From Gemmobacter lutimaris (GTDB lineage: Bacteria; Pseudomonadota; Alphaproteobacteria; Rhodobacterales; Rhodobacteraceae), in NCBI RefSeq assembly GCF_003570715.1, contig NZ_QXXQ01000019.1, forward strand, positions 1-64,000: a stretch of DNA of 64,000 bases, in the 5' to 3' direction. How positions within the stretch are numbered: the stretch's first letter is position 1; every line of letters begins with the position of its first letter. Of this stretch, positions 1 to 64,000 are shown in pieces. The position numbers were made by a program, and so were the translations under genes. The notes under the pieces were generated by a model that had not been told where the DNA came from, searched no databases, and saw nothing but the letters and a program-made list of their open reading frames with translations.

Positions 1-72
1 CTCATTGTCCAGAACCAAGCGCACTGCACGCTCGCGCACTTCGGGAGAAAACTTGTTCGTGGTCTTGCTCAT
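1..72 (-). CDS. IS3-family transposase OrfA, N-terminus
   Basis: The 24 codons visible from the ATG at 72 begin [20 protein letters not shown], the usual opening of the helix-turn-helix OrfA of IS3-family elements. OrfA binds the terminal repeats and is joined to the OrfB DDE integrase domain by a programmed frameshift. The rest lies outside the window, so group and integrity cannot be judged. Confidence 0.8.
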
Positions 73-125
73 GATGCTCCATCCTACTCAGAAGTTGGAG
101 CCTCCGGCAAACCCGGCGCGGTTCA
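1..125 (-). mobile_element. IS3-family element, left end (partial)
   Basis: Terminal part of an IS3-family insertion sequence running off the window to the left. Read on the minus strand, the outer end begins at 125 with TGAACCGCGCCGGGTTTG, a typical IS3-type terminal inverted repeat starting with TG. About 50 bp further in, the first transposase frame starts. The element abuts, and has truncated, the Argonaute-like gene on its right. The target duplication cannot be checked because the other end lies outside the window. Confidence 0.8.
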
Positions 126-126
126 G

Positions 127-438
127 GTGCTTCGTGGGACCTTCGTCGATCTCGGCGGCCGCGGTCTTCTTTATACGAACGGTAGCATTCCATACTATGG
201 CACATATCCCGGTCTCTACGACCCTAGGCCGCTACTGCTTTGCCCGCACGAAAGCTGCAACAGCACAATCAGCCAGCTCGCCGAGGAGGTCTTTTCCCTG
301 ACCAAGATCAACTGGAACTCGACGCAGATGAACCAGCGCTTACCTATCCCGATTAGGGCTGCACGCAAGGTCGGCGAGGTCCTGAAATATATCGGTGAAG
401 GACAGTTCGTGAGCTCTGATTACAGGCGATACATCTGA
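127..438 (+). pseudogene. prokaryotic Argonaute, Piwi-domain C-terminal fragment
   Basis: About 103 residues that read as the very end of a Piwi domain. An LRGTFVDL strand is followed by [16 protein letters not shown], then [11 protein letters not shown], then the conserved [10 protein letters not shown] segment and the final helix [14 protein letters not shown]. In Argonautes this region closes the RNase H-like fold and carries its last active-site position. The gene has no start or upstream domains: an IS3-family end abuts the coding sequence at 125/126, so it is a 5'-truncated remnant unless transcribed from the element. The stop TGA (436-438) overlaps the ATG of the HEPN-like gene, which shows the two were one translationally coupled operon. 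Piwi identity is from motif recognition; whether it was a long or short Argonaute cannot be told. Confidence 0.72.
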
Positions 439-899
439 TGCCCGCTAACGACCCGGACGCTCTCGCCGCAGAGCTATTCAGGACCTTCGCGCGCTTCGAA
501 TATGCTTTGAAGGCTGCTGAATTTCACAAGGGTGAGGGCGCGGCGGAAGCCAACTGGCGCACGTTTGCCGAGTCCATCGCCGCGAGCTTCGAAGAGCCGA
601 CAGACGAGGAATTCGCTAAAGCAATCGCCTATATGCTCGCTCATCCTCCAAAAAGACAGATCGTCGAAGGTGGCGTCCTGGGATGGAGCGCGTCAGTGCC
701 GCAGACTAATCTTCAGTCGGACAGGGTGCTGATCTACGTGCGCCGCGTGAGGAACAATCTTTTTCATGGCGGTAAGTTCAACGGCCGGTGGTTCGAGCCG
801 CAAAGAAGTGCCGTCCTTTTGCAGCATTCGCTCACGATTCTGAATGCCTGTCTGGCTGCCTCGCCGGCGGTGAACGAAGCCTATCATAATGAGCCATAG
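438..899 (+). CDS. HEPN-like protein coupled to Argonaute remnant
   Basis: A 153-residue, mostly helical protein. Near its C-terminus is RVRNNLFHGGKF, which contains the RX4H motif (R-NNLF-H) of HEPN-fold ribonucleases and their MAE/Apea-like relatives. The start overlaps the stop of the Piwi remnant (TGATG), so in the intact locus it would have been translated with the Argonaute at matched levels. HEPN proteins are common toxic RNase effectors of defence systems, so a role as an effector licensed by Argonaute is plausible but inferred. With the Argonaute destroyed it may be an orphan. It could also be a catalytically inert HEPN helper protein. Confidence 0.6.
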   Translation: MPANDPDALAAELFRTFARFEYALKAAEFHKGEGAAEANWRTFAESIAASFEEPTDEEFAKAIAYMLAHPPKRQIVEGGVLGWSASVPQTNLQSDRVLIYVRRVRNNLFHGGKFNGRWFEPQRSAVLLQHSLTILNACLAASPAVNEAYHNEP

Positions 900-1124
900 T
901 GCGCTGCCTGCCGTCATCTTCAGCTTGCTCGATCGATGTTGCAAGAGCAAGCGACGGCCAACTGCTCCGAGAGAGTTGAAGCCACGCGGCGTCGCTCGTG
1001 TCATGCGGGATACCGACGTCGATCCACCCATTTACCTCTGAAGTGGCGAATGTCGGCTCTGCACTCCGGTCATCGGGTCCATGAAAATGCGGCGCAATGC
1101 ACGAAGGGCCGTTCACGTTCCCCC
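900..1124. other. intergenic, no feature seen
   Basis: Gap between the end of the HEPN-like gene and the (convergent) end of the helicase remnant. Both flanking genes end here. I see no convincing stem-loop with a T-tract and no codon-biased frame. Confidence 0.5.
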
Positions 1125-2744
1125 TTACCCCGTGATCCCCAGCCCCGGGCGCAAGTGTTCCGGCGCCGGGAGCGACAGGCGCCATGTCACCGTGATCGGA
1201 CCCTCGCCCTCCCAGCTCTCGAACTCGGGTCGACCGCAGTAGAGCAACGGGGCGGCCTTGCCGTTCCGCAGCTTGCCGTTCCGGACAAAGAGGTGAACGC
1301 GCGCCTTGTCATCTGCCCCCGAGAGCATGCGGCCGATCTGGCTGTCGCGGCGGGTCTGGGTCTGGCTTTACCACTGCATCTGGTCGGGGCCGAGGAAATG
1401 GTCCTCGTAATGGCTGCCCGCGGTCAGCCCGCCCTTCTTCAGGGTGGTCAGGAGGATCAGGGTGTTGTTCAGCCGGACGATCCCGGCGTTCCAGTTCCCG
1501 GGGCTAAACCGCGCGCCGAACAGGGGCGGGATGTCTTCGCGCAGGTACTCCCGCCACAGGTCCGGTCCGGCCGCGGTGAAGCCTGCCGGAGGTTCGTCAG
1601 CTTCATGGTCCGGCATGGTTCCCAGCCGCCATTCGGCCAGTTCGACCAGCATCGCGGCGGCCAGTCCGTCCGGATCGGGCCGGGTCAGGCGCAGGTGGTC
1701 GCCCGAGGCGGAGAGGAGCGGTTCGAAGGCCCAGAAGGCGCGCCCCTCCTCGGGCGTCGGCGTACCGTCACGCACGTGGCGCAGCGCCTCCAGCGCGGGC
1801 GGGATGAGGGACCGGTCCCGCTCCACCCGCCGCAGCAGGTCGGCGACCGTAACCAGCGCCCGGCCATCCACCGGATCGCCCATGTCGCGCACAAAGTCGA
1901 ACCAGCCGCCATGCCCGGTGCGCGCGGGATCAAAGCCCATGGCCGCCACCTCGGCCGCGCGGGGACGGCGCCCGTGGCGCAGATGGAAATCGCGGTACTG
2001 TGCCTCCAGATCCTCCATCCCCGACTTCGGGCGCAGAAGGTCGCGCAGGATCTCGACCACCCGCAGGTCGTAGGTCACCGAACAGCCCGGCGGCAGGGCC
2101 ATCTGCCCGGCGACCGCCTGTTCCAGCCGCAGCGCCAGCGACCGGTCGCCCGGGCCGGCATCCAGCAGCGCGCGCAGTTTCGTCAGGAACACCCGGTGGT
2201 TCCCGATGTAATCTATGACGCGCAGCACCTTGCCCTCGACCCGGCGCAGGCCGCGGCCCAGCTGTTGCAGCCACAGGATCACGCTTTCCGTCGGGCGCAG
2301 CATCATCACCGTGCCGATGGCGGGCACGTCCACGCCTTCGTTGAACATGTCGACGGCAAAGAGGATGTCGATCTCGCCCCGACCCAGCTGGTCCAGCGAG
2401 GTGGCCCGCGGGGCCGAGCCTGGCCCGGAATGCACCGCAACGGCACGAAGGCCCCGGTCACGGAAGAAGGCGGCCATGAACTCCGCGTGCCGGACCGAAC
2501 AGCAAAAGCCGATCGCCGGGCCGTCGCGGTGGCGGTGGAACTGGTCCAGCGCGTTCTGCGCGCGGGCCTCGGTCGCGAGCGCCGCCTCCAGCGCCTCGGG
2601 GTCGAACTGGGTGGGGCGCCAGGGGATCTGCGCGTAATCCATCTCGTCTGGCACGCCCATGTAGCGGAAGGGCGAGAGAAGCCCGGCCTCGATTCCGTCG
2701 AAGAGGTCGCGTTGATAGACGAGGTTGTCGCAGCAGAGCGCCAA
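1125..2744 (-). pseudogene. DUF3427 superfamily II helicase, broken remnant
   Basis: C-terminal two thirds of an SF2 DNA/RNA helicase with a DUF3427 tail. The visible part has the second helicase lobe, with FAVDMFNEGVDVP and LQQLGRGLRR (motifs V and VI), a mid region, and the DUF3427 end (REDIPPLFG, HYEDHFLGPDQMQW). Two lesions are visible. The 5' part, including Walker A and DEAH motifs, is missing upstream of ~2744, where copper genes begin on the other strand. An in-frame TAA at 1368-1370 falls after MQW, where the family reads W-Q-S-Q; the same frame then continues without further stops to 1125 (SQTQTRRDSQIGRMLSG onwards). This looks like a single CAA-to-TAA change. Such helicases, when intact, often carry an N-terminal nuclease domain and sit in defence islands. 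Confidence 0.85.
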
Positions 2745-2779
2745 TGGACATCTGCCGAACAGATGCTTATCGTAATGGG

Positions 2780-3145
2780 ATGTTGGAACGTTTTCTCACA
2801 GCTATGATGGTTCTCGCGTTGGCCCTCGTCACGACGGTCGGTGCTGCCCATGCGGCTGGAATGAAGGGGATGGACCACGACATACGGTCGGAAACAAAAT
2901 CCGTGGCGGAATTACAGTCCCTCACCGACGGCCACCCTTGTTGCGACGCAGACCACCCACATGGTCAGGTCCGGGACGGGCTCTGCGATTTTGTCTGTGC
3001 AGGACTTTCTGTCGTGATGCAGTCACCTGAGGCTGTCGCGGCACCGGCATTTGCTGCCGCTCGCCACCATCTGCCCGCTGGCACAATCCATACAGGGCGC
3101 ATGCCGGCCCTGAACGAACGACCTCCCAGACTCCGTCTCCTGTGA
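2780..3145 (+). CDS. secreted Cys/His-rich protein of copper cluster
   Basis: About 121 residues from the ATG at 2780. An N-terminal signal peptide (LTAMMVLALALVTTVGAAHA) is followed by a Met/His/Cys-rich mature part (GMKGMDH, HPCCDADHPHG, CDFVCAG) and a C-terminal ALNERPPRL segment. The composition fits a small periplasmic metal-binding protein, and it is immediately followed by a multicopper oxidase, so binding or sensing copper in the periplasm is likely. It resembles the small DUF2946/CopL-type proteins near copper operons, but I cannot assign the family with certainty. A longer frame reaches 2744, but the signal peptide supports the internal start. I see no clear promoter in the short gap before it. 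Confidence 0.65.
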   Translation: MLERFLTAMMVLALALVTTVGAAHAAGMKGMDHDIRSETKSVAELQSLTDGHPCCDADHPHGQVRDGLCDFVCAGLSVVMQSPEAVAAPAFAAARHHLPAGTIHTGRMPALNERPPRLRLL

Positions 3146-3218
3146 GCGCGCCCGGGCTCCGGCCCGAGGCGCATCCTTGCCCTTGATGCACGGGACGGAA
3201 TGTCCCGAGGAGACGACC

Positions 3219-4766
3219 ATGAACACCCTTTCACGACGCGGCTTTCTTGCCGCAGGGGCAGCCGCCGTTGCGGTTGCGCAGATGCCCCGGTTTGCCCTTG
3301 CGCAAACCCCTGACGCTCTTCGCCTTGCCGCGGTCACGCGCACGCTCGACATCGACGGCCGCGCGGCCACGGTCTTCGGCCTTGCCGGACCCGGCGGCCA
3401 GGGGCTGGTGCTCGATCCCGGCCAGCGGTTCCGGGTCGACCTGACCAACGATCTCGACGTCGGCACGATCATACACTGGCATGGGCAGATCCCGCCCAAC
3501 GCGCAGGACGGCGTGCCCGACATGCCGATGCCCCTGCTCGCGCCGGGCGAGACCCGGTCCTACGACTTCGAGGCCCGGACGGGAACGCACTGGATGCACA
3601 GCCACGTGCCGATCCAGGAAATGCAACTGCTCGCCGCGCCGCTGATCGTGCGTTCGGCCGAGGACATCGCCACCGACAGGCAGGAGGTCGTGATGTTCCT
3701 GCACGACTTCTCGTTCAAGTCGCCCGAAGAGGTCCTGGCCGAGATCGCGGGCGGTCACGGAGGCGGCGGTCACGGCGCGCACGGTGGACATGGCGACGTC
3801 CAATCCATGCCGGGGATGCCGATGGGCGGCGCGGGTGCCATGCCGGGCATGGATCACGGTGCCATGGGCCATGGAGCCATGGGCGGCATGCCGATGGGCA
3901 GCATGCCGGGCATGGGCGGGATGATGGGCATGGGCGGCATGGCCATGGATCTGAACGACTACGACTGGGACGCCTATCTCGCCAACGACCGGACGCTGTC
4001 GGACCCCGAGGTGGTGCAGGTCGAGCGTGGCGGTCGCATCCGGCTCCGCGTCATCAACGCCGCGGCGGCCACGGTGTTCTGGATCGACACCGGGGCGGCC
4101 GGGGCGCGGCTCGTCGCGGTGGACGGTCACGCGGTGCAGCCGCTGCCGGGCAAGCGGTTCGGGCTCGCCATGGGGCAGCGGCTTGATCTCGAGATCGACC
4201 TGCCGAGCGAAAGGGGAGCCTGGCCCATCCTCGCGCTGCGCGAGGGGGCGCGCGAGCGTTCCGGTCTGATCCTCGCCACGCCTGGTGCCGAGGTGCGGCG
4301 CGTTGATGCCTTGGCGGAGGCTGAAGCGCCCGCGTTCGACACCGACCTTGCGCAGGAAGCACGGCTGATCGCGGTGGACGCCCTGCCGGAACGCCCTGTG
4401 GATCGCAGCCAGATGTTGATGCTGGGCGGCTCGATGCAGCCCTATGCCTGGACGATCAACGGTGCCGTCTGGGGCCAGCACCAGCCGGTTGTCGCGCGCA
4501 GCGGCGAGCGGGTTGTGCTATCGTTCCACAACATGTCGATGATGGGGCATCCGATGCATCTGCACGGCCATGTGTTCCAGGTGGTCGGCATAAGTGGCCA
4601 GCGCGTTGCAGGCGCTCTGCGCGATACGGTCTACGTGCCACCGATGTCGATGGTCGACGTGGCGCTGGACGCGGGCGAAGCCGCGCGCTGGATGCTTCAC
4701 TGCCATCACATGCCGCATCTGGCGACGGGCATGATGACCGAGTTTGCGGTCTCGCCTTCGGTCTGA
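3219..4766 (+). CDS. copA: multicopper oxidase (copper resistance, CopA-like)
   Basis: A 515-residue periplasmic laccase-like enzyme that oxidises Cu(I) or other substrates while reducing O2 to water. The N-terminus has a Tat signal (SRRGFLAAGAAAVAV), needed because copper is loaded in the cytoplasm. Copper ligands are in order: HWHG (near residue 86), HWMHSH (near 124), HPMHLHGH (near 444) and HCHHMPHLATGMM (near 494), so the T1 and trinuclear sites look complete. Residues ~180-245 form an insertion of repeated Gly-Met-Pro and Gly-His motifs, typical of Met/His-rich copper-collecting loops. The start at 3219 is favoured over 3177 because the Tat motif follows directly and GAGGAGA lies just upstream. 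The symbol is given for the Cop-type oxidase, not the P-type ATPase of the same name. Confidence 0.9.
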   Translation: MNTLSRRGFLAAGAAAVAVAQMPRFALAQTPDALRLAAVTRTLDIDGRAATVFGLAGPGGQGLVLDPGQRFRVDLTNDLDVGTIIHWHGQIPPNAQDGVPDMPMPLLAPGETRSYDFEARTGTHWMHSHVPIQEMQLLAAPLIVRSAEDIATDRQEVVMFLHDFSFKSPEEVLAEIAGGHGGGGHGAHGGHGDVQSMPGMPMGGAGAMPGMDHGAMGHGAMGGMPMGSMPGMGGMMGMGGMAMDLNDYDWDAYLANDRTLSDPEVVQVERGGRIRLRVINAAAATVFWIDTGAAGARLVAVDGHAVQPLPGKRFGLAMGQRLDLEIDLPSERGAWPILALREGARERSGLILATPGAEVRRVDALAEAEAPAFDTDLAQEARLIAVDALPERPVDRSQMLMLGGSMQPYAWTINGAVWGQHQPVVARSGERVVLSFHNMSMMGHPMHLHGHVFQVVGISGQRVAGALRDTVYVPPMSMVDVALDAGEAARWMLHCHHMPHLATGMMTEFAVSPSV

Positions 4767-4773
4767 CCGCAGG

Positions 4774-4798
4774 CGGGGCGCTCGCTTCGGGCGCCCCG
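4774..4798 (+). terminator. stem-loop after multicopper oxidase
   Basis: Perfect 8-bp inverted repeat CGGGGCGC (4774-4781) and GCGCCCCG (4791-4798) with a 9-nt loop, 8 nt after the oxidase stop codon. No T-tract follows, so it may be a partial terminator or an mRNA 3' stabiliser that reduces read-through into the downstream genes. Confidence 0.45.
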
Positions 4799-4892
4799 AC
4801 CTCTCGATTACTGCGATGGTGCGTTCCACCATCTTCTTGTGAAGTTCGCAGAAACGGGCCTCTCGCAGCCCGGAAAACAGGAGGACGACATC

Positions 4893-5018
4893 ATGAACTG
4901 GAACGACATGGGCGCCGGAATGGGTTGGGGTATGGGATTCGGCTGGCTGTTCGGCCTGCTGATCCTTGTGCTGCTGGTTTTGGCCATAGCGGCGCTGATC
5001 AAATATCTTCGGAAATGA
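4893..5018 (+). CDS. 41-residue membrane peptide in copper operon
   Basis: A short frame beginning MNWNDMGAGMGWGMGFGWLF, followed by a single hydrophobic helix (LLILVLLVLAIAALI) and the basic end KYLRK. A good ribosome site (AGGAGG, 4879-4884) lies 8 nt before the ATG. The Gly/Met/Trp-rich head and one transmembrane span resemble the small membrane peptides found in copper/silver clusters of proteobacteria. It sits between the oxidase and the DUF302 gene, 16 nt before the latter. Function unknown; a role at the inner membrane in metal handling is inferred from context. Confidence 0.7.
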   Translation: MNWNDMGAGMGWGMGFGWLFGLLILVLLVLAIAALIKYLRK

Positions 5019-5034
5019 AGGAAAGGACTTCGCA

Positions 5035-5421
5035 ATGACCTACACGATCAATCGCATGATTTTGGGTGCGAAGATAGACGATGTCGACGCTCGGGCGCGA
5101 AAGGCGCTGGCGGATCACGGTTTTGGTGTTCTGACCGAGATCGATATCAAGGCGACGATGAAGAAGAAGCTCGAGGTCGAGATGCCGGGCTATCGCATCC
5201 TCGGCGCCTGCAACCCGAAGTTGGCCTGGCAGGCCATCGGGATCGAGCCGCGGGTGGGGGCGATGCTGCCCTGCAACGTGATCCTCCGAGAGGTCGAGGG
5301 CGGTGTGGAGGTCGGCGCCATCGACCCGGTCGCTTCCATGCAGGCGATCGAGAACGCCGAGCTGCACGCCGTAGCAGGCCAGGTCCGCGATCTGCTGGCG
5401 AAGGCTGTCGCGGCGGTTTGA
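5035..5421 (+). CDS. DUF302 family protein
   Basis: A 128-residue cytoplasmic protein matching the DUF302 fold. It has the characteristic centre YRILGACNPKLAWQAI and the later segment AMLPCNVILRE. DUF302 proteins frequently occur in copper or heavy-metal and redox-stress operons, but their biochemical role is not established. A ribosome site (AAGGA) precedes the ATG, and the stop is one base from the start of the TVP38-like gene, indicating one operon. Confidence 0.85.
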   Translation: MTYTINRMILGAKIDDVDARARKALADHGFGVLTEIDIKATMKKKLEVEMPGYRILGACNPKLAWQAIGIEPRVGAMLPCNVILREVEGGVEVGAIDPVASMQAIENAELHAVAGQVRDLLAKAVAAV

Positions 5422-5422
5422 G

Positions 5423-6136
5423 ATGAGTCTGCGCGCCGGCATTCTCATCGGTCTGGCGATCCTCGGGATCGTCCTGCTCAGGGTGTGGTTCATCGCGCCT
5501 TCGGCCGTGGCCGAGGTGCGGGACTGGTTCGAGCCCGAGCGACTGGAGACGCTGGTCGCGCGCGCGGGTCTCTGGGGGCCGCTGCTGGTCGTCACGCTCA
5601 TGACAATCGCGGTCGTGGCCAGCCCGATCCCGAGCGCACCGATCGCGCTGGCGGCTGGTGCGGCCTACGGACATGTCTGGGGCACGGTTCAGGTCGTGAT
5701 CGGCGCTGAGCTTGGCGCGCTGATCGCCTTCGGCCTTGCACGTGTTCTAGGGCATGACGCCCTGCGGCGTGTGTTCGGCACCTCGGTAGATGCCGGTCTC
5801 CTCGGCTCGCAGACTGCGCTGACGGCGACAGTTTTCGCGAGCCGCCTCATGCCCTTCGTGTCCTTCGACATGATCAGTTACGCCGCGGGGCTCAGCCGCC
5901 TGCATGCCTGGCGGTTCGCGCTCGCGACGCTCGCCGGAATCATCCCGGCGAGCTTCCTGCTGGCGCATTTCGGCGGCGAGGCGGTGAGCGGTGACCTTGG
6001 CCGGGCCACATGGGCGGTCCTCGGTCTCGGCCTCGTGACCGGGCTGCCGCTGATCTGGGCGGCGACACGCGGCAGAACGGCATCGCGGCAGAGGGATGCC
6101 GAAATAACAGCCGAAAGGACTAATGACCATGGCTGA
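5423..6136 (+). CDS. TVP38/TMEM64 (DedA-like) membrane protein
   Basis: A 237-residue integral membrane protein with an N-terminal transmembrane helix, then the SNARE-associated/VTT domain: [17 protein letters not shown] followed by [17 protein letters not shown], and a later [16 protein letters not shown] region. Relatives act as phospholipid scramblases or in membrane stress tolerance. A TVP38 gene between metal genes is common in alphaproteobacterial metal islands, but its function there is unclear. The 3' end overlaps the ATPase start region by 8-14 nt, so translation is coupled. Confidence 0.85.
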
Positions 6137-8462
6137 CCATCATCATCATCACGCCGCGTCCGACATCGCGCCGGGCGCCGAAACCGCGACCGATCCGGTC
6201 TGCGGGATGCAGGTCGAGATCAAGGAGGGCACCCCTAGCCGCGACTATGGCGGCGAGACATTCCACTTCTGCTCCGCCGGCTGCCAAGAGAAATTCGACG
6301 CAGATCCGTACTTCTATGCCTCCGGCAACGCGAAGAAGGTCGGACAGAGGGCCCAGCCCGGCACGCAGTATACCTGTCCGATGCACCCGGAGATCGTCCG
6401 CGACGCACCGGGGAGTTGCCCGATCTGCGGCATGGCGCTGGAGCCCATGGTGCCTTCGGACGAGCCGAGCCAAGAACTTGTCGATTTCAAGCGGCGCATG
6501 TGGATTTCCGCAGCGGCGGCTGTGCCGCTCATCATCATCACCATGGGCGAACTCGTCGGGCTCGACGTGCGCGGGTGGATGGGGCATCGCCTGTCGGTCT
6601 ACGCAGAATTCGTGCTGGCGACCCCGGTGATCCTCTGGGCGGCTGTGCCTTTCTTCCGTCGCGGGATCGACTCGATCCGCAATGTCTCACCGAACATGTG
6701 GACGCTGATCTCGCTCGGGGTCGGTGCCGCGTATCTCTACTCGCTGGTCGCGACCTTCGCGCCGGGCCTGTTTCCGGCCGAGTACAGGATGGGCCACGGC
6801 GTTGGTACGTACTACGAGGCTGCCGTCGTTATCGTTGCGCTGATCTTCGTCGGTCAGGTGCTGGAGCTGCGTGCACGGGAACGCACGGGCGACGCGATCC
6901 GCGCGCTTCTGGACCTCGCGCCCAAAACCGCTCGGCGCATCCTGACAGACGGCTCGGAATACGACGCGCCCCTCGAGAACATCGTCGAGGGCGACCTGCT
7001 GCGGGTCCGGCCCGGCGACAGCGTGCCGGTGGACGGCGAGGTGGTCGAGGGTCGGTCGTCGGTCGACGAAGGCATGATCACGGGCGAGCCGGTGCCGGTG
7101 GAGAAGGTCGAGGGCGATCGTGTCACCGGCGGCACGATCAACAAGAACGGGACGCTGGCGGTACGCGCGACGCAGGTCGGCGCGGACACGGTGCTGTCGC
7201 AGATCGTAGAGATGGTCGCCGGCGCCCGGCGGTCGCGGGCGCCGATCCAGGGACTCGCCGACAATGTCTCCTCGATCTTCGTGCCGACCGTCGTTCTGAT
7301 AGCCATCATCGCCTTCGGCGTCTGGCTCTGGGCCGGGCCTGAGCCGGCGCTGGCCTTCGCGATCGCCTCGGCTGTTTCGGTCCTGATCATCGCCTGCCCC
7401 TGCGCGCTGGGGCTCGCCACGCCGATCTCCATCACCACGGCCGCCGGCCGGGGCGCGCAGGCGGGCGTCTTGATTAAGGATGCCGAGGCACTGGAACGCA
7501 TGGCGCGGGTCGATACGGTGATCGTCGATAAGACCGGCACGTTGACGGAAGGAAAGCCGCGACTGACCGATGTGGTGGCGCTTCATGGCGACGAGGCGGA
7601 GGTGCTGGGCCTTGCCGCTGCGCTCGAGCGCGGGTCGGAGCATCCGCTCGCCGAAGCGATAGTGGCCGGGGCGAAGGACCGCGGCCTGTCGCTCGGGACT
7701 GTGGAGGATTTCGAGGCAGTGACCGGCAAGGGGGTCCACGGTACTGTCGGGGGGCGCAAGGTCGCGCTTGGCAATGCGACGATGATGACCGATCTCGGGC
7801 TTTCGGCGGACAAGGCCGAGGCGCAGGCCGACGCGCTGCGCGCGGACGGCAAGACGGCAATGTTCGTGGCCGTCGACGGGACGCTCGCAGGGATCGTCGC
7901 CGTGGCCGATCCGATCAAGGAGACGACCGAGGCCGCGATCCGCGACCTGCACGCGCTGGGTCTCACCATCATCATGGCCACCGGCGACAACCGGCGCACG
8001 GCCGAAGCGGTGGCGTCGAAGCTTGGCATCGACGAGGTCCGCGCGGGCGTCCTGCCGGAGGACAAGCAGAAGCTGGTCGACGAGTTGCGCGCCAAGGGCA
8101 AGTCGGTCGCCATGGCCGGTGATGGCGTGAACGACGCCCCGGCGCTCGCCGCCGCCGATGTCGGCATCGCCATGAGCACCGGCGCCGACGTGGCCGTGGA
8201 AAGTGCCGGGATCACGCTCATGCGCGGCGATCTCGTGGGGCTCGTCCGCGCGCGAAAACTCGCGGTCGCCACGCTCAGGAACATCAAGCAGAACCTGTTC
8301 TTCGCCTTCGTCTACAACGCCGCAGGCGTGCCCGTCGCCGCGGGCGTGCTCTATCCCCTGACCGGCCTCCTGCTCTCGCCGATGATTGCGGCGGCGGCGA
8401 TGAGCCTCTCGTCAGTCTCGGTCATCACCAACGCGCTGCGGCTCAGGCGGATCGACCTCTGA
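6129..8462 (+). CDS. copB: copper-translocating P1B-type ATPase
   Basis: An efflux ATPase of ~777 residues that pumps copper out of the cytoplasm using ATP. The N-terminus is His-rich ([10 protein letters not shown]), followed by a YHS-type domain (DPVCGMQ...FCSAGC, ~20-50) and a heavy-metal-binding domain (TCPMHPEI...CPICGM, ~80-105) instead of an HMA domain. Core motifs are intact: the metal-site CPC in [11 protein letters not shown] (~422), DKTGT with the phosphorylated Asp (~466), the SEHPLAEAI nucleotide site (~504) and [10 protein letters not shown] (~664). The ATG at 6129 is preferred over 6123 because AAAGGA ends 9 nt before it. The gene overlaps the TVP38-like gene. CopA/CopB-type naming is by architecture; Cu(I) against Cu(II) specificity is not certain. 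Confidence 0.92.
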
Positions 8463-8493
8463 GCGCGCCTGACTTCAACCCATGGAGAACGAC

Positions 8494-8973
8494 ATGAAAC
8501 AAGACACCCTCACCCGGCGCGGCCTGCTGATCGGCAGCGCGGTTCTTCTTGCCGGACTGCCCGGGCTGTCGCTGGCCCAGTCCGGAGGACCGTCGATCCA
8601 CGTCCTGAAGGACCCGAATTGCGGCTGCTGTTCCGCCTGGATCGAGATCCTCGAGCGCGATGGCTTCGCCGTCACGACCGAAGCGAGCATGGGCACGCTG
8701 CTGATGCGCTACAAGTCCGACAAGGGCATCCCGCAAGAGATGGTTTCGTGCCACACGGGCAGGGTCGAGGGCTACATGATCGAGGGCCATGTGCCGGCCG
8801 CTGATATCCGGCGTCTGCTCGGGGAACGTCCCGATGCCGTCGGTCTGGCCGTCCCCGGAATGCCCTACGGCTCCCCCGGCATGGGGCCGGAGAGCGAACG
8901 CGAGGCCTACGACGTGTTCCTGATACATCGTGACGGCAGCACGGAGGTGTTCACGCACTACGAGGCCGCTTGA
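8494..8973 (+). CDS. DUF411 copper-binding exported protein
   Basis: A 159-residue DUF411 protein. An N-terminal Tat-like signal (TRRGLLIGSAVLLAGLPG) leads to DPNCGCCSAW, the conserved CxCC metal-binding motif, then VSCHTGRVEGYMIEGHVPA and LAVPGMPYGSPGM, both DUF411 hallmarks. Members are periplasmic copper-binding proteins often linked to P-type ATPases, as here. GGAGAA precedes the ATG at 8494. A frame from 8482 would hide the signal peptide. This gene closes the copper cluster. Confidence 0.87.
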   Translation: MKQDTLTRRGLLIGSAVLLAGLPGLSLAQSGGPSIHVLKDPNCGCCSAWIEILERDGFAVTTEASMGTLLMRYKSDKGIPQEMVSCHTGRVEGYMIEGHVPAADIRRLLGERPDAVGLAVPGMPYGSPGMGPESEREAYDVFLIHRDGSTEVFTHYEAA

Positions 8974-9305
8974 CCTTCCCCGCGCTGGACCTGCGGTAGC
9001 GCCTTGGGACGCGGACAGACACCGGCCGTCGCGGCCGGAGTTCCGCGGAGCGGTTCGCGGGGTGGTCATGGATTATACGCCGCGTCCTGCTGCCAGCCGG
9101 TGAAATCCGACTGCACGAAGACGACATTCGATCGCCACGCAACGCGCAGCGCGGCAGGCGGGCTGGGCTCGCGACAGATCGAGCAGCCAGAGTGTGGTTC
9201 GGACCTGGGGCCTCCCGGATAGTCCCGCCAAGCTGAGGCTTTCCGGGAGCATGTCAGGGTGGCCCGGGTGATCATTGACGGCTCCCGCCCGGCAAGCCGC
9301 CCCTG

Positions 9306-9340
9306 ATCTGGTCTGGGTGGAACGTCTGCCCAGACCAGAT
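9306..9340. repeat. 12-bp perfect inverted repeat
   Basis: ATCTGGTCTGGG (9306-9317) and CCCAGACCAGAT (9329-9340) are exact reverse complements around an 11-nt loop. There is no T-tract on either side, so a protein-binding site or extruded hairpin of the mobilisation region is more likely than a terminator. Confidence 0.7.
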
Positions 9341-9717
9341 GCTGGCGGGACCGGGGCAGACCTGACCGACACGACGAGGATGATGTTCGGGTTAAGGAAG
9401 AGGGGGACAGCCTGTCGGAGTGGCAGGGCGCCGTCATGGGGAAGGGGGGCGGCGGGTGGCTGCGGGAGCTCGGGCTGGCGATGGGTGGGGGCGGAGGGTG
9501 GCCGGGTCGGCCATCCTCTGCGCCCGCATCGTCAGACCGGCGCGCGGCAGTTGATCCGGGGGATCGGCAGACGCGCGTTGCTGCGAGCAAAAGGCCGACC
9601 GGACCCGCGGAAAAAGAACAGGAAAAACATATCAAAGACAGGGTGTGAAGGGTCCAGCAGGCTGCTGGTCGCAGCGAGTCTATCGGCCTCCGGGCCGGTC
9701 GACTCGCGAGAAGGGGT

Positions 9718-9784
9718 CGAGGGGGTATCCCCCTCGCGAACGGGTTTTTGTGGTGTCGGGGGCCCCCCGACAGCGCAAAAACAT
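9718..9784. other. candidate transfer origin (oriT) repeats
   Basis: Two adjacent palindromes lie 100-165 bp before the relaxase-like gene: CGAGGGGG/CCCCCTCG (9718-9736, 3-nt loop), and TGTCGGGGG facing CCCCCCGACA (9754-9772). The second is flanked by GTTTTTG (9744-9750) and CAAAAAC (9776-9782), which extends it into a long imperfect dyad. Inverted repeats just upstream of a relaxase gene are the usual layout of an oriT with its nic site. The nic position itself is not identifiable by eye. Confidence 0.45.
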
Positions 9785-9883
9785 TAGTGAGTAACAGACC
9801 GGACAACCCCACAGATTTTTTGCTGCGGTTTTTCACGCCCCTCCCGGAGGCTTGGCTCAGCGAAATCTGCCCGGAGCCTGATC

Positions 9884-12772
9884 ATGTCCGTCCATTCCAG
9901 TTTTGGCAACCCCACACTTGTCGGCCGTCTTGAGACCGCTCCGATCGTCCTGAGGTTTGCTTCCCTGTTCCCCCGGGACCTGAAACGCCGCGAGATGCAT
10001 GACAAAAGGACCGGGGGCGACCTCTCGCATATCCGGATGGAGCTGTCGCATCTCAACACCCAGCCGGTCGGGGGACCGGACTGGATCGATCGGCTGCACG
10101 CGGAGATCGCGGCCGCGATGGAGCACAACTTCGAGGAGGAGATCGCCGCGCGCGAACGCAAGGGGCGGTTCCTGGAAGCCGAGCGGCTCCGTAAGCGCGG
10201 GCCCGTCTGCCCATGGAAATTCACGCGCGAAGGACCGCTTCGCGAGGGGATCATCACGGTGAACAAGATGTGGTTCGGCGGGACCGGACATGAAAACTGG
10301 GACCCCGAACGGGTGGAGGCGTTCAAGCAGCGCGCGATGGAGTTCCTTCTTGAGCATTTCCCGGACGCGCAGCTCCGGGAGGTGAATATCGATGAGGATG
10401 AGGTGGCGCTGCACATTCATTTTGCGGTCGCCGTCTGGGTGGAAAAGGTCAGCCAGAACCGGGGGCGACAGTGGCTGCTCCAGCCTTCGGCGAACCCCCT
10501 TCTGGCGAATTATGAATACGCCCAGGACCTCGCCGGTGAGGCGTTTCTGGACCTCGGCATTCACCGGGGTGAACGCCGGGCTGCTGCCGCGCGTCAGGCC
10601 CTCGCGGCCGGGTTGGAGATGCCGGAGCCGCGGAAACACGTTCCGCCGTCTGAATGGCGCCGGGAACAGCGGCGGCTTGCGCTCGAGGACCGGGACCGTA
10701 TCCGGGAAGCAGCCCGGGCCGAGGCTGCGGCCACCGTCGCGGATGGCGTGGCGCTGGCGAAGTCCGCGGTGAAGAAGTCCCGCAAGCGGTCCATCGCCGA
10801 GGCGAAGGCCCGGAAGGCGGAGACGGATCGGCAGGTCGCAGCTGCCGAGCGCGACCGGACCCGTGCGGAGGCGCAGGCCGAGGTTGCGCGGCGCGCGAGC
10901 CTGGAGGCCGAGGCGGCCCGGAAGGAGGCGGATCGGCAGGCTGAAGCGGCGAGGGAGGAGGCCGCCCGGATCGCGCAGGCCGCGCAGGACCGGGCCGGGG
11001 TGATTGTTGCCGATGCGACGGCGCTCGCGACCGTGACGGTGCGGAAATCGCGCAAGCGCGCCATCGCGGAGGCCCGGGTCCGGCGCGCCGAAGCGGAGCG
11101 GGCGGTTGCCGCTGCGGAACGCGCGCGGGCCGATATCGAGGCATCGGCCGCGTTCGCCCACGCAGCCCGGGAAGTGGCCGAGGACGCCCGGCGCGAGGCG
11201 GATCGGCAGGCTGAAGCGGCGCGTGAGCGGTCCGTCCGGATCATGGCGTCCGCCAACGACCGTGCCGGCGTGATCCTCTCCGACGCGAAACTGGTCGGGA
11301 CCAAGGCCCTCAAGAAGGCGCGCAGGCGCGCCGCCCGGGAAACCCAGGCCCTGCGCGACGAGCTCCGGCGCATGAAGGCGAAGACCGCCATCGAGTTGCG
11401 CCGCGGTCAGCTGGCTGCGGCTTTTGTCCGGGGGCGGACCTTCCGTCTCCAGGAACGGGCGAACAGCCTCAGCCGCGACATCGAGACGAAGGCGCAGATC
11501 TGGGCGGAGCGGGAACGCCAGCACCGGGAGGCGGAGCTGCGGCTGGCCCGGATCGAACAAGAGCGCACGGCAGCGGAGGCTGCGATCATGCAGGCGCAAG
11601 ATACCGCCGCCGGGATCCTTGCGACGGCTGCGGCGCGGGTCGAAGAGGCCCGGCAGGCTCTGGCGAAGGCCGACGCGGACCGGATCGAAGCCGAAAATCT
11701 TGTCTTGGTCGCCCGGGAAAAGGCCTCGCGGATCACGCAGGCCGCAGAGGACCGGGCCGGGGTGATCGTTGCAGACGCGACGGCGCTCGCGACCGTGACG
11801 GTGCGGAAATCGCGCAAGCGCGCCATCGCGGAGGCCCGGACCCGGCGGGCTGAAACGGACCGGGCGGCTGCCGTTGCCGAACGCGAGCGGGAGGCCGCGG
11901 AGACCCGGGCTGAACAAGCCCGGCAGGCGCAGGCGCGGGCCGAGGCCGAACGCGAAGCGGCCGAGGAGGCTGCTGTGGCGGCGCGGGCAGAAGCCGCCCG
12001 TATCCAGCAGGCGGCCGAAGCAGCGGCGGACCGGATCCGGACCGAGGCGGCTGCGGCCGCCGAAGCGGAGCAGGCGCGTGCCGATGCTGCGCGTCGGGCC
12101 CGGGACGAGGCTGAGGCCGCCCGCCTCGCGGCGGATCAGGCGGCTGCCGAGGTGATCGGAAAGGCTGATGCCGAACGGGCCGAAGCTGCACGGGCCACGG
12201 CCCGGGCCGAGGTGATCACGGCCGGGCTTGCCGCGCTGACCGAGGAAATGGCCGCCGGGACCCTGCGTTTGCGGGAAGGCGGTCGCGTGATCGCGCGCGC
12301 ACCGGACCTCTTGCGCCCGGCCTATCCTGAAATCGGCCCGGCAGTTCGGGCCGCCGCGACCGTCGCGGAACAGACCCGCGCGGCGCGGCGCGAGGCAGAT
12401 GCCGTCGGTCGGACGACCGAGGAGGAACGCGAAGCGGCGAAGGAGGAGATCGCCCGGAAGCGGGCCGCCGCAACTGCGGCTATCGCGAAGGAGCGCGAGG
12501 TGGCCCGGGACGAACTCGAAAGGCAGCGGCTGGCGGTGACTGCGGACCTCGACATGAAGCGCGCAGACCTGGACCGGCAGGAGACCGAGGTGAAGAAGCA
12601 ATGGGCCTTCCTGGGCACCCTGCTGGAGCGGTTCGAACCTCTTCTCAGGAAGCTGATGCAGTGGCTGTCCCATCCGGATCTCCCTTCGTCGATGAAGGAC
12701 GAAGGGATCGGTCTGGCCGCCGAGGCCTTCAGCGTGTTGGGCGCCTTGCGGCAGGACGATCCGGATCCGTGA
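9884..12772 (+). CDS. relaxase-like mobilisation protein with long coiled coil
   Basis: A 962-residue protein. The N-terminal ~220 residues resemble a divergent MobV/Pre-type plasmid mobilisation enzyme: SHIRMELSHLN (near 45), ITVNKMWFGG, and VNIDEDEVALHIHFAVAV, which aligns with the HxDExxPHxH metal/catalytic motif III although the first His is replaced. Such enzymes nick oriT and pilot DNA in conjugation. From ~260 to ~900 it is an Ala/Glu/Arg coiled coil with a repeated unit (AGVIVADATALA...KSRKRAIAEAR) at residues ~283, 370, 460 and 624. The end (~910-962) is more globular. It stands alone, with no replication or type IV secretion genes near it. It could have been re-purposed; catalytic competence is uncertain. 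Confidence 0.58.
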   Translation: MSVHSSFGNPTLVGRLETAPIVLRFASLFPRDLKRREMHDKRTGGDLSHIRMELSHLNTQPVGGPDWIDRLHAEIAAAMEHNFEEEIAARERKGRFLEAERLRKRGPVCPWKFTREGPLREGIITVNKMWFGGTGHENWDPERVEAFKQRAMEFLLEHFPDAQLREVNIDEDEVALHIHFAVAVWVEKVSQNRGRQWLLQPSANPLLANYEYAQDLAGEAFLDLGIHRGERRAAAARQALAAGLEMPEPRKHVPPSEWRREQRRLALEDRDRIREAARAEAAATVADGVALAKSAVKKSRKRSIAEAKARKAETDRQVAAAERDRTRAEAQAEVARRASLEAEAARKEADRQAEAAREEAARIAQAAQDRAGVIVADATALATVTVRKSRKRAIAEARVRRAEAERAVAAAERARADIEASAAFAHAAREVAEDARREADRQAEAARERSVRIMASANDRAGVILSDAKLVGTKALKKARRRAARETQALRDELRRMKAKTAIELRRGQLAAAFVRGRTFRLQERANSLSRDIETKAQIWAERERQHREAELRLARIEQERTAAEAAIMQAQDTAAGILATAAARVEEARQALAKADADRIEAENLVLVAREKASRITQAAEDRAGVIVADATALATVTVRKSRKRAIAEARTRRAETDRAAAVAEREREAAETRAEQARQAQARAEAEREAAEEAAVAARAEAARIQQAAEAAADRIRTEAAAAAEAEQARADAARRARDEAEAARLAADQAAAEVIGKADAERAEAARATARAEVITAGLAALTEEMAAGTLRLREGGRVIARAPDLLRPAYPEIGPAVRAAATVAEQTRAARREADAVGRTTEEEREAAKEEIARKRAAATAAIAKEREVARDELERQRLAVTADLDMKRADLDRQETEVKKQWAFLGTLLERFEPLLRKLMQWLSHPDLPSSMKDEGIGLAAEAFSVLGALRQDDPDP
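11015..11839 (+). repeat. 63-bp exact direct repeat inside relaxase-like gene
   Basis: Positions 11015-11077 and 11777-11839 are identical, 762 bp (254 codons) apart, within a longer ~110-bp near-identical stretch starting about 10970 and 11732. It encodes the ATALATVTVRKSRKRAIAEA unit of the coiled coil. DNA-level identity indicates a recent duplication or gene conversion rather than convergent coiled-coil composition. Confidence 0.85.
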
Positions 12773-12907
12773 CGCCTGTTGCGCCAAGTTGAAGGTGACG
12801 GATCGTCCCGCATCTGGGCGCGGGGGGCAGGGTGTGCCGACTGTGGTCCTTATGTGACGAGGGTGATCAACGTTTGATGAAGGGTGCCGCTGGTCCGGAT
12901 TTGCCCG

Positions 12908-13903
12908 TTAAGGCAGCGCCGGGAAATCGCCGCGCCGGTGCCGCTCGACCATTGCGCGCAAGGGTTCCGGCGCCAGCACCTCCACCGCGTCGCCCCACAT
13001 GTACAGAAACCAGGCCATCTCCAGATGGCCCGAGGCGGTGAACCGGACGGTCAGGCTCCCGTCCGCCTCTTCGGTCATCTCCTGTGTTGGGTGGAAAAGG
13101 AACTCTCGCGCAGTGGGGGCTGCGGCGGGGGAGAAGCGCCACGTCACCTCGCCGTATTCAGCGTCGGTGTGGAAGCTCCCGAAGGCGCGGGCGGCGTGAG
13201 CGGTCAGGTCGAACCCCGGGTCGCGGGCGAAGCTGTCGGCCTCCAGCCGGGCGGTGGTGATCCGGTCCAGCCGGTAATGCTGCATCCGCCCGTCCCCGCC
13301 CGCCTCGCGCGCGACCAGATAGCGGCGGGTGCCGAGCAGCAGGCCGTGGAGCTCCAGCCGCCGCGCCCGGTCCGGGTCGCGGCCCCCGGCGTAGGTGACC
13401 GTCAGCACATGCGGCCCCTTCAGCGCCGCCCCGATCACCCCCATCAGGTCCGGCCCGATCCGTACCCGTGGGCCGGGGCGCGAGGCGAAGCCATGCGCCT
13501 CCAGCACCGCTTCGGCATCGGCTTCGGCCCGGCGAGCGTGCGGGCCCGGCATCGCCGCCAAGAGCCGGTCGCGCAGGCCGGACAGGGCGCGGACCTCGGT
13601 CGCCAGCCCCTCACGCTCGGCCCGGCGGATGGCCAACTCCAGCGCCGCCAGTTCGCTGTCGCGGATGCCCTGGGCCAGCATCAGCCGGGCGTCGTCGGCG
13701 CGCAGTTTCCAGAACTTGCGCCGGTCGTCATCCACCCGCGTGATGCAATGGGGGAACATCTCCTCCAGCGCTTTCGTCATCCGCTGCGCGGTGCGGCGGT
13801 CGACGCCGAACTCCTCCTCGATCTCGGTCAAGGACACGCCCAGATAGCGGGCGGTCGCGAGTTCCGCGAGGCGCAGGAGGTCGGCGGCTTTCTGGAAGGA
13901 CAT
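12908..13903 (-). CDS. WYL-domain transcriptional regulator (first copy)
   Basis: A 331-residue regulator with an N-terminal winged helix-turn-helix (VSLTEIEEEFGVDRRTAQRMTKAL, ~23-46), then a WYL domain (LHGLLLGTRRYLVAR, ~200-215) and a C-terminal WCX-like extension ending in the VEVLAPEPLRAMVERH segment. WYL regulators such as BrxR/CapW repress phage-defence operons and sense nucleic-acid or nucleotide signals. The gene diverges from the 237-aa/YhaO/YhaN operon with 104 bp between starts, so it probably controls that operon. It is clearly paralogous to the regulator at 26506-27492: same length, same opening MSF.KA.DL.RLA, same ending. Confidence 0.9.
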   Translation of the reverse strand: MSFQKAADLLRLAELATARYLGVSLTEIEEEFGVDRRTAQRMTKALEEMFPHCITRVDDDRRKFWKLRADDARLMLAQGIRDSELAALELAIRRAEREGLATEVRALSGLRDRLLAAMPGPHARRAEADAEAVLEAHGFASRPGPRVRIGPDLMGVIGAALKGPHVLTVTYAGGRDPDRARRLELHGLLLGTRRYLVAREAGGDGRMQHYRLDRITTARLEADSFARDPGFDLTAHAARAFGSFHTDAEYGEVTWRFSPAAAPTAREFLFHPTQEMTEEADGSLTVRFTASGHLEMAWFLYMWGDAVEVLAPEPLRAMVERHRRGDFPALP

Positions 13904-14007
13904 CGCAGCACCCTGTCAGGATTTGCCACCCTTATGCCCCAGATTGAGGGTGTTGACGATTCCTTTACCACGATTCCGCCCCCACCCCTTTCAACAGGAG
14001 ACCCCCG
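13904..14007. promoter_or_regulatory. divergent control region with inverted repeat
   Basis: Short region between the WYL regulator and the operon it faces. It holds an imperfect dyad: CACCCTTA (13927-13934) facing TGAGGGTG (13945-13952), 7 of 8 positions paired, followed by TTGACG (13953-13958). This is a plausible operator for the regulator. A ribosome site AGGAG (13996-14000) serves the ATG at 14008. No clear -10 box is visible. Confidence 0.45.
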
Positions 14008-14721
14008 ATGCAGATGAACCACGCCGCCTTCGCCCGTTCGCCCGCCCTGCGCGTCTCGCTCAAAAGGGGCCTTGCGCGGCAGGCCATCGCGATCGCAGAC
14101 CGCGACGCGCCTGACATGCCGGGCCTCATTTGCATGGCGACAGGCCTGCGCCCGAACGCCAAGGCGGTGGAACGCCTTGCGCTCAGGTTGAAGGGCCGCC
14201 CCGGTGTGGTGCGCGTGGCGATGGCGCCCGGCGGCAAGGCGCTGACCTTCATCACCCGCGCCGTGCGCGCGGTCGAGGCGCGGGTCGAAGGCGCGACGGT
14301 GTTCCACGAAACCGGCCTGATCTACCTGCGCGCCCGGGTCGGGAGGATGGGCCCGATCCTCGGCTTCCAGCTTTCCGCCGTCAGCTTCTGCGCCCATGCG
14401 CTGGAGCGGCTGGTGGAACGGTCCGACATCGACCTTCAGACTGCATTGCTGCCGCAGGTCGATGACGAGGCGCGGGCGATCTTCCGCGGCCGGGACCGTG
14501 CGGCCAGGATCGAGGAGGCGGGCGATGAATACTATCCCGCCGAAACACCCGGCCTCTGGGCTGGGGGGCATGACGAGATGGCGCTGGACCCGGACTGGGG
14601 CCTGTCCAACGGCTGCGGGCGCCTGCCGGTCTTTTCCGCCCGCACCTTCCTCTCCGAGGCCGAAATGCGCCCGACCATCTGGCTGCGCTGGAAGGATGAT
14701 CCCGCCTGCCGGATGGCATGA
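14008..14721 (+). CDS. uncharacterised 237-aa protein of defence operon
   Basis: I do not recognise the family. The protein is basic at the N-terminus (RSPALRVSLKRGLARQA), has a central SFCAHALERLVERSD motif reminiscent of the HAxxR segment of small RNase-like folds (weak), and a C-terminal half rich in Asp/Glu and Trp (LALRLKG... to LRWKDDPACRMA). No signal peptide or membrane span. It is first in an operon with the YhaO/YhaN-like pair (64-bp gap) and is divergent from a WYL regulator, so it is probably a component or effector of the same system. Start chosen because AGGAG lies 7 nt upstream. Confidence 0.65.
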   Translation: MQMNHAAFARSPALRVSLKRGLARQAIAIADRDAPDMPGLICMATGLRPNAKAVERLALRLKGRPGVVRVAMAPGGKALTFITRAVRAVEARVEGATVFHETGLIYLRARVGRMGPILGFQLSAVSFCAHALERLVERSDIDLQTALLPQVDDEARAIFRGRDRAARIEEAGDEYYPAETPGLWAGGHDEMALDPDWGLSNGCGRLPVFSARTFLSEAEMRPTIWLRWKDDPACRMA

Positions 14722-14785
14722 GGCAAGGGGTTGATCGGGCAGGATTTCCCGGCAAGGTTGGGACAAGGGCAAAGGCAGGTCAGGC

Positions 14786-15901
14786 ATGAGCGCATTCCGG
14801 TTTCTCCATTCCTCGGACCTCCATCTGGGCCGGGCCTTCGGTGGCTACCCCGACGGCATCCGGCACAGGTTGCGCGAGGCGCGACATGGGGCGATTGCCC
14901 GGCTGGCGCAGGCCGCGCGGGCAGGCGGGGCCGGGGTGGTGCTGCTGGCGGGCGATACGTTCGACGCCGAAACCCCCGCGCCCGACACGCTGCGGCAGGC
15001 CCTGCGCGCGATGGGCGAGGAGGGCGATCTGACCTGGGTCCTGCTACCCGGCAACCATGACAGCCTTGCCGCATCCGAACTCTGGCGGCGCATCGCACAG
15101 GACGCGCCCGCGAACCTGCGGGCCATCACCGATGACGCGCCGGTGGAACTGGCCTCCGGCCACTGGCTGCTGCCCGCGCCTTGCACGCAGCGCCGCCCCG
15201 GGCGCGACCTGACCGAGGCGATGGCGGCCCCCACGCCCGAAGGCGCGCGGCGCATCGGCCTTGGCCACGGCGCGATCACGGATTTTTCCGGCGAGGAAGG
15301 GGCGACCGGCATCATCCCGCCTGACCGGGCCGTGCGCTCGGGCCTTGACTACCTCGCCCTTGGCGACTGGCACGGGCAGATGCAGGTGACGCCCGCCACC
15401 TGGTATTCCGGCACGCCGGAACCCGACGGGTTCAAGCATGACGCGCCGGGGCGGGCGCTGCTGGTCACGCTGGACGGCCCTGCACAGGTGACGCCGGTGG
15501 AAACGGCCCATTTCCGCTGGATGCGCCCGGTGCTGGACCTGTTGCCGGGCGAGGATGTGGCCGCGCGCCTCGCCGCCGCCTTGCCGAACACCCGCGCGCG
15601 GGATCACCTGCTGCGGATCACCGTAACGGGGCGCCTTCCGCTGGCCGACCGCGCCGCGCTGGAAGCTGGCCTCGCCGCCCGCGCCCCCGATTTCGGCTGG
15701 TTCGCCGCCGATCTGTCCGCGCTGGCGGTCGAGGCGCTGCCCGAAGACCTGGACCAGATTGACCGGGCGGGCGCGCTGCGTCAGGCGGCCGAGGTGCTGC
15801 TGGCCGAGGCCGGGGATGCCGCCCTCAGCCAGGCGGACCGCGACACCGCCCAGGCCGCCCTTGCCCGGCTTTATGCCCTGACGCAGGAGGTGCGGGCATG
15901 A
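14786..15901 (+). CDS. SbcD/YhaO-like metallophosphoesterase nuclease
   Basis: A 371-residue Mre11/SbcD-family phosphoesterase. The dimetal-site motifs are all present: SSDLHLG (~9), LAGDTFD (~54), PGNHD (~89), GLGHG (~155) and LGDWHGQ (~194), so nuclease activity is expected. The C-terminal ~100 residues would form the capping and ATPase-binding parts. The 3' end overlaps the ATPase gene by 4 nt (ATGA), the classical coupling of a nuclease with its Rad50-like partner. The pair resembles YhaO/YhaN rather than housekeeping SbcCD, judged by the partner's Walker B. Confidence 0.88.
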   Translation: MSAFRFLHSSDLHLGRAFGGYPDGIRHRLREARHGAIARLAQAARAGGAGVVLLAGDTFDAETPAPDTLRQALRAMGEEGDLTWVLLPGNHDSLAASELWRRIAQDAPANLRAITDDAPVELASGHWLLPAPCTQRRPGRDLTEAMAAPTPEGARRIGLGHGAITDFSGEEGATGIIPPDRAVRSGLDYLALGDWHGQMQVTPATWYSGTPEPDGFKHDAPGRALLVTLDGPAQVTPVETAHFRWMRPVLDLLPGEDVAARLAAALPNTRARDHLLRITVTGRLPLADRAALEAGLAARAPDFGWFAADLSALAVEALPEDLDQIDRAGALRQAAEVLLAEAGDAALSQADRDTAQAALARLYALTQEVRA

Positions 15902-18504
15902 GGCTGCGCAGCATCGAGCTGACCAACGTTCGCCGTTTCGCGGGCAAACGCGCGCGGCTGTCCGGCATCGGCGACGGCATCACCGTGCTGTCCGAACCCA
16001 ACGAATTCGGCAAATCCACCTTTTTCGACGCGATCCATGCGGTGTTCTTCGAACGCCACGGCAGCCGGAACGCCGCCATCAAGGCGTTGCAACCCCATGC
16101 CGGGGGCGCGCCCGAGGTAATGGTGGAAGTGGACCTGCCCGAAGGCCGTTTCCGCATCGCCAAACGCTGGATCAGCAAGCCGCAGGCGCAGGTGCATGAC
16201 ACCACCGGCCGCCTGATCGCCCAGGCGGACGAGGCCGAGGCCTGGATCGACCAGCTGATGGGCGGCGGGCTGGCCGGGCCTTCGGGCCTTCTGTGGGTAC
16301 GGCAGGGGCTGATGGGGCTCGAGGCTGACGACAAGAAGGACCGCGAACGCGACCTGACGGCCCGGCGCGACCTTCTGTCCTCGGTCGCGGGCGAGATCGA
16401 CCTGATGACCGGCGGGCGGCGGATGGATGCGGTGATCGACCGCGTGGCCGAGGCTCTGGCGCGGCTCGCCACCGCCACGGGTCGACCGAAGGCCGGAGGC
16501 GAATGGGCGCGGGCTGTGGACGAGGCGGCGGCACTGGCCGCCGAGGAGGCGGCGCTGCGCCCCAAGGCAGAGCGGCTGTCGGGCGATCTCGCCCGGCGGA
16601 CCGAGGTGACCCGCACGCTGAGCCGCCTGACCGACCCCGCCGATGCCGCCACCCGCGCACAGGCGCTGACGGATGCGCAGGCCGCGCATCAGGCGGCGCT
16701 GGCGCATCAGGCGCAGGTTACGCAGGCCGAAACCACCTTGCGCCTTGCCCGGCTTGATGCCGACCGCCTGCGGCAGGACATCGCGGCGGCCGAGACGCTG
16801 GCCGCCCGAGTGACCGCGGCTCTGGCGGCTCTGGCCAAGGCCGATGAGGCTGCCACCACCGCCCGCGCCCGTGCCGATGACCTTGGCCAGCGCGACCGCG
16901 CGGCGACCGAGGCCGCCGAGGCGCTTGCGCACCAGACCCGCGACCTGCGGACAAGGGTGCAAGCGGCAACCCGGGCCGAGGCCGCGCAGGCCGCAAAGGC
17001 TCAGGCCGAGGACCTGCAACGCCGCCTTGACCGTGCGACCGGGTTGCAGGCGAGCCTCGACCAGACCCGCGCGCAGCGGGCGCGGATTGCCGTGACCGCC
17101 AAGGTCCTCGATGCCGCCGACAAGGCGCAATCCGCGCTCGACCTTGCCCGCGCGCGGGCCGAGGCGCAGGCGGTGACCATCGAGGCCCGTCCTGATGGTG
17201 CCCCCGCCATGCTGAACGGCGCGGCCTTGCCCGATGGCCCGGTGCCGATCCTGACTGCCGCCGACCTGACGCTGCCGGGCTTTGGCACGCTGCGGATCGA
17301 CCCCGGCGCCGGGCGCAGCGGCGAGGGGATTGCCCAGGCCGAACAGGCGCTGGCCCGCCTGCTGGCCGAGGCGCAGGCGGAAAGTCTGCCCGCCGCCCGC
17401 CACCAATGGGCCGAGGCGCAGCGGCTGGAGGTCGAGGCGAAACAGGCCGCCGCCCTTCTGGCCGAGGTCGCACCCGAGGGGCTGGATGCGCTGCGCAGCG
17501 CGCTGGCACGCGCCATGGCTGCCGCCGCCGACGCCCCCGACACGGCCGAGGACGTGGCCGCCCTGACCGCGGCGCTCGCAGAGGCCGACACCGCCGAACA
17601 GGCCGCCCGTGCCGCCGCCAAGGCCGCTCACGATCTGGCGGTCGAGGCCGGGAACACCCGCGCCGGGGCCGAGGCGAACCGCACCACTGCCGCCCGCCAA
17701 CTGGCGGATGCGCAGGCCGAGGCCGGGGACGAGGCAACCCTTGCCGCGCGCATCGCCGCGCTGAAGGTGCGCGAACCGGCGCTGGCCGATGCCGTCACCA
17801 CCACCGCCCGCGCGCTGGAAACCCTGCGCGCCGCCGCCCCCGACCTGGCCACCGCCGAGGCCCGGCTGACCCGCGCGCGCGGCGCCGTCGATCAGGCCCG
17901 CGCCGCCGAACAGAAGGCGCGCGAGGATCTGGCCAGCCTGAACGCCACGATCCTTGCGCTGGCCGAAGAAGGCATCGAGGAACGCCTTGCCACAATCGCC
18001 GGTGACCGCGCCGAGGCCGAGGCCCGCGCCGCCCGGTATGAGGCCGAGGTCCGCGCCCTGACCCGGCTGAAACGCGCGCTGGACGAGGCGCGGACCAAGG
18101 CGCGCGACGCCTATTTCGGCCCCGTGCTGCGCGAGTTGCAGCCGCTGCTGGCGATCCTGCACCCCGGCGCGCAGCTGACCATCGACGATGCCAGCCTGCT
18201 CCCCGCCACCCTGACCCGCAACGGCCAGCCCGAGGCGCTGGACATCCTGTCGGGTGGCACCCGCGAACAGGTGGCGATCCTGACCCGCCTTGCCTTCGCC
18301 CGCCTCTTCGCCACCGCAGGCCGTCCGGTTCCGGTGATCCTTGACGATGCCCTCGTCCATTCCGACGACGACCGGATCGAGGCGATGTTCGACGCCCTGC
18401 ACCGCACCGCGCGGGATCAGCAGATCCTTGTCCTGACCTGCCGCCAAAGAGCCTTTGCGGCACTTGGTGGAGAACGTGCCGTGGTCGCGCTGGAGGGCAT
18501 ATGA
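15898..18504 (+). CDS. SbcC/YhaN-like AAA ATPase (Rad50-type)
   Basis: An 868-residue SMC/Rad50-like ATPase. Walker A is EPNEFGKST (~34), then a ~500-residue Ala-rich coiled coil starting near residue 200, broken around 420-470 (probable hinge area, without an obvious zinc-hook CxxC), the ABC signature LSGGTREQ (~784) and Walker B VPVILDDALVHSDDDR (~811). The LDD-x4-HSDD form of Walker B is typical of YhaN-type proteins. With the upstream nuclease it should recognise and process DNA ends or unusual structures. It stands ahead of a type I restriction system, 108 bp before hsdM. Confidence 0.85.
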   Translation: MRLRSIELTNVRRFAGKRARLSGIGDGITVLSEPNEFGKSTFFDAIHAVFFERHGSRNAAIKALQPHAGGAPEVMVEVDLPEGRFRIAKRWISKPQAQVHDTTGRLIAQADEAEAWIDQLMGGGLAGPSGLLWVRQGLMGLEADDKKDRERDLTARRDLLSSVAGEIDLMTGGRRMDAVIDRVAEALARLATATGRPKAGGEWARAVDEAAALAAEEAALRPKAERLSGDLARRTEVTRTLSRLTDPADAATRAQALTDAQAAHQAALAHQAQVTQAETTLRLARLDADRLRQDIAAAETLAARVTAALAALAKADEAATTARARADDLGQRDRAATEAAEALAHQTRDLRTRVQAATRAEAAQAAKAQAEDLQRRLDRATGLQASLDQTRAQRARIAVTAKVLDAADKAQSALDLARARAEAQAVTIEARPDGAPAMLNGAALPDGPVPILTAADLTLPGFGTLRIDPGAGRSGEGIAQAEQALARLLAEAQAESLPAARHQWAEAQRLEVEAKQAAALLAEVAPEGLDALRSALARAMAAAADAPDTAEDVAALTAALAEADTAEQAARAAAKAAHDLAVEAGNTRAGAEANRTTAARQLADAQAEAGDEATLAARIAALKVREPALADAVTTTARALETLRAAAPDLATAEARLTRARGAVDQARAAEQKAREDLASLNATILALAEEGIEERLATIAGDRAEAEARAARYEAEVRALTRLKRALDEARTKARDAYFGPVLRELQPLLAILHPGAQLTIDDASLLPATLTRNGQPEALDILSGGTREQVAILTRLAFARLFATAGRPVPVILDDALVHSDDDRIEAMFDALHRTARDQQILVLTCRQRAFAALGGERAVVALEGI

Positions 18505-18612
18505 CGGCAGAAGGGCAGAACATCAGGTTCATCAAAGATTACCAATTGCTTAGCGGTTGTATTAAACAGCCTGATGGCCCACCTTGCAGTGAATGACCGT
18601 GAGAAAAGTTAA

Positions 18613-21078
18613 ATGCCCCTGACGCTTGCCCAACTTGAGCGGCACCTCTTTGCAGCCGCCGATATCCTTCGGGGGAAAATGGATGCCTCGGAGTTCAAGG
18701 AATACATCTTCGGGATGCTGTTTCTGAAGCGCTGTTCCGACGTTTTTGAGCAGGCCCGGCAGGGGGTTATCGAAAAGCGCATCGGGAACGGCATCGCGCC
18801 TGAACAGGCCGCAGAAGATGCCGAGAACAAGGTCTGGTATGGTCGCAGCGGCACGTTCTGGGTTCCCCCGCAATCCCGGTTCACCTTCCTTGTCGATGAA
18901 GCCCATGAGAACATTGGCGATAAGCTGAACAAGGCCCTCGGTGGCATCGAATCCGAGAACATCGCCCTTGAAGGCGTTCTCGACCACATCGATTTCACCC
19001 GCAAGGTCGGCCAGAGCAAGATCAGCGACCAGAAGCTGCGCCAGCTGATTACCCATTTCGGGGAAATCCGCCTTCGGAACGAGGACTTCGAATTCCCGGA
19101 TCTGCTTGGCGCCGCCTACGAATACCTGATCGCCGAATTCGCCGACTCAGCCGGCAAGAAGGGCGGGGAGTTCTACACCCCCCGTTCCGTTGTCCGGATG
19201 ATGGTGCGCCTCCTGAAACCGACCCTTGAACATGACATCTATGACCCCTGCTGCGGGTCGGGTGGCATGCTGATTGCGGCCAAGGACTACATTGACGAAC
19301 ACGGACAAGACGGGCGCAAGGCCAACCTCTTCGGGCAAGAAAATGCCGGCACCGTCTGGTCGATCGCCAAGATGAACATGCTGCTGCACGGGATCAGCAG
19401 CGCCGACCTGCGCAACGAGGATACCCTGGGTGAGCCCCAGCATGTCGAGAACGGCGAACTGCGCCGGTTCGACCGCGTCCTGACCAATCCCCCGTTCTCC
19501 CTGCCCTGGGGGTCAAAGGACAAGGACCGGTCCGGCGAATACACCTGGCAGCCCAAGTTCCCCGAACGCTTCTTCCATGAGGTCCCCCGCGGTGCCAAGA
19601 AGGCCGACCTCATGTTCCTCCAGCACATGCTGCACGTCACGCGCGACGGCGGCATGATCGCCACGGTCATGCCCCACGGCGTGCTGTTCCGCGGGGGCGA
19701 CGAAGGGAAGATCCGTCAGAAGATCATCGAACAGGACCAGATCGAGGCGATTATTGGCCTCGGCCCCCAGCTCTTCTATGGCACCGGCATCCCCGCTTGC
19801 GTCATCGTCCTGCGCCAGCGCGTCCACAACGGTGCGAACCTCGTCTCGGGCAAGCCGAAGGACCGGCAGGGCAAGATCCTCTTCATCAACGCCGACCGCG
19901 AATATTTCGAAGGCCGGGCACAGAACCATCTGATGCCCGAACACATCGAAAAGATCGTCACCACCTTCGAGGAATACCGCGAAATCCCCGGCTTCTCGGC
20001 CATCGTCGAAATCGACACTCTGCGCGACAACGATTTCAACCTGAACATCCGCCGCTACGCCGATAACGCGCCGCCGCCCGAACCGCATGACGTGCGCGCG
20101 CATCTGGTGGGCGGCATCCCGCGGACCGAGGTGACTGCAAAGGCCGACCTGTTCCTCGCCCATGGGCTGAACCCGATGGACCTGCTGGTCTCCCGCGATG
20201 ACCGTTACCTCGACTTCGCCCCGCACCTGACCGCGAAATCCGACCTGAAAACGGCCATAGAGGCCGACGCGGGCCTGCAAGCGCGCGAGGCGGAAATCCG
20301 GGCCGCCTTTAACGCCTGGTGGGCCGCGCATCAGGATGGCATCGTGGCCCTTGCCGGGGCCGATCAAGCGGCCGCGCTCATCAGACTCCGCGATGAACTC
20401 CTCTCCAGCTTTTCGCAAACGCTGGAGGGGCTGGCCATGCTTGACCCCTTCACCGTGCGGGGCATCATCGCGCAGTTCTGGCAGGCCTCGCGGTTCGACT
20501 TCCTCACCCTCATGGCGCGCGACAGCCGGGGTGTTGTCGATGCCTGGCGCACCTCCATCGTCACCGCGCTGGAGGACAAGGGCCACAAGGAAAGCCCGCT
20601 GGACCACAAGCTTGTGAGCTTCCTGATGGGCGACTTCGTGCGCGAGATCGAAGAGTTGACCGCGCGAAAGGCCGAACTCGAAGCCCAGATCAAGGCCGCG
20701 ACCGCCACGCCCGAGGAGGGCGAGGAAGAGGAGGACGACGCGGAACCTGTTGATGAGGCGCAGGTGAAACGGTGGAAAAAGGAACTGGCCGAGGTCAAGA
20801 AGACGCTGAAAGCCAAGCACGCGCAGTTCACCGATGCGATCAACGGGGCCGTGGACGGGCTGACCGAGGCGGATGCGGCGGCGCTGATCCTGAAGATCCT
20901 GCACGATGACATGGAAAAGATCCTGTCCCGCTACATCGCCGCGCAGCGCGGGCAGATCGTGGCGGCGTTCGAAACCTGGTGGGACAAGTATCGCGTGACC
21001 CTGACCGAGATCGAAAGCGCGCGGGCCGAGGCGACGGACAAGCTGGCGGGGTTCCTGAAGGGGTTGGGGTATGTCTGA
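18613..21078 (+). CDS. hsdM: type I restriction-modification methyltransferase subunit
   Basis: An 821-residue N6-adenine DNA methyltransferase. It has the HsdM N-terminal helical domain ([20 protein letters not shown]), the SAM-binding motif DPCCGSGGM (~211) and catalytic NPPF (~292). The C-terminal third is longer than a minimal HsdM, with an acidic linker ([12 protein letters not shown], ~703) and coiled coil, as in HsdM forms that dock to HsdS. It overlaps hsdS by 8 nt. With HsdS it protects host DNA; with HsdR it forms the restriction complex. Confidence 0.95.
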
Positions 21079-22318
21079 CCTGCATCAACTTGGTCCCCTT
21101 ATTTCCATACAGAAGGGAAAACCGCCGAAGTCATTCGAGGCGAACACTGCAAACACTCAAGCATATCTCAGCCCCGAGTATCTGCGGGGTATAGCCCCTC
21201 CTACCTTTGCTGAGCGTTTCCCAAACTCATTGATGGCCACCTGCGGCGACGTGGTCTTGCTGTGGGACGGGTCGAATGCAGGCGAAGCGTTTCGCGCAAA
21301 GCCTGGCATCGTGGCCTCGACCATGGCCGTCATCCGACCAGATCATAGCTTTGATCTGGGGTATTTTTTTCATGCACTTAAGTGGGTCGAGCCCCATCTG
21401 AAAAGTCAGACGAATGGCACGGGTATCCCGCATGTCGATCGGCATGTCTTGGAACAAGTGGCGGTCTATCTTCCTGCCAAGCTGGATCAAGCCAAGATCG
21501 CCGAAGTCCTCGACACGTTGGACGTGGCGATCCAGGGGACCGAGGCGGTGGTGGCGAAGTTGCGGGCGATGAAGCAGGGACTGCTGCATGACCTGCTGAC
21601 CCGCGGCATCGACGCGAACGGCGACCTCCGCCCCCCACAACCCGAGGCCCCCCACCTCTACCACCAAACCCCGCTCGGCTGGCTACCGAAGGAGTGGGAG
21701 GTTCGTGAGGTGCAGGATTTGCTTGCGCCGGTCGATCCCGCGATGCGCTCCGGCCCGTTCGGAAGCGCGCTGCTGAAAGAGGAACTGGTGAGTCAGGGCA
21801 TCCCCTTTCTCGGAATCGACAATGTTCATGTCGAAAGATTTGACAGGGATTACAAACGCTTTGTGACCTCTAGCAAGTTCCAGCAACTGCGGAGATACGC
21901 CGTTCGCCCCAATGATCTGATGATCACCATCATGGGCACTGTCGGGCGATGCTGTCTTGTTCCTCATGATGTTGGGGACGCGTTATCCTCGAAGCACACA
22001 TGGACCATCAGTCTCGATCAGGCGAAATACTCGCCCTATTTGGCAATGTTACAGGTGAACTATTGCGATTGGGTCTTGCGGCACTTCTCGAAGGATCAGC
22101 AGGGCGGCACCATGTCCGCAATCCGAAGCGAAACGATCCGCTCGACGTTGCTGCCTGTGCCGCATCCTGCGGAGCAAGCCAGTATCGAAGCAATCCTGAT
22201 GAAGCTTGCCAGCCGCTCCAGAGATGAATTGGCCCTGCTCGACAAACTCCGCCTCCAGAAATCCGGCCTGATGGACGACCTGCTCACCGGCCGGGTTCCC
22301 GTCACGCCCTTGTTGTAA
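21071..22318 (+). CDS. hsdS: type I restriction specificity subunit
   Basis: A 415-residue HsdS with two target-recognition domains, each followed by a conserved helix: [21 protein letters not shown] (~152) and the terminal [20 protein letters not shown] region. Each half ends in a [20 protein letters not shown] repeat, the usual circular pseudo-symmetry. It sets the bipartite sequence recognised by HsdM and HsdR. The target cannot be read from sequence alone. Its first ~140 residues (first recognition domain) are more AT-rich than hsdM and hsdR, as expected for exchanged recognition domains. Confidence 0.95.
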
Positions 22319-22333
22319 CCAAAGGGTTCGGTC

Positions 22334-25300
22334 ATGGGTCACGAGTATGACGATGTGGAACTGCCCTTCCTGAACCAGTGCCGCGCCATGGGCTGGCAGG
22401 TGCAACAGGGGTCAAAGGACGACCCCAGCCTGACCGGGCGCGTCACCTTCCGCGAGACCATCGCCGAGGCCACGCTGCGCGAGCGCCTGCGCGCCATCAA
22501 CCCCGGCCCCGATGGCCAGCCCTGGCTGGACGATGCCCGCCTGTCCGAAGCCGTCAGCGCCCTGACTCGCCATGGCCAGCGCGGGCTGACGGAGGCGAAC
22601 CAGGCGGTGACGGAACTGCTGCTGCGCGGCCTGACGGTCGAGGGCCTGCCCGGCTGGGACGGCGGGCGCGGCCAGACCATCCGCTATATCGACTGGGATG
22701 ATGTGGGGGCCAACACCTTTACCATCGCCAACCAGTTCCGCGTCGATTGCCCGCCCGGCCATGACGTGGGCAAGGGCTTCATCATCCCCGACCTTTTGCT
22801 GCTGGTGAACGGCATCCCGGTGGTGGTGGTCGAGGCGAAAAGCCCCGCCATCCCCGAGCCGCTGGCCGAGGCAGTGAACCAGCTTCGCCGCTATCATAAC
22901 GCCCGCAAGGCCGCGCTGGAGGTGGAGGAGAACGAGGGTGCGCCCGCGCTGTTCGCCTCTGTCCAGTTGCTGATCGCCACAAGCTTCGATCAGGCCCGCG
23001 TCGGCTGCATCGGCGCGGGGCTGGAACATTACGGAAGCTGGAAAACCGTGGTCGGGCCGGATGGCACCGGGTCCGAGGACGAGGTGGCGGCGGGTTTGGG
23101 GAAAAAGGGCCTGTCGGAACAGGAACGCCTGATCGCCGGGATGCTGCGGCCCGCGCATCTGCTGGATATCCTGCGGCATTACCTGCTGTTCATGAATGTG
23201 GGCGGCCAGACCATCAAGACCGTCTGCCGTTATCAGCAATACCGCGCGGTGAACCGCGCGCTGGAACGGCTGCGCACCGGCAAGACCCGCGCGCAGGATG
23301 GCGAATATGACCGGCGCGGCGGGATCGTCTGGCATACGCAGGGGTCGGGCAAAAGCCTGACGATGGTGTTCATGATCCGCAAGATGCGGACCGATGTGGC
23401 CTTGCGGAAGTTCAAGATGATCATGGTCACCGACCGTCGTGACCTGCAACGCCAGCTGTCGGAAACGGCGACCCTTTCGGGCGATGTGGTGGAGCTGGCG
23501 ACGAATGCCGGGGCGCTGAAACGGCTGGCGCGGCGCAAGGGGCCGGGGCTGGTCTTCGCCACTATCCAGAAATACCGGACCGAGGAGGATATCCCCGAGG
23601 TGACCAAGGGCCCGGCCTTCGAGGTGCTGAACGAGGATGAGACGATTCTTGTCGTGGTGGACGAGGCGCACCGCACTCAGGCCGGAGACCTGCACGCCAA
23701 CCTGATGGCGGCCCTGCCGAATTGCGCCCGCATCGGCTTCACCGGCACGCCGATCATTATGGGCGAAAAGAAACGCACGGCGCAGATCTTTGGCGATTTC
23801 ATCGACCGCTATACGATCAAGGAGGCCGAGGCCGACGGGGCCACGGTGCCGGTCCTGTATGAAGGGCGGACGGCCGAGGGCGCGGTGAAGGACGGCGCCA
23901 CCCTCGACGGGCTGTTCGAGGACATGTTCCGCGACCGGACCGAGGACGAGCTTGAGGCGATCCGCAAGAAATACGCGACGAAGGGCAACATCCTCGAGGC
24001 CCCGGCGCTGATCGCGGAAAAGGCCCGCGACATGCTGCGGCACTATGTGACGAACCTGCTGCCCAACGGCTACAAGGCGCAGGTCGTGGCCTACAGCCGC
24101 CTTGCGGTGATCCGGTATCATGCTGCGTTTCTTGAGGCGCGGGATGAGTTGTTGGCGCAGGCGGCCGCGCTGTCGGATCACGACAAGGCAATGGACGACG
24201 AGTTCCTGTGCAGCAAGCCGCCTGTGACGCAGGCCCTCGTCCAGGCTTGGCGGTATCGCGACACGCTGGCGCGGATCGAGTTTGCGCCCGTGATGTCGGG
24301 CGGCAACAACGATGACCCGACCTGGCGGCAATGGACGGAAGGCCATGCCCAGGAAGCCCGGATCAAGCGGTTCAAGAAACCCCTGTTCCACAAGGACCCG
24401 GCCAAGACCGATCCGCTGGCGTTCCTGATCGTCAAATCCATGCTTTTGACTGGGTTCGACGCCCCCATTGAGGGGGTGATGTATCTGGACCGGTCGATCC
24501 GCGAAGCCGAACTCTTGCAGGCCATCGCCCGGGTCAACCGGACAGGTTTCGGCAAGTCCTGCGGGATCGTCGTGGACTATTTCGGCGTGGCACATCACCT
24601 GAAGGCCGCCTTGGCCGCATATGCGGACGAGGATATCGAGGGCGCTCTGGTCGGGCTCAATGACCAGATCCCGGTGCTGCGGGATCGCCACATCCGGGTC
24701 ATCGACATTTTCCGCAGGGCCGGCCTTGAGGACCTTTCTGATGATGAGGGCTGCCTGAATGTCCTTGCCACCGAGAAGGCCCGGGCCGAGTTCACAGTCA
24801 AGCTCAAGGACTTCCTGACCTCGCTCGAAATCATCCTGCCACGTCCCGAAGGCCTTCCTTTCGTCAAGGATGCGAAGCGCTTGGCCTATATCCATGCCCG
24901 TGCACGCAACCGATATCGCGATGTCATGTCGCTTGGGTCCGATGTCGGAGCAAAGGTCCGCAAGCTGATCGATGACCATGTGATTTCCTTGGGGATCGAC
25001 CCAAAGATCCCGCCTGTTCAGCTGACCGATGCGAACTTTGACAACCATGTTGGGCAGACGACCGGCAATCGTGCCAAAGCCTCGGAGATGGAGCATGCGA
25101 TCCGGTCGCACATCCGTAAGAACCTTGAGGCGGACCCTGTTCGTTTCAAGAAGATGTCGGAGCGCCTGAAGCAGATCCTGGAGGGGCTCGGGCAGCAGTG
25201 GGACCAGATCATCGAACAACTCCAGGCACTTATAGATGAGCTTCGCTCCGAAGGCGCATCCGCTGACGGAACGGCGCCTAACATCCCCGAGGTTTACCTA

Positions 25301-25600
25301 CCCTTCTTGCGGACCGTGCTGGAGGCTTGCGCCGCGGGGCCGGAAACGGACTCAGCCCAGTTGCAGGCCATCCACCAAATGACCGTCGAGATTGTTGACC
25401 GGATCATTGAAGAGGTGGGCTCCAACCGTTCGATCTGGAGCAGCTTCAAGCTTGCGGACCAAGAAAACCTGCGTTCGGAGGTATTCGAGATCATTTTTGA
25501 CCGGCGGCTGAGCGGGTTCACGGTGGCCGATGCTGAAAGCCTAGCTGATGAGTTGATCCAGCAAGCCAAGGCAAACGATGAAAGGCTCAGGACAGCGTGA
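22334..25600 (+). CDS. hsdR: type I restriction endonuclease subunit
   Basis: A 1088-residue motor/nuclease subunit. The N-terminal HSDR_N nuclease has PDLLLLVNGIPVVVVEAK (D...ExK core, ~152-170). The helicase motor shows HTQGSGKSLTM (Walker A, ~334), VVDEAHRTQ (DEAH, ~441), GFTGTP (~469) and IARVNRTGFGK (motif VI, ~730). The C-terminal ~300 residues are the helical HsdM-docking part. It cleaves unmethylated DNA after ATP-driven translocation. It overlaps the metallopeptidase gene by 4 nt, a linkage seen in many type I loci. Confidence 0.95.
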   Translation: MGHEYDDVELPFLNQCRAMGWQVQQGSKDDPSLTGRVTFRETIAEATLRERLRAINPGPDGQPWLDDARLSEAVSALTRHGQRGLTEANQAVTELLLRGLTVEGLPGWDGGRGQTIRYIDWDDVGANTFTIANQFRVDCPPGHDVGKGFIIPDLLLLVNGIPVVVVEAKSPAIPEPLAEAVNQLRRYHNARKAALEVEENEGAPALFASVQLLIATSFDQARVGCIGAGLEHYGSWKTVVGPDGTGSEDEVAAGLGKKGLSEQERLIAGMLRPAHLLDILRHYLLFMNVGGQTIKTVCRYQQYRAVNRALERLRTGKTRAQDGEYDRRGGIVWHTQGSGKSLTMVFMIRKMRTDVALRKFKMIMVTDRRDLQRQLSETATLSGDVVELATNAGALKRLARRKGPGLVFATIQKYRTEEDIPEVTKGPAFEVLNEDETILVVVDEAHRTQAGDLHANLMAALPNCARIGFTGTPIIMGEKKRTAQIFGDFIDRYTIKEAEADGATVPVLYEGRTAEGAVKDGATLDGLFEDMFRDRTEDELEAIRKKYATKGNILEAPALIAEKARDMLRHYVTNLLPNGYKAQVVAYSRLAVIRYHAAFLEARDELLAQAAALSDHDKAMDDEFLCSKPPVTQALVQAWRYRDTLARIEFAPVMSGGNNDDPTWRQWTEGHAQEARIKRFKKPLFHKDPAKTDPLAFLIVKSMLLTGFDAPIEGVMYLDRSIREAELLQAIARVNRTGFGKSCGIVVDYFGVAHHLKAALAAYADEDIEGALVGLNDQIPVLRDRHIRVIDIFRRAGLEDLSDDEGCLNVLATEKARAEFTVKLKDFLTSLEIILPRPEGLPFVKDAKRLAYIHARARNRYRDVMSLGSDVGAKVRKLIDDHVISLGIDPKIPPVQLTDANFDNHVGQTTGNRAKASEMEHAIRSHIRKNLEADPVRFKKMSERLKQILEGLGQQWDQIIEQLQALIDELRSEGASADGTAPNIPEVYLPFLRTVLEACAAGPETDSAQLQAIHQMTVEIVDRIIEEVGSNRSIWSSFKLADQENLRSEVFEIIFDRRLSGFTVADAESLADELIQQAKANDERLRTA

Positions 25601-26352
25601 TGCGTCGCCTTCCGCTTTCACCGATCAGAACTGGTGGCAAGCCAACCCGAACCAGTGATCACAGGCTGGAGGTTGATGGCCTGTCTTTCGAGGTTCACAG
25701 GAGTAATCGGCGCAAGACCTTGCAGATCACGGTCGAACGGACGGGAGCGCTTTTTATCGTTGCGCCATCTCAGGCCGCAGACCAGCAGCTGGTGGAGTTC
25801 GTTGAGGAAAAGCTGCTCTGGATCCACACCAAGATCGAAGAGAAGGCAAGGCTCCAACAGAGGGCGCCGATCAAGGAATTCGTTGATGGCGAGGGTTTCC
25901 TGTATCTGGGCAAGAGCTACCGGCTCAGGCTTATGGAAAACCAACTCGTGGATCTGTCGCTTCGCAACGGACGTTTCTGCCTTCGCAAGGCGTCTGCGCA
26001 TCGGGGCCGGGAAATCTTGGTAAGCTGGTATACCCGCCGCGCGCAGGATTGGTTCGAACGACAAGTAACTGAGCAGGCGAACCGGATGGGCGTGACCGTC
26101 AGGGAAGTCAAAGTTCAGGATCTTGGCTATCGCTGGGGATCATTCGGTAGTGGTGGTCGGGTGTCTTTTCACTGGAAGGCTATTCTGCTGCCGCCTCGGA
26201 TCGCTCAATACGTGGTCATTCATGAACTCGCCCACGGCCTGCATCCAGACCATTCATCCGCCTTCTGGATCAAGGTCGAGCAGCATCTCCCCGACTGGCG
26301 CGGCCGGAAGTCGTGGCTAGCCGAGAATGGGATCCAAGTTGAAGGAATCTGA
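25597..26352 (+). CDS. DUF45/YgjP-like metallopeptidase with type I system
   Basis: A 251-residue protein of the YgjP/SprT-like (DUF45, M48-related) group. The zinc motif is VIHELAHGLHPDHSSAFW (~206), with HExxH and the downstream third ligand region; a GYRWGSFGSGGRVSFHW strand precedes it, as in the family. Such peptidases are frequently the last gene of type I restriction operons, and here the start lies inside the hsdR stop (ATGA overlap). A role in turning over the restriction complex is a common suggestion but not demonstrated here. Confidence 0.88.
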   Translation: MMRRLPLSPIRTGGKPTRTSDHRLEVDGLSFEVHRSNRRKTLQITVERTGALFIVAPSQAADQQLVEFVEEKLLWIHTKIEEKARLQQRAPIKEFVDGEGFLYLGKSYRLRLMENQLVDLSLRNGRFCLRKASAHRGREILVSWYTRRAQDWFERQVTEQANRMGVTVREVKVQDLGYRWGSFGSGGRVSFHWKAILLPPRIAQYVVIHELAHGLHPDHSSAFWIKVEQHLPDWRGRKSWLAENGIQVEGI

Positions 26353-26505
26353 CCTGATGCTTGGAACGCATGCGGCAGAAACGAAATAGAAGCACTATAC
26401 TTAACCGAAGGGTGATCTGAGACCCGCCCGAATGGCCTCCTGTTTTTCATTGACGGTGGCGAAGGTCAGGGTGTCAGGCACCAAACTCATCCTCTCGAAA
26501 TTGGG

Positions 26506-27492
26506 TCACGGCATGGCGGCAAAGTCTGAGCGGCGATGCCCTTCGACCATGTCGCGCAGTGCCTGCGGGGCAATCACCTCGACCTTGTCGCCCCATTGGT
26601 AGAGGTGCCAGGTCATCTCCAGCCAGCCCGCCGCGTGAAAGCGCACGATCAGACTGCCATCGTCCTGTGGTTCCAGGACCTGCTGCGGATGGAAGCGGAA
26701 GCCTGCGGCGCGGTCGGCGGCCTCCGGAGCAAAGCGCCAGACCACCTCGCCGTATTGCGCCGGATCCTGCCAGACGCCGAAGGCCAGCGCGGCGTATTCG
26801 GCGATGGTGAACCCGTCCTGAAATGCGAAGCTTTCATTCAGCGTCTCGGCCTCGTGGATGAGGTCGATGCGGAAGTTGCGCACCTCGTCCGCCTTGGCCG
26901 GATCGCGGGCGGCAAGATAGGTCCGATGGCCCAAAAGGACCCCGTGCGGTTCGAGGATGCGGGAAGCAGCGTCCTGATTGTAGCGCACGCGCAGGCGGAA
27001 GGGACCACGCAGGGCTTCGATGATCGCGTCGAGGATTGCGGGTTGAAGGCTGACCTTCGGCCCCGGCCGGGTGACCTGGCCCATCGCCAGTAACACTGCC
27101 TCGGCATCCGCCTCGACCCGCGCCCGGGCGGGAACCCGCGCGAGCAGGCCATCGCGCAGGTCGTTCAATGCCTTGGCGTGGCGCAGCCGTCCCTCGGTCT
27201 CGGCCGTCCGGGCCGCGATATCCAGCGCTTCGACACCGGTTTCGTGCCGCAGCTGCAACTGCGTCAAGCCGGAATTGACCAGCCGCCAGCGTCTCTTGCG
27301 GTCCTCTCCATCCTCAGCTTCGACATTGCCGAAGGTCTCCTCAAGCGCATCGGTCATTCGCTGCGCGGTGCGGTGCGAGACGCCGAATTCCTCGCAGATA
27401 TCCTCCAGACTGACGCCGCCGCGCCGTGCAGCGGCAATCTGGGCAAGTCGGATCAGATCTTGGGCCTTCGAAAACGACATGCTGCCTCGCAA
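26506..27492 (-). CDS. WYL-domain transcriptional regulator (second copy)
   Basis: A 328-residue paralogue of the regulator at 12908-13903. HTH: VSLEDICEEFGVSHRTAQRMTDAL (~23-46); WYL region LHxVLLGxRxYLAAR form (EPHGVLLGHRTYLAARD); end VEVIAPQALRDMVEGH. It diverges from the small protein/nuclease-helicase/McrBC operon across 127 bp that contain a long inverted repeat, so it probably represses that operon until infection. Having two related regulators, each facing a different defence operon, suggests duplication with the promoter regions or independent capture from one family. Confidence 0.9.
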   Translation of the reverse strand: MRGSMSFSKAQDLIRLAQIAAARRGGVSLEDICEEFGVSHRTAQRMTDALEETFGNVEAEDGEDRKRRWRLVNSGLTQLQLRHETGVEALDIAARTAETEGRLRHAKALNDLRDGLLARVPARARVEADAEAVLLAMGQVTRPGPKVSLQPAILDAIIEALRGPFRLRVRYNQDAASRILEPHGVLLGHRTYLAARDPAKADEVRNFRIDLIHEAETLNESFAFQDGFTIAEYAALAFGVWQDPAQYGEVVWRFAPEAADRAAGFRFHPQQVLEPQDDGSLIVRFHAAGWLEMTWHLYQWGDKVEVIAPQALRDMVEGHRRSDFAAMP

Positions 27493-27529
27493 GCGTGTCA
27501 GAGATTGTCACCCCGGCAGGCTAGGAAGA

Positions 27530-27600
27530 TTGGTGCGACCTGTCGAGCCGATTCCCGAGTGATTTCCATCACCAGTTCCTTGGCCCGGCAGGCGCACCAA
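27530..27600. promoter_or_regulatory. long-spaced inverted repeat in WYL/operon control region
   Basis: TTGGTGCGACCTG (27530-27542) faces CAGGCGCACCAA (27589-27600). Reverse-complemented, the second arm reads TTGGTGCGCCTG, matching the first with only one base gap. The centre-to-centre spacing is about 59 bp, as expected for two operator half-sites bound on the same DNA face or looped by a dimeric regulator. It sits between the WYL gene start (27492) and the ATG at 27620. A ribosome site AGAGGAAGAA lies just before 27620. Operator role is inferred. Confidence 0.55.
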
Positions 27601-27619
27601 AGCATTAAGAGGAAGAACA

Positions 27620-27889
27620 ATGGCTGGTCGTGTCATCAGGATCGAACGGGTTTCATCGCGGGGCGGCATCGTCGAGGAGCCTGTCGTTACGTCTAAGGGC
27701 TATCAGCTTGCCGATCCGGCGCATGGCAAACACAAGCACCACGCCGAAAACGCGACCTATGTCCGGACGCTGGACGAGGCCGCCTCGCTTGTCAGTCGTG
27801 GCTTTTCGCTGCGCATGGGCGCAAAAGGCAAGCCGCCCTCGCTGATCGCGCCGAAGAGCCTCCGGATCGTGCGAGAGGGTGATGTGTAG
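27620..27889 (+). CDS. uncharacterised 89-aa protein heading McrBC operon
   Basis: A small basic protein (MAGRVIRIERVSSRGGIVEE...), with a HGKHKHHAENATYV stretch and a C-terminal SLIAPKSLRIVRE segment. No family recognised. No membrane span or signal peptide. It is the first gene downstream of the WYL-controlled promoter region and 157 bp before the nuclease-helicase gene. Good ribosome site (GAGGAAGAA) and typical codon use support it being real. A regulatory or nucleic-acid-binding accessory role is only a guess from its charge. Confidence 0.65.
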   Translation: MAGRVIRIERVSSRGGIVEEPVVTSKGYQLADPAHGKHKHHAENATYVRTLDEAASLVSRGFSLRMGAKGKPPSLIAPKSLRIVREGDV

Positions 27890-28046
27890 TTGGCCTGAAC
27901 CTGCGCAAGGTTCAGCGGGCGGCACGCCGATTTATTGGCGCCTCGAGCCCGACAGGAATTGACACCCAAGGAGATTATTGAAGAACCTGTGACCTGACGA
28001 GACGATTCCGCTTCGGGTTGCGCTCATTTACGATTTCAGGGCGACC

Positions 28047-31000
28047 ATGAGGAACCTCGGCGGCACCATCCTTTTCTCGGCAACCGACCTGATGCGGTTC
28101 ATGGGCTGTGCCCATGCTACGACGCTTGATCTGATGCGGCTGCGCGGCGAGGGGCCGGAGCCGGGCGAGGATAGCGAGGACACCGCCTTGTTGCAAAAGC
28201 AGGGCGATGCACATGAGGCGGCGCATCTGGAAAAGCTGAAATCCGCCGGCAAAGCCGTGCTGGAAATTCCCCGCGGCGATCTGTTCGCCGATGCGCAGGC
28301 GACCCAGGCGGCGCTGGTGCAGGGTGCCGAGGTGGTCTTTCAGGGGGCATTCCTGTCGGGCACTTGGGGCGGCTGGTCGGATTTCCTGCTGCGGGTGGAT
28401 AAGCCCTCGGCCCTCGGCCCGTTCAGCTATGAGGTGGCCGACACCAAGCTGAAGCGCAGGCCGCATCCCAAGCATGTGCTACAGCTTGTTCTCTATTCCG
28501 ACCTGCTGACCGAAGTGCAGGGTGTCGCGCCGGAATTCGCCCATGTCGAACTTGGCACCGGCGAGCGCGCGACCCTGCGACTGGCGGACTATGCGCATTA
28601 CGCCCGGGCGGCCCGGGCGCGGCTGGAGGCATTTGTTGCCGCACCAAAGCCAACGCGCCCCATCCCATGCGCCGATTGCGGCCTTTGCCGTTGGGCCGAT
28701 CATTGCGAAAGCGTCTGGCATGCGGAGGACAGCCTTTTCAACGTGGCCAATATCAGCCGGGGACAGGTCAAGAAGCTGGAGGCCGCGGGGATCACCACGA
28801 TGGCGGCCCTTGCGGAACGGGATCGCCCGGTGCGGGGCATGGCCGAGGGAACCCGCGTGCGTCTGGTAACGCAGGCCCAGTTGCAGCATGCCCGCAAGAC
28901 CGGCGCCCCGTCCTTCGAGTTGCGCGCGCCAGAGCCAGGCAAGGGCTTTGACTTGCTGCCCGCGCCGCAGCCGGGCGATCTGTTCTACGACATCGAAGGC
29001 GATCCGCACTACGAGGGCGGCCTCGAATATCTGCATGGCGTCTGGTGCGACGGGCAGTTCCGCGCCTTCTGGGCGCACGACCACGCGGCCGAGGCCAAGG
29101 CGCTCGAGGAGCTTCTCGCTTTCTTCCGCGCGCGGCTGGAGGCGTTCCCGAACGCCCGCATCTATCATTACGCGGCCTACGAGATCACCGCGCTGCGCCG
29201 CCTGACCACGAAATACGGGATCGGCGAAGCCTTCCTTGACCGCCTGCTGCGCGAACGGCGCTTTGTCGATCTGTTCGCGGTCGTGCGCGGCGGGCTGATC
29301 GGGTCGGAACGCAACTATTCCATCAAGTCGATGGAGGCCTTTTACGGCCGCGTGCGCGAGGGAGAGGTCAAGACGGCGGGTGGGTCGGTCGTGGCCTATG
29401 AGCGCTGGCGCGAGACGGGCGAACAGCAGATCCTTGACGAGATCGAGGATTACAATCGGATCGACTGCATCTCGACCGAGGAACTGCGCGACTGGCTGGT
29501 GGGCATCCGCCCAGCGGGTCCGTGGCCGACCCTGGCCCCTGATGCCGGGCCGAAAGAGGCTGAGGAAGATGCCGATGCGCAGGCCTTGCGCACGGCACTT
29601 GCCGCGTCAGACCTGCCCGAGGACCGGCAGGCGCTGCTGTTCAACCTCGGCCTTTTCCACAAGCGCGAGGCCAAGCCCGCGCAATGGGCTGTGTTCGATT
29701 CCGCGTCCAAGGACGAGGATGACCTGCTCGACAATTTGGACGCGCTGGCGGGGCTGGAAGCGATTGGTCCAATCGAGCCGATCAAGCGGTCCTTCGCCCG
29801 CAGCTATCGCTTCCCGCTGCAAGAGACGAAGCTTCGCCCCGGCAAGGGCGCGACGGTGCCGGTGTTCGATGGCCCGCCGATCTCGGTCAGCATCACCGAC
29901 ATGGATCGCAGGGCGCGGCATGTCACGGTGAAGGCTGGGCCCGGAAAAGATCATCTGCTCGGCGACCGGGTGAACCTGCACCCCGACTGGCCACTTGATC
30001 CGAAACCCATTCCTGGCGCCTTGCGTGACGTCATTGCCGACCAATGTGGGCCGCGGGCCTGGCGGGCGGTCGATGATCTGCTATCGCGGGCAGCACCCCG
30101 TCTGAAAACCGGTCCGCTGAAGCCTGTGGCCGACCCCGTTTCCGGCACGATCGCGGCTGTGGGTGCGATGGACGAAACCGTGCTGCCGATCCAGGGGCCG
30201 CCTGGCACTGGCAAGACGTATGTCACTGCCCGGGCGATCCTGTCGCTGGTTTGGAAAGGCGCAAGGGTCGGCGTGACCTCAAACAGCCACGAAGCGATCC
30301 GCAACGTCCTGATGGGTTGCCTGAGTGCTCTCGAGGAAGAGGATCTGCCGATCACGCTGGATCTGGTTCACAAGACCAGCGGCGACGATGACGGCTACCC
30401 CGACGATTGCCCGGTGAGGCGCACCACCAGCAATGACGATGCGGCGGGCGGCCAGCATGTTGTCGGCGCGACGGCCTGGTTCTTCTCTCGCGACGAGAAT
30501 GTGCAGGCCTTCGATTGGCTTTTTGTGGACGAGGCCGGACAGGTCGGTCTGGCCAACATGGTGGCCATGGGCCGGGCCGCACGCAACATCGTGTTGGTCG
30601 GTGACCCGCGCCAACTGCCGCAAGTGATCCAAGGGGCGCATCCCGAACCGGCGAACCTGTCATGCCTCGACTGGATGCTGGGCGACCATGCGACCGTGCC
30701 CCCGGACCGTGGCATCTTCCTGCCCGTCTCGCGCCGGATGCACCCGGAGGTCTGCCGCTTCATCTCGGATCAGGTCTATGAGGGGCGGCTGAACAGCCAC
30801 CCCGACACCGCGCGTCAGGCGGTAAGCGGGACGCGCTTCCCCGAGGCGGGGGGCTTCTGGGTGCCGGTCCCTCACGAGAGCAACGCGCAGATCGCGGCCG
30901 AAGAGGTTGAAGCGATCCGCGCGGCAGTGGCCGACCTGCTGCGGGGCACATGGACCGACAAGGACCGCACCACTCGCCCGATGCGGGCCAGCGACATCAT

Positions 31001-31322
31001 CGTGGTCGCCCCCTACAATGCACAGGTCAACGCCCTGCGCGACGCGCTGCCCGACGCCATCCGTGTGGGCACGGTGGACAAGTTCCAGGGACAGGAGGCC
31101 CCGGTCTGCCTCGTCTCGATGACCGCCTCATCAGCCGAGGAAACCTCGCGCGGAATGGAGTTCCTGTTCTCGCTCAACCGCATCAACGTGGCGGTATCGC
31201 GCGCCAAGGGGCTGGCACTGGTCTTCGGCGCGCCGCGTCTGCGCGAGGCGAAATGCGAGACGGTTGAGCAGATGCGGCTGGTGAATACGCTCTGCGCTCT
31301 GATGGAATTGGGAGAGGGCTGA
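28047..31322 (+). CDS. RecB-like nuclease fused to SF1 helicase (TM0106-type)
   Basis: A 1091-residue multidomain protein. Residues ~1-230: RecB/Cas4-like PD-(D/E)xK nuclease with YEVADTKLKR (~129) and a Cys cluster CADCGLCRWADHC (~209-221) that could hold an Fe-S cluster. Residues ~310-490: RNase H-like exonuclease-type domain (LFYDIEGDPHY near 312; YNRIDCISTEELRDWL near 471). Residues ~700-1091: SF1/Upf1-type helicase with GPPGTGKT (~718), VDEAGQVGL (~828), GDPRQLP (~852) and VAVSRAKG (~1050). This is the TM0106-type nuclease architecture. The stop TGA is immediately followed by the McrB ATG, so it is made with McrBC. It probably unwinds and degrades cleaved invader DNA; that is inferred. 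Confidence 0.85.
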   Translation: MRNLGGTILFSATDLMRFMGCAHATTLDLMRLRGEGPEPGEDSEDTALLQKQGDAHEAAHLEKLKSAGKAVLEIPRGDLFADAQATQAALVQGAEVVFQGAFLSGTWGGWSDFLLRVDKPSALGPFSYEVADTKLKRRPHPKHVLQLVLYSDLLTEVQGVAPEFAHVELGTGERATLRLADYAHYARAARARLEAFVAAPKPTRPIPCADCGLCRWADHCESVWHAEDSLFNVANISRGQVKKLEAAGITTMAALAERDRPVRGMAEGTRVRLVTQAQLQHARKTGAPSFELRAPEPGKGFDLLPAPQPGDLFYDIEGDPHYEGGLEYLHGVWCDGQFRAFWAHDHAAEAKALEELLAFFRARLEAFPNARIYHYAAYEITALRRLTTKYGIGEAFLDRLLRERRFVDLFAVVRGGLIGSERNYSIKSMEAFYGRVREGEVKTAGGSVVAYERWRETGEQQILDEIEDYNRIDCISTEELRDWLVGIRPAGPWPTLAPDAGPKEAEEDADAQALRTALAASDLPEDRQALLFNLGLFHKREAKPAQWAVFDSASKDEDDLLDNLDALAGLEAIGPIEPIKRSFARSYRFPLQETKLRPGKGATVPVFDGPPISVSITDMDRRARHVTVKAGPGKDHLLGDRVNLHPDWPLDPKPIPGALRDVIADQCGPRAWRAVDDLLSRAAPRLKTGPLKPVADPVSGTIAAVGAMDETVLPIQGPPGTGKTYVTARAILSLVWKGARVGVTSNSHEAIRNVLMGCLSALEEEDLPITLDLVHKTSGDDDGYPDDCPVRRTTSNDDAAGGQHVVGATAWFFSRDENVQAFDWLFVDEAGQVGLANMVAMGRAARNIVLVGDPRQLPQVIQGAHPEPANLSCLDWMLGDHATVPPDRGIFLPVSRRMHPEVCRFISDQVYEGRLNSHPDTARQAVSGTRFPEAGGFWVPVPHESNAQIAAEEVEAIRAAVADLLRGTWTDKDRTTRPMRASDIIVVAPYNAQVNALRDALPDAIRVGTVDKFQGQEAPVCLVSMTASSAEETSRGMEFLFSLNRINVAVSRAKGLALVFGAPRLREAKCETVEQMRLVNTLCALMELGEG

Positions 31323-34300
31323 ATGTGGGAAGGTATCGAGGCGCGAATTATGGAGAACGACCGTGATGCCGTCGTTCCGTTGCGGCGGGCTTTCCTGGCG
31401 GAGTTGGTCGGGTCTGATTTGCGGCCGGGGACAGCCACGAAGAAGATGGTGGCTTTCGATACGACCGATGGAGAGCGGCTCGTCTGGCAGGTCGAGGCAG
31501 CGGCGCAGAATTTTTATTTGCATCGAAAATGGTCCGACCGGGTGGAAGCGGCAGGTTTTGTTGTAAAACTTTTTCCCTATCAGAACGGCCAGAAGGATGG
31601 GGCGCGCCATTCGGGTTTGAGCCGTGACTGGTCATTCGGGACGTCGGACTGCGTTCAGGTGCGTGTGGACTCGGTGGGTCGGCTGAAAGAGCTAATTGCC
31701 CTTGTCGGTGGTGATAAGGGTGAACTTGCTCTCGATCCTGCTGCCATTGCGCGATGGATCGGTGTGATCCGGACGATGTTTCCGGGCTTCCGGCACTTCG
31801 ATCCGCCGGACGCTGAGTTTGATCAGCGGGAGAGAAGCTACAAGCTCGAAACGTCGCGCAATCTGCGGGCCGGGTTGGAATCTGCCTCTACGGACCGTGA
31901 AGTTCTGGATGCCGTGCTGGCGTCGATCAGCCAGAAGAGCAGCAACCTGCTGGATTGGCGGACGAGCCTCCCGCTCATGCCCAATGGGGACGGCGACAAG
32001 GAGCAGCTTCAACCGGCCCTCGTCCGGCTGGCGCGTGCGGCCTTGGGGCCACCAGAAGGACACGGTGCCGCTATGGATGAGTTCGTTGCGGTCTGGCGCG
32101 CGGCGGTGCCGAAGCCTTCGGACGATCCGCCCCGGCAGATTGCGGAGTTCCTGTTCTTTCACCTCTGGCCGGACTCGGCGAGTTACATCCGCAATACCGT
32201 CCGTCAGGATCTGTGGCGCGAGGGGACGGGGCGTCCTTTTCCGCGTCATCCGCAAGTTTCGGCCACTTATGCCGATGAGTTGCGGTTCATGCGGGCGGTC
32301 CGGGCGGCTTTTGTCGAGCGTGGTCTGGCCCCACGGGACATGATCGATGTGCAGAGTGCGCTTTGGGTTGTGTCGCGGTATCGCGACGAGGACATGAGCA
32401 TCACCCGCCTGACGGTGGAAGGCGCGATGGATGCCATTGATCGGCACAGGGACGGCGTGGAAAGGACAGAGATTCTGGATCGGTTTGGCGATCCGCGCGA
32501 CTATTGGGTTTTGTCGACACGCGCCCGGCCGAACAGAGTCTATCCGACGAAGCCGATCATCGGGGTCATTCGCAAGAAGACTGAATTCAGTGGCGGCTGG
32601 GGGCTGAAGCATGATGCTGCCTCGCTGCTTCATGCAGCCGGTTTCGTGATCGTTGGCGAGAACGGCGAGACTTTGCCGCTGCCCGAACAATACACCCACC
32701 TCGACCGTGGACCTGACCGGGTGCGCCTTTGCGCGGTCAACTACTTCGTTGAACCGGCGCGGGAGGATCACCGGTCGCAGGTGGAGATCGGGGTGGCCGA
32801 TCTGCATCGCCTGCTCGGGCCGTCCTTCACGCTGGCGGCTGCCGGCGAGGCGATCTCTGATCCGCTGTTTGCGGATATGGCGGGAATCACCCTCATCGGA
32901 CGCAGCGGCGCGGCGCAGTCTGATGACGAAACATTCACCTTTGCTTTCGAGCAGACAGGGAAGACAGAACCCATGACGAGCACCGAGATTGCCCTGCCGA
33001 CGAACCTGATCCTTTATGGCCCGCCCGGGACCGGAAAGACCTACCACACAGCGTTCGAGGCGGTCCGGCTGTGTCTGGGCGATCAGGCGGCCGACGCGAT
33101 GCGAAACGACCGGACGGCTGTGATGCAGGCCTATCGGACGCTGGTTTCCGAAGGTCGGGTGGAGTTCGTAACCTTCCATCAGTCCATGTCCTATGAAGAA
33201 TTCGTCGAAGGACTGCGGCCAGAGACGGGTTCTTCCGGTGGGGCCGAACTTTCGGAGGGCGGCGTGCAGGGAGGCGGCTTTACGCTTAAAGTAAAGGATG
33301 GGCTCTTCAAGCGGATCAGCGAGCGGGCGCGGCTTGATACCGGGGTCGCGGCGGAGGGGTCTTCACGACTGGATCGGAAGCGAAAGATTTATCGACTGGG
33401 CCTGACAAGCAGCGGATGGAAGTCCAAGCTGGATCGCGCCTTGGCCTTGGGGCGGATCGATTGGCTACATGGCGGAGATACCGACTGGTCTGCCCCGGAA
33501 TTCGAGGAATGGGAACGGATCAAGGCCGTGCGTCAGGTCGAGAATCCGCAGATCAAGGGATACTCGCCCGATGTCTATGGGACCTGGGTGATCCGTTCGG
33601 AAGCGGAGGTCGGCGACTTCGTCATGCTGACGGCGCGCACCGGAAACGTTGTGGCGCTGGGTCGTATCGTCGGACCGTATCTTTATGAACCACCCTCCGC
33701 AACAGAACCCGCACGGCATTCGCGGGCGGTCGATTGGATATGGTCAAGCGCCCAAGGCGTGGACCGCGAGGGGATCTATCCGAAGCCCTTCACCTCGTTC
33801 CACCCGATCTACTCGCTGGAGCCGGACCTCATCGGCTGGGATGTGCTTGAACAGATAGTGTTCGGGGAGTCCGCCGCCCGCCCGACGCAGTCTGCCCGTC
33901 CCCATGTCCTGATCATCGACGAGATCAACCGGGCCAACATCTCAAAGGTCTTTGGTGAACTCATTACCCTGCTGGAACCGGACAAACGCTTGGGCATGGA
34001 AAACGAGATCAGACTGCAGCTGCCCTATTCAAAGACGCTCTTCGGTGTGCCTGCGAACCTGCACATCATCGGCACGATGAACACAGCCGACAGGTCCATC
34101 GCGCTGCTTGATACCGCGCTGCGCCGCCGCTTCACGTTCCGCGAATTGATGCCGGACCCGTCGGTCCTGCCCGAAGTCGTGGACGGGATCGCGCTTCGCA
34201 GGCTTTTGCAGACGCTGAATGAGCGCATCGAGTATCTCTTCGACCGCGAGCACCAGATCGGACACGCTTATTTCTCGGCCTGCCGGAGCCAATCGGAAAT

Positions 34301-34526
34301 CGTGGATGTGCTGCGATACAAGGTGATCCCCCTGCTGGCAGAATATTTCTACGAGGACTGGTCCCGCGTCGCTGCCGTACTGGGCGATGCGGCGCAGGGG
34401 CGGTCGCGCTTCCTGACCGCGCGTGTTCTGCCGGTGCCCGATGGCCTTGGGGATGATGACACGCGAGAGCCGCGGATGCGCTGGACGCTGAACGACCGTT
34501 TCGATCTGTCCGAGTTTGCGGCCTGA
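31323..34526 (+). CDS. mcrB: McrB-like GTPase with inserted EVE-like domain
   Basis: A 1067-residue AAA+ motor subunit of a type IV (modification-dependent) restriction enzyme. Residues 1-550 are a large uncharacterised N-terminal region, presumably for target recognition (a YWVLSTRARPNRVYP segment near 395). AAA+ core: Walker A GPPGTGKTYHT (~566), Walker B HVLIIDEINRAN (~861), and the McrB signature GTMNTADRSIA (~918) followed by ALRRRFTF. Between Walker A and B, ~690-810 forms an extra domain (TWVIRSEAEVGDFVMLTA... VVALGRIVGPYLYE... RAVDWIW) that looks like an EVE/PUA-type modified-base reader. The start abuts the stop of the helicase, and the end overlaps mcrC by 1 nt. Confidence 0.88.
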   Translation: MWEGIEARIMENDRDAVVPLRRAFLAELVGSDLRPGTATKKMVAFDTTDGERLVWQVEAAAQNFYLHRKWSDRVEAAGFVVKLFPYQNGQKDGARHSGLSRDWSFGTSDCVQVRVDSVGRLKELIALVGGDKGELALDPAAIARWIGVIRTMFPGFRHFDPPDAEFDQRERSYKLETSRNLRAGLESASTDREVLDAVLASISQKSSNLLDWRTSLPLMPNGDGDKEQLQPALVRLARAALGPPEGHGAAMDEFVAVWRAAVPKPSDDPPRQIAEFLFFHLWPDSASYIRNTVRQDLWREGTGRPFPRHPQVSATYADELRFMRAVRAAFVERGLAPRDMIDVQSALWVVSRYRDEDMSITRLTVEGAMDAIDRHRDGVERTEILDRFGDPRDYWVLSTRARPNRVYPTKPIIGVIRKKTEFSGGWGLKHDAASLLHAAGFVIVGENGETLPLPEQYTHLDRGPDRVRLCAVNYFVEPAREDHRSQVEIGVADLHRLLGPSFTLAAAGEAISDPLFADMAGITLIGRSGAAQSDDETFTFAFEQTGKTEPMTSTEIALPTNLILYGPPGTGKTYHTAFEAVRLCLGDQAADAMRNDRTAVMQAYRTLVSEGRVEFVTFHQSMSYEEFVEGLRPETGSSGGAELSEGGVQGGGFTLKVKDGLFKRISERARLDTGVAAEGSSRLDRKRKIYRLGLTSSGWKSKLDRALALGRIDWLHGGDTDWSAPEFEEWERIKAVRQVENPQIKGYSPDVYGTWVIRSEAEVGDFVMLTARTGNVVALGRIVGPYLYEPPSATEPARHSRAVDWIWSSAQGVDREGIYPKPFTSFHPIYSLEPDLIGWDVLEQIVFGESAARPTQSARPHVLIIDEINRANISKVFGELITLLEPDKRLGMENEIRLQLPYSKTLFGVPANLHIIGTMNTADRSIALLDTALRRRFTFRELMPDPSVLPEVVDGIALRRLLQTLNERIEYLFDREHQIGHAYFSACRSQSEIVDVLRYKVIPLLAEYFYEDWSRVAAVLGDAAQGRSRFLTARVLPVPDGLGDDDTREPRMRWTLNDRFDLSEFAA

Positions 34527-35935
34527 TGCGGACCCACACGATCCGGGAGTGGGAAAGCCTGTCCTACGGGGAGGGCGAGGGGCAGATACCGGAGCTCCTG
34601 GCCGCACGGCTTGCGGAAGTTGCGCGGTCATCACCCCTGGCCGGAAGCGGTGGGCAGGGCGTGCTGGAGGAACATCGCAAGCACATCCGGGCGCGGGGAG
34701 TCGTGGGCGTCATTGCTGCACCGCAGGGGGCGCTGGAAATCCTGCCAAAGATCGACGTGGCTGAAGCCGACCCGACAGCCCGCAACGCTGCGATCCGGAA
34801 GCGTCTGATCCATATGCTGGCCGTGGCGTTGGACTTGCGGATCGACCTTGGGCGGATGACGGAGCTCGACTGGCAGCGCGACACGCTTCTGGAAATCCTG
34901 ATCCGGGTTTTTGCCGATAAGCTGACCGAGGCGGTCAGGCGGGGCATGCCACGCCAATATCGGCGGGACGAGGACGATCTGCCCGCCCTTCGCGGGACCC
35001 TCGACGTAACGCGGCAGTTCACGCGGCATGCGGTCAATCCGTCTCGCCTCGCCTGCCGGTTCGATGAGTTGTCCGGCGACATCGCCCTGAACCGGATCCT
35101 GAAGGCGACACTCGGGCATCTCGCCCGTGTCTCGAGAAGTGCAGCGAACCTCCAGAAGCTTCGGGAGCTGGGCTTCGTCTATGCCGACGTCTCGGATGTG
35201 CCGCCGGCAGCGCTGCGCTGGAATGAGGTGATCCTAGACCGGACGAACCGGTCATGGGCCGAGTTGCTGGGCATGGCGCGGTTGTTCCTGTTGGGAAGAT
35301 ATCAGACGACCAGTTCGGGCGCTGGACAAGGCTCTGCGCTGCTGTTCGAGATGAATTCCCTGTTCGAGGAATATGTCGGCCGACTGATCGCGCGCCGCCT
35401 GAGGGGGACGGAGTTTTCCGTCCATCTGCAGGGCGGTCGGTTGTTCTGCCTGACCTCGGAGCCTGACGGGCGCGGTCTGTTCCAGACGAAACCTGACATT
35501 CTCATTCGGCGGGGAGGTGAGGTGGTCCACATCATCGACACGAAGTGGAAGCGGATCGCGGCGCGGGTGGACGACAGGAAGCACGGGGTTTCCCAAAGCG
35601 ACGTTTACCAGATGATGGCCTATGGGCATCTTTACCGGACGGGTCGGTTGACACTGCTGTATCCCCGGCATCAAGGACTGGACGGATCGCCTGTTGTGCT
35701 GGCGCGGAACAGGATCACGGGGTGGGACACGGCTTTGGAGACCGCCTGCGTGGGGATCGGAAATGTTGCGGAATTGATGGCTGATTTGGATGAGCTTTTC
35801 TGGCTCGATGCACCTGCCGTAGCTTCGCGACGATCTCTTCCAGCTCGTGGTTCTTCTGGGGCATTCCTTCGTCCTCCATCTGGATCCACAGCCCAATTGA
35901 GGGAGGCCCCCTTTTCAGGGGGTGACCTTTTTTAG
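34526..35935 (+). CDS. mcrC: McrC-like nuclease subunit, tail replaced by IS DNA
   Basis: A 469-residue McrC partner. The N-terminal half is a DUF2357-like/McrC scaffold, the C-terminal half a PD-(D/E)xK nuclease: LFEMNSLFEEYVGRLIARRL (~273), QTKPDILIRR (~322) and HIIDTKWKRI (~337) give the catalytic D and DxK. McrC stimulates McrB GTP hydrolysis and cuts DNA. The genuine protein appears to end near LDELFWLDA (~429). The last ~40 residues are read antisense through an IS3-family remnant and carry no McrC similarity. The catalytic core is intact, so the enzyme may still work. The true native end is unknown. Confidence 0.85.
   Translation: MRTHTIREWESLSYGEGEGQIPELLAARLAEVARSSPLAGSGGQGVLEEHRKHIRARGVVGVIAAPQGALEILPKIDVAEADPTARNAAIRKRLIHMLAVALDLRIDLGRMTELDWQRDTLLEILIRVFADKLTEAVRRGMPRQYRRDEDDLPALRGTLDVTRQFTRHAVNPSRLACRFDELSGDIALNRILKATLGHLARVSRSAANLQKLRELGFVYADVSDVPPAALRWNEVILDRTNRSWAELLGMARLFLLGRYQTTSSGAGQGSALLFEMNSLFEEYVGRLIARRLRGTEFSVHLQGGRLFCLTSEPDGRGLFQTKPDILIRRGGEVVHIIDTKWKRIAARVDDRKHGVSQSDVYQMMAYGHLYRTGRLTLLYPRHQGLDGSPVVLARNRITGWDTALETACVGIGNVAELMADLDELFWLDAPAVASRRSLPARGSSGAFLRPPSGSTAQLREAPFSGGDLF
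35811..35930 (-). mobile_element. IS3-family left-end remnant inside mcrC
   Basis: Read on the minus strand, an AGGAGGACGAAGGA-like ribosome site is followed by an ATG (35864) encoding MPQKNHELEEIVAKLRQV, the standard OrfA start of a second IS3-family group. Upstream are ~60 bp ending GGTCACCCCCTGAAAAGG near 35928, resembling that group's terminal repeat. IS similarity stops after RQV at about 35811, where McrC coding sequence resumes. It is therefore a ~120-bp scar left by a deletion, not a complete element. Confidence 0.75.
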
Positions 35936-36032
35936 CTTAGGGTCACCGCAGGTAGCCAGCACCTTAGCTGGGGCAGACAACGGCGGTTGCGCGCCCCCGC
36001 AACCAAAATCTTGTTATATATCAAATAGATAG

Positions 36033-36060
36033 AACCCGACCTAAACAGTCGGGTTTTTGC
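36033..36060 (+). terminator. rho-independent terminator
   Basis: AACCCGAC (36033-36040) pairs with GTCGGGTT (36048-36055) around a 7-nt loop and runs directly into a T-tract (GGGTTTTTGC). This is the clearest intrinsic terminator in the window. It lies on the plus strand ~100 bp after mcrC and before the GmrSD gene, so it should end the McrBC transcript. Confidence 0.8.
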
Positions 36061-36070
36061 TTGTCCAAAA

Positions 36071-36091
36071 CACATCAACGCCACATCAACG
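36071..36091. repeat. 10-bp direct repeat
   Basis: CACATCAACG occurs at 36071-36080 and again at 36082-36091 with one base between. Short spaced repeats of this kind can be recombinase arm sites, but nothing else here proves it. Confidence 0.5.
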
Positions 36092-36236
36092 TTTGAAGAG
36101 TCGCGGTGAAAATGTGCTGAGAAATCAGCGATCTAGCTGCATTCCGGTTTCTGCGACTTTTGGACGGCATGCTGTCTATCCATCTGCGTTTCCGGGGACT
36201 ATCCTGCTGCAAAGAGTAACGCGTCAGGATTGATCG

Positions 36237-38342
36237 ATGAAGGCCACAGAGGCGAAGCTGCTGGATTTCCTTAAGAAATCACCCCAGTTTGTTATCCCCA
36301 TCTACCAACGCACCTACAGCTGGACAGAGCAGGAATGCCGCCAACTGTGGGATGACATCTTGCGGACTGGGTCGAACAACACCGTGTCTGCACACTTCGT
36401 CGGCTCAATCGTCTACATTGAAAAGGGGCTGTACCAGGTTATGGCTCAGCCGCCACTTTTGGTGATCGATGGTCAGCAGCGACTGACTTCGGTAATGTTG
36501 ATCCTTGAAGCCCTTGCGCGGCACCTTGGTGATACGGAACCGGTGGACGGGTTCTCCGCAAAGAAGCTGCGGAGCTACTACCTCTTGAATACCCTCGAAG
36601 AGGGCGAACGTGGCTTCAAGCTGATCCTGACCCAAACCGATAAAGCCAGTCTGCTGGCACTGATGCAGCAGAAGCCGATCCCTACACCCAAATCACAAAG
36701 GATAGCGGAGAACTTCACCTTCTTTGAGGATCGAGTGAAAGCCCTCGGTGGTGACTTGGCCGGACTGTGCAATGGCCTCGCAAAGTTGGTCATTGTCGAC
36801 ATTGCGCTGAACCGCGACCAGGACAATCCGCAGCTTATATTCGAAAGCATGAACTCGACAGGCCGAGAGCTGAGCCAGGCCGATCTGATCCGCAACTATG
36901 TCCTGATGGGGCTTGAGCCTGCCCACCAAACTCAGATCTACGAGGACCACTGGCATCCGATGGAAGTAGCCTTTCCGCAGGAAGCGTATGGCTCCCATTT
37001 TGACGGTTTCATGCGGCATTACTTGACCTTCAAAACCGGCGAAATACCGAACGTTCGAGACGTCTATCTTGCCTTCAAAGCCTATGCTCGCGAGGCCAAC
37101 GGCGCCGCGCACAGCGTTGACGACCTGGTTGCGGACATCCACACCTTCGCTGAGCACTACGGGAAAATGGCGCTTGGAAAGGAAACGGACAAGGATCTTG
37201 CAGCGGCTTTTCAGGATCTTCGGGAACTGAAAGTTGACGTCGCATACCCGTTCCTGCTCGAGCTGTATCAAGACTACGTCGGGGGCGTTCTGCCCAAGGC
37301 GGATTTCATCCGGGCTGTCCGGCTGGTCGAGTCATACGTCTTCCGGCGCGCGATCTGTGCGATTCCGACGAACTCGCTCAACAAGACCTTTGCAACCTTT
37401 GGGCGTGAACTGAGGAAGGATCGCTATCTGGATAGCATCGAAGCACATTTGATGACGTTGCCGTCTTACAGGCGGTTTCCGAATGACGACGAGTTCCGGC
37501 TAGAGTTGGCGCGACGTGATTTGTACAATTTCCGAAGCCGCTCGTACTGGCTGCGCCGCCTTGAGAATGATGGCCGCAAAGAGCGTGTTCCTGTTGATGA
37601 GTACACCATCGAGCACATCATGCCGCAAAACGAAAACCTATCTCAGGCCTGGCGCTCGGCTTTGGGCGAACATTGGCAGACCGTGCAGGAGACCTGGCTG
37701 CACACGCTCGGAAACCTTACCCTTACCGGGTACAATGCCGAATACAGCGACCGTCCATTCCTTGAAAAGCGCGACATGCATGGCGGATTTAAGGAGAGCC
37801 CTCTGCGGCTGAATGAGGGCCTTGCAGCGGTTGAGTCTTGGAATGAAGCTGCAATCCGGGACCGAGCTGAACGCCTTGCGAAACGGGCATCCCAAGTTTG
37901 GTCGGCGCCAAAAATCTCAGCCGAAGTGATCGCGCAGTTGAAGCCCAAGGCAGTGAAAGCCCAAGAATTCACACTGGGTGATCATCCATCGGTCGCAGAG
38001 GGTGGATCGATGCATCCCCTATTTGAAGCGCTGCGCAAAGAGGTACTCGCGCTAGACCCCTGCGTGGTTGAAGAGATCGTCAAGTCGTACATAGCCTACA
38101 AGGCCGAGACCAATTTTCTTGACGTCGTTGCTCAGGCAAAGCGCTTGAGGCTTTCGCTGAACATGAAGTTTCACGAGCTTCACGACGAGAAAAAGATCGC
38201 ACGCGACATGACCAACATTGGTCATTACGGCAATGGGGATGTCGAAATCGCGATCAGTGCGTTAGAGGAACTGCCATACGTTATGGGCCTTGTGCGCCAA
38301 GCATACGAAAAGCAGATGGCCGACGCGGATAGCGCCACTTGA
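36237..38342 (+). CDS. GmrSD-type restriction enzyme (DUF262-DUF1524)
   Basis: A 701-residue single-chain type IV restriction enzyme. The GmrS-like DUF262 part shows IPIYQRTYSW (~21) and VIDGQQRLTSV (~77), a DGQQR nucleotide-hydrolysis site. The GmrD-like DUF1524 part shows YTIEHIMPQN (~456) with the HNH-type His and LGNLTLTGYNAEYSDRPF downstream. The C-terminal ~110 residues match a DUF5655-type domain. The family cuts phage DNA with glucosylated hydroxymethylcytosine and related modifications. It stands alone between the McrBC terminator and the prophage lysis end, on the strand opposite the phage genes, so it may be prophage cargo. Codon use is less GC-rich than in the island genes. Confidence 0.9.
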   Translation: MKATEAKLLDFLKKSPQFVIPIYQRTYSWTEQECRQLWDDILRTGSNNTVSAHFVGSIVYIEKGLYQVMAQPPLLVIDGQQRLTSVMLILEALARHLGDTEPVDGFSAKKLRSYYLLNTLEEGERGFKLILTQTDKASLLALMQQKPIPTPKSQRIAENFTFFEDRVKALGGDLAGLCNGLAKLVIVDIALNRDQDNPQLIFESMNSTGRELSQADLIRNYVLMGLEPAHQTQIYEDHWHPMEVAFPQEAYGSHFDGFMRHYLTFKTGEIPNVRDVYLAFKAYAREANGAAHSVDDLVADIHTFAEHYGKMALGKETDKDLAAAFQDLRELKVDVAYPFLLELYQDYVGGVLPKADFIRAVRLVESYVFRRAICAIPTNSLNKTFATFGRELRKDRYLDSIEAHLMTLPSYRRFPNDDEFRLELARRDLYNFRSRSYWLRRLENDGRKERVPVDEYTIEHIMPQNENLSQAWRSALGEHWQTVQETWLHTLGNLTLTGYNAEYSDRPFLEKRDMHGGFKESPLRLNEGLAAVESWNEAAIRDRAERLAKRASQVWSAPKISAEVIAQLKPKAVKAQEFTLGDHPSVAEGGSMHPLFEALRKEVLALDPCVVEEIVKSYIAYKAETNFLDVVAQAKRLRLSLNMKFHELHDEKKIARDMTNIGHYGNGDVEIAISALEELPYVMGLVRQAYEKQMADADSAT

Positions 38343-38397
38343 TGTGTATGTTGGGTCAAGTGGGGTGCGGAGATAGCTGGCTTCGCCAGCCTCTTGG

Positions 38398-38598
38398 TCA
38401 GCTGCAATTGAACCAGTGCAAAGCGGTACGGATCAGGTGATCATGGTCACCTGAGGTCGCTTCCTCTGTGAACGCGTCGATTTGCGCGTCCGATAACCCA
38501 GCACGTCGCGACGCCTTCTGGCACAGACCGAGGATGATGAAGGCGTTGCCATCGTGTCCGGACAGTTGAACGGATACTTCGGGATGAAGGGTGGTCAT
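38398..38598 (-). CDS. small phage protein, unknown function
   Basis: A 66-residue acidic protein (MTTLHPEVSVQLSGHDGNAF, ending IRTALHWFNCS). No family recognised. It is the last gene of the prophage late operon, after the spanins. A ribosome site (AGGAAT) precedes the ATG. It has no membrane span. Phage late operons often end with small proteins of this kind. Confidence 0.65.
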   Translation of the reverse strand: MTTLHPEVSVQLSGHDGNAFIILGLCQKASRRAGLSDAQIDAFTEEATSGDHDHLIRTALHWFNCS

Positions 38599-38647
38599 GG
38601 GTTAATTCCTTTGACGAAGGGCTGAGTCGCGGTGAGGCCCTCTGGCC

Positions 38648-38902
38648 TCATTTCGAAAGGCAAATCCGTCCCTGATCTCGCATCACCGAATAGTCGCTCA
38701 GCATCCGGACGATGACGCCAGCTTCCTGCAGTGCCTCGACCTCTTCGGCAGCGCGTGCCTGTTCGGCCGTGCTGTACTCCACCACCGGCGGACAGACCTG
38801 CCTCGGTCGATCAGAACCGGCCATCCCGCAGGCGCTTAACCAGAGCATCGCGATCAGCGGGGCGGTCGCTGGCGGCGTCCAGCATTTGACGTTGAATTTC
38901 AT
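38648..38902 (-). CDS. Rz1-like outer spanin lipoprotein
   Basis: About 84 residues from the ATG at 38902. A short signal sequence ends in the lipobox LSAC (LWLSACG), then a Pro-containing mature part (RPRQVCPPVVEYS). The gene starts inside the Rz-like gene in a different frame, as in lambda Rz/Rz1, and ends after it. Outer spanins link to inner spanins across the periplasm and fuse the membranes in the last step of lysis. A longer frame begins at 38953, but the lipobox position favours 38902. Confidence 0.7.
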   Translation of the reverse strand: MKFNVKCWTPPATAPLIAMLWLSACGMAGSDRPRQVCPPVVEYSTAEQARAAEEVEALQEAGVIVRMLSDYSVMRDQGRICLSK

Positions 38903-39062
38903 GGGTTCTCTCCGATGTTGAAAGCCGCTCAGCCAGCCGACCGGCGCGTTCACCGGCGCGGCGGAGGTTAAGCAGGAACAGGGTGATGGCGAGGGCGGCC
39001 AGCAAAAGGCCCAGCACTTTGCGTGCCGGGCCGCTGGCGGAGATTGCGGTGATCCAGCCCAT
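38811..39062 (-). CDS. Rz-like inner spanin
   Basis: An 83-residue protein with one N-terminal transmembrane helix (VLGLLLAALAITLFLLNL, ~16-33) and a charged helical periplasmic part, the layout of an inner-membrane spanin. Start overlaps the endolysin stop (TGATG), and the lipoprotein gene is nested in its 3' part over 92 nt. Assignment rests on topology and position, because spanins vary widely in sequence. Confidence 0.7.
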   Translation of the reverse strand: MGWITAISASGPARKVLGLLLAALAITLFLLNLRRAGERAGRLAERLSTSERTHEIQRQMLDAASDRPADRDALVKRLRDGRF

Positions 39063-39736
39063 CAGCGCTGGCCTCGTTTCCAGTCGTCGATCCGGGCATG
39101 GATCGCGACGGCGATGCCGATCAGCGCCACAGCGATGAAGACCCAGCGCAGGGTATCGAGATACGGCACCAGGGGCAGGATGGCCGATTGGGTTTCTGCC
39201 AGCACGTCTTGCGCCACTTCGACGCCCGCTGCACCGACGGTCGCGATGCCTGCCGCCCCTCCGCCTTTCAGGGTGCGGCTGTCGGCCAGCACCTCGCGGG
39301 CAGGGGGCACCTCCGGCACGAAGGGCGTCGCACGGGGAGCGAAAGGTTCACCCCAAGACCGCGCAGGCCCGAGGTCGATGTGCATGAAACCCGAGCGCGG
39401 ATAGGTACCAAAACCAAGGAAACCCACGGCCCGAGCGGCTTCGGCAAAGGTGACCGGGTCGTGGTTCGACATGGCGATATCAAACGCCGTGCCCAGCATG
39501 TGCTTGGAGGCCGGGGCCCCTCCGACAGCGCGGTTGTGGCTCGGGCTGCGATAGGCGGAGCGGACGATCAACGGTTTGCCGAGGCGGTTGCGCAGGGCTT
39601 GCAGCTTGTCCATGGCTTCGGTGTTGATCTTGATCGCGGCGGTGCCGCGGCAGGCGATCTCGGCCGGGGAAAAGCTGGGCCAACGCCAGGCAGATTCAGG
39701 CACGTCGCGGAAATGGGCATAGGTCGTCGTCGGCAT
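39062..39736 (-). CDS. M15 peptidase endolysin with membrane anchor
   Basis: A ~224-residue peptidoglycan hydrolase of the Peptidase M15 (D,D-carboxypeptidase/endopeptidase) type. Zinc-site segments are SAYRSPSHNRAVGGAPASKHMLGTAFD (H and D ligands; quoted here as the S-H-N-R...H...D pattern) and SGFMHIDLGP (final His). The C-terminal ~60 residues include a transmembrane helix (WVFIAVALIGIAVAIHA), unusual for a simple soluble endolysin and perhaps a tether. The start at 39736 is chosen because GGAGACC is 4-10 nt upstream; an alternative ATG is at 39757. Confidence 0.85.
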   Translation of the reverse strand: MPTTTYAHFRDVPESAWRWPSFSPAEIACRGTAAIKINTEAMDKLQALRNRLGKPLIVRSAYRSPSHNRAVGGAPASKHMLGTAFDIAMSNHDPVTFAEAARAVGFLGFGTYPRSGFMHIDLGPARSWGEPFAPRATPFVPEVPPAREVLADSRTLKGGGAAGIATVGAAGVEVAQDVLAETQSAILPLVPYLDTLRWVFIAVALIGIAVAIHARIDDWKRGQR

Positions 39737-39808
39737 GGTAGGTCTCCAGAAATGCAAAACCCGCCTCTGGGGCGGGTAGGGTGGGTCGACGTGGTGGTTC
39801 GGTGATGA

Positions 39809-40117
39809 TCAGTCGGTGCGGCCGCGCTGGAAGGCCTCGAACATCACGTCCCGCATGGCGCGGATGTCGGTTTCGATCCGTTCCAGCCGGTCGGCATCGG
39901 CCTTGCGGTCATCGGCGCGCTGCTTGTCGGTGCGCTCGCGTTCGAGGTGCAGTTCCCGGTCGAGGCGTTCCAGCATCGCCTCGTTGGTGAATGCCTTGCG
40001 GGTGACGGTGGCGGCGATGGCAAGACTGCCTCCAACCAACGCGGTGATGGCGGCAGTCAGTCCGTTTTCGCGGAAGGCTTGGCCGACCTCCTGCAGGATG
40101 GTGGTGCGTTCGGTCAT
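39809..40117 (-). CDS. holin-like small membrane protein
   Basis: A 102-residue protein with one hydrophobic segment (LTAAITALVGGSLAIAATV, ~20-38) and a C-terminal charged coiled coil (LERLDRELHLERERTDKQRADD). Located just upstream of the endolysin, where holins usually are. A single span plus charged tail is compatible with a class III holin, but the family is not recognised, so it could also be a membrane-attached structural protein. Confidence 0.5.
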   Translation of the reverse strand: MTERTTILQEVGQAFRENGLTAAITALVGGSLAIAATVTRKAFTNEAMLERLDRELHLERERTDKQRADDRKADADRLERIETDIRAMRDVMFEAFQRGRTD

Positions 40118-40127
40118 GATGATCCCT

Positions 40128-42086
40128 TCAATAGTCCGTTTCGAGATAGAGGCCTGCGCAGTCGTAGGCGACGGCGGCGGCTGTCGCGCCGGTGTTCAGG
40201 TAGAGGCGCGGCGAGAGGAATTGCGTGTTGGCGGGCAGGTCGGCGGTGATCTCCTGCTCAAAGACCGCACCAGTGACCTCGTTGACCGCCCGCACCCAGA
40301 CGGAACTGCCGTTCGGCGGGGCCGCGATGAACAGGGTCAGCACGCCGCCCAGCGCGATGGCAAAGGGCGCACCCATGTCGGTCAAAGTCGGCGCGCCGCT
40401 GCCATCGTTTGTGACCAACTGCCAGTTGGCATGGGTGCCTCGCTGGAAACCGATCCCGACCGCGTTGATCACCGCAGCCAGCGTCAGCGTCGTGGCCAGC
40501 GCAGCGATGGAGCCATAAATGCCGAAAAAACCCATGCCGGTCGCTTGCAAGGTCGTCAGAGAGAGCCGGGTGACGAAGGTCCAGCCACCAAGCCCTGAGG
40601 CATTGCCACGCCAGCAGGCCCAGCCAGCCGAGCGTTGTTCGGCGACTGAATCCACCACGGCAGCCGAGGTCAGACGCCAGCGCCGCATGGAGGCCGCGAG
40701 GTTGGTGGCGGCCAATGTGGGGTGCGACACGGTGCCGACGTTGGTGATGGGCAGACCCTCAGTAGTGATCGTGGTCGTGATCGACGGTGACCAGTTGGCG
40801 ATCCGGTTCACCCCGAAATGCGGCTGCAAAGGGAAGTCCCGGCCGGAGGGACGCATCACGTCGATCCACGGCGCCCCCGCACGGTTGCGCGCGTAGACCG
40901 AGGTCTTGCCCGAGGGCGGCGGGGCCGGGGCCGCATTCAGACCCGGCAGGACGGTGGGCTGGGGCAGTTCGACTTGGCCATTGGTGCGGTCTATCAAGAT
41001 GGCATCAAAGAACGTCGACCCATTCGGGCTGACCTTGAAGCTGAAGTTGTCGTTGCCCAGAAGGCCGATCAGCGCCCGAACCGAGAACCCGGTCTTGAAG
41101 GCGAAGGCCGCATCGTTCCCGGCCGCCGCCTTGTTGACGGTGGCTTCGATCCCGGCCCCGGCGTTGTTCAAGAGCACGGCGGGCGTGTTCATCGACAGGC
41201 GGTTGAAGCTGTCGGCCGTCGCGCCACCGAGGCCCAAAAGCTGCGCCGTCAGGTTTGCCTGCGGCATGCCGACCTGCGTGACGGCATTGGCGAAAGTCAC
41301 CGTGGGCGTGTTCACGACCGTGGTGCCGCCAGCGCCTGCGGTCGCCGAGCCGATGTTGATGACGGTGGTCGATCCAGACGCGCCGCCGGTGCCAAGGTTC
41401 AGAGTCTTGGTCACGCCGGTCGGATTGACCCCCGTGCCCATCCCATAGGTCGCGGCCGTGATGGCGGTGCCGATCGAGGCCGCCGCCGCGGAAACCGTGA
41501 CCGTGCCAGAGGCGGTCAGCGTGCCGGTGATGGACACGGCACCAGACGCCGTCAGCGAACCGGAGAAGGTCTTGTTGCCGGTGAAGGTCTGCGTGCCCGC
41601 AAGGATCGCCAGTTCCGACGAGGTATTCGGCAACGCGAACGTCCGGGTCGTGCCGGTCGTAATCCCGGACAGCGAGAACAGCGCCTTCTTGGTCGGGTCT
41701 GCGTCATTGACGAGGCTGAAGACGGCGTCTGACACATCCACCGGTTCGCCGACCAGATCCCAGGCCGACCCGTTCCAGACGACAAAGGTCTGTTCTGCGG
41801 CGATCCAAGCTAACCAGCCGGGGCGCGGGACCAGCCGCATCCAGACCCCATCGACCCAGAAGGCGATATTCAGATCCCAACCCGACCAAAGACTTGTCGC
41901 GCCCGATGCCACAATATGCCGGGCGCCATCGGTCGGGCTGGCGGGCGGCGTGGTGCGGTTGCGATCCAGCACTGACAGCTGAACCATCGCATCCAGCAGG
42001 CGCAGCGCCTCGTTATGGGTGACATGCTTCTGGGCCTGCGATGCCAGGATATAGGGCAGCAGGAGATGGGTAGTGATGTCAGACAT
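40128..42086 (-). CDS. DUF2793 tail fibre-like protein
   Basis: A 652-residue protein. The N-terminal ~120 residues match DUF2793 (LLLPYILASQAQKHVTHNEAL, then WDLNIAFWVDGVWMRLVP). The middle has low-complexity Thr/Ala/Gly beta-repeats (TGTLTASGTVTVSAAAASIG) typical of fibre shafts. The C-terminal third is probably the receptor-binding tip. DUF2793 proteins lie next to the tail-tip genes in Rhodobacterales prophages and gene transfer agents, suggesting a role in host attachment. Confidence 0.8.
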   Translation of the reverse strand: MSDITTHLLLPYILASQAQKHVTHNEALRLLDAMVQLSVLDRNRTTPPASPTDGARHIVASGATSLWSGWDLNIAFWVDGVWMRLVPRPGWLAWIAAEQTFVVWNGSAWDLVGEPVDVSDAVFSLVNDADPTKKALFSLSGITTGTTRTFALPNTSSELAILAGTQTFTGNKTFSGSLTASGAVSITGTLTASGTVTVSAAAASIGTAITAATYGMGTGVNPTGVTKTLNLGTGGASGSTTVINIGSATAGAGGTTVVNTPTVTFANAVTQVGMPQANLTAQLLGLGGATADSFNRLSMNTPAVLLNNAGAGIEATVNKAAAGNDAAFAFKTGFSVRALIGLLGNDNFSFKVSPNGSTFFDAILIDRTNGQVELPQPTVLPGLNAAPAPPPSGKTSVYARNRAGAPWIDVMRPSGRDFPLQPHFGVNRIANWSPSITTTITTEGLPITNVGTVSHPTLAATNLAASMRRWRLTSAAVVDSVAEQRSAGWACWRGNASGLGGWTFVTRLSLTTLQATGMGFFGIYGSIAALATTLTLAAVINAVGIGFQRGTHANWQLVTNDGSGAPTLTDMGAPFAIALGGVLTLFIAAPPNGSSVWVRAVNEVTGAVFEQEITADLPANTQFLSPRLYLNTGATAAAVAYDCAGLYLETDY

Positions 42087-42096
42087 GATCCTGCTT

Positions 42097-45000
42097 TCAG
42101 AATGTGAGCGTGACGGATCGCCCAGCGCCCCGGCCGATCAAGGCAGAGAGCTGGTAGATGCGGATGGCGAGGGATTGGCCGGGGCCGAGGGGTGCGCCCC
42201 AATCGGCGGTCTGCTGGGCGGCGGTGTAGAGAGCGCTGGTCGTGCCAGTGGTCAAGGATCGCTTGACGACTGACCCGTCCAGAATGTCGACCGCGTAAGC
42301 CTCACTGTCCTCGGCCAAAGGCACGTCGCCCGCGCCCCAAGTGTCAGCAGCCAGCGACCGGGACCGCCGCGTCCAGCGGATGGTCAGATCGCCCGGGCTG
42401 CGGGCGATGCGCCATGGTTGCTCGACATGGGCCACCGAAAACGGCCGCAGTCCAGCGCCCTCGGGCGTGAAGGTGGTGGCAACAAAGGTTTCGTCGCTGG
42501 CCGGGCGCGATGCCGGGCCGATGCGCCAGTTCCATGGCAGACCCAGATCGGCTTCGGAAATGGGCAATGAGGCCACCGCCGTATCCAGCACAACCACCCG
42601 TGCGCCAGTCGGCACTATGCTGATCATAGCCTCTTCGGTGCCTCGCTGACCTCGCAGCAGGCGGGTCAGCCGATAGCGGCCGGGCGCGATCAATTCGGCC
42701 GCGCCCGCCTGGACGATTTCCCATTGCCCAGTGCCGGTTTCGACCGCAAGCGCATTGGCCCCACCCAGCAGCGTGATGTCTGTGACGCTTTCCAGCGTGC
42801 CGGAATAGAGATCGACCACCAGCGCATTGCCCAGATCGCAGCGTGACACCGGCCCTGCAAAGAAGTCCGCCACCAGCACCCCCATCCGTGCCCGCGAGCT
42901 GAAGGTGGTCAGCAGGGCAAAACCATCTGTCGCTGCACTGCGGTAGGTGGCGATTTCGCCGGGCCACGGCTTGGCATGCGCCGCGATCATGGGCCGATGC
43001 GCAGGTTGATCCTCGCGCAGTTGGGGCAGGTCCAGCAGGATCACATCCGGCGTGCCAAACACGGTGGGCGTCGACAAGGACGCAGGGCGCGGTTCGCCGG
43101 GCGGCAGATCGTAGACCGCGCGGTCCTGCCGGACTGCATCGACGCTGCGCAGGTCGGAGTCCGCGATGGACACCAGACGCATTTCCGTCAGGCGGTCATC
43201 ATGGTCGAGCAGGATCACATCGCAGGGATCCAGCGCCAGGCGCGACGGTGGAAGTCTGAACACCGCACTTTCCCGGCCAACCCATGCCTCCATCAGCGCG
43301 CGGCGGCAGCGGTGTTCGGCTTCCTCGGGCGGAATGGCCATCGGGAAGCTTTCCGAGGCGATGCGGGTGGTGTCGACGGTGATGCGCCGCGCCTCGACCT
43401 GCGCCGCGTCATAATCCTCGTCGGCGCGGGCGACCTGCCATTTCAGCGCCTGCGGCAGTTCGGTTTCCTGCGAGCGGGTCAGTTCCATCACGTCGCCCTG
43501 TGCAGAGGCGGGCGCGACCAAGCTGTCGGGCGTGATGGTCAGACCGGCTATGCGGCCGCGCATCAGGAAGCGGATGCGCCCCTCGCTCTCGACAGCATCG
43601 AACCCGAAATGCCGCGCCAGCGTGGAAATCGACGCACGCGGGGCTTCCAGCGCCGAAATGACGTAGCCCTCGACCGCGCCCCAAAGGCCGGAGACGTCGA
43701 TCAGCTCTTCCGGCATCCCGGCGCGCAAGCAGAGGTGCCGCACCAGCGCCGCCAGCGACACCGCGCCCAGCCGCCCGGTCAGCCAGTGGCCCAGACGCCA
43801 GTTCGGGCCATCGGTCCAGACATCGGTCAGTTCTGGAAAGAACGGATAGGGCCGAGCATCCCAGGTCCATGCAGCGCATTCGGGCACATGGACCATCCGG
43901 TTGCTGTAAACCGAGGACACTGGGTTGTTGGCTGCGGCACCCCAGAAAAGATAGGTCGCCTCGAGATAGGCCCGCTGGATCGCGTCGTCGCGCCAGCCGC
44001 GCGAGAAATAGGGCGTGAAGCTCTCCGACGACTTCGGATCGAAGAACACGTTGGGCTGGTTGGTGCCGCGGTCAATTGCCGGGCACCCCAGCTCCGTAAA
44101 CCAGATCGGCTTTGACTGCGGCACCCACGCGGTCGGCGAGCCGTTCTCCACCCCACCGGGTCGGTTGAAGTGCGGGTTTTGCCACCAGGCGCGCAGATCC
44201 TTGAAGCGAAAGACCCAAGGCTTGGCAGCGGCGCCATCGGTGATCGGCGTCCGGGTTTGCGCTGTCCGGGCAGCCGGGCTGGCATAGAACCAGTCGAACC
44301 CTTCGCCGCCGGTGATGTTGGATTGCAGATGCGTCCGGTCATAGATCGCCGGGGCCAGGCTCGCATCGGCATGATCGAACCCGTCACGCCAGTCTGACAG
44401 CGGCATGTAGTTGTCGATGCCGATGAAGTTGATGTTGGCGTCCGACCAGAGCGGGTCGAGGTGGAAATACACGTCGCCCGACCCATCGGCAGGGTGGTGA
44501 CCGAAGTATTCCGACCAATCGGCGGCATACCCGATCTTCGGCCCAGCGCCGAGGATTGCACGCACATCTGCCGCGAGGGACTTGAAGGCAGTCACTGCAG
44601 GATAAGTGTTGGCACCCGAGCGGATGGTGGTGAGGCCGGGCATTTCGGAGCCAATCAGGAAGGCGTCCACGCCCCCGGCGGCTTTGCACAGATGCGCATA
44701 GTGCAGGATCATCCGGCGCAGCGACCATTCGCCGACTGGCCCGGTCCAGCTGACATTGGTGCCCGACACGCTGAAGTTGGCGGGCGTTGCCATGCCGAAC
44801 AGAGCTGCAACCTGCGTTGCCGCTGTCGCAGTCTTGTCGACCGATCCTGTAAAGCCCGCCGCCGGGGAACAGGTGATCCGCCCCCGCCAAGGGAATGTCG
44901 GCTGGCCAGCGGTAGCCGCATTGGCGCTGTAGGGATTGGGCTTTGTGTTGCCAGGCGGCACGTCCAGCAGCAGGAAGGGATAGAATGTCACACGCAGCCC

Positions 45001-46068
45001 GCGCGCCTTCATCTCCTGAATGGCCTGCACCACCGCGAAATCCGCAGGCGTGCCACCATAGACAGGACGATCCTCGGCATCACGGCTGACCAGAAACGCA
45101 TCGGCACGGCTGACGCCATTCACCATCCAGGCCGAGGGCGTCGTGGTCTTGGTGGCCACCTCTACGCCGGGGCGAACCTTGCAGTTCCCGGCGCGCAGGT
45201 CATCACCGAACCATGCCACCACGAGGCTCACGCTTTCCACTGCGGGGGCCAAAGATTGCAGCCGGTCCAGCGCCACCACGATGTCGGCGGTGTCGGTGAT
45301 CGCGTTCAGGTTTTCGGCCACGGTCGCGCCCCCGGAGCCGGTGGTCTTCTTGACCGGTGCGGTTGCATAGGTGAATTCGCCCGAGGCCGGGATCATCGTC
45401 ACGGCCTTCACCAACCCTTCGGCGGTGTCGGCATCCGCCAGCGGGCGAAACACCTCGAAACTGATCTGCGGCAGGCGGTTGCCAAAGGCGCTGAGGTTCA
45501 ATTCCTCGAACACCACATAGGCGGTGCCACGGTAGGCGGGGGTGCTGGACGCGCCCATCGTTGCCAAGATGAACGGATCGGGGGTTTGGGCTTCGTCACC
45601 CGGATACCAGCGCCAGGTCACGCCGGTCATGTCCATCGGCTTGCCATCCGCCCAGACCCGACCAATGCCCGTGATCTCTCCTTCGCACAGCGCGACGGCG
45701 AAGCTGGCATAGTAAAGATATTCGGTGGTGGTAACCTTTGGCCCGCTGCCCTTGCCGCCGCCTTGGCTTGTCGTGTTGACCTCTTCGCGGAAGTCTGTCG
45801 CCCAGATGATGTTGCCGCCGATGCGCATCCGGCCGAACAGGCGCGGGATCACGGCGCCTTCGGTCGAAGATGTGATGCGCAGACTGTCCAGCCGCGCGCC
45901 CTCGATCCTTTGGGCGGGTGCGAGGGACGAGACGATCCAGTTGTCGACCACCGATCCGATGGTGGAGCCGATGAAGCCACCGATGGCCGCGCCGGAAAAG
46001 CCGAGGATGGCCCCGCCAAATGCGCCGCCAATCGCGGAGCCAACGGCGCCGAGAACCAAAGTCGCCAT
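42097..46068 (-). CDS. GTA gp15-like tail tip/host-specificity protein
   Basis: A 1323-residue megatron-type baseplate protein. The Gly/Ala-rich N-terminus (LVLGAVGSAIGGAFGGAILG) is followed by the first tail domain (RLFGRMRIGGNIIWATDF), a TIM-barrel-like central part (CKAAGGVDAFLIGSEMPGLT; IWFTELGCPAIDRGTNQPN) and C-terminal fibronectin-like and tail_3 domains. This matches the RcGTA gp15 host-specificity protein and lambda J in position. It forms the tail tip and probably initiates DNA delivery. It is followed by the fibre gene with a 10-nt gap. Confidence 0.9.
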   Translation of the reverse strand: MATLVLGAVGSAIGGAFGGAILGFSGAAIGGFIGSTIGSVVDNWIVSSLAPAQRIEGARLDSLRITSSTEGAVIPRLFGRMRIGGNIIWATDFREEVNTTSQGGGKGSGPKVTTTEYLYYASFAVALCEGEITGIGRVWADGKPMDMTGVTWRWYPGDEAQTPDPFILATMGASSTPAYRGTAYVVFEELNLSAFGNRLPQISFEVFRPLADADTAEGLVKAVTMIPASGEFTYATAPVKKTTGSGGATVAENLNAITDTADIVVALDRLQSLAPAVESVSLVVAWFGDDLRAGNCKVRPGVEVATKTTTPSAWMVNGVSRADAFLVSRDAEDRPVYGGTPADFAVVQAIQEMKARGLRVTFYPFLLLDVPPGNTKPNPYSANAATAGQPTFPWRGRITCSPAAGFTGSVDKTATAATQVAALFGMATPANFSVSGTNVSWTGPVGEWSLRRMILHYAHLCKAAGGVDAFLIGSEMPGLTTIRSGANTYPAVTAFKSLAADVRAILGAGPKIGYAADWSEYFGHHPADGSGDVYFHLDPLWSDANINFIGIDNYMPLSDWRDGFDHADASLAPAIYDRTHLQSNITGGEGFDWFYASPAARTAQTRTPITDGAAAKPWVFRFKDLRAWWQNPHFNRPGGVENGSPTAWVPQSKPIWFTELGCPAIDRGTNQPNVFFDPKSSESFTPYFSRGWRDDAIQRAYLEATYLFWGAAANNPVSSVYSNRMVHVPECAAWTWDARPYPFFPELTDVWTDGPNWRLGHWLTGRLGAVSLAALVRHLCLRAGMPEELIDVSGLWGAVEGYVISALEAPRASISTLARHFGFDAVESEGRIRFLMRGRIAGLTITPDSLVAPASAQGDVMELTRSQETELPQALKWQVARADEDYDAAQVEARRITVDTTRIASESFPMAIPPEEAEHRCRRALMEAWVGRESAVFRLPPSRLALDPCDVILLDHDDRLTEMRLVSIADSDLRSVDAVRQDRAVYDLPPGEPRPASLSTPTVFGTPDVILLDLPQLREDQPAHRPMIAAHAKPWPGEIATYRSAATDGFALLTTFSSRARMGVLVADFFAGPVSRCDLGNALVVDLYSGTLESVTDITLLGGANALAVETGTGQWEIVQAGAAELIAPGRYRLTRLLRGQRGTEEAMISIVPTGARVVVLDTAVASLPISEADLGLPWNWRIGPASRPASDETFVATTFTPEGAGLRPFSVAHVEQPWRIARSPGDLTIRWTRRSRSLAADTWGAGDVPLAEDSEAYAVDILDGSVVKRSLTTGTTSALYTAAQQTADWGAPLGPGQSLAIRIYQLSALIGRGAGRSVTLTF

Positions 46069-46078
46069 GATGAAAATC

Positions 46079-46522
46079 TCAGATGCTGCTGGGGTGCGGA
46101 AACAGGAAGGCGAAGGCGATCTTTCGCGCCCACGTTGGTGTCAGGATTTCCTCGACGACGCCCAGACGCTCGTAGGCATGGATGAAGCGGTCGGGTGAAG
46201 TCAGGATCCCGACATGCTTGGCGATGGCGCGCGGGGCCATGCGGAACAGGATCAGCGCGCCGGGAAGGGCCTCCGTGGGAGCGATTTCCAACATCATCGC
46301 GTGCGCGCCTTCTGCCAGAACTTCTCTTGGGCCAGTCTCGCCCCAGTCCCGACTGTAGGGTGGAATGGGGAACGGTTCATTCCCGACCACCTCGCGCCAG
46401 ACGCCGCGTGCGAGGCCGAGGCAATCGCAGCCGACCCCCTTGAGGCTGGCCTGATCGTGGTAGGGCGTGCCAAGCCAGCTGCGGGCGGTGGCGATGACCA
46501 AGGCAGGATCAGCGCAGTTCAC
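46079..46522 (-). CDS. NlpC/P60 tail peptidase (GTA gp14-like)
   Basis: A 147-residue cysteine peptidase. The catalytic Cys is in GVGCDCLGLARGVW (~29) and the His in AKHVGIL (~101). It matches the GTA gp14/lambda K-type tail peptidase that opens the peptidoglycan during DNA entry. It overlaps the upstream DUF2163 gene by 4 nt, indicating translational coupling, and precedes the tail tip gene. Confidence 0.9.
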   Translation of the reverse strand: MNCADPALVIATARSWLGTPYHDQASLKGVGCDCLGLARGVWREVVGNEPFPIPPYSRDWGETGPREVLAEGAHAMMLEIAPTEALPGALILFRMAPRAIAKHVGILTSPDRFIHAYERLGVVEEILTPTWARKIAFAFLFPHPSSI

Positions 46523-47403
46523 AGCACGTTTCCTTCATGACCGCCGTCCTGGCTCGCGTAGCGCAGCACGGCATCCTGGCCGGGGATGTTGGGAAAGCCC
46601 CGGAAGTTGGCGACATTCGCGAACTTGGCGCTGCAAGTGGCGATCCGCTTGTCGCAACCCGCCCGGGCGATGAAGCTGTCGCCCTCGGCGATGGCGCGCA
46701 CCGGTGCCTCCAGCAAGGTCAACGTCGCGATACTGCCATCCACACCATGCGCCAACACTTCAGTGACCCGCCCGGCATTTGCGCCGCTGGTCCAGGTTAA
46801 GGTGCCAGACGTGAACCAGCCTGCGTCGAACCCTGACAGCCCAGAGGCCATGAAGGCCCTGTCGCGCAAAATGTCGGTGACGACACCAGTGCCCTTGTAG
46901 ATGGCGTTTTCCAGATCAATGCCGCAGCGCGCATCGCCAAGTGCAGCATCGCATCCCGCCTGAAACGTCCGACCGACAGTCTGACCCAGCACATGCGCGA
47001 GCGACCGGACTTCCGCGACAAAGGCCATGCGGCCGCGCCGGATTTGCCCAACCGCACCTCGGCGCAAAAGCACGCGCTGGCTGGTGTCAGCCCAATTGAC
47101 CCGCCACAGCTCGACAGCCGCATTGTCCCAGCGCCCATCAAGGATGTCGGTTTCCGTGATCCGGTCAGAGGTCAGAACGCCGGTCGCATCCTGCGCATCG
47201 ACAGCGAGGTCGGACCCGGCGCGGATCTCCGAGGCTGCAAACCCGCTTTCAGGTTCAAACGCGGTGCCATCGAAGGCAAGCGGACGATCATGATCGGTGA
47301 AGCCCAGCGCCACACCGTCGGCGCGGCTGATCCGCCAGCACCAGGACAAGGACGTGGTGCCGTCATCAAGATGGGCCTGCAGCGCTGGCGAGAGGTTTTT
47401 CAT
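46519..47403 (-). CDS. DUF2163 tail protein (GTA gp13-like)
   Basis: A 294-residue DUF2163/phage_BR0599 protein: opening LSPALQAHLDDGTTSLSWCW, FTDHDRPLAFDG, then conserved Cys residues in FQAGCDAALGDARCGIDL and GCDKRIATCSAKF that bind a metal cluster in relatives. It corresponds to RcGTA gp13, a hub component of the baseplate. Four-nt overlaps with both neighbours. Confidence 0.9.
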   Translation of the reverse strand: MKNLSPALQAHLDDGTTSLSWCWRISRADGVALGFTDHDRPLAFDGTAFEPESGFAASEIRAGSDLAVDAQDATGVLTSDRITETDILDGRWDNAAVELWRVNWADTSQRVLLRRGAVGQIRRGRMAFVAEVRSLAHVLGQTVGRTFQAGCDAALGDARCGIDLENAIYKGTGVVTDILRDRAFMASGLSGFDAGWFTSGTLTWTSGANAGRVTEVLAHGVDGSIATLTLLEAPVRAIAEGDSFIARAGCDKRIATCSAKFANVANFRGFPNIPGQDAVLRYASQDGGHEGNVL

Positions 47404-48026
47404 CTGCGAATCTCCAGCAAGGGAATGGCGGTGATCGAGCCGAGCCGTTCAAAATCGAGTGTCACATCGAGGGTGTCGCTGTCGAAGCGCACCGGCACAT
47501 CGAATTCGAAGCCAGCGCGGACGATGACGCCACCCGCAGGGGCGGTGGTGAAGGTGATGACGCCGGTAGTGGCATCGAGCGTCCAGCCCGATATCTGTTC
47601 CACCATGCCCAGCGCCACGCGGACGGTCCCGGCCACCGGTTTGGTGATGGCCCGCACCCAAGTCTGCGCGCCGGAGGTATAGCGTTTCGACAGCTGGAAG
47701 GTTTGTAGGCTGCCGGTCCCGGTTCCGATCTGGTGGTCGGTCGCGGTGATTGCCTGCGACGGCAGGGCAGATTTGTAGTCGGCCCAGTCCTTGTAGCGGA
47801 ACCCATGCAGGCGGCCGTTGCGGGCCTCGAAGAAGGCAACCACCGCTGCGAGATCATCGGCACGGCGGATGCCATAGGCCACATCATAGCGACGGCGACT
47901 GTCGGCCCAGCTGGCGTTGCGTTCTTCGTCGCCAGAGGCCAGTTCGACCACTTGCGTGCGCCGTTCCGGCCCGCCGCGCGCGCCGCGGCTGATGTTGTCG
48001 GGGAACCTGACTTCATGGAACGCCAT
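47400..48026 (-). CDS. DUF2460 distal tail protein (GTA gp12-like)
   Basis: A 208-residue DUF2460 protein beginning MAFHEVRFPDNISRGARGGP, with FFEARNGRLHGFRYKDWADY and the end FERLGSITAIPLLEIRR. It corresponds to RcGTA gp12, the distal tail ring that joins tube and baseplate. The ATG at 48026 overlaps the tape-measure stop (TGATG). An in-frame extension upstream to 48608 lies inside the tape-measure gene and is not used. Confidence 0.9.
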   Translation of the reverse strand: MAFHEVRFPDNISRGARGGPERRTQVVELASGDEERNASWADSRRRYDVAYGIRRADDLAAVVAFFEARNGRLHGFRYKDWADYKSALPSQAITATDHQIGTGTGSLQTFQLSKRYTSGAQTWVRAITKPVAGTVRVALGMVEQISGWTLDATTGVITFTTAPAGGVIVRAGFEFDVPVRFDSDTLDVTLDFERLGSITAIPLLEIRR

Positions 48027-50452
48027 CACATGCCCCTCCGGCCGAGGGACACGGCCCGGGCGATATCGGCTGCGACCTGCGTGCGCGATTGCCGGAAGCT
48101 TTCGGCGTCGCGGGCCATGATGGTGACAGAAACGTTCGGGGCCGCGCCTTGCCCTTGGCCATATCCGGCCGCCTCGCGGCGTGACAGAACCCGCTCCCCT
48201 CGTTGCAGGATCGCCGGAACCTCGTCGGGCTTGATCCCGGCCCAGCCACCCGAATGCATCCGCGGGGCACCGGCGAATGCCATGGCCGGGACCATCCGAC
48301 CCGGGCCTGGCGATCCGACCATGCCGCCCGCGTGGAGAATGTTGGCGAAGATGCCACCCGCACCGCCCAGCGCGCCCGACAGCGCATTGGCAATCGGGCC
48401 GAGGATGAAGCGCCGGGCTGCCAGCTTGGCCAGATCGGCGATCATCGATGTGACCAGATCGCGGAAGTCGAGTTTGCCGGTTTTCACGAACTCGCCCACG
48501 GCATTCTCGGCCGAGGTAAAGGCAGAAACCAGCGCATTGCCGATATCGCCACCAATGTCGCGCGCCTTTGCAGCGTAGTCGGCGAGCGTGGCCACGGCCG
48601 CCTCCCATCCGGTCTTGGCCACCTCGGCCCCGGCGGCAGCAGCGGCCCCGGCGCCACCGGCGGCGCGCCCGGCCTCGGTAATCGACTCGTCCAACCGGTC
48701 GGCGGCCTCTGTGGCCCCGTCCAGCGCTGCCTCGCCATCACTGCCCGCCCCGGAGACAGCATCCTTCAGCGCCTGCCAGCTTTGCATCGGACGGGTAGCT
48801 GCGTCGGCCAGCATGCCGGAAGCCTCGCGATAGGCCTCGGCCCGGGCGGTGGCCTCTTCGGCCATTCCGGTCAGCCCGAGATCGGGCGTGGTGACATAAG
48901 TTTGCGCCATCGCGGCGGAGAAGGCTTCGGCGGCGGCAGTTCCGGCCGCAGCGGCAGATCCGGCAAAGGGATTGTCGATCCGGCCCAGCGCAACGGGATC
49001 GAGCGTGCCGATCCGCACCCCACCTTCGCCGACAGCCCAGTCGGGCAGGAGGTCCAGCGCAGCGTTCAGACCGTTGATGAAATTGTTGATCCGGGTGACG
49101 ACGCCGTTCAGCATGGCCTCGACACCGCCGATCAACCCGTTGGCGGCCTGGAACGCGAAATCACCAATCGCACCCGGCAGCTGGCCCCAGATCGCCTTAA
49201 CCGCATCGTAGGCACCCTTGAAGATGCCTGCGGCCGAATTGCCAAAGCCGGTCACCGCTTCGACCGAAGACTGCATCGCGCCATAAATCGTGGCCTGCAG
49301 CCCCGCCCAGCTGGCCTCGATCTTCGACCAGGCCGAGGCCGCGCCAAGGCCAATGCGGTCCCAGACCTCGAGCGCCAGGTCCTTCAGAAGGCCAATCGCC
49401 GCGCCAAACCCGCCCGCACCTGCAACGAGCCGGGTGAACTGGAACACCAACTCGCCCGCGCCGACGATCAGTGCGCCGATGCCGGTTCGGATCAGCGCCC
49501 CGCGCAGGATGACGAGGCCGGTGGCGAGGCCCCGCACGGACAGGGCCGCAGCTGCCAGTCCTGCTACCCAGCGCCCGGCCATCAGCGTGGCAAAGGTTGC
49601 GGCATAGGTTGTCAGGCGGCCGATGTTGTCGAAGAGGGCGTTGATCGCGATGCCGATCGGCCCGGTGCTGCGTGCCATGTCGGCCAGCGCATTGGCGACG
49701 GTTTCCAGCGCTGGGGCGACCGCTGCTGTCAACCGGTTGGTCAGCCCGAGCCAGATCAGGCTGAGCTTGGCGATGGCATCACCCGTGCGTTCGATCTGGG
49801 CGGCATCTGCCGCACTGACCGCCACCCCGAAATCGCGCACATCCTGCGCCGCTTCGCGCAGCGTGGCGGGATCGATGCGCAGAAATGCCAGCGCGGCCTT
49901 GTCGCCGAAGAGATCAGAGGCGACAGCAGCCCGTTCCGCTTCAGGCACAAACCGGTTCAGGGCTTCCTGAATGGCGAAGATGCGCTGGTCGAGTGGCAGC
50001 GCCTGAAGCTCGGCGGCCGTCAGATTCAGCCGCTGCAAGGCCCCGACTGCCGATCCCGATCCGGCGGCAGCTTCCGACAACCGCGTCGTCAGTTTCTTGG
50101 TTGCCTGCTCGATCTCCCCCATCGACACGCCTGCCAACTCGCCAGCCCAAGTCAGCACCTGCAAGCTTTCGACCGTGGTCTTCAGGGATGCCGCCATATC
50201 CGCCTGCGCGCCGATGGTTTCGAGGCCCGAACGAACCATCGCAACGCCAGCCGCCGCAGCAGCGACGGTGATCGCCGCCAGCGCGATCCCGGCCTTGCGG
50301 GCGAAGCTGGCAAGACGGGTGTTGGCCAGTTCCATCTCGGTCGAGAGGCGGCCAAAACCCCGCGCGCCCGCATCACCGATGCCTTCCAACTCGGCGCGCA
50401 CCTGGCGGCCGCCTTCCGCCACGAGGCGGACGCTGACCCTTTTTTCAGCCAT
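48026..50452 (-). CDS. tail tape measure protein
   Basis: An 808-residue protein with a helical N-terminus (VRLVAEGGRQVRAELEGIG), hydrophobic segments (AGIALAAITVAAAAAGVAMV; later LMAGRWVAGLAAAALSVRG), long Ala-rich helices and a Gly-rich C-terminal part. This is the pattern of siphovirus tape measure proteins that set tail length and help form the DNA channel. It follows the frameshifted chaperone genes with an 8-nt overlap. Confidence 0.88.
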   Translation of the reverse strand: MAEKRVSVRLVAEGGRQVRAELEGIGDAGARGFGRLSTEMELANTRLASFARKAGIALAAITVAAAAAGVAMVRSGLETIGAQADMAASLKTTVESLQVLTWAGELAGVSMGEIEQATKKLTTRLSEAAAGSGSAVGALQRLNLTAAELQALPLDQRIFAIQEALNRFVPEAERAAVASDLFGDKAALAFLRIDPATLREAAQDVRDFGVAVSAADAAQIERTGDAIAKLSLIWLGLTNRLTAAVAPALETVANALADMARSTGPIGIAINALFDNIGRLTTYAATFATLMAGRWVAGLAAAALSVRGLATGLVILRGALIRTGIGALIVGAGELVFQFTRLVAGAGGFGAAIGLLKDLALEVWDRIGLGAASAWSKIEASWAGLQATIYGAMQSSVEAVTGFGNSAAGIFKGAYDAVKAIWGQLPGAIGDFAFQAANGLIGGVEAMLNGVVTRINNFINGLNAALDLLPDWAVGEGGVRIGTLDPVALGRIDNPFAGSAAAAGTAAAEAFSAAMAQTYVTTPDLGLTGMAEEATARAEAYREASGMLADAATRPMQSWQALKDAVSGAGSDGEAALDGATEAADRLDESITEAGRAAGGAGAAAAAGAEVAKTGWEAAVATLADYAAKARDIGGDIGNALVSAFTSAENAVGEFVKTGKLDFRDLVTSMIADLAKLAARRFILGPIANALSGALGGAGGIFANILHAGGMVGSPGPGRMVPAMAFAGAPRMHSGGWAGIKPDEVPAILQRGERVLSRREAAGYGQGQGAAPNVSVTIMARDAESFRQSRTQVAADIARAVSLGRRGM

Positions 50453-51112
50453 CGCGGCTTCCTTCCATCTGTTCGTTTAGTTTGCGCACCATCACCGCCT
50501 CGATCTCGGGGAGCAGTTCGGCGGCGATCAGGGCGTCGATGCCCAGTGCCCGTGCTAGGGCGAGCGCCGCGCCCATGTCCCAACCGAGGACCGCGCCGGG
50601 GATCACGCGGAGTTGGCCGCCGAGGCGGCCGACAAGATCCCAGACCTGCCATCCCTCGGGTGTCTGCGGCCGGTTCAGTCTTGCGGGGCAGTTTGGACAA
50701 GGGCCCGCGCAGGCCGCGCAGTACCGGTCGCCCCCGCCGAACGACCAGTCGGCAAGGGCGCGGAGACGTTTTTTTCCGCGTCCAGGATCAGGCCCTTGGC
50801 GACATACATGGTCTGGAAAGCCTCGAAGACGGGCCATATTTCCAGAAGGGCGTCGATCCCTTCGGGGGTGACGGGCACGACATTCCCGGCATCGTCGCCC
50901 ACGCCCTCCCAATCCAGAACAGCGCGCCGGGCGACGGCCTTCGCCATGGCGAGCGCCAGCGCCTCCTGCGTCGCTCCTTCCGGCAAGGCCTCGATGGCCG
51001 GATCGGCGCGTGCCGACACCATCAGGGCAGTTGTCAGCGGGCCGACGAGCAGGCGCAGGCCGGGGGCGAGGTCCAGCCATTGCGGCGTGGCGGTCAGGTT
51101 CAGTCGGATCAT
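50445..51112 (-). CDS. tail assembly chaperone, frameshifted GT-like product
   Basis: Predicted -1 frameshift product joining the first ~112 residues of the G-like protein to a second frame of ~109 codons. The junction reads LILDAEKKRLRALADWSF, followed by a Cys-rich segment (GDRYCAACAGPCPNCPARL) and a conserved-looking end (VWDLVGRLGGQLRVIPGAVLG ... LPEIEAVMVRKLNEQ). The second frame lacks its own convincing start codon and ribosome site, supporting frameshifting as the route. As in lambda gpG/gpGT, the fused form probably binds the tape measure protein. Stop at 50445-50447. Confidence 0.75.
50675..51112 (-). CDS. tail assembly chaperone, G-like product
   Basis: A 145-residue protein starting MIRLNLTATPQWLDLAPGLR at 51112, 2 nt after the tail tube gene. 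The end (ARPARALVQTAPQD) is low complexity because it lies beyond the frameshift site. Position between tube and tape measure is the signature of the chaperone in siphoviruses. A longer frame from 51154 overlaps the tube gene and lacks a ribosome site. Confidence 0.8.
   Translation of the reverse strand: MIRLNLTATPQWLDLAPGLRLLVGPLTTALMVSARADPAIEALPEGATQEALALAMAKAVARRAVLDWEGVGDDAGNVVPVTPEGIDALLEIWPVFEAFQTMYVAKGLILDAEKNVSAPLPTGRSAGATGTARPARALVQTAPQD
50768..50774 (-). promoter_or_regulatory. -1 programmed frameshift slippery site A-AAA-AAC
   Basis: On the minus strand the zero frame reads GCG-GAA-AAA-AAC-GTC. The heptamer A-AAA-AAC fits X-XXY-YYZ exactly and lets both tRNAs re-pair on AAA-AAA in the -1 frame. 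The -1 frame is then open to 50445. Its position in the tail-chaperone gene matches the conserved frameshift of tailed phages. Confidence 0.85.
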
Positions 51113-51114
51113 GA

Positions 51115-52053
51115 TCAGTATCCTGCGAGGGTGTTGACGAGAACAGCGGTGCACATGCGGGCAGGGCTGGTGGCCTTGGCAGCCATCCAGTCGAAGGTCG
51201 CCTGCACGCCCTGGGGTCCGGCGATTTCAATGCGCGGGCGGGGCAGATAGACGGCGTGGGCAGTGAAGGTGAAGCTGGCGTTGGCCCCGAGGCTGTAGTT
51301 GAACTCCAGCTCGCAGGGGGTGCCGTCGATGGCTTGGGTGATCAGCGTCGTGTCGGAAAACCGCACCTCAATCCGGCCCGACAGGGCGGCCATGGCGGGG
51401 TCGGCGCCATCGATACGCCCATCGCCGCGGATGGTTTCGATCCGGTCGAGGTTGTTGGAATAGGTGATCTCGGCGGAGACCACGTTGCCCAAGCTGCTGC
51501 CGTTGCGTTTCACCGTGCCGTTGAAATGGCCGAAGCGTTGCAGCCCCAGCGCTGTCGGCGTGCCAGCGGCGGTCGCGGCCGCGATGGTTTCGCCTTGGGC
51601 GACAAGGCGGGCGGTGGCCGTCAGCAGGCCGGACCGCTGCATCTGCCAGGTCAGCTGATCCAGCACGCAGCCCGAATACATGGCGAAGCGGGGCACTTCG
51701 GGCATAGCTGTCTCGATGGCCATGCTGGGCAGCGTCCAGTTGCCCGACTGAAAGGTGTGGGTCTTGGGCGTGGTGCCGCTGGTGACCGGCTGGCCGAAGG
51801 CCGCCTTCAGCCAGAACCCGAACGCCTCGACATCGATGGGGATCACCACCTCGCCATCGGCAGTGACCGCATCCTTGATCGGGGCCAGCGGATCGCGGCC
51901 ATAGCCCAGCAGTTCGGATTCCAGCAGCGGTTGCTCCGAGCCCAACGTCGTTCGGGCAAAGGGCATTAATCGGAACCCACTCACCGGCGGGGTGCCGTAA
52001 ACCGTTTCATACGCAAGCGCCATCTGCGCCCGCGCGCCTTGCGCACGTGCCAT
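51115..52053 (-). CDS. phage tail tube protein
   Basis: A 312-residue major tail protein: opening MARAQGARAQMALAYETVYG, FRLMPFARTTLGSEQPLLE, a central VPIDVEAFGFWLKAAFGQP-type strand region, and an Ig-like end. The family is the tail tube protein of Rhodobacterales siphoviruses. It is upstream of the chaperone and tape measure genes as expected. The gap before it (to 53301) holds two inserted plus-strand genes. Confidence 0.82.
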   Translation of the reverse strand: MARAQGARAQMALAYETVYGTPPVSGFRLMPFARTTLGSEQPLLESELLGYGRDPLAPIKDAVTADGEVVIPIDVEAFGFWLKAAFGQPVTSGTTPKTHTFQSGNWTLPSMAIETAMPEVPRFAMYSGCVLDQLTWQMQRSGLLTATARLVAQGETIAAATAAGTPTALGLQRFGHFNGTVKRNGSSLGNVVSAEITYSNNLDRIETIRGDGRIDGADPAMAALSGRIEVRFSDTTLITQAIDGTPCELEFNYSLGANASFTFTAHAVYLPRPRIEIAGPQGVQATFDWMAAKATSPARMCTAVLVNTLAGY

Positions 52054-52128
52054 GGTTAGGTTTCCTTTCTTGTTTAAACAGTCGGTGGATGCCTTGCAGA
52101 GCGGCAGGTAATCGGGTCATCTGCCTGA

Positions 52129-52569
52129 ATGATCAGACCTTTTCTCAATCCCCGTTTCACCCGTCAGCTGCGCCGTGCGGCATTTCTATTGATGATAGTC
52201 GTCACCACGTCGGCATTTATCGGCGCGCCGAATGCGCAGGCGCAGCAATCGAACACGCTGGAGGCGCGGGTCAGCAAGGTGCTTGACGGCGATACCTTCA
52301 CGCTGCGTGGCGAGTCGCGCCGGATCCGTGTCTGGGGGCTTGATGCGCCAGAGTGGGACCAGCGAGGTGGCTCTGCCGCGACTGAGACTTTGCATGGTTT
52401 GATTTCAGGCAAGACACTGAGTTGCAGTGTGGTGGATATCGACCGGTACGGGCGACTTGTCGGGCAGTGCTTCCTGCCAGATGGGCGCGATATCGCGGCG
52501 GAGATGATCCGCTCAGGCGCTGCATCCGAGTATTGCCGCTATTCGCGCGGTTTCTATGGCACCTGTTGA
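52129..52569 (+). CDS. secreted thermonuclease-like protein (SNase)
   Basis: A 146-residue protein with a signal peptide (FLLMIVVTTSAFIGAPNAQAQ) and a staphylococcal-nuclease fold. VLDGDTF holds the Ca2+-site Asp, IRVWGLDAPEWD the catalytic Arg, Asp and Glu, and DRYGRLVGQC the second Arg. It should degrade DNA/RNA in the periplasm or outside. It lies on the strand opposite the tail genes, between tube and tail terminator, so it is probably a cargo (moron) gene expressed from the lysogen. A periplasmic nuclease could block entry of competing DNA; that is inference. Confidence 0.82.
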   Translation: MIRPFLNPRFTRQLRRAAFLLMIVVTTSAFIGAPNAQAQQSNTLEARVSKVLDGDTFTLRGESRRIRVWGLDAPEWDQRGGSAATETLHGLISGKTLSCSVVDIDRYGRLVGQCFLPDGRDIAAEMIRSGAASEYCRYSRGFYGTC

Positions 52570-52614
52570 ATGGGCTCGGATCGAGAACTCGCCGCATAAG
52601 GGCAGGGTTGCGCC

Positions 52615-52821
52615 ATGATCGAAGGTCTTTTCTTCCTGATTTTTGGGCTGGCCGCCCTGTATTTCACCCTGTGGATTTTCATCCTGCTGCCCGCCCGAAT
52701 GGCAGAAGCGAGAGGCCGCAGTGCCTTTGGCTGGGTGCTCCTTAGCATCTTCTTCTCGCCTATTCTTGCCTGCCTTCTCCTGTGGTTGCTCGGCAATAAT
52801 CCCAATCGTCAGACGGATTAG
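52615..52821 (+). CDS. small two-span membrane protein
   Basis: A 68-residue hydrophobic protein with two likely transmembrane helices (LFFLIFGLAALYFTLWIFILL and FGWVLLSIFFSPILACLLLW) joined by a basic loop (RMAEARGR), with a hydrophilic tail (GNNPNRQTD). It follows the thermonuclease gene by 45 bp on the same strand, suggesting a two-gene cargo unit. Superinfection exclusion or immunity roles are common for such phage membrane proteins, but function is unknown. Confidence 0.65.
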   Translation: MIEGLFFLIFGLAALYFTLWIFILLPARMAEARGRSAFGWVLLSIFFSPILACLLLWLLGNNPNRQTD

Positions 52822-52878
52822 ACTGATGTCTAACCGATACCATCCTTGTCGTGGACATTCAGCCTAAGGAAGCTGGCG

Positions 52879-53301
52879 TCATGCGAGGGGGCCGGTGGCG
52901 GTATAGTGTAGCACGACGGTGATCACCGCCGCCTTCAGCGCCGCCGCGCCATCGATGGGCAGATCGACCGAGGCAGGGGGTTCGGGTTCGACCCAGTCGC
53001 AAAGCCCGCCGAGCGTGCGGTCGGCTTCAATCGCCGCGCCGATGGCGACGATCAGGGTGTCAAAGGTGCTGGCCCGGCCATTCGGGGCTTGGACTACGAC
53101 CTCCAGTTCGGCGCGGTGCTGGTAGTGATAGCGAAGGGGCGACAGCGTAACCTCTGGTTCGCCCGGTTGGCCATCCCGCAGGATGATCAGCCCCGCCGCC
53201 GGGATCCGCTCTGGCAGCACCTCGTCACGCAAAGTGAGGGCGGCAAGCGGCTGCAGCCGCGCGTGCAGCGCGGCGAGGATGGTTTCGCGGGTGGTGGGCA
53301 C
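52879..53301 (-). CDS. tail terminator-like protein
   Basis: A 140-residue protein (MPTTRETILAALHARLQPLA; RYHYQHRAELEVVVQAP; ALKAAVITVVLHYTAT). Size, fold pattern and place between connector/DUF6441 genes and the tube gene fit a lambda U/DUF3168-type tail terminator, which caps the tail tube. Assigned mainly from position. Confidence 0.65.
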   Translation of the reverse strand: MPTTRETILAALHARLQPLAALTLRDEVLPERIPAAGLIILRDGQPGEPEVTLSPLRYHYQHRAELEVVVQAPNGRASTFDTLIVAIGAAIEADRTLGGLCDWVEPEPPASVDLPIDGAAALKAAVITVVLHYTATGPLA

Positions 53302-53385
53302 GGTTCTGCCTTTGATCTTGTCAGTTTTCGGTGAGGCTGTCGTAGTAGAGAATGTCGAACGACCTACCCGCCTTGCCAGCCATCA

Positions 53386-54657
53386 CTAATTGACGCCGAG
53401 CTTTTCCAGTGTCGCCCGGTCGGGTGCCCCCGTCTCGGGGAGTCCGACCGAAACTTGATAGGCGCGCATGGCAGTTTGTGAAGCAGGGCCCCATTGCCCG
53501 TCAGGAGTTCCGACATCGAAGCCCCCAGCGTTCAAGAGGGTCTGAATGGCACGATAGTCATCTGTGGACAGTGACAGCGTGGTCCATCCGCAAGCGCCTG
53601 CAACCGCTTCGATTGCATCCTGCGATCCGGCGAGATCGAACTGTGCGTCATGCTGCTGGCCGTTGGACTCGACAAGCCGAAGGAAGAGACGCTCTGCGTC
53701 GTAGATCGAGCGGATGAAGGTTTCTGCCTCAGGTCCAAAGAGGCCAGCCCCTTTATTGGTGGTCAGACTGTTCCATCGCGCCTGCTGCGATGGCTGATCA
53801 TCGATGCGGAGCGTCATTTCAAAGGAATTGCGCTGGTAGTCGTTCATCAAAAAGTCGTCCTGGACGAAGACCAAAGCTGTCTCGCCTTCTATGCAGCGCG
53901 CGACGAGGGCTGTCTGGCCCATGAAGTTGTTGGGCTGGAATTGCGAATGGTTCAGCGCGATGATCTGTGGGCTGTCGTCCACCGCTGCCCGCGACGCTTC
54001 AATGGTCCACCAGCCCGAAATCTGGTGCCCATCCCGATTGGCCTGTTCGAACGGAGCTAGAGTATAGTCGATGGCTGGAAACCGTGAATCCGCCCAAGCG
54101 ACTGTTTGTGCGGTCCCCTCCGTCGTTGTCGCGGTCTCAGCCGCTGGCGCAGCGGCTGGCGCCGATGTCGCAGGCTGAGGTAGCATGACGGGGAATGCGA
54201 TGCCGTATTTCGCCTGCAGATAGCCCATCTGCAATTGTGCCAATGTGAGCTTTTCGGTTTCGGCGCGGCTGAGTGCGAGGGCCTGGATCAGCCCGCCGCC
54301 GGATGCGGCTTCGCGTTCAGCCTCTTCGATACGCTGCTGAACGGCAGCCATTTCGCCGAGGATCTGTGCTGCCCGCGCGTCGTCAGGTTGGACAGCCGGG
54401 ATCGTCACTTCGACCGTGGCAGCACCCGCTTCCGCATTGATCCGGTTCTCAACCAAGGTCCGTGCGAGGAGAAGTGCTTCCCGGCGCGCATCGAGCAGCG
54501 TCAGGATCAGGCCGCCCTCGTAGCGCGCCGCCTGCGCTTCGATCTCCGTAAGCTGTCGCTCGATATCGACCAATTCGGTGGAAAGCGAAGCATCTTGCGC
54601 CAAGGCCGGAACGGCCGCAGCCAGTGCAATAGCAAAAACGAATGGCCTCAACGACAT
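53386..54657 (-). CDS. exported protein with peptidoglycan-binding domain
   Basis: A 423-residue exported protein. The signal peptide (PFVFAIALAAAVPALAQ) is followed by a coiled coil (~25-140: TELVDIERQLTEIEAQAARY), a Pro/Ala/Thr linker (~165-195), a middle domain with HSQFQPNNFMGQTALVARC, and a C-terminal PG_binding_1 domain (YRAIQTLLNAGGFDVGTPDGQWGPASQTAMRAYQVSVGLP). It interrupts the phage tail module between DUF6441 and the terminator, which marks it as a cargo gene rather than a structural one. It probably acts in the host periplasm; target unknown. Same strand as the late operon. Confidence 0.7.
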   Translation of the reverse strand: MSLRPFVFAIALAAAVPALAQDASLSTELVDIERQLTEIEAQAARYEGGLILTLLDARREALLLARTLVENRINAEAGAATVEVTIPAVQPDDARAAQILGEMAAVQQRIEEAEREAASGGGLIQALALSRAETEKLTLAQLQMGYLQAKYGIAFPVMLPQPATSAPAAAPAAETATTTEGTAQTVAWADSRFPAIDYTLAPFEQANRDGHQISGWWTIEASRAAVDDSPQIIALNHSQFQPNNFMGQTALVARCIEGETALVFVQDDFLMNDYQRNSFEMTLRIDDQPSQQARWNSLTTNKGAGLFGPEAETFIRSIYDAERLFLRLVESNGQQHDAQFDLAGSQDAIEAVAGACGWTTLSLSTDDYRAIQTLLNAGGFDVGTPDGQWGPASQTAMRAYQVSVGLPETGAPDRATLEKLGVN

Positions 54658-54833
54658 GGGCTGCTCCGAAATAGGGTCACTTCAGGAATCAGGCTAGCGA
54701 TGCACAATTCAACCATCAAGCGAACATCGCAAAGCGGGCATCAGGCCCTGTCCGAATTTGTCACCCATCTAGGGTCAGGACCCATTGAACTTGCGCTTGC
54801 GGCGTGATTCAGCCTCCGCAAGGAGACTGACCG

Positions 54834-55193
54834 ATGAGCAATCTTTTCTGGCTGAGCGATGCGCAGATGGCGCGACTTCAGCCCTTCTTCCCGAAGAGCC
54901 ACGGCAAGCCGCGCGTTGATGACCGGCGCGTGTTGAGTGGCATAATCTTCATCAATCGCAATGGCTTGCGGTGGTGCGATGCGCCCAAGGAGTATGGCCC
55001 GCCGAAGACCCTCTACAACCGCTGGAAGCGGTGGAGCGACAAGGGGGTCTTCGCCCGGATGATGGCCGGCCTGGCTTCTGAGGCCGCTGTTCCGAAGACG
55101 GTGATGATCGACGCGACCTACCTGAAGGCGCACCGCACGGCGACCGGCCTGCGGTCGAAAAAGGGGGACCCGGTGACCAGAGGGGCCGTTTGA
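54834..55193 (+). CDS. IS5-family transposase, OrfA
   Basis: A 119-residue N-terminal transposase part: WLSDAQMARLQPFFPKSHGK, DDRRVLSGIIFINRNGLRWC, and MIDATYLKAHRTA with the first catalytic Asp. The zero frame stops at 55193. A slippery run A-AAG-GGG (55160-55166) would move ribosomes to -1 and continue into OrfB through GGPGDQRGRLIGRTKGG, the expected family sequence. Confidence 0.88.
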   Translation: MSNLFWLSDAQMARLQPFFPKSHGKPRVDDRRVLSGIIFINRNGLRWCDAPKEYGPPKTLYNRWKRWSDKGVFARMMAGLASEAAVPKTVMIDATYLKAHRTATGLRSKKGDPVTRGAV

Positions 55194-55603
55194 TCGGCCG
55201 AACCAAAGGCGGCATGAACACCAAGCTGCACGCCGTCGCCGATGCCGATGGCCGCCCGATCCGCTTCTTCATGACCGCAGGCCAGGTCAGCGACTATACC
55301 GGCGCGGCGGCCCTGCTGGGCAGCTTACCTTCGGCGGACTGGTTGCTGGCCGACCGGGGCTATGATGCCGACTGGTTCAGAGAAGCATTGAAAGACAAGG
55401 GGATAAAGCCCTGCATCCCAGGCCGGAAGTCGCGTGGCAAGCCAATCAAACACGACAAGCGACGCTACAAACGTCGCAACAGGATCGAGATCATGTTCGG
55501 CAGGCTGAAAGACTGGCGAAGGGTCGCTACCCGATACGACCGATGCCCGAAGGTCTTCCTTTCTGCCGTCGCACTCGCAGCAACTGTCATGTTCTGGCTA
55601 TGA
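55190..55603 (+). CDS. IS5-family transposase, OrfB (catalytic part)
   Basis: C-terminal part of the DDE transposase, reached by -1 frameshift from OrfA. It contains RTKGGMNTKLHAVADADGRP, the second catalytic Asp in LLADRGYDADWF and the Glu in RNRIEIMFGRLKDWRR. The nominal start at 55190 is unlikely to be used alone. The catalytic triad is complete across the two frames. Confidence 0.88.
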   Translation: MIGRTKGGMNTKLHAVADADGRPIRFFMTAGQVSDYTGAAALLGSLPSADWLLADRGYDADWFREALKDKGIKPCIPGRKSRGKPIKHDKRRYKRRNRIEIMFGRLKDWRRVATRYDRCPKVFLSAVALAATVMFWL

Positions 55604-56231
55604 CGTGACAACGAGTCCTGACCCTAGCTACGATGCGCCCCGGCACGCCGTCCACCGCTCGCTCTGCATCCCGCGCCAGATCCAACCGCTTTCGGAGTTT
55701 TACCTGCGGCACCAGCAGGAAGATCGGCACGGTCGCCAGCCCGCGTCCGGTTTTGGATTTCGATGCCACTGCCCGGCCCTTGGAGTTCAGCCGCCCCTCG
55801 GCCACCAGTAGGCTGGGCCCCCTGCGGCGGTAGATGAACCGCAGGCGAAGGCCGGTGCGGCGCTCCCATTCGCCGGGGGTGATCCGGCCTCCCTTGGTGC
55901 TTTTCCCTGCGGCCGGGGTGGGGATCGCCAGCCAGAACCCGTCCATTGACCGGATCAGTGGCCCGGTGTCATGCGCGCCGATGATCACCGGCGCGTTGGA
56001 CCAGACCAGCGCGGCCGCGTTCAGGCTGTCGCCGGATTTGGGGAAGCTGGCGAGGCGGATGGAGTTGCCCAGCCTGGTGCCGAGGCCAGCGCCGGTGATC
56101 TGACCGCGCCAAGCGGATTTCAGGGAGGTGCCCGCTTCGCGCATGGCGGCGGACACCGCCCTTTCACCGGCGGCGATTTCGGCCTGCATCAGGGCGACGA
56201 GATCGGGGTCGAACGCGATCTTCAACTTCAT
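55587..56231 (-). CDS. DUF6441 phage protein, C-terminus altered by IS5
   Basis: A 214-residue connector/tail-completion-type protein (MKLKIAFDPDLVALMQAEIA; MDGFWLAIPTPAAGKSTKGGR; RRGPSLLVAEGRLNSKGR; FLLVPQVKLRKRLDL), in the place of lambda gpZ. The IS5 element entered at CTAG so that the last ~12 residues (RVRTRCHVIART) are now element-encoded. Removing the element and one CTAG restores an end GRIVARWVTNSDRA with stop at ~54744. The protein therefore lost only about eight native residues and may still function. Confidence 0.82.
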   Translation of the reverse strand: MKLKIAFDPDLVALMQAEIAAGERAVSAAMREAGTSLKSAWRGQITGAGLGTRLGNSIRLASFPKSGDSLNAAALVWSNAPVIIGAHDTGPLIRSMDGFWLAIPTPAAGKSTKGGRITPGEWERRTGLRLRFIYRRRGPSLLVAEGRLNSKGRAVASKSKTGRGLATVPIFLLVPQVKLRKRLDLARDAERAVDGVPGRIVARVRTRCHVIART

Positions 56232-56542
56232 GATGGACGCAGGTCCAGCGACCAGATCAGGCGTTCGCGGTCGCGCACTGGCTCCCCCTGAATAGTGAAG
56301 CTGTTGGTGCCGATCACGATCAGATCGCTGGGCCTGGGATCCGGCAGGTCGGACACGCGCACATCCACCATCACGGTGTCGCTGACAAACCGCCCAGCGC
56401 CGAAGTCTGTGATCCGGTCCGGGGCGCGGCGGATGACGCGGATCGGGCGTTCTTCCGACGTGGTGGCGGAAATCCAGACAGCGGCCGCCGCCATGGACGG
56501 GTTGGCATAGATCCGGTCCATGGCGGCGGCGAAGACGTTCAT
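56228..56542 (-). CDS. head-tail connector-like protein
   Basis: A 104-residue protein (MNVFAAAMDRIYANPSMAAAA; GAGRFVSDTVMVDVRVSDLP; FTIQGEPVRDRERLIWSLDL). Beta-rich composition, length and location after the major capsid gene match lambda FII-type head-tail joining proteins. Overlaps DUF6441 by 4 nt. Family assignment is positional. Confidence 0.65.
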   Translation of the reverse strand: MNVFAAAMDRIYANPSMAAAAVWISATTSEERPIRVIRRAPDRITDFGAGRFVSDTVMVDVRVSDLPDPRPSDLIVIGTNSFTIQGEPVRDRERLIWSLDLRPS

Positions 56543-56554
56543 CGGGGGCGCCCG

Positions 56555-57577
56555 TCAGTTCGAGGTGTGGATGCGGATCGCGATGCGCGGCCGCTTGTTC
56601 ACCGGCAGAATTGACGCCTCCGTCATGAGGTCGATCCAGCGCCCCTTTTCGTCGAGGTGCTGGCGGGCATAGAGCGGCAGACCCATCGTGTTCGCGGCCT
56701 CGAGCAGGTTGGCCGGGCCGCCGTAGGTCGTGAAGGTGTCCATCGTGCCCAAGGGGAACGCGATGCCTTCGTTGGCCGGAACCAGCCGTTCGGTGGTCTT
56801 GGTCGAAAGGGTGACGGTGCCCGCGTATTCTTCGAACACGATGCCCGCGAAGGGGAAGTTGCGGCGCACGTCCTGGCGCAGGGGCTGCGCGCCGGTGGCG
56901 GCGTAGAACTTGTAGGCCTCCTCGGTCTTTGGATGCGCGATCAGCTTGTCGAAGAACTCGCGGCTGACGAGGGCATGCACGTCCGACATGCTTTCGCCGA
57001 GGAGGTTGTCCTCGATTGCCCGCAAAACCTCGCGCACCTTGCTTTGGACGAGGGTGCCAGCGGTGCCCAGCAGGAAATCCACCGAGATCTGCGCCAGCCC
57101 GAATTCGGTGAAGTAGTTGTAGAGGGTCGTGCCTGCGCCGTCCTTCACGATGCCGCGCAGGGCGTTCATCTCCATGTATTCGCGGGTCTGGGCATGCTTG
57201 CGCCGCATCAGCTGCAGCTTGCGGTTCATGACCTCGACCAGCGGGTCGGCACCATCGAAGACGCCCAGCGCGGGCTGGCCCTGAATGTCACCCGGCAGGA
57301 TGACGTCATCATGCGGGATCCACGGAAGCGCGAAGGACCGCATGGAGCGGCCTTCCCGGGTGCCGACCGTCGCCGGGCCGCCGAGGGGGACTGAGGGAAG
57401 CAGGTTCAGCACACCCTCGTATTGCTCGATGATGACCGACCGCTGGCTGACGCCTTCGAAGCGGAAGAGGCCGATCTGGCCAAGGCGGGTGTAGAGGTTG
57501 GGCAGGATGTTGATGGCCTGCGTCATTTCGGCCAGCGAATAGCCGCCAGCGTCAAAGGGATTGCGGACAAGGGTCAT
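56555..57577 (-). CDS. major capsid protein (lambda gpE family)
   Basis: A 340-residue HK97-fold capsid protein of the phage_cap_E family. Marks: LAEMTQAINILPNLYTRLGQ, VPLGGPATVGTREGRSMRSF and LPWIPHDDVILPGDIQG near the N-terminus, then RKHAQTREYMEMNALRG and a C-terminal LPLYARQHLDEKGRWIDL. Forms the icosahedral head together with the decoration protein encoded just upstream. Gap of 60 bp to the decoration gene. Confidence 0.92.
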   Translation of the reverse strand: MTLVRNPFDAGGYSLAEMTQAINILPNLYTRLGQIGLFRFEGVSQRSVIIEQYEGVLNLLPSVPLGGPATVGTREGRSMRSFALPWIPHDDVILPGDIQGQPALGVFDGADPLVEVMNRKLQLMRRKHAQTREYMEMNALRGIVKDGAGTTLYNYFTEFGLAQISVDFLLGTAGTLVQSKVREVLRAIEDNLLGESMSDVHALVSREFFDKLIAHPKTEEAYKFYAATGAQPLRQDVRRNFPFAGIVFEEYAGTVTLSTKTTERLVPANEGIAFPLGTMDTFTTYGGPANLLEAANTMGLPLYARQHLDEKGRWIDLMTEASILPVNKRPRIAIRIHTSN

Positions 57578-57637
57578 TGGGTACTCCGGGGGAAAGAGGG
57601 GGAAGAGGTGGCGACGCCAAGCGACAAGGGTCGAGCG

Positions 57638-58018
57638 TCAGACGCCGTCGCGGGCGATGATGCCGACGGCGGCCAACTGGGCGATCTTGGCGGTGATCTT
57701 GGCCGCGTCGTTGACTGTGCCCTCGTAGGCGAGGCCAGCGCGTGACACGATCGATGGGCCCCGGGCGACGACGATGCCAACGGCGTCGGCCAAGGTGGCA
57801 TTCACGGGGTAAAGCAGGACCGCGACGGCGACCTGTGCACCATCGGCCCCAGCCGCAGCAGACAGCGTGTATTTGCCACTGGCGGCAATACGACCGAGGA
57901 CGGCACCGGAGGGATAGTTGGTGCCGATCAGCAGCGTGATCACCTCGCGGGTGTAGTTCGGGTTGACCTCATATTTGAGGACATCGCCCATGCTGGGCGG
58001 TTCCGTCAGGACGGGCAT
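57638..58018 (-). CDS. head decoration protein (lambda gpD-like)
   Basis: A 126-residue protein: the N-terminal arm (MPVLTEPPSMGDVLKYEVNP) and the beta-tulip-like core with PSGAVLGRIAASGKYT and AVAVLLYPVNATLADA fit HDPD/gpD head stabilisation proteins. It caps the three-fold sites of the expanded head. Position between protease/scaffold and capsid genes agrees. Confidence 0.88.
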   Translation of the reverse strand: MPVLTEPPSMGDVLKYEVNPNYTREVITLLIGTNYPSGAVLGRIAASGKYTLSAAAGADGAQVAVAVLLYPVNATLADAVGIVVARGPSIVSRAGLAYEGTVNDAAKITAKIAQLAAVGIIARDGV

Positions 58019-58067
58019 TGGTCAGTCTCCATGTGTTGGGGGTGGTGCAGGTAGGAGCGGCGCCGGT

Positions 58068-58442
58068 TCAGCGCTTGGCGTCGGTCGCGGCCTTCCGTGC
58101 GGCGGCGATGATTGGGCTGTCTTTGGCGGCAGCTGCAGCTGGGGCGGTAGCGATGATGCCAGCGGCATCGCTGCGGGCGGCGAGATCGGCTAACACCCGG
58201 GCGCGCAATGCGTCGGGTTTCAACCCGCGCGTGACGGCGTCGGCCGCGTCGATGGTCACGCCCAGCCGGGCGGCCTGCGCACAAACCAGCGCCACCTCGG
58301 CGGCCTCGGCGCGAATTGCGTCGGCGGTCATGGTCGTTGGCGTTACATTGGCCGCCGCAGTTGGCGGCTCTGGCGCAGCCGCGACTGGCGGTGTTGCAAG
58401 GGGCGCCGTCGTGTCGGCGTAAATTTCAGGTGTGGTGGTCAT
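58068..58442 (-). CDS. putative nested scaffold protein (Nu3-like)
   Basis: An in-frame ATG at 58442 (MTTTPEIYADTTAPLATPPV) is preceded by an AGAAAGGG ribosome-site-like sequence. It would give a 124-residue Ala-rich helical protein identical to the protease C-terminus. In lambda, Nu3 scaffold is made the same way inside gene C. This is inferred from position and the internal start. Confidence 0.5.
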   Translation of the reverse strand: MTTTPEIYADTTAPLATPPVAAAPEPPTAAANVTPTTMTADAIRAEAAEVALVCAQAARLGVTIDAADAVTRGLKPDALRARVLADLAARSDAAGIIATAPAAAAAKDSPIIAAARKAATDAKR

Positions 58443-59384
58443 CTGTGGGCCCTTTCTGCTGGGGGAGGTTGTGCCGCGAGGCGCGGCGGCGAAGGCGTGG
58501 AAGGCGGCGACGGGATCGGCGAGATCGTCGGCCAGACCGGCGGCGATGGCGTCGGCCCCGCGGAAGACCGCAGCTTCGGTGGCCAGTGCTGCGGCCTGTG
58601 GCAGCCGGTCCCCGCGACCGGCAGCGACGGTTTCAGCGAAGAGAAAGCGCACAACCTCCAACTCACGCTGCATCTGGTCGTGCACCGCTTCGGGCAGGGG
58701 CTGATAGGGATTGGCATCGACCTTGTGCAATCCTGCGTGGATTAGCGTGACGGCGATGCCCTTCTGATCGAGGGCGCCGCTCATGTCAGTGTGAAGCGCG
58801 ACAACACCGATGCTGCCGACAGCGCCGGTGCGGGGCAGGATGATCCGGTCGGCCTGAGAGGCGAGGACATAACCAGCCGACAGGGCATGCTCTGCCACAA
58901 AGGCGTGGACCGGCTTTTGCGATCGCGCCGCCCGGATGCGGTCGGCCAGATCGAAGGCCCCGGCGACCTCGCCACCGAAACTGTCGATGTCCAGTGCGAT
59001 GCCACGCACGCCGGGATCGGCCAGTGCGGCCTGCAGCTGGGCGGCGATCCCCTCATAGGAGGTCAGACCGGAAGATTGCCCGATCCAAGCGCCACGGTGC
59101 ACAAGCGTTCCGGCGATTTCGATGACCGCGATGCCATCGACCACCGCAAAGGGCTGGGTGCCATTGCGCTGATGACGCTGGGCAAGGTCGTTCCCGAACA
59201 GAGAGGCGCGGGCGGGAAGTGCGGCCGTGGCCTGATCGGGGCTGTCGACCGCCAACCCCTGGAACGTGATTTCCTTCCCGGTGATGCGCGGCCCCAGCCC
59301 CGACAGGAAGGCCAGCGCCTTGGCCGGGTCGACCATCAGGGGCGTGTTGAAGGCGCGCTGGGCGATTTGGGCATGGTGCATCAT
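58068..59384 (-). CDS. S49/ClpP-like prohead protease with scaffold tail
   Basis: A 438-residue head maturation protease like lambda gpC. The serine-peptidase core has IALDIDSFGGEVAGAFDLAD (~130) and EHALSAGYVLASQAD, with the nucleophile Ser (~168), then GSIGVVALHTD. Residues beyond ~310 are Ala/Pro/Thr-rich and helical, the scaffolding part. The start overlaps the portal gene by 4 nt. An internal in-frame start could give the scaffold alone. Confidence 0.88.
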   Translation of the reverse strand: MMHHAQIAQRAFNTPLMVDPAKALAFLSGLGPRITGKEITFQGLAVDSPDQATAALPARASLFGNDLAQRHQRNGTQPFAVVDGIAVIEIAGTLVHRGAWIGQSSGLTSYEGIAAQLQAALADPGVRGIALDIDSFGGEVAGAFDLADRIRAARSQKPVHAFVAEHALSAGYVLASQADRIILPRTGAVGSIGVVALHTDMSGALDQKGIAVTLIHAGLHKVDANPYQPLPEAVHDQMQRELEVVRFLFAETVAAGRGDRLPQAAALATEAAVFRGADAIAAGLADDLADPVAAFHAFAAAPRGTTSPSRKGPQMTTTPEIYADTTAPLATPPVAAAPEPPTAAANVTPTTMTADAIRAEAAEVALVCAQAARLGVTIDAADAVTRGLKPDALRARVLADLAARSDAAGIIATAPAAAAAKDSPIIAAARKAATDAKR

Positions 59385-60877
59385 GCGCCCTCCTTGGGGT
59401 CGGGTTTTTCATCGGCGGTGTTGTCGGTCTCGTCGTCGTTGGCGCTGTCCTGATCCGTATCCTTCGCCGTGCCTTCACCCGGCCCTTGCGCGGGTGACCC
59501 AGGGCGACGGAAGTCGAGGCCCAGCGCTGCTTCCCGTTTGCGTTCGGCTGCGATTTCGCGGTCCACCTGCTCGGCGTCGTACCCACGCTCTGCCAAGGCT
59601 TGCGTCCGAGACTTCAGGCCCGCCTCGATCTGCAGGATCTCGGCCGAGGCGTCCTTCATCGGGTCTATCCAGTCCCACTTGGTCGGCAACCAGGCGCAGG
59701 CCTGATATTGGCGCCGCTGGCTGTCGTAGCCGGGCAGGTCCAGCGCACCGGACAACACGGCGGTGTCCATCCAGCGCACCCAGACCGCGCGGCAGAGCTG
59801 GTAGACCAGCACCCCATGCTGCCAGGCCGAGATCCGGCGGCGAAATTCGATAAGGGATATCCGCGTGTTGGAGAAGTTGCCCTTCGCCGTGTCGCCGGTC
59901 AGATAGCCGTAGGGCACGCCCAGCGCCGCCGCGATCTGCAGCAGGGTGCGATACTGGAACGGCTCATAGGTGCCGCCCGAGTCCGGTGTGGCCGGGGTAG
60001 ACACATCCTCACCCGGATCCAACCGCACCACCTGTCCGGGTTCAACCTCCAGATCCTCCTCGGTCGGCTCCAGCGGCGTTTCCGGGGCGGGCGACGTGAT
60101 GAACATCGCGAACATCGCCGCGATTTTCTTCCGCTCCAGTTCGGCATCGTCATAGAGGTCCAGCGTGAACAGTTTGACGATGGCGGCTGCAAACCGCGAC
60201 ACGCCGCGCAGCTGGCCAGCCTCGACGGGGTCGAGGACATGGATCACATCGCCAGCCGGGACGCGGACGGTTTCCCCAGCCAGACCCGGATCGGTCAGAT
60301 CACCGGGGTGGCGACGCAGGAAGTGATAGGCAATGCGACGGCCGATGCCGTCGAACTCGATGCCCTGCCGGATCAGCCCTGCGCCGGGCAGGGTCCGGTT
60401 CATGTCGAGAGGCAGCATCTCGGCGGGCAGCATCTGTAGTTGCAGCGGCACCGCCAGTCCGTCGTCGGCCCGGCGCGGTCGGATGCGGATGAAGACCTCG
60501 CCCGACAGGAAGACCTCGCGCGCCGCGCGCCGCTGCAGCCCGTAGAAATCCGTTAGCCCTTCGGCGTCAGCATCGTCAGTCCACGCGAGCCAGAGTGCCT
60601 GCAGCTCTTCCTTCTTGGCCGCATCCGCGAGGATCGAAGAGGGCTTGATGCCGTCGCCAACGACATTGCTGGCGAAGCTTTCCACGGCATTGGCGGCATA
60701 GCCGTTGTTGCGGACCAGCCAGCGGGCGCGGGCGGTGATGGTGTCGCCCGAGGCTGCGATCAGCGTGTTCACATGGGCGCGGGATGCCCGGAACCCGCGC
60801 AGGCGACGATGCGACTGTGCCGCGTCAAACCCGCCGATGATCGACCCCAGCCGCTGGCGGAAAGCCTCGAACGCCAT
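59381..60877 (-). CDS. phage portal protein (lambda gpB family)
   Basis: A 498-residue lambda-type portal. Conserved parts are TARARWLVRNNGYAANAVES, DFYGLQRRAAREVFLSGEVF, GIEFDGIGRRIAYHFLRRHP, VIHVLDPVEAGQLRGVS and GVPYGYLTGDTAKGNFSNTR. It forms the dodecameric DNA channel at the head vertex. The acidic C-terminus (DTDQDSANDDETDNTADE) is disordered. Four-nt overlap with the protease gene. Confidence 0.92.
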   Translation of the reverse strand: MAFEAFRQRLGSIIGGFDAAQSHRRLRGFRASRAHVNTLIAASGDTITARARWLVRNNGYAANAVESFASNVVGDGIKPSSILADAAKKEELQALWLAWTDDADAEGLTDFYGLQRRAAREVFLSGEVFIRIRPRRADDGLAVPLQLQMLPAEMLPLDMNRTLPGAGLIRQGIEFDGIGRRIAYHFLRRHPGDLTDPGLAGETVRVPAGDVIHVLDPVEAGQLRGVSRFAAAIVKLFTLDLYDDAELERKKIAAMFAMFITSPAPETPLEPTEEDLEVEPGQVVRLDPGEDVSTPATPDSGGTYEPFQYRTLLQIAAALGVPYGYLTGDTAKGNFSNTRISLIEFRRRISAWQHGVLVYQLCRAVWVRWMDTAVLSGALDLPGYDSQRRQYQACAWLPTKWDWIDPMKDASAEILQIEAGLKSRTQALAERGYDAEQVDREIAAERKREAALGLDFRRPGSPAQGPGEGTAKDTDQDSANDDETDNTADEKPDPKEGA

Positions 60878-60880
60878 GGA

Positions 60881-61096
60881 TCACAGACCTTTTGACGCGA
60901 CAGTGCCCCAGCGCCGACGACGCGGGGTACCGGTGGAGGCCGTGGCAATCCTGGTTTCCAGATCGCTGATGGCGTTCGCCAGTTCGGCGTCTGAGCCATA
61001 GTTGATCGATTTGCCGTCATAGCTGACTGACCGGACGCCCGCATAACGTGCCTCCTGCAGCGCGGCCAACAGGGCGCGCATCCGTTCCAGATCCAT
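60881..61096 (-). CDS. gpW-like head-tail joining protein
   Basis: A 71-residue protein: MDLERMRALLAALQEARYAG, SYDGKSINYGSDAELANAIS, then a basic end (GTPRRRRWGTVASKGL). Size and position between terminase large subunit and portal match lambda gpW, which joins head to connector. Only 1-4 nt separate it from its neighbours. Confidence 0.8.
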   Translation of the reverse strand: MDLERMRALLAALQEARYAGVRSVSYDGKSINYGSDAELANAISDLETRIATASTGTPRRRRWGTVASKGL

Positions 61097-61097
61097 T

Positions 61098-63152
61098 TCA
61101 GTCCCTCATGAAGTTCGGTGTATATGCCCGGCGTTTGCGCCGTGGCGTGGTCGGTGTTCCGGCCTTGGGCGTGGCGGGCGCTGCAAGTTCAGTCGCGACG
61201 GCAGGCGTGGGCGCCGGTCGGGTTTCCACCCCGGCCTGTGCTTCAAGCCGCCGCCAAGTCGCCTCGTCCCAGCGATCCGCGCCCATGATCCATGCTGCCG
61301 CCCGCGCGTAGACGCGGGCGTCCAGCGCCTCGTTGCGTTCCCGCATCTTCTGCCATTCAGGGTGGGCATAGCCGCGCTTGTTGCGCACGGTGACCAGCTG
61401 TTCCGCCACCAGTTGCTTCAGCCATTCGGTGTCGATCCAGTCGGGCAGATGCACCGTGCCGGGCGCGTCCAGCACGCCCAGCGCGCGGTCTTCGTCACTT
61501 GGCCGCTCCAGCCGCAGGAAGCGGTAGGTCTCAGTCTTGAAGGTCGCGGTGGCCACCGACCACAGCCGCGCCCCGCGGCGCAGACGCTTGCCGCCGATAG
61601 TGGCATCCACAAAGGTCGGACCCGACACTGGCGTGGCGCGGTTGAAGCCTTCGAGGCCCTTGATCGGTGCGACCTGGTCGAAGCCCTGTTTCCGCGCCCA
61701 TGCGTAAACCGCCGGGGCTTCATAGCCGGTGTCGATGGCCAGCTTGCCGATCACCATCACCGCCCCATTGGCGCAGGTCCATGTTCGACCGAGCAGGGCC
61801 GTCAGCTTGTCCCAGCAGGCCGGATCGTCTGGGCCACCCGCAATGACGATGTGATCGACCAGCCAGCTTTCCAGACCTCGACCCCAGGCCCAGACATCGA
61901 CCTCGATCCGGTCCTTCTGCACATCGACGCCAGCCGTAAGGAACAGACCGCCGACGGGGATCTGCGCGCCCGCGTAGCTTTCGCGACGTTCCGCCAGCCG
62001 CTGCCACTCAGGGGCTTCGCCCGACTCCACCCATGTCTCGCCCAGCAGGGTATTGCGCGCGACGCGCAGCATCTCTTCCGAGCCTTGCGCTGCCAGCCAC
62101 TCGCGCGCGATCTGCTGCCAGCTTTTCCAGCCCAGCGGCGAATAGAGCGCCGAGATGTGGAAGCCGATGGAATGCGGATCGGCGGAAACAGCCGTCGCGC
62201 GCCACTCCCCGCATTCCAGCATCTGAGTCTTGTGATGCTCGGCGATGGGGCGTTCGCAGCCCTCGCAGTGATAGGCCGCCGTGTCGGGCCGTCCTTTGTC
62301 CCAGCGCAGGCGTTCGAACTGCAGCCATTGCATCGCCCCGCAGTGGGGGCAGGGCACGAAATACCGGCGCTGGTCCGATGCCTCGAACTCGCGCTCGATC
62401 CGGCTCAGCCCCCGGATCGTCGGAGTCGAGACCATGAACACCTTGCGCCGGTGCGAGAAGGTGGTGGTCCGCGCCTCCGCCAGAGTGACCGGGTCGCCCT
62501 CTTCATCTGCCGACGCCGGATAGGCGTCTACCTCGTCGAGGAAGATGTAGCGCGCGGGCATCGACCGCAGGCCGGTGGCGCTGTTGGCACCGGTCAGCAC
62601 CAGGATACCGCCGGGGAACTCCTTCGACAGCATCGAATTGCCCGCGTCGCGGGACCGTGCCGGATTGACTCGTTCGCGCAGCGCAGGGGAGTCAGAAATC
62701 AGGGGGTCGAGCCGCCCGCGCGACGTCCGCTTCGCCAGTTCGAGGGATGGCAATACCGCCAGCATTGGCCCCGGCGCGTGATGGATGACAAAGCCGATCC
62801 AGTTGTTGCCAGCCTCGGTCGCGCCGACCTGCGCCGCCTTCATGAAGGTCACGCGCTGCGCCGGGTGGCGCGGTGACAGCGCATCCATGATCTCGCGCAG
62901 GTAGGGCGCGCGGGCCGTACGATAGCGCCCCGGTTCGGCCGCCCCGCGCGAGGACAGCCAGCGATGTTCATCCGCCCATTCCGACACCGTCAGGTCTGGG
63001 TCGGGACGCATCCCTTTGCGCCAGGAGCGCAGGATGTCCTCGGCCCCGTCAAAGCCAAGGTCGAGGTCGTCCGTCAGGTCGTTGCTAGCCGTGTCGGCGC
63101 TATCCGAGGGAAACCCGGAGATCGGCGAGGTCGTCGAGGTGCTGTCTGACAT
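61098..63152 (-). CDS. terminase large subunit (lambda gpA family)
   Basis: A 684-residue packaging motor/nuclease of the GpA family. ATPase: TFMKAAQVGATEAGNNWIGF (Walker A-like, ~104), YIFLDEVDAYPAS (Walker B, ~202). A zinc-like CPHCGAMQWLQ...CEGC ribbon lies at ~275-305. Nuclease: LTAGVDVQKDRIEVDVW (~415) and LAIDTGYEAPAVYAWA with catalytic Asp residues. It overlaps the small subunit gene by 53 nt. Confidence 0.93.
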   Translation of the reverse strand: MSDSTSTTSPISGFPSDSADTASNDLTDDLDLGFDGAEDILRSWRKGMRPDPDLTVSEWADEHRWLSSRGAAEPGRYRTARAPYLREIMDALSPRHPAQRVTFMKAAQVGATEAGNNWIGFVIHHAPGPMLAVLPSLELAKRTSRGRLDPLISDSPALRERVNPARSRDAGNSMLSKEFPGGILVLTGANSATGLRSMPARYIFLDEVDAYPASADEEGDPVTLAEARTTTFSHRRKVFMVSTPTIRGLSRIEREFEASDQRRYFVPCPHCGAMQWLQFERLRWDKGRPDTAAYHCEGCERPIAEHHKTQMLECGEWRATAVSADPHSIGFHISALYSPLGWKSWQQIAREWLAAQGSEEMLRVARNTLLGETWVESGEAPEWQRLAERRESYAGAQIPVGGLFLTAGVDVQKDRIEVDVWAWGRGLESWLVDHIVIAGGPDDPACWDKLTALLGRTWTCANGAVMVIGKLAIDTGYEAPAVYAWARKQGFDQVAPIKGLEGFNRATPVSGPTFVDATIGGKRLRRGARLWSVATATFKTETYRFLRLERPSDEDRALGVLDAPGTVHLPDWIDTEWLKQLVAEQLVTVRNKRGYAHPEWQKMRERNEALDARVYARAAAWIMGADRWDEATWRRLEAQAGVETRPAPTPAVATELAAPATPKAGTPTTPRRKRRAYTPNFMRD

Positions 63153-63636
63153 GGGCTTCCAACACCCTCTGCAGGATCGCGGCCTCGATGATCACCGGCG
63201 TGCCGGTTTGTTTTTCCACTCCCAAGGCCACTTCAGCCGCCATCAGCGCTGCCACTCTGTTGGGCCAGGTGACCCAAGTATCGCGTTCCTGTCGGGCCAA
63301 CCGGAACACCAGCGCTTCTGCCCGGGCCCGGTCGACCAGCGTGCCCTTCTTCTTCTGAATGCCAAGCTGCTTGTCCTGCGCCTGGTAAACCGTCAGCGCC
63401 GTGCGCGCCTTCAGATAGGACGAGCTGTCTGCTGGCCCGGAAAACCCGGCATCACCACCCGTGCTGCGGCGCTGCTGGTCCGGATCGGTCATCTCGCCAC
63501 GCCGCACATCCGACGCGGCGGCGTTGATAGACCCATCGCTGTAAACCACCAGCCGACTGGCTTTTCGGGCCTTCTGGATCGCCCCGCGAGAGAGGCCGGA
63601 GTGGGCGGAATACTCCCGCTCGGACATACCTTCCAT
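63100..63636 (-). CDS. terminase small subunit (Nu1-like)
   Basis: A 178-residue DNA-binding subunit. N-terminal winged HTH (SEREYSAHSGLSRGAIQKAR), then a linker and a helical part (YLKARTALTVYQAQDKQLGI; RAEALVFRLARQERDTWVTW). It recognises the cos site and recruits the large subunit. First gene of the late operon. An alternative ATG three codons in is possible. Confidence 0.82.
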   Translation of the reverse strand: MEGMSEREYSAHSGLSRGAIQKARKASRLVVYSDGSINAAASDVRRGEMTDPDQQRRSTGGDAGFSGPADSSSYLKARTALTVYQAQDKQLGIQKKKGTLVDRARAEALVFRLARQERDTWVTWPNRVAALMAAEVALGVEKQTGTPVIIEAAILQRVLEAHVRQHLDDLADLRVSLG

Positions 63637-63765
63637 GGCTCTTAGATTTACCTCAAGGTATTGGAATTAAACGGAAATGATCTTCTTATTCAGTTGATTA
63701 CACTCCCGTGTAGAGCGATTCTGGGTCCAAGGAAAACGATGCAACTCACCCCCGGAGACCACGCC
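63637..63765. promoter_or_regulatory. divergent region between phage late and early genes
   Basis: A 129-bp, relatively AT-rich gap between the terminase small subunit (minus) and a plus-strand early gene. In lambda-like phages the cos site and promoters sit here. A short dyad ACAC-TCCC-GTGT (63700-63711) and TTGATT (63694-63699) are visible, but no confident promoter or cos core. CCGGAG supplies a ribosome site for the ATG at 63766. Confidence 0.4.
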
Positions 63766-63966
63766 ATGACCACCAAGACCGCCCCCGCAAAAGCCCCCAG
63801 CGACGCCCTGCTGCTGGAGATTGCGACGAAGCATTTCCACAGCATCGAGACGCTGGAGACCCAGAACAGCGACCGTCTGGATTTCCACGATGTCGCCGTC
63901 TGGGCGATCCGCGCCGCCTTGGTCGAGGCCTTCGCTGCGGGCGTCAGCGCCGCGACGAAGCGCTGA
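63766..63966 (+). CDS. DUF6900-like small phage/plasmid protein
   Basis: A 66-residue protein (MTTKTAPAKAPSDALLLEIA, then ATKHFHSIETLETQNSDRLD, FHDVAVWAIRAALVEAFAAG). It matches the small DUF6900-type family found in early regions of alphaproteobacterial phages and plasmids. Function unknown. The ATG at 63766 is preferred to the in-frame start at 63661 because CCGGAGACC lies just upstream and the N-terminal extension has no family similarity. Confidence 0.7.
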   Translation: MTTKTAPAKAPSDALLLEIATKHFHSIETLETQNSDRLDFHDVAVWAIRAALVEAFAAGVSAATKR

Positions 63967-63980
63967 GGGAGGGCAGGGAC

Positions 63981-64000
63981 ATGACCATGGCCACCACCAC
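63981..64000 (+). CDS. start of next early gene (partial)
   Basis: An ATG at 63981 preceded by GAGGGAGGG and opening MTMATT runs off the window. It follows the DUF6900-like gene by 14 nt and is probably in the same operon. Nothing more can be said from six codons. Confidence 0.4.

What the first reader, a model, noticed from the sequence alone, without database searches (positions are those of the whole stretch)
26506..35935. Five-gene WYL-controlled unit coupling a nuclease-helicase to McrBC
The order is WYL regulator, 89-aa protein, RecB/RNase H-like/SF1 helicase fusion, McrB, McrC. The helicase stop is directly followed by the McrB ATG, and McrB overlaps McrC. Known: McrBC cuts modified DNA; TM0106-type nuclease-helicases are common but poorly characterised. 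Inferred: the fusion degrades McrBC-cut DNA or gates it, making an extended type IV system. This is the strongest candidate for an undescribed assembly here.
Basis: partly seen in the sequence, partly recalled or inferred. Interest (0 to 1): 0.7.

Follow-up and report, generated by a model that had tools for sequence, protein, structure and literature searches.

The report
Defence nuclease-helicase with swappable partner genes
In many alphaproteobacteria a switch gene and a DNA-shredding enzyme gene form a fixed front end, and quite different anti-virus machines, the McrBC enzyme found here among them, are exchanged behind it at the same point at the end of the shredder gene, so the shredder may be a shared part of several immune systems.

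Summary
The genes are there, with one correction: WYL (26506-27492) is on the minus strand, divergent from 89-aa > TM0106 nuclease-helicase > McrB > McrC. McrB starts directly after the helicase stop; this recurs, exactly 0 nt in 17 of 37 McrBC loci. But the pairing is not McrBC-specific. Among 80 helicase relatives, the slot behind it holds McrBC in 36, sacsin-type genes in 27 (TmtA/Tiamat by PADLOC in three of four tested), SNF2, GHKL-Z1 (Mza), SbcCD-like or RecF-like genes in 5, other or nothing in 8, a contig end in 4. The window's nearest helicases (93-95% identical) have sacsin-type genes or remnants; its nearest McrBC (86%/93%) follows a 76% helicase. On the helicase tree the slot type is scattered almost as if dealt at random (26 changes; shuffled mean 28.3); the helicase's last few residues follow it. 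A palindrome in the WYL|helicase gap recurs (53 of 61). Best reading: a WYL-controlled nuclease-helicase core with an exchangeable partner slot, degrading DNA that its partner recognises or cuts. Architecture well supported; mechanism inferred. No description found in the open-access papers searched.

The parts
26506..27492 (-). HTH-WYL-WCX transcription regulator, divergent from the rest
   Evidence: ORF; HTH_23 25.1, WYL 33.0, WCX 55.0 bits; divergent and adjacent in 60 of 80 loci
27496..27512 (+). conserved imperfect palindrome TGYCA-N5-7-TGWCA, presumed WYL operator
   Evidence: in 53 of 61 WYL|helicase gaps; the longer pattern has only 2 exact matches in the 4.66 Mb genome, both before helicase copies
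27620..27889 (+). 89-aa accessory protein, optional part of the core
   Evidence: 18-row alignment; in 26 of 80 loci plus the window; 9 of 10 occurrences in the order survey next to the helicase; AlphaFold pLDDT 87.5, no PDB fold match at E<=0.001
28047..31322 (+). TM0106-family protein: Fe-S RecB-like nuclease, DnaQ/RNase H-like exonuclease domain, SF1 (Upf1/Dna2-type) helicase
   Evidence: TIGR03491 262.4 bits; PF13482, AAA_11/12; motif residues invariant in 64 homologues; PDB relatives SMUBP-2, DNA2, SEN1, UPF1
31302..31322 (+). variable 3' end of the helicase gene (residues after about 1085, plus stop), which follows the slot type
31323..34526 (+). McrB-type AAA+ GTPase; a roughly 170-aa EVE-like domain is inserted between Walker A and Walker B; long N-terminal region present in one subclass
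34526..35935 (+). McrC nuclease subunit
   Evidence: PF10117 250.8 bits
12908..18504 (.). a second WYL unit in the same window, apart from the finding: WYL (-, 12908-13903), then on + a 237-aa ORF, SbcD-like and SbcC-like genes (weak Pfam matches); such a pair also appears in the helicase slot elsewhere
   Evidence: WYL2 50% identical to the window WYL; palindrome with 1 mismatch at 13914-13930; slot version in L108 and plasmid L203

Best explanation
The locus is one version of a modular defence operon. The constant core is a WYL regulator, facing away, and a TM0106 nuclease-helicase, in part of the loci with the 89-aa protein. Behind the core is a slot that takes unrelated defence systems (here McrBC), in most loci closely joined to the helicase gene, as in coupled translation. 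Proposed mechanism: (1) WYL binds the palindrome in the divergent promoter and keeps both sides low; infection or DNA damage, probably as single-stranded DNA, relieves it. (2) The slot system identifies or cuts foreign DNA; here the EVE-like domain of McrB would read a modified base and McrB/McrC would make the double-strand break. (3) TM0106 loads on the exposed DNA, unwinds it and degrades it with its two nuclease domains. (4) The single strands so made keep WYL off, a feedback. Shown from sequence: gene order, intact motifs, conserved palindrome, tight junctions, slot exchange. Inferred: repression, ligand, substrate, direction of unwinding, cooperation.
For: Slot classes in 80 loci: 36 McrBC, 27 sacsin-type, 5 others. 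Of 37 McrBC loci (window included) 33 have the McrB ATG within -25..+18 nt of the helicase stop, 17 at exactly 0; of 27 sacsin-type loci 18 have the first ORF at -4..+17. Slot label on the helicase tree: 26 changes, shuffled mean 28.3, as low in 42 of 200. Nearest-neighbour agreement McrBC/sacsin, n=64: helicase core 0.52 against 0.50 shuffled (138 of 300 as high), tail after residue 1085 0.81 against 0.51 (0 of 300). DNA identity window/L096 92-100% over 31200-31283, mean about 55% from 31296 on. Both nuclease sites, four Cys and the helicase motifs are kept in McrBC and sacsin-type loci alike (64 rows). The palindrome recurs in 53 of 61 gaps. Named antiphage families in or next to the slot: TmtA up to 1559 bits, MzaB 561 and MzaC 1030, ZorA/B/C beside a 42% relative. 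A WYL repressor of an immune operon binding promoter palindromes: PMC9122588, passages.
Against: No functional data. Eight of the 80 loci show no recognised system in the slot (L107 has a distant McrBC-like pair), and a Sphingomonas plasmid has WYL-TM0106 with no large system behind, so the core may act alone. With four finer labels the helicase core does carry signal (0.44 against 0.29 shuffled, 4 of 300), and within McrBC loci helicase and McrC distances correlate (Mantel r 0.48, n 37; 0.37, n 24 after removing near copies), so exchange is not fully free. McrC occurs without the helicase in 39 of 54 McrC genomes. 9 of 27 sacsin-type loci have looser junctions, and in four of the five loci with other systems the large genes begin about 0.45-1 kb downstream, behind small ORFs. 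The tail's link to the partner may reflect no more than the ribosome-binding site and start of the next gene. What sacsin-type proteins act on is unknown, so calling the partners DNA-directed is partly inference.
Confidence: 0.5

Rival explanations
1. The WYL-TM0106 core is a complete defence or damage-response system of its own (for example a nuclease-helicase that senses broken DNA, as Hachiman does), and other defence genes merely dock behind its regulated promoter and share its expression.
For: The slot is exchanged with almost no trace in the helicase core for the two main classes; 8 of 80 loci have other or no recognised genes there; plasmid L198 has the core with no large system; Hachiman is described as a nuclease-helicase genome-integrity sensor (PMC12278908, abstract in search listing).
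Against: Start-stop overlaps or 0-nt junctions are kept across unrelated partners; those partners that could be named belong to antiphage or DNA-handling families.
Confidence: 0.27
2. One reading: a dedicated extended type IV system in which TM0106 and McrBC are specific partners.
For: 36 of 80 loci, 17 of 37 with the exact 0-nt junction; 15 adjacent pairs in 390 genomes, 19 co-occurrences against 4.7 expected.
Against: 27 of 80 helicases have sacsin-type genes instead, including the window's closest relatives; 39 of 54 McrC genomes lack the pairing.
Confidence: 0.12
3. TM0106 protects the host: it repairs or clears ends that a leaky partner leaves on the chromosome, or restrains the partner.
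For: Dna2-like make-up fits end processing in repair; it is encoded before the dangerous partner.
Against: Two nuclease domains are kept intact; McrBC of the same family without TM0106 nearby is common (20 regions from 19 of the 39 such genomes looked at).
Confidence: 0.11

Closest known systems
McrBC type IV restriction, EVE-McrB kind (PMC7641849, passages; PMC11090510, outline, passages and section 6)
   Same: McrB GTPase with an inserted EVE-like domain, NxxD motif, McrC with PF10117
   Different: Coupled to a TM0106 nuclease-helicase behind WYL; the census passages I read list type I RM, DISARM-like and methyltransferase associations, and 'RecB' does not occur in the main text
CoCoNuT systems (PMC11090510)
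   Same: Types with a UPF1-like helicase gene beside McrB and McrC genes; a CoCoNuT-like operon with an 83% identical WYL lies elsewhere in this genome (L170)
   Different: Window McrB has NxxD, not NxD; no coiled-coil partner protein seen; the helicase is TM0106-type with RecB and exonuclease domains
CapW / BrxR WYL repressors of immune operons (PMC9122588 and PMC9122601, passages)
   Same: WYL protein with DNA-binding domain next to diverse defence systems; palindrome in the promoter region
   Different: Here one regulator subclass stays with a fixed nuclease-helicase while the system behind changes; repression not shown
CapK/CapS (PMC13373217, abstract and passages)
   Same: One regulatory gene set upstream of diverse immune operons, responding to DNA damage
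   Different: A kinase-repressor pair; no constant nuclease-helicase mentioned in the passages seen
Tiamat (TmtA) and Mza, as slot partners
   Same: Slot proteins match PADLOC TmtA with up to 1559 bits and MzaB/MzaC with 561/1030 bits
   Different: Tiamat is recalled as a single-gene system; here it is joined to WYL-TM0106
Dna2 and Hachiman nuclease-helicases
   Same: Fe-S nuclease joined to an SF1 helicase (Dna2); nuclease-helicase in phage defence (Hachiman, abstract only)
   Different: TM0106 also has a DnaQ/RNase H-like exonuclease domain (PF13482); gene partners differ

Membership tests
TM0106 family (TIGR03491 / COG2251) | match over the curated cut-off; RecB-like nuclease plus PF13482 plus AAA helicase | tested here: met
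   262.4 bits against 97.45; PF13482, AAA_11, AAA_12; domain make-up of COG2251 as in PMC3985635 passages
McrBC type IV restriction | McrB GTPase motifs and McrC with PF10117 in one operon | tested here: met
   GPPGTGKT, D866, E867, N869 and N920-T-A-D923 invariant in 24 McrBs; PF10117 250.8 bits
McrBC type IV restriction | specificity domain for modified bases | tested here: inconclusive
   Inserted domain with an EVE-like sequence pattern (by eye); Foldseek match of the whole model to VcaM4I at E 0.029, prob 1.00 (VcaM4I as EVE-HNH is recalled); phmmer of the insert finds one chance-level hit only, E 0.38
McrBC type IV restriction | GTP-dependent cleavage of modified DNA | not testable with these tools
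   needs biochemistry
CoCoNuT | McrB NxD signature instead of NxxD | tested here: not met
   Window and 23 relatives have NTAD, NxxD; NxD for CnuB from PMC11090510, passage and Figure 2 legend
BrxR/CapW-type WYL repressor | HTH, WYL and WCX domains next to a defence operon | tested here: met
BrxR/CapW-type WYL repressor | binds a palindrome in the operon promoter and represses | tested here: inconclusive
   Conserved palindrome in 53 of 61 gaps; binding and repression not testable; overlap with a -10 box not established
Tiamat (slot partner in relatives, not in the window) | PADLOC TmtA profile over most of its length | tested here: met
   L051 residues 54-1878 of 1882, 1559 bits; L066 1318 bits; L062 899 bits over most of the protein (20-1157 of 1414); the 2485-aa protein of L069 matches only weakly, 54 bits. 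Other sacsin-type loci are assigned by tblastn to these, some at only 25-26% identity

The most novel reading that the evidence does not exclude
TM0106 is a general degradation chassis of bacterial immunity: one WYL-regulated nuclease-helicase serves many unrelated sensing or cutting machines (McrBC, Tiamat, Mza, SbcCD-like, SNF2 systems, and in distant relatives perhaps Zorya), which plug in behind it, the few exchangeable C-terminal residues acting as a matching docking tail.
Probability: 0.25. Interest if true: 0.88.

Novelty: new variant of a known kind. Interest (0 to 1): 0.72.

Why it matters
Defence systems are catalogued as separate units. If Tiamat, Mza and McrBC share a regulated nuclease-helicase in these bacteria, the catalogue misses a common part, and tests of the partners alone may understate or misread their function. 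The sharp exchange point makes this directly testable: the same core with two partners, and the same partner with and without the core. It also gives the TM0106/COG2251 family, for which I found no functional paper, a concrete role to test, and links one kind of WYL control to several unrelated systems in one genome.

Tried and rejected
A McrBC-only unit: rejected because 27 of 80 helicase loci have sacsin-type genes in the same place. A special recombination site at the end of the helicase gene: silent-site identity there (0.45-0.46 at four-fold sites) is like the rest of the gene (0.36-0.58), so none is seen. Fold of the 89-aa protein: confident model, no PDB match at E<=0.001. McrB whole-chain model: only moderate (pLDDT 70.9, pTM 0.35), used for support only. 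WYL homologues of 58-86% identity away from a helicase (7 places): one stands at a CoCoNuT-like operon (L170); near L214, L216 and L218 the genes scanned gave no clear defence system next to WYL, L217 was only searched with my query set, L215 and G308 end at the contig. TM0106 relatives at 34-44% identity: a WYL match in 1 of the 14 looked at (L181-L186, L199-L201, L233, L236, L237, L239, L240) and mostly none of the named slot types, with exceptions: L182/L183 have a 529/about 820-aa pair, L236 has Zorya genes 194 nt downstream, Vibrio plasmid L201 has TrlF inside a BREX island.

Rows dropped and choices made: one search left out rows under 851 aa and L176 and L177; 22 of its 95 rows have no slot group and were not counted. 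One search used 64 rows: McrBC and sacsin-type only, without L106 and without one of each of two duplicate contigs. Slot labels were set by hand. Counted as sacsin-type although no whole gene is there: L040 and L095 (fragments), L054 (only the small companion gene), L060 and L099 (cut by the contig end), L049 (giant in pieces). L110 is counted as other but keeps a short McrB remnant. The ORF search began 25 nt before the stop and took ORFs of 80 residues or more; L090's start at -25 lies at its edge. The 80 loci are the best of 162 found by the helicase query. Of 148 plasmid records with a match I looked at 7 regions.
Full report
What is there. The arrangement is: WYL facing left, a 127-nt gap, then on the plus strand 89 aa (27620-27889), a TM0106 nuclease-helicase (28047-31322), McrB (31323-34526) and McrC (34526-35935). 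The helicase stop and the McrB ATG abut; McrB and McrC share one base. Family matches: TIGR03491 262.4 bits, PF13482, AAA_11/12, WYL, WCX, PF10117 250.8 bits. Around it lie a type I RM operon (18613-25600), a YgjP-like gene, and a GmrSD gene 301 nt downstream of McrC, so this is a defence island.

Is the linkage real? A genome-collection search with the helicase found 162 relatives, of which the best 80 were kept with flanks. A WYL matched over at least 90% of its length lies divergent and adjacent in 60 of the 80, and the 89-aa gene is present in 26 of the 80 (the window adds one to each). McrBC follows in 36. In 390 genomes of the order, the helicase is in 34, McrC in 54, both in 19 (4.7 expected; hypergeometric 9e-10, kinship ignored), and the two are adjacent in 15, counted by hand from the coordinates. 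Hence the pair is recurrent but neither partner depends on the other: 19 helicase genomes and 39 McrC genomes lack it, some perhaps only because of contig ends.

What replaces McrBC. Where McrBC is missing, another large system often sits in the same place. Of 80 loci: 36 McrBC; 27 sacsin-type (22 of about 1.1-1.9 thousand residues or remnants of these, 5 giants or parts of giants up to 2485 residues); one 476-aa plus SNF2 pair (L061; the SNF2 protein matches BrxH and DrmD models best); two with GHKL and Z1 genes (L043, L080; L080 matches MzaB 561 and MzaC 1030 bits); one with sigma-70-region, SF2 helicase and RecF-like genes (L042); one SbcD-SbcC-like pair (L108); 8 other or none (one of them, L107, has AAA_5 and DUF2357 genes, a distant McrBC-like pair); 4 contig ends (tally). 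Of four sacsin-type proteins tested, PADLOC matches three to TmtA (Tiamat) with 899 to 1559 bits and one, a giant, with 54 bits. The Pfam SACS domain passes its cut-off in two of five scanned slot proteins that show it (L051, L069) and lies below it in L062, L039 and plasmid L197; L066 and L081 show no Pfam match. Units can be stacked: McrBC then SNF2 in L056 and L105, McrBC then a giant sacsin-type gene in L073. Seven plasmid regions were looked at: Haematobacter has WYL, 89 aa, TM0106 and a 1405-aa sacsin-type gene; a Sphingobium conjugative plasmid has WYL, TM0106, SbcD-like, SbcC-like, with 3 nt between TM0106 and SbcD; Mesorhizobium has WYL, TM0106, an 87-aa gene and a 1408-aa gene; Sphingomonas has WYL and TM0106 with no large system behind; the other three (38-44% identical helicases) show no adjacent WYL.

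How it is exchanged. The slot label needs 26 changes on the helicase tree (73 labelled of 95 rows, FastTree), against a shuffled mean of 28.3 and as low in 42 of 200 shuffles. The window's helicase is closest to L096, L039 and L040, with sacsin-type genes or a remnant, while its closest McrB and McrC (86% and 93%) are in L097 behind a 76% helicase. In 64 loci, the nearest neighbour by helicase-core DNA shares the McrBC/sacsin label in 52% (shuffled 50%, 138 of 300 as high), but by the tail after residue 1085 in 81% (0 of 300). Against a wholly free exchange: with four finer labels the core keeps signal, 44% against 29% (4 of 300), and single 40-residue core windows reach up to 67% for the two main labels (5 of 300). 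Pairwise DNA identity of window and L096 is 92-100% over 31200-31283, 83% over 31284-31295 and about 55% on average from 31296 on. Silent sites near the break are not unusually conserved, so there is no sign of a dedicated recombination site. WYL and helicase distances correlate (Mantel r 0.57, n 61; 0.41, n 41 without near copies), as do helicase and McrC within McrBC loci (0.48, n 37; 0.37, n 24).

The junctions. In 37 McrBC loci (window included) the McrB ATG lies at -25 to +18 nt of the helicase stop in 33, exactly 0 in 17; a further one, L092, has TTG at 0. In 27 sacsin-type loci the first ORF begins at -4 to +17 in 18; in 12 of these it is a 109-120-aa companion gene, DUF4357 in the one scanned (L062), with the sacsin-type gene behind it. 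The 476-aa gene of L061 starts at -4; small first ORFs start at -11 in L042 and L080 and at -14 in L108. Such junctions suggest coupled translation with several kinds of partner. A sober reading of the exchangeable tail is that it carries the ribosome-binding site and start of the next gene; a docking role is the bolder one.

The core enzyme. In 64 helicases of McrBC and sacsin-type loci C21, C211, C214, C220, D112, D132, K134, Q146, Y150, D315, E317, E379, D473, GPPGTGKT, DEAGQ and Q1014-G1015 are invariant. This fits an Fe-S RecB-type nuclease, a DnaQ-like exonuclease (PMC3985635 passages, predict 3'-5' exonuclease for COG2251) and an SF1 helicase related to SMUBP-2, DNA2, SEN1 and UPF1. Residue roles are assigned from recalled motifs.

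McrB. Walker A, D866, E867, N869 and NTAD are invariant in 24 sequences. A domain of about 170 residues is inserted between Walker A and B, in at least two sequence types. It looks EVE-like; the whole model's match to VcaM4I (E 0.029, after 16 McrB chains) supports this weakly. EVE-McrB is described as the commonest EVE architecture in defence (PMC7641849 passages). The N-terminal third is absent or nearly so in 8 of the 24 aligned McrBs as cut.

Regulation. The WYL|89-aa or WYL|helicase gap holds TGYCA-N5-7-TGWCA in 53 of 61 loci. In the own genome the fuller pattern matches exactly only before the two helicase copies; of 18 one-mismatch sites two lie before other WYL genes of this kind (C11:13914 in the window, C3:128418) and the rest were not examined; the reversed control pattern gave 8 hits against 20. 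The WYL at C3 (83% identical) faces a CoCoNuT-like operon, and the one at 12908-13903 faces SbcD-SbcC-like genes. CapW, a WYL protein, binds promoter palindromes and represses in both directions (PMC9122588 passages); a 2024 paper whose title says that WYL repressors sense single-stranded DNA was seen only as a reference, and DriD binding ssDNA only in a listing abstract (PMC12340889).

Known or new. Searches for TM0106 with McrBC (none), TM0106 (two unrelated papers), COG2251 (three; passages read in one, classification), McrBC with helicase, WYL and defence island (four), McrC with RecB-like nuclease terms, sacsin with WYL, and Tiamat combinations (the longer listings were capped) showed no description of this unit. 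They cover open-licence PMC papers only, and I read passages, not whole papers. The McrBC census (PMC11090510, section 6) announces further McrBC associations for a later paper, so part of this may be known to its authors.

Judgement. The genomic architecture, a fixed WYL-TM0106 core with an exchangeable partner slot, is well supported. The mechanism, that the core degrades DNA which its partner marks or cuts, is inference at about even odds.

Noticed in passing
window 12908-18504: A second WYL gene (50% identical to the first) divergent from a 237-aa ORF and SbcD-like and SbcC-like genes, with a near-match of the same palindrome.
   Followed up: partly
L169 9454-12732 (own genome C3:107453-110731): A second helicase copy, 88-93% identical in pieces, looks frameshifted and has no recognised partner; one search lists an open frame of 1148 aa for its pieces, which I did not reconcile.
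   Followed up: partly
L170 681-12427 (own genome C3): CoCoNuT-like operon (SF1 helicase with MTES_1575 nuclease, coiled-coil protein, AAA_5 protein, DUF2357 protein, 795 aa) divergent from a WYL 83% identical to the window's.
   Followed up: partly
window 36237-38342: GmrSD-type gene with an added DUF5655 domain, 301 nt downstream of McrC.
   Followed up: no
window 42097-46068: Gene-transfer-agent tail protein (GTA_TIM, Rcc01698-like) close to the defence island.
   Followed up: no
L236 1-17659: In a 42% relative a WYL-like gene (33%) and TM0106 are followed by Zorya genes (ZorA, ZorB, ZorC by PADLOC), and McrBC genes lie on the other side.
   Followed up: partly
L201 330-15049: On a Vibrio plasmid a TM0106 gene lies three genes behind a BREX set and overlaps a TrlF-family gene.
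   Followed up: no
L062 13297-13626: A 109-aa DUF4357 protein gene lies between helicase and sacsin-type gene; ORFs of 109-120 aa stand in the same place in 12 of 27 sacsin-type loci.
   Followed up: no
L182 5620-9683 and L183: Distant TM0106 genes are followed by a 529/about 820-aa pair, the second with a PLD-like match in L182; its first gene overlaps the helicase ORF by 4 nt in L182.
   Followed up: no
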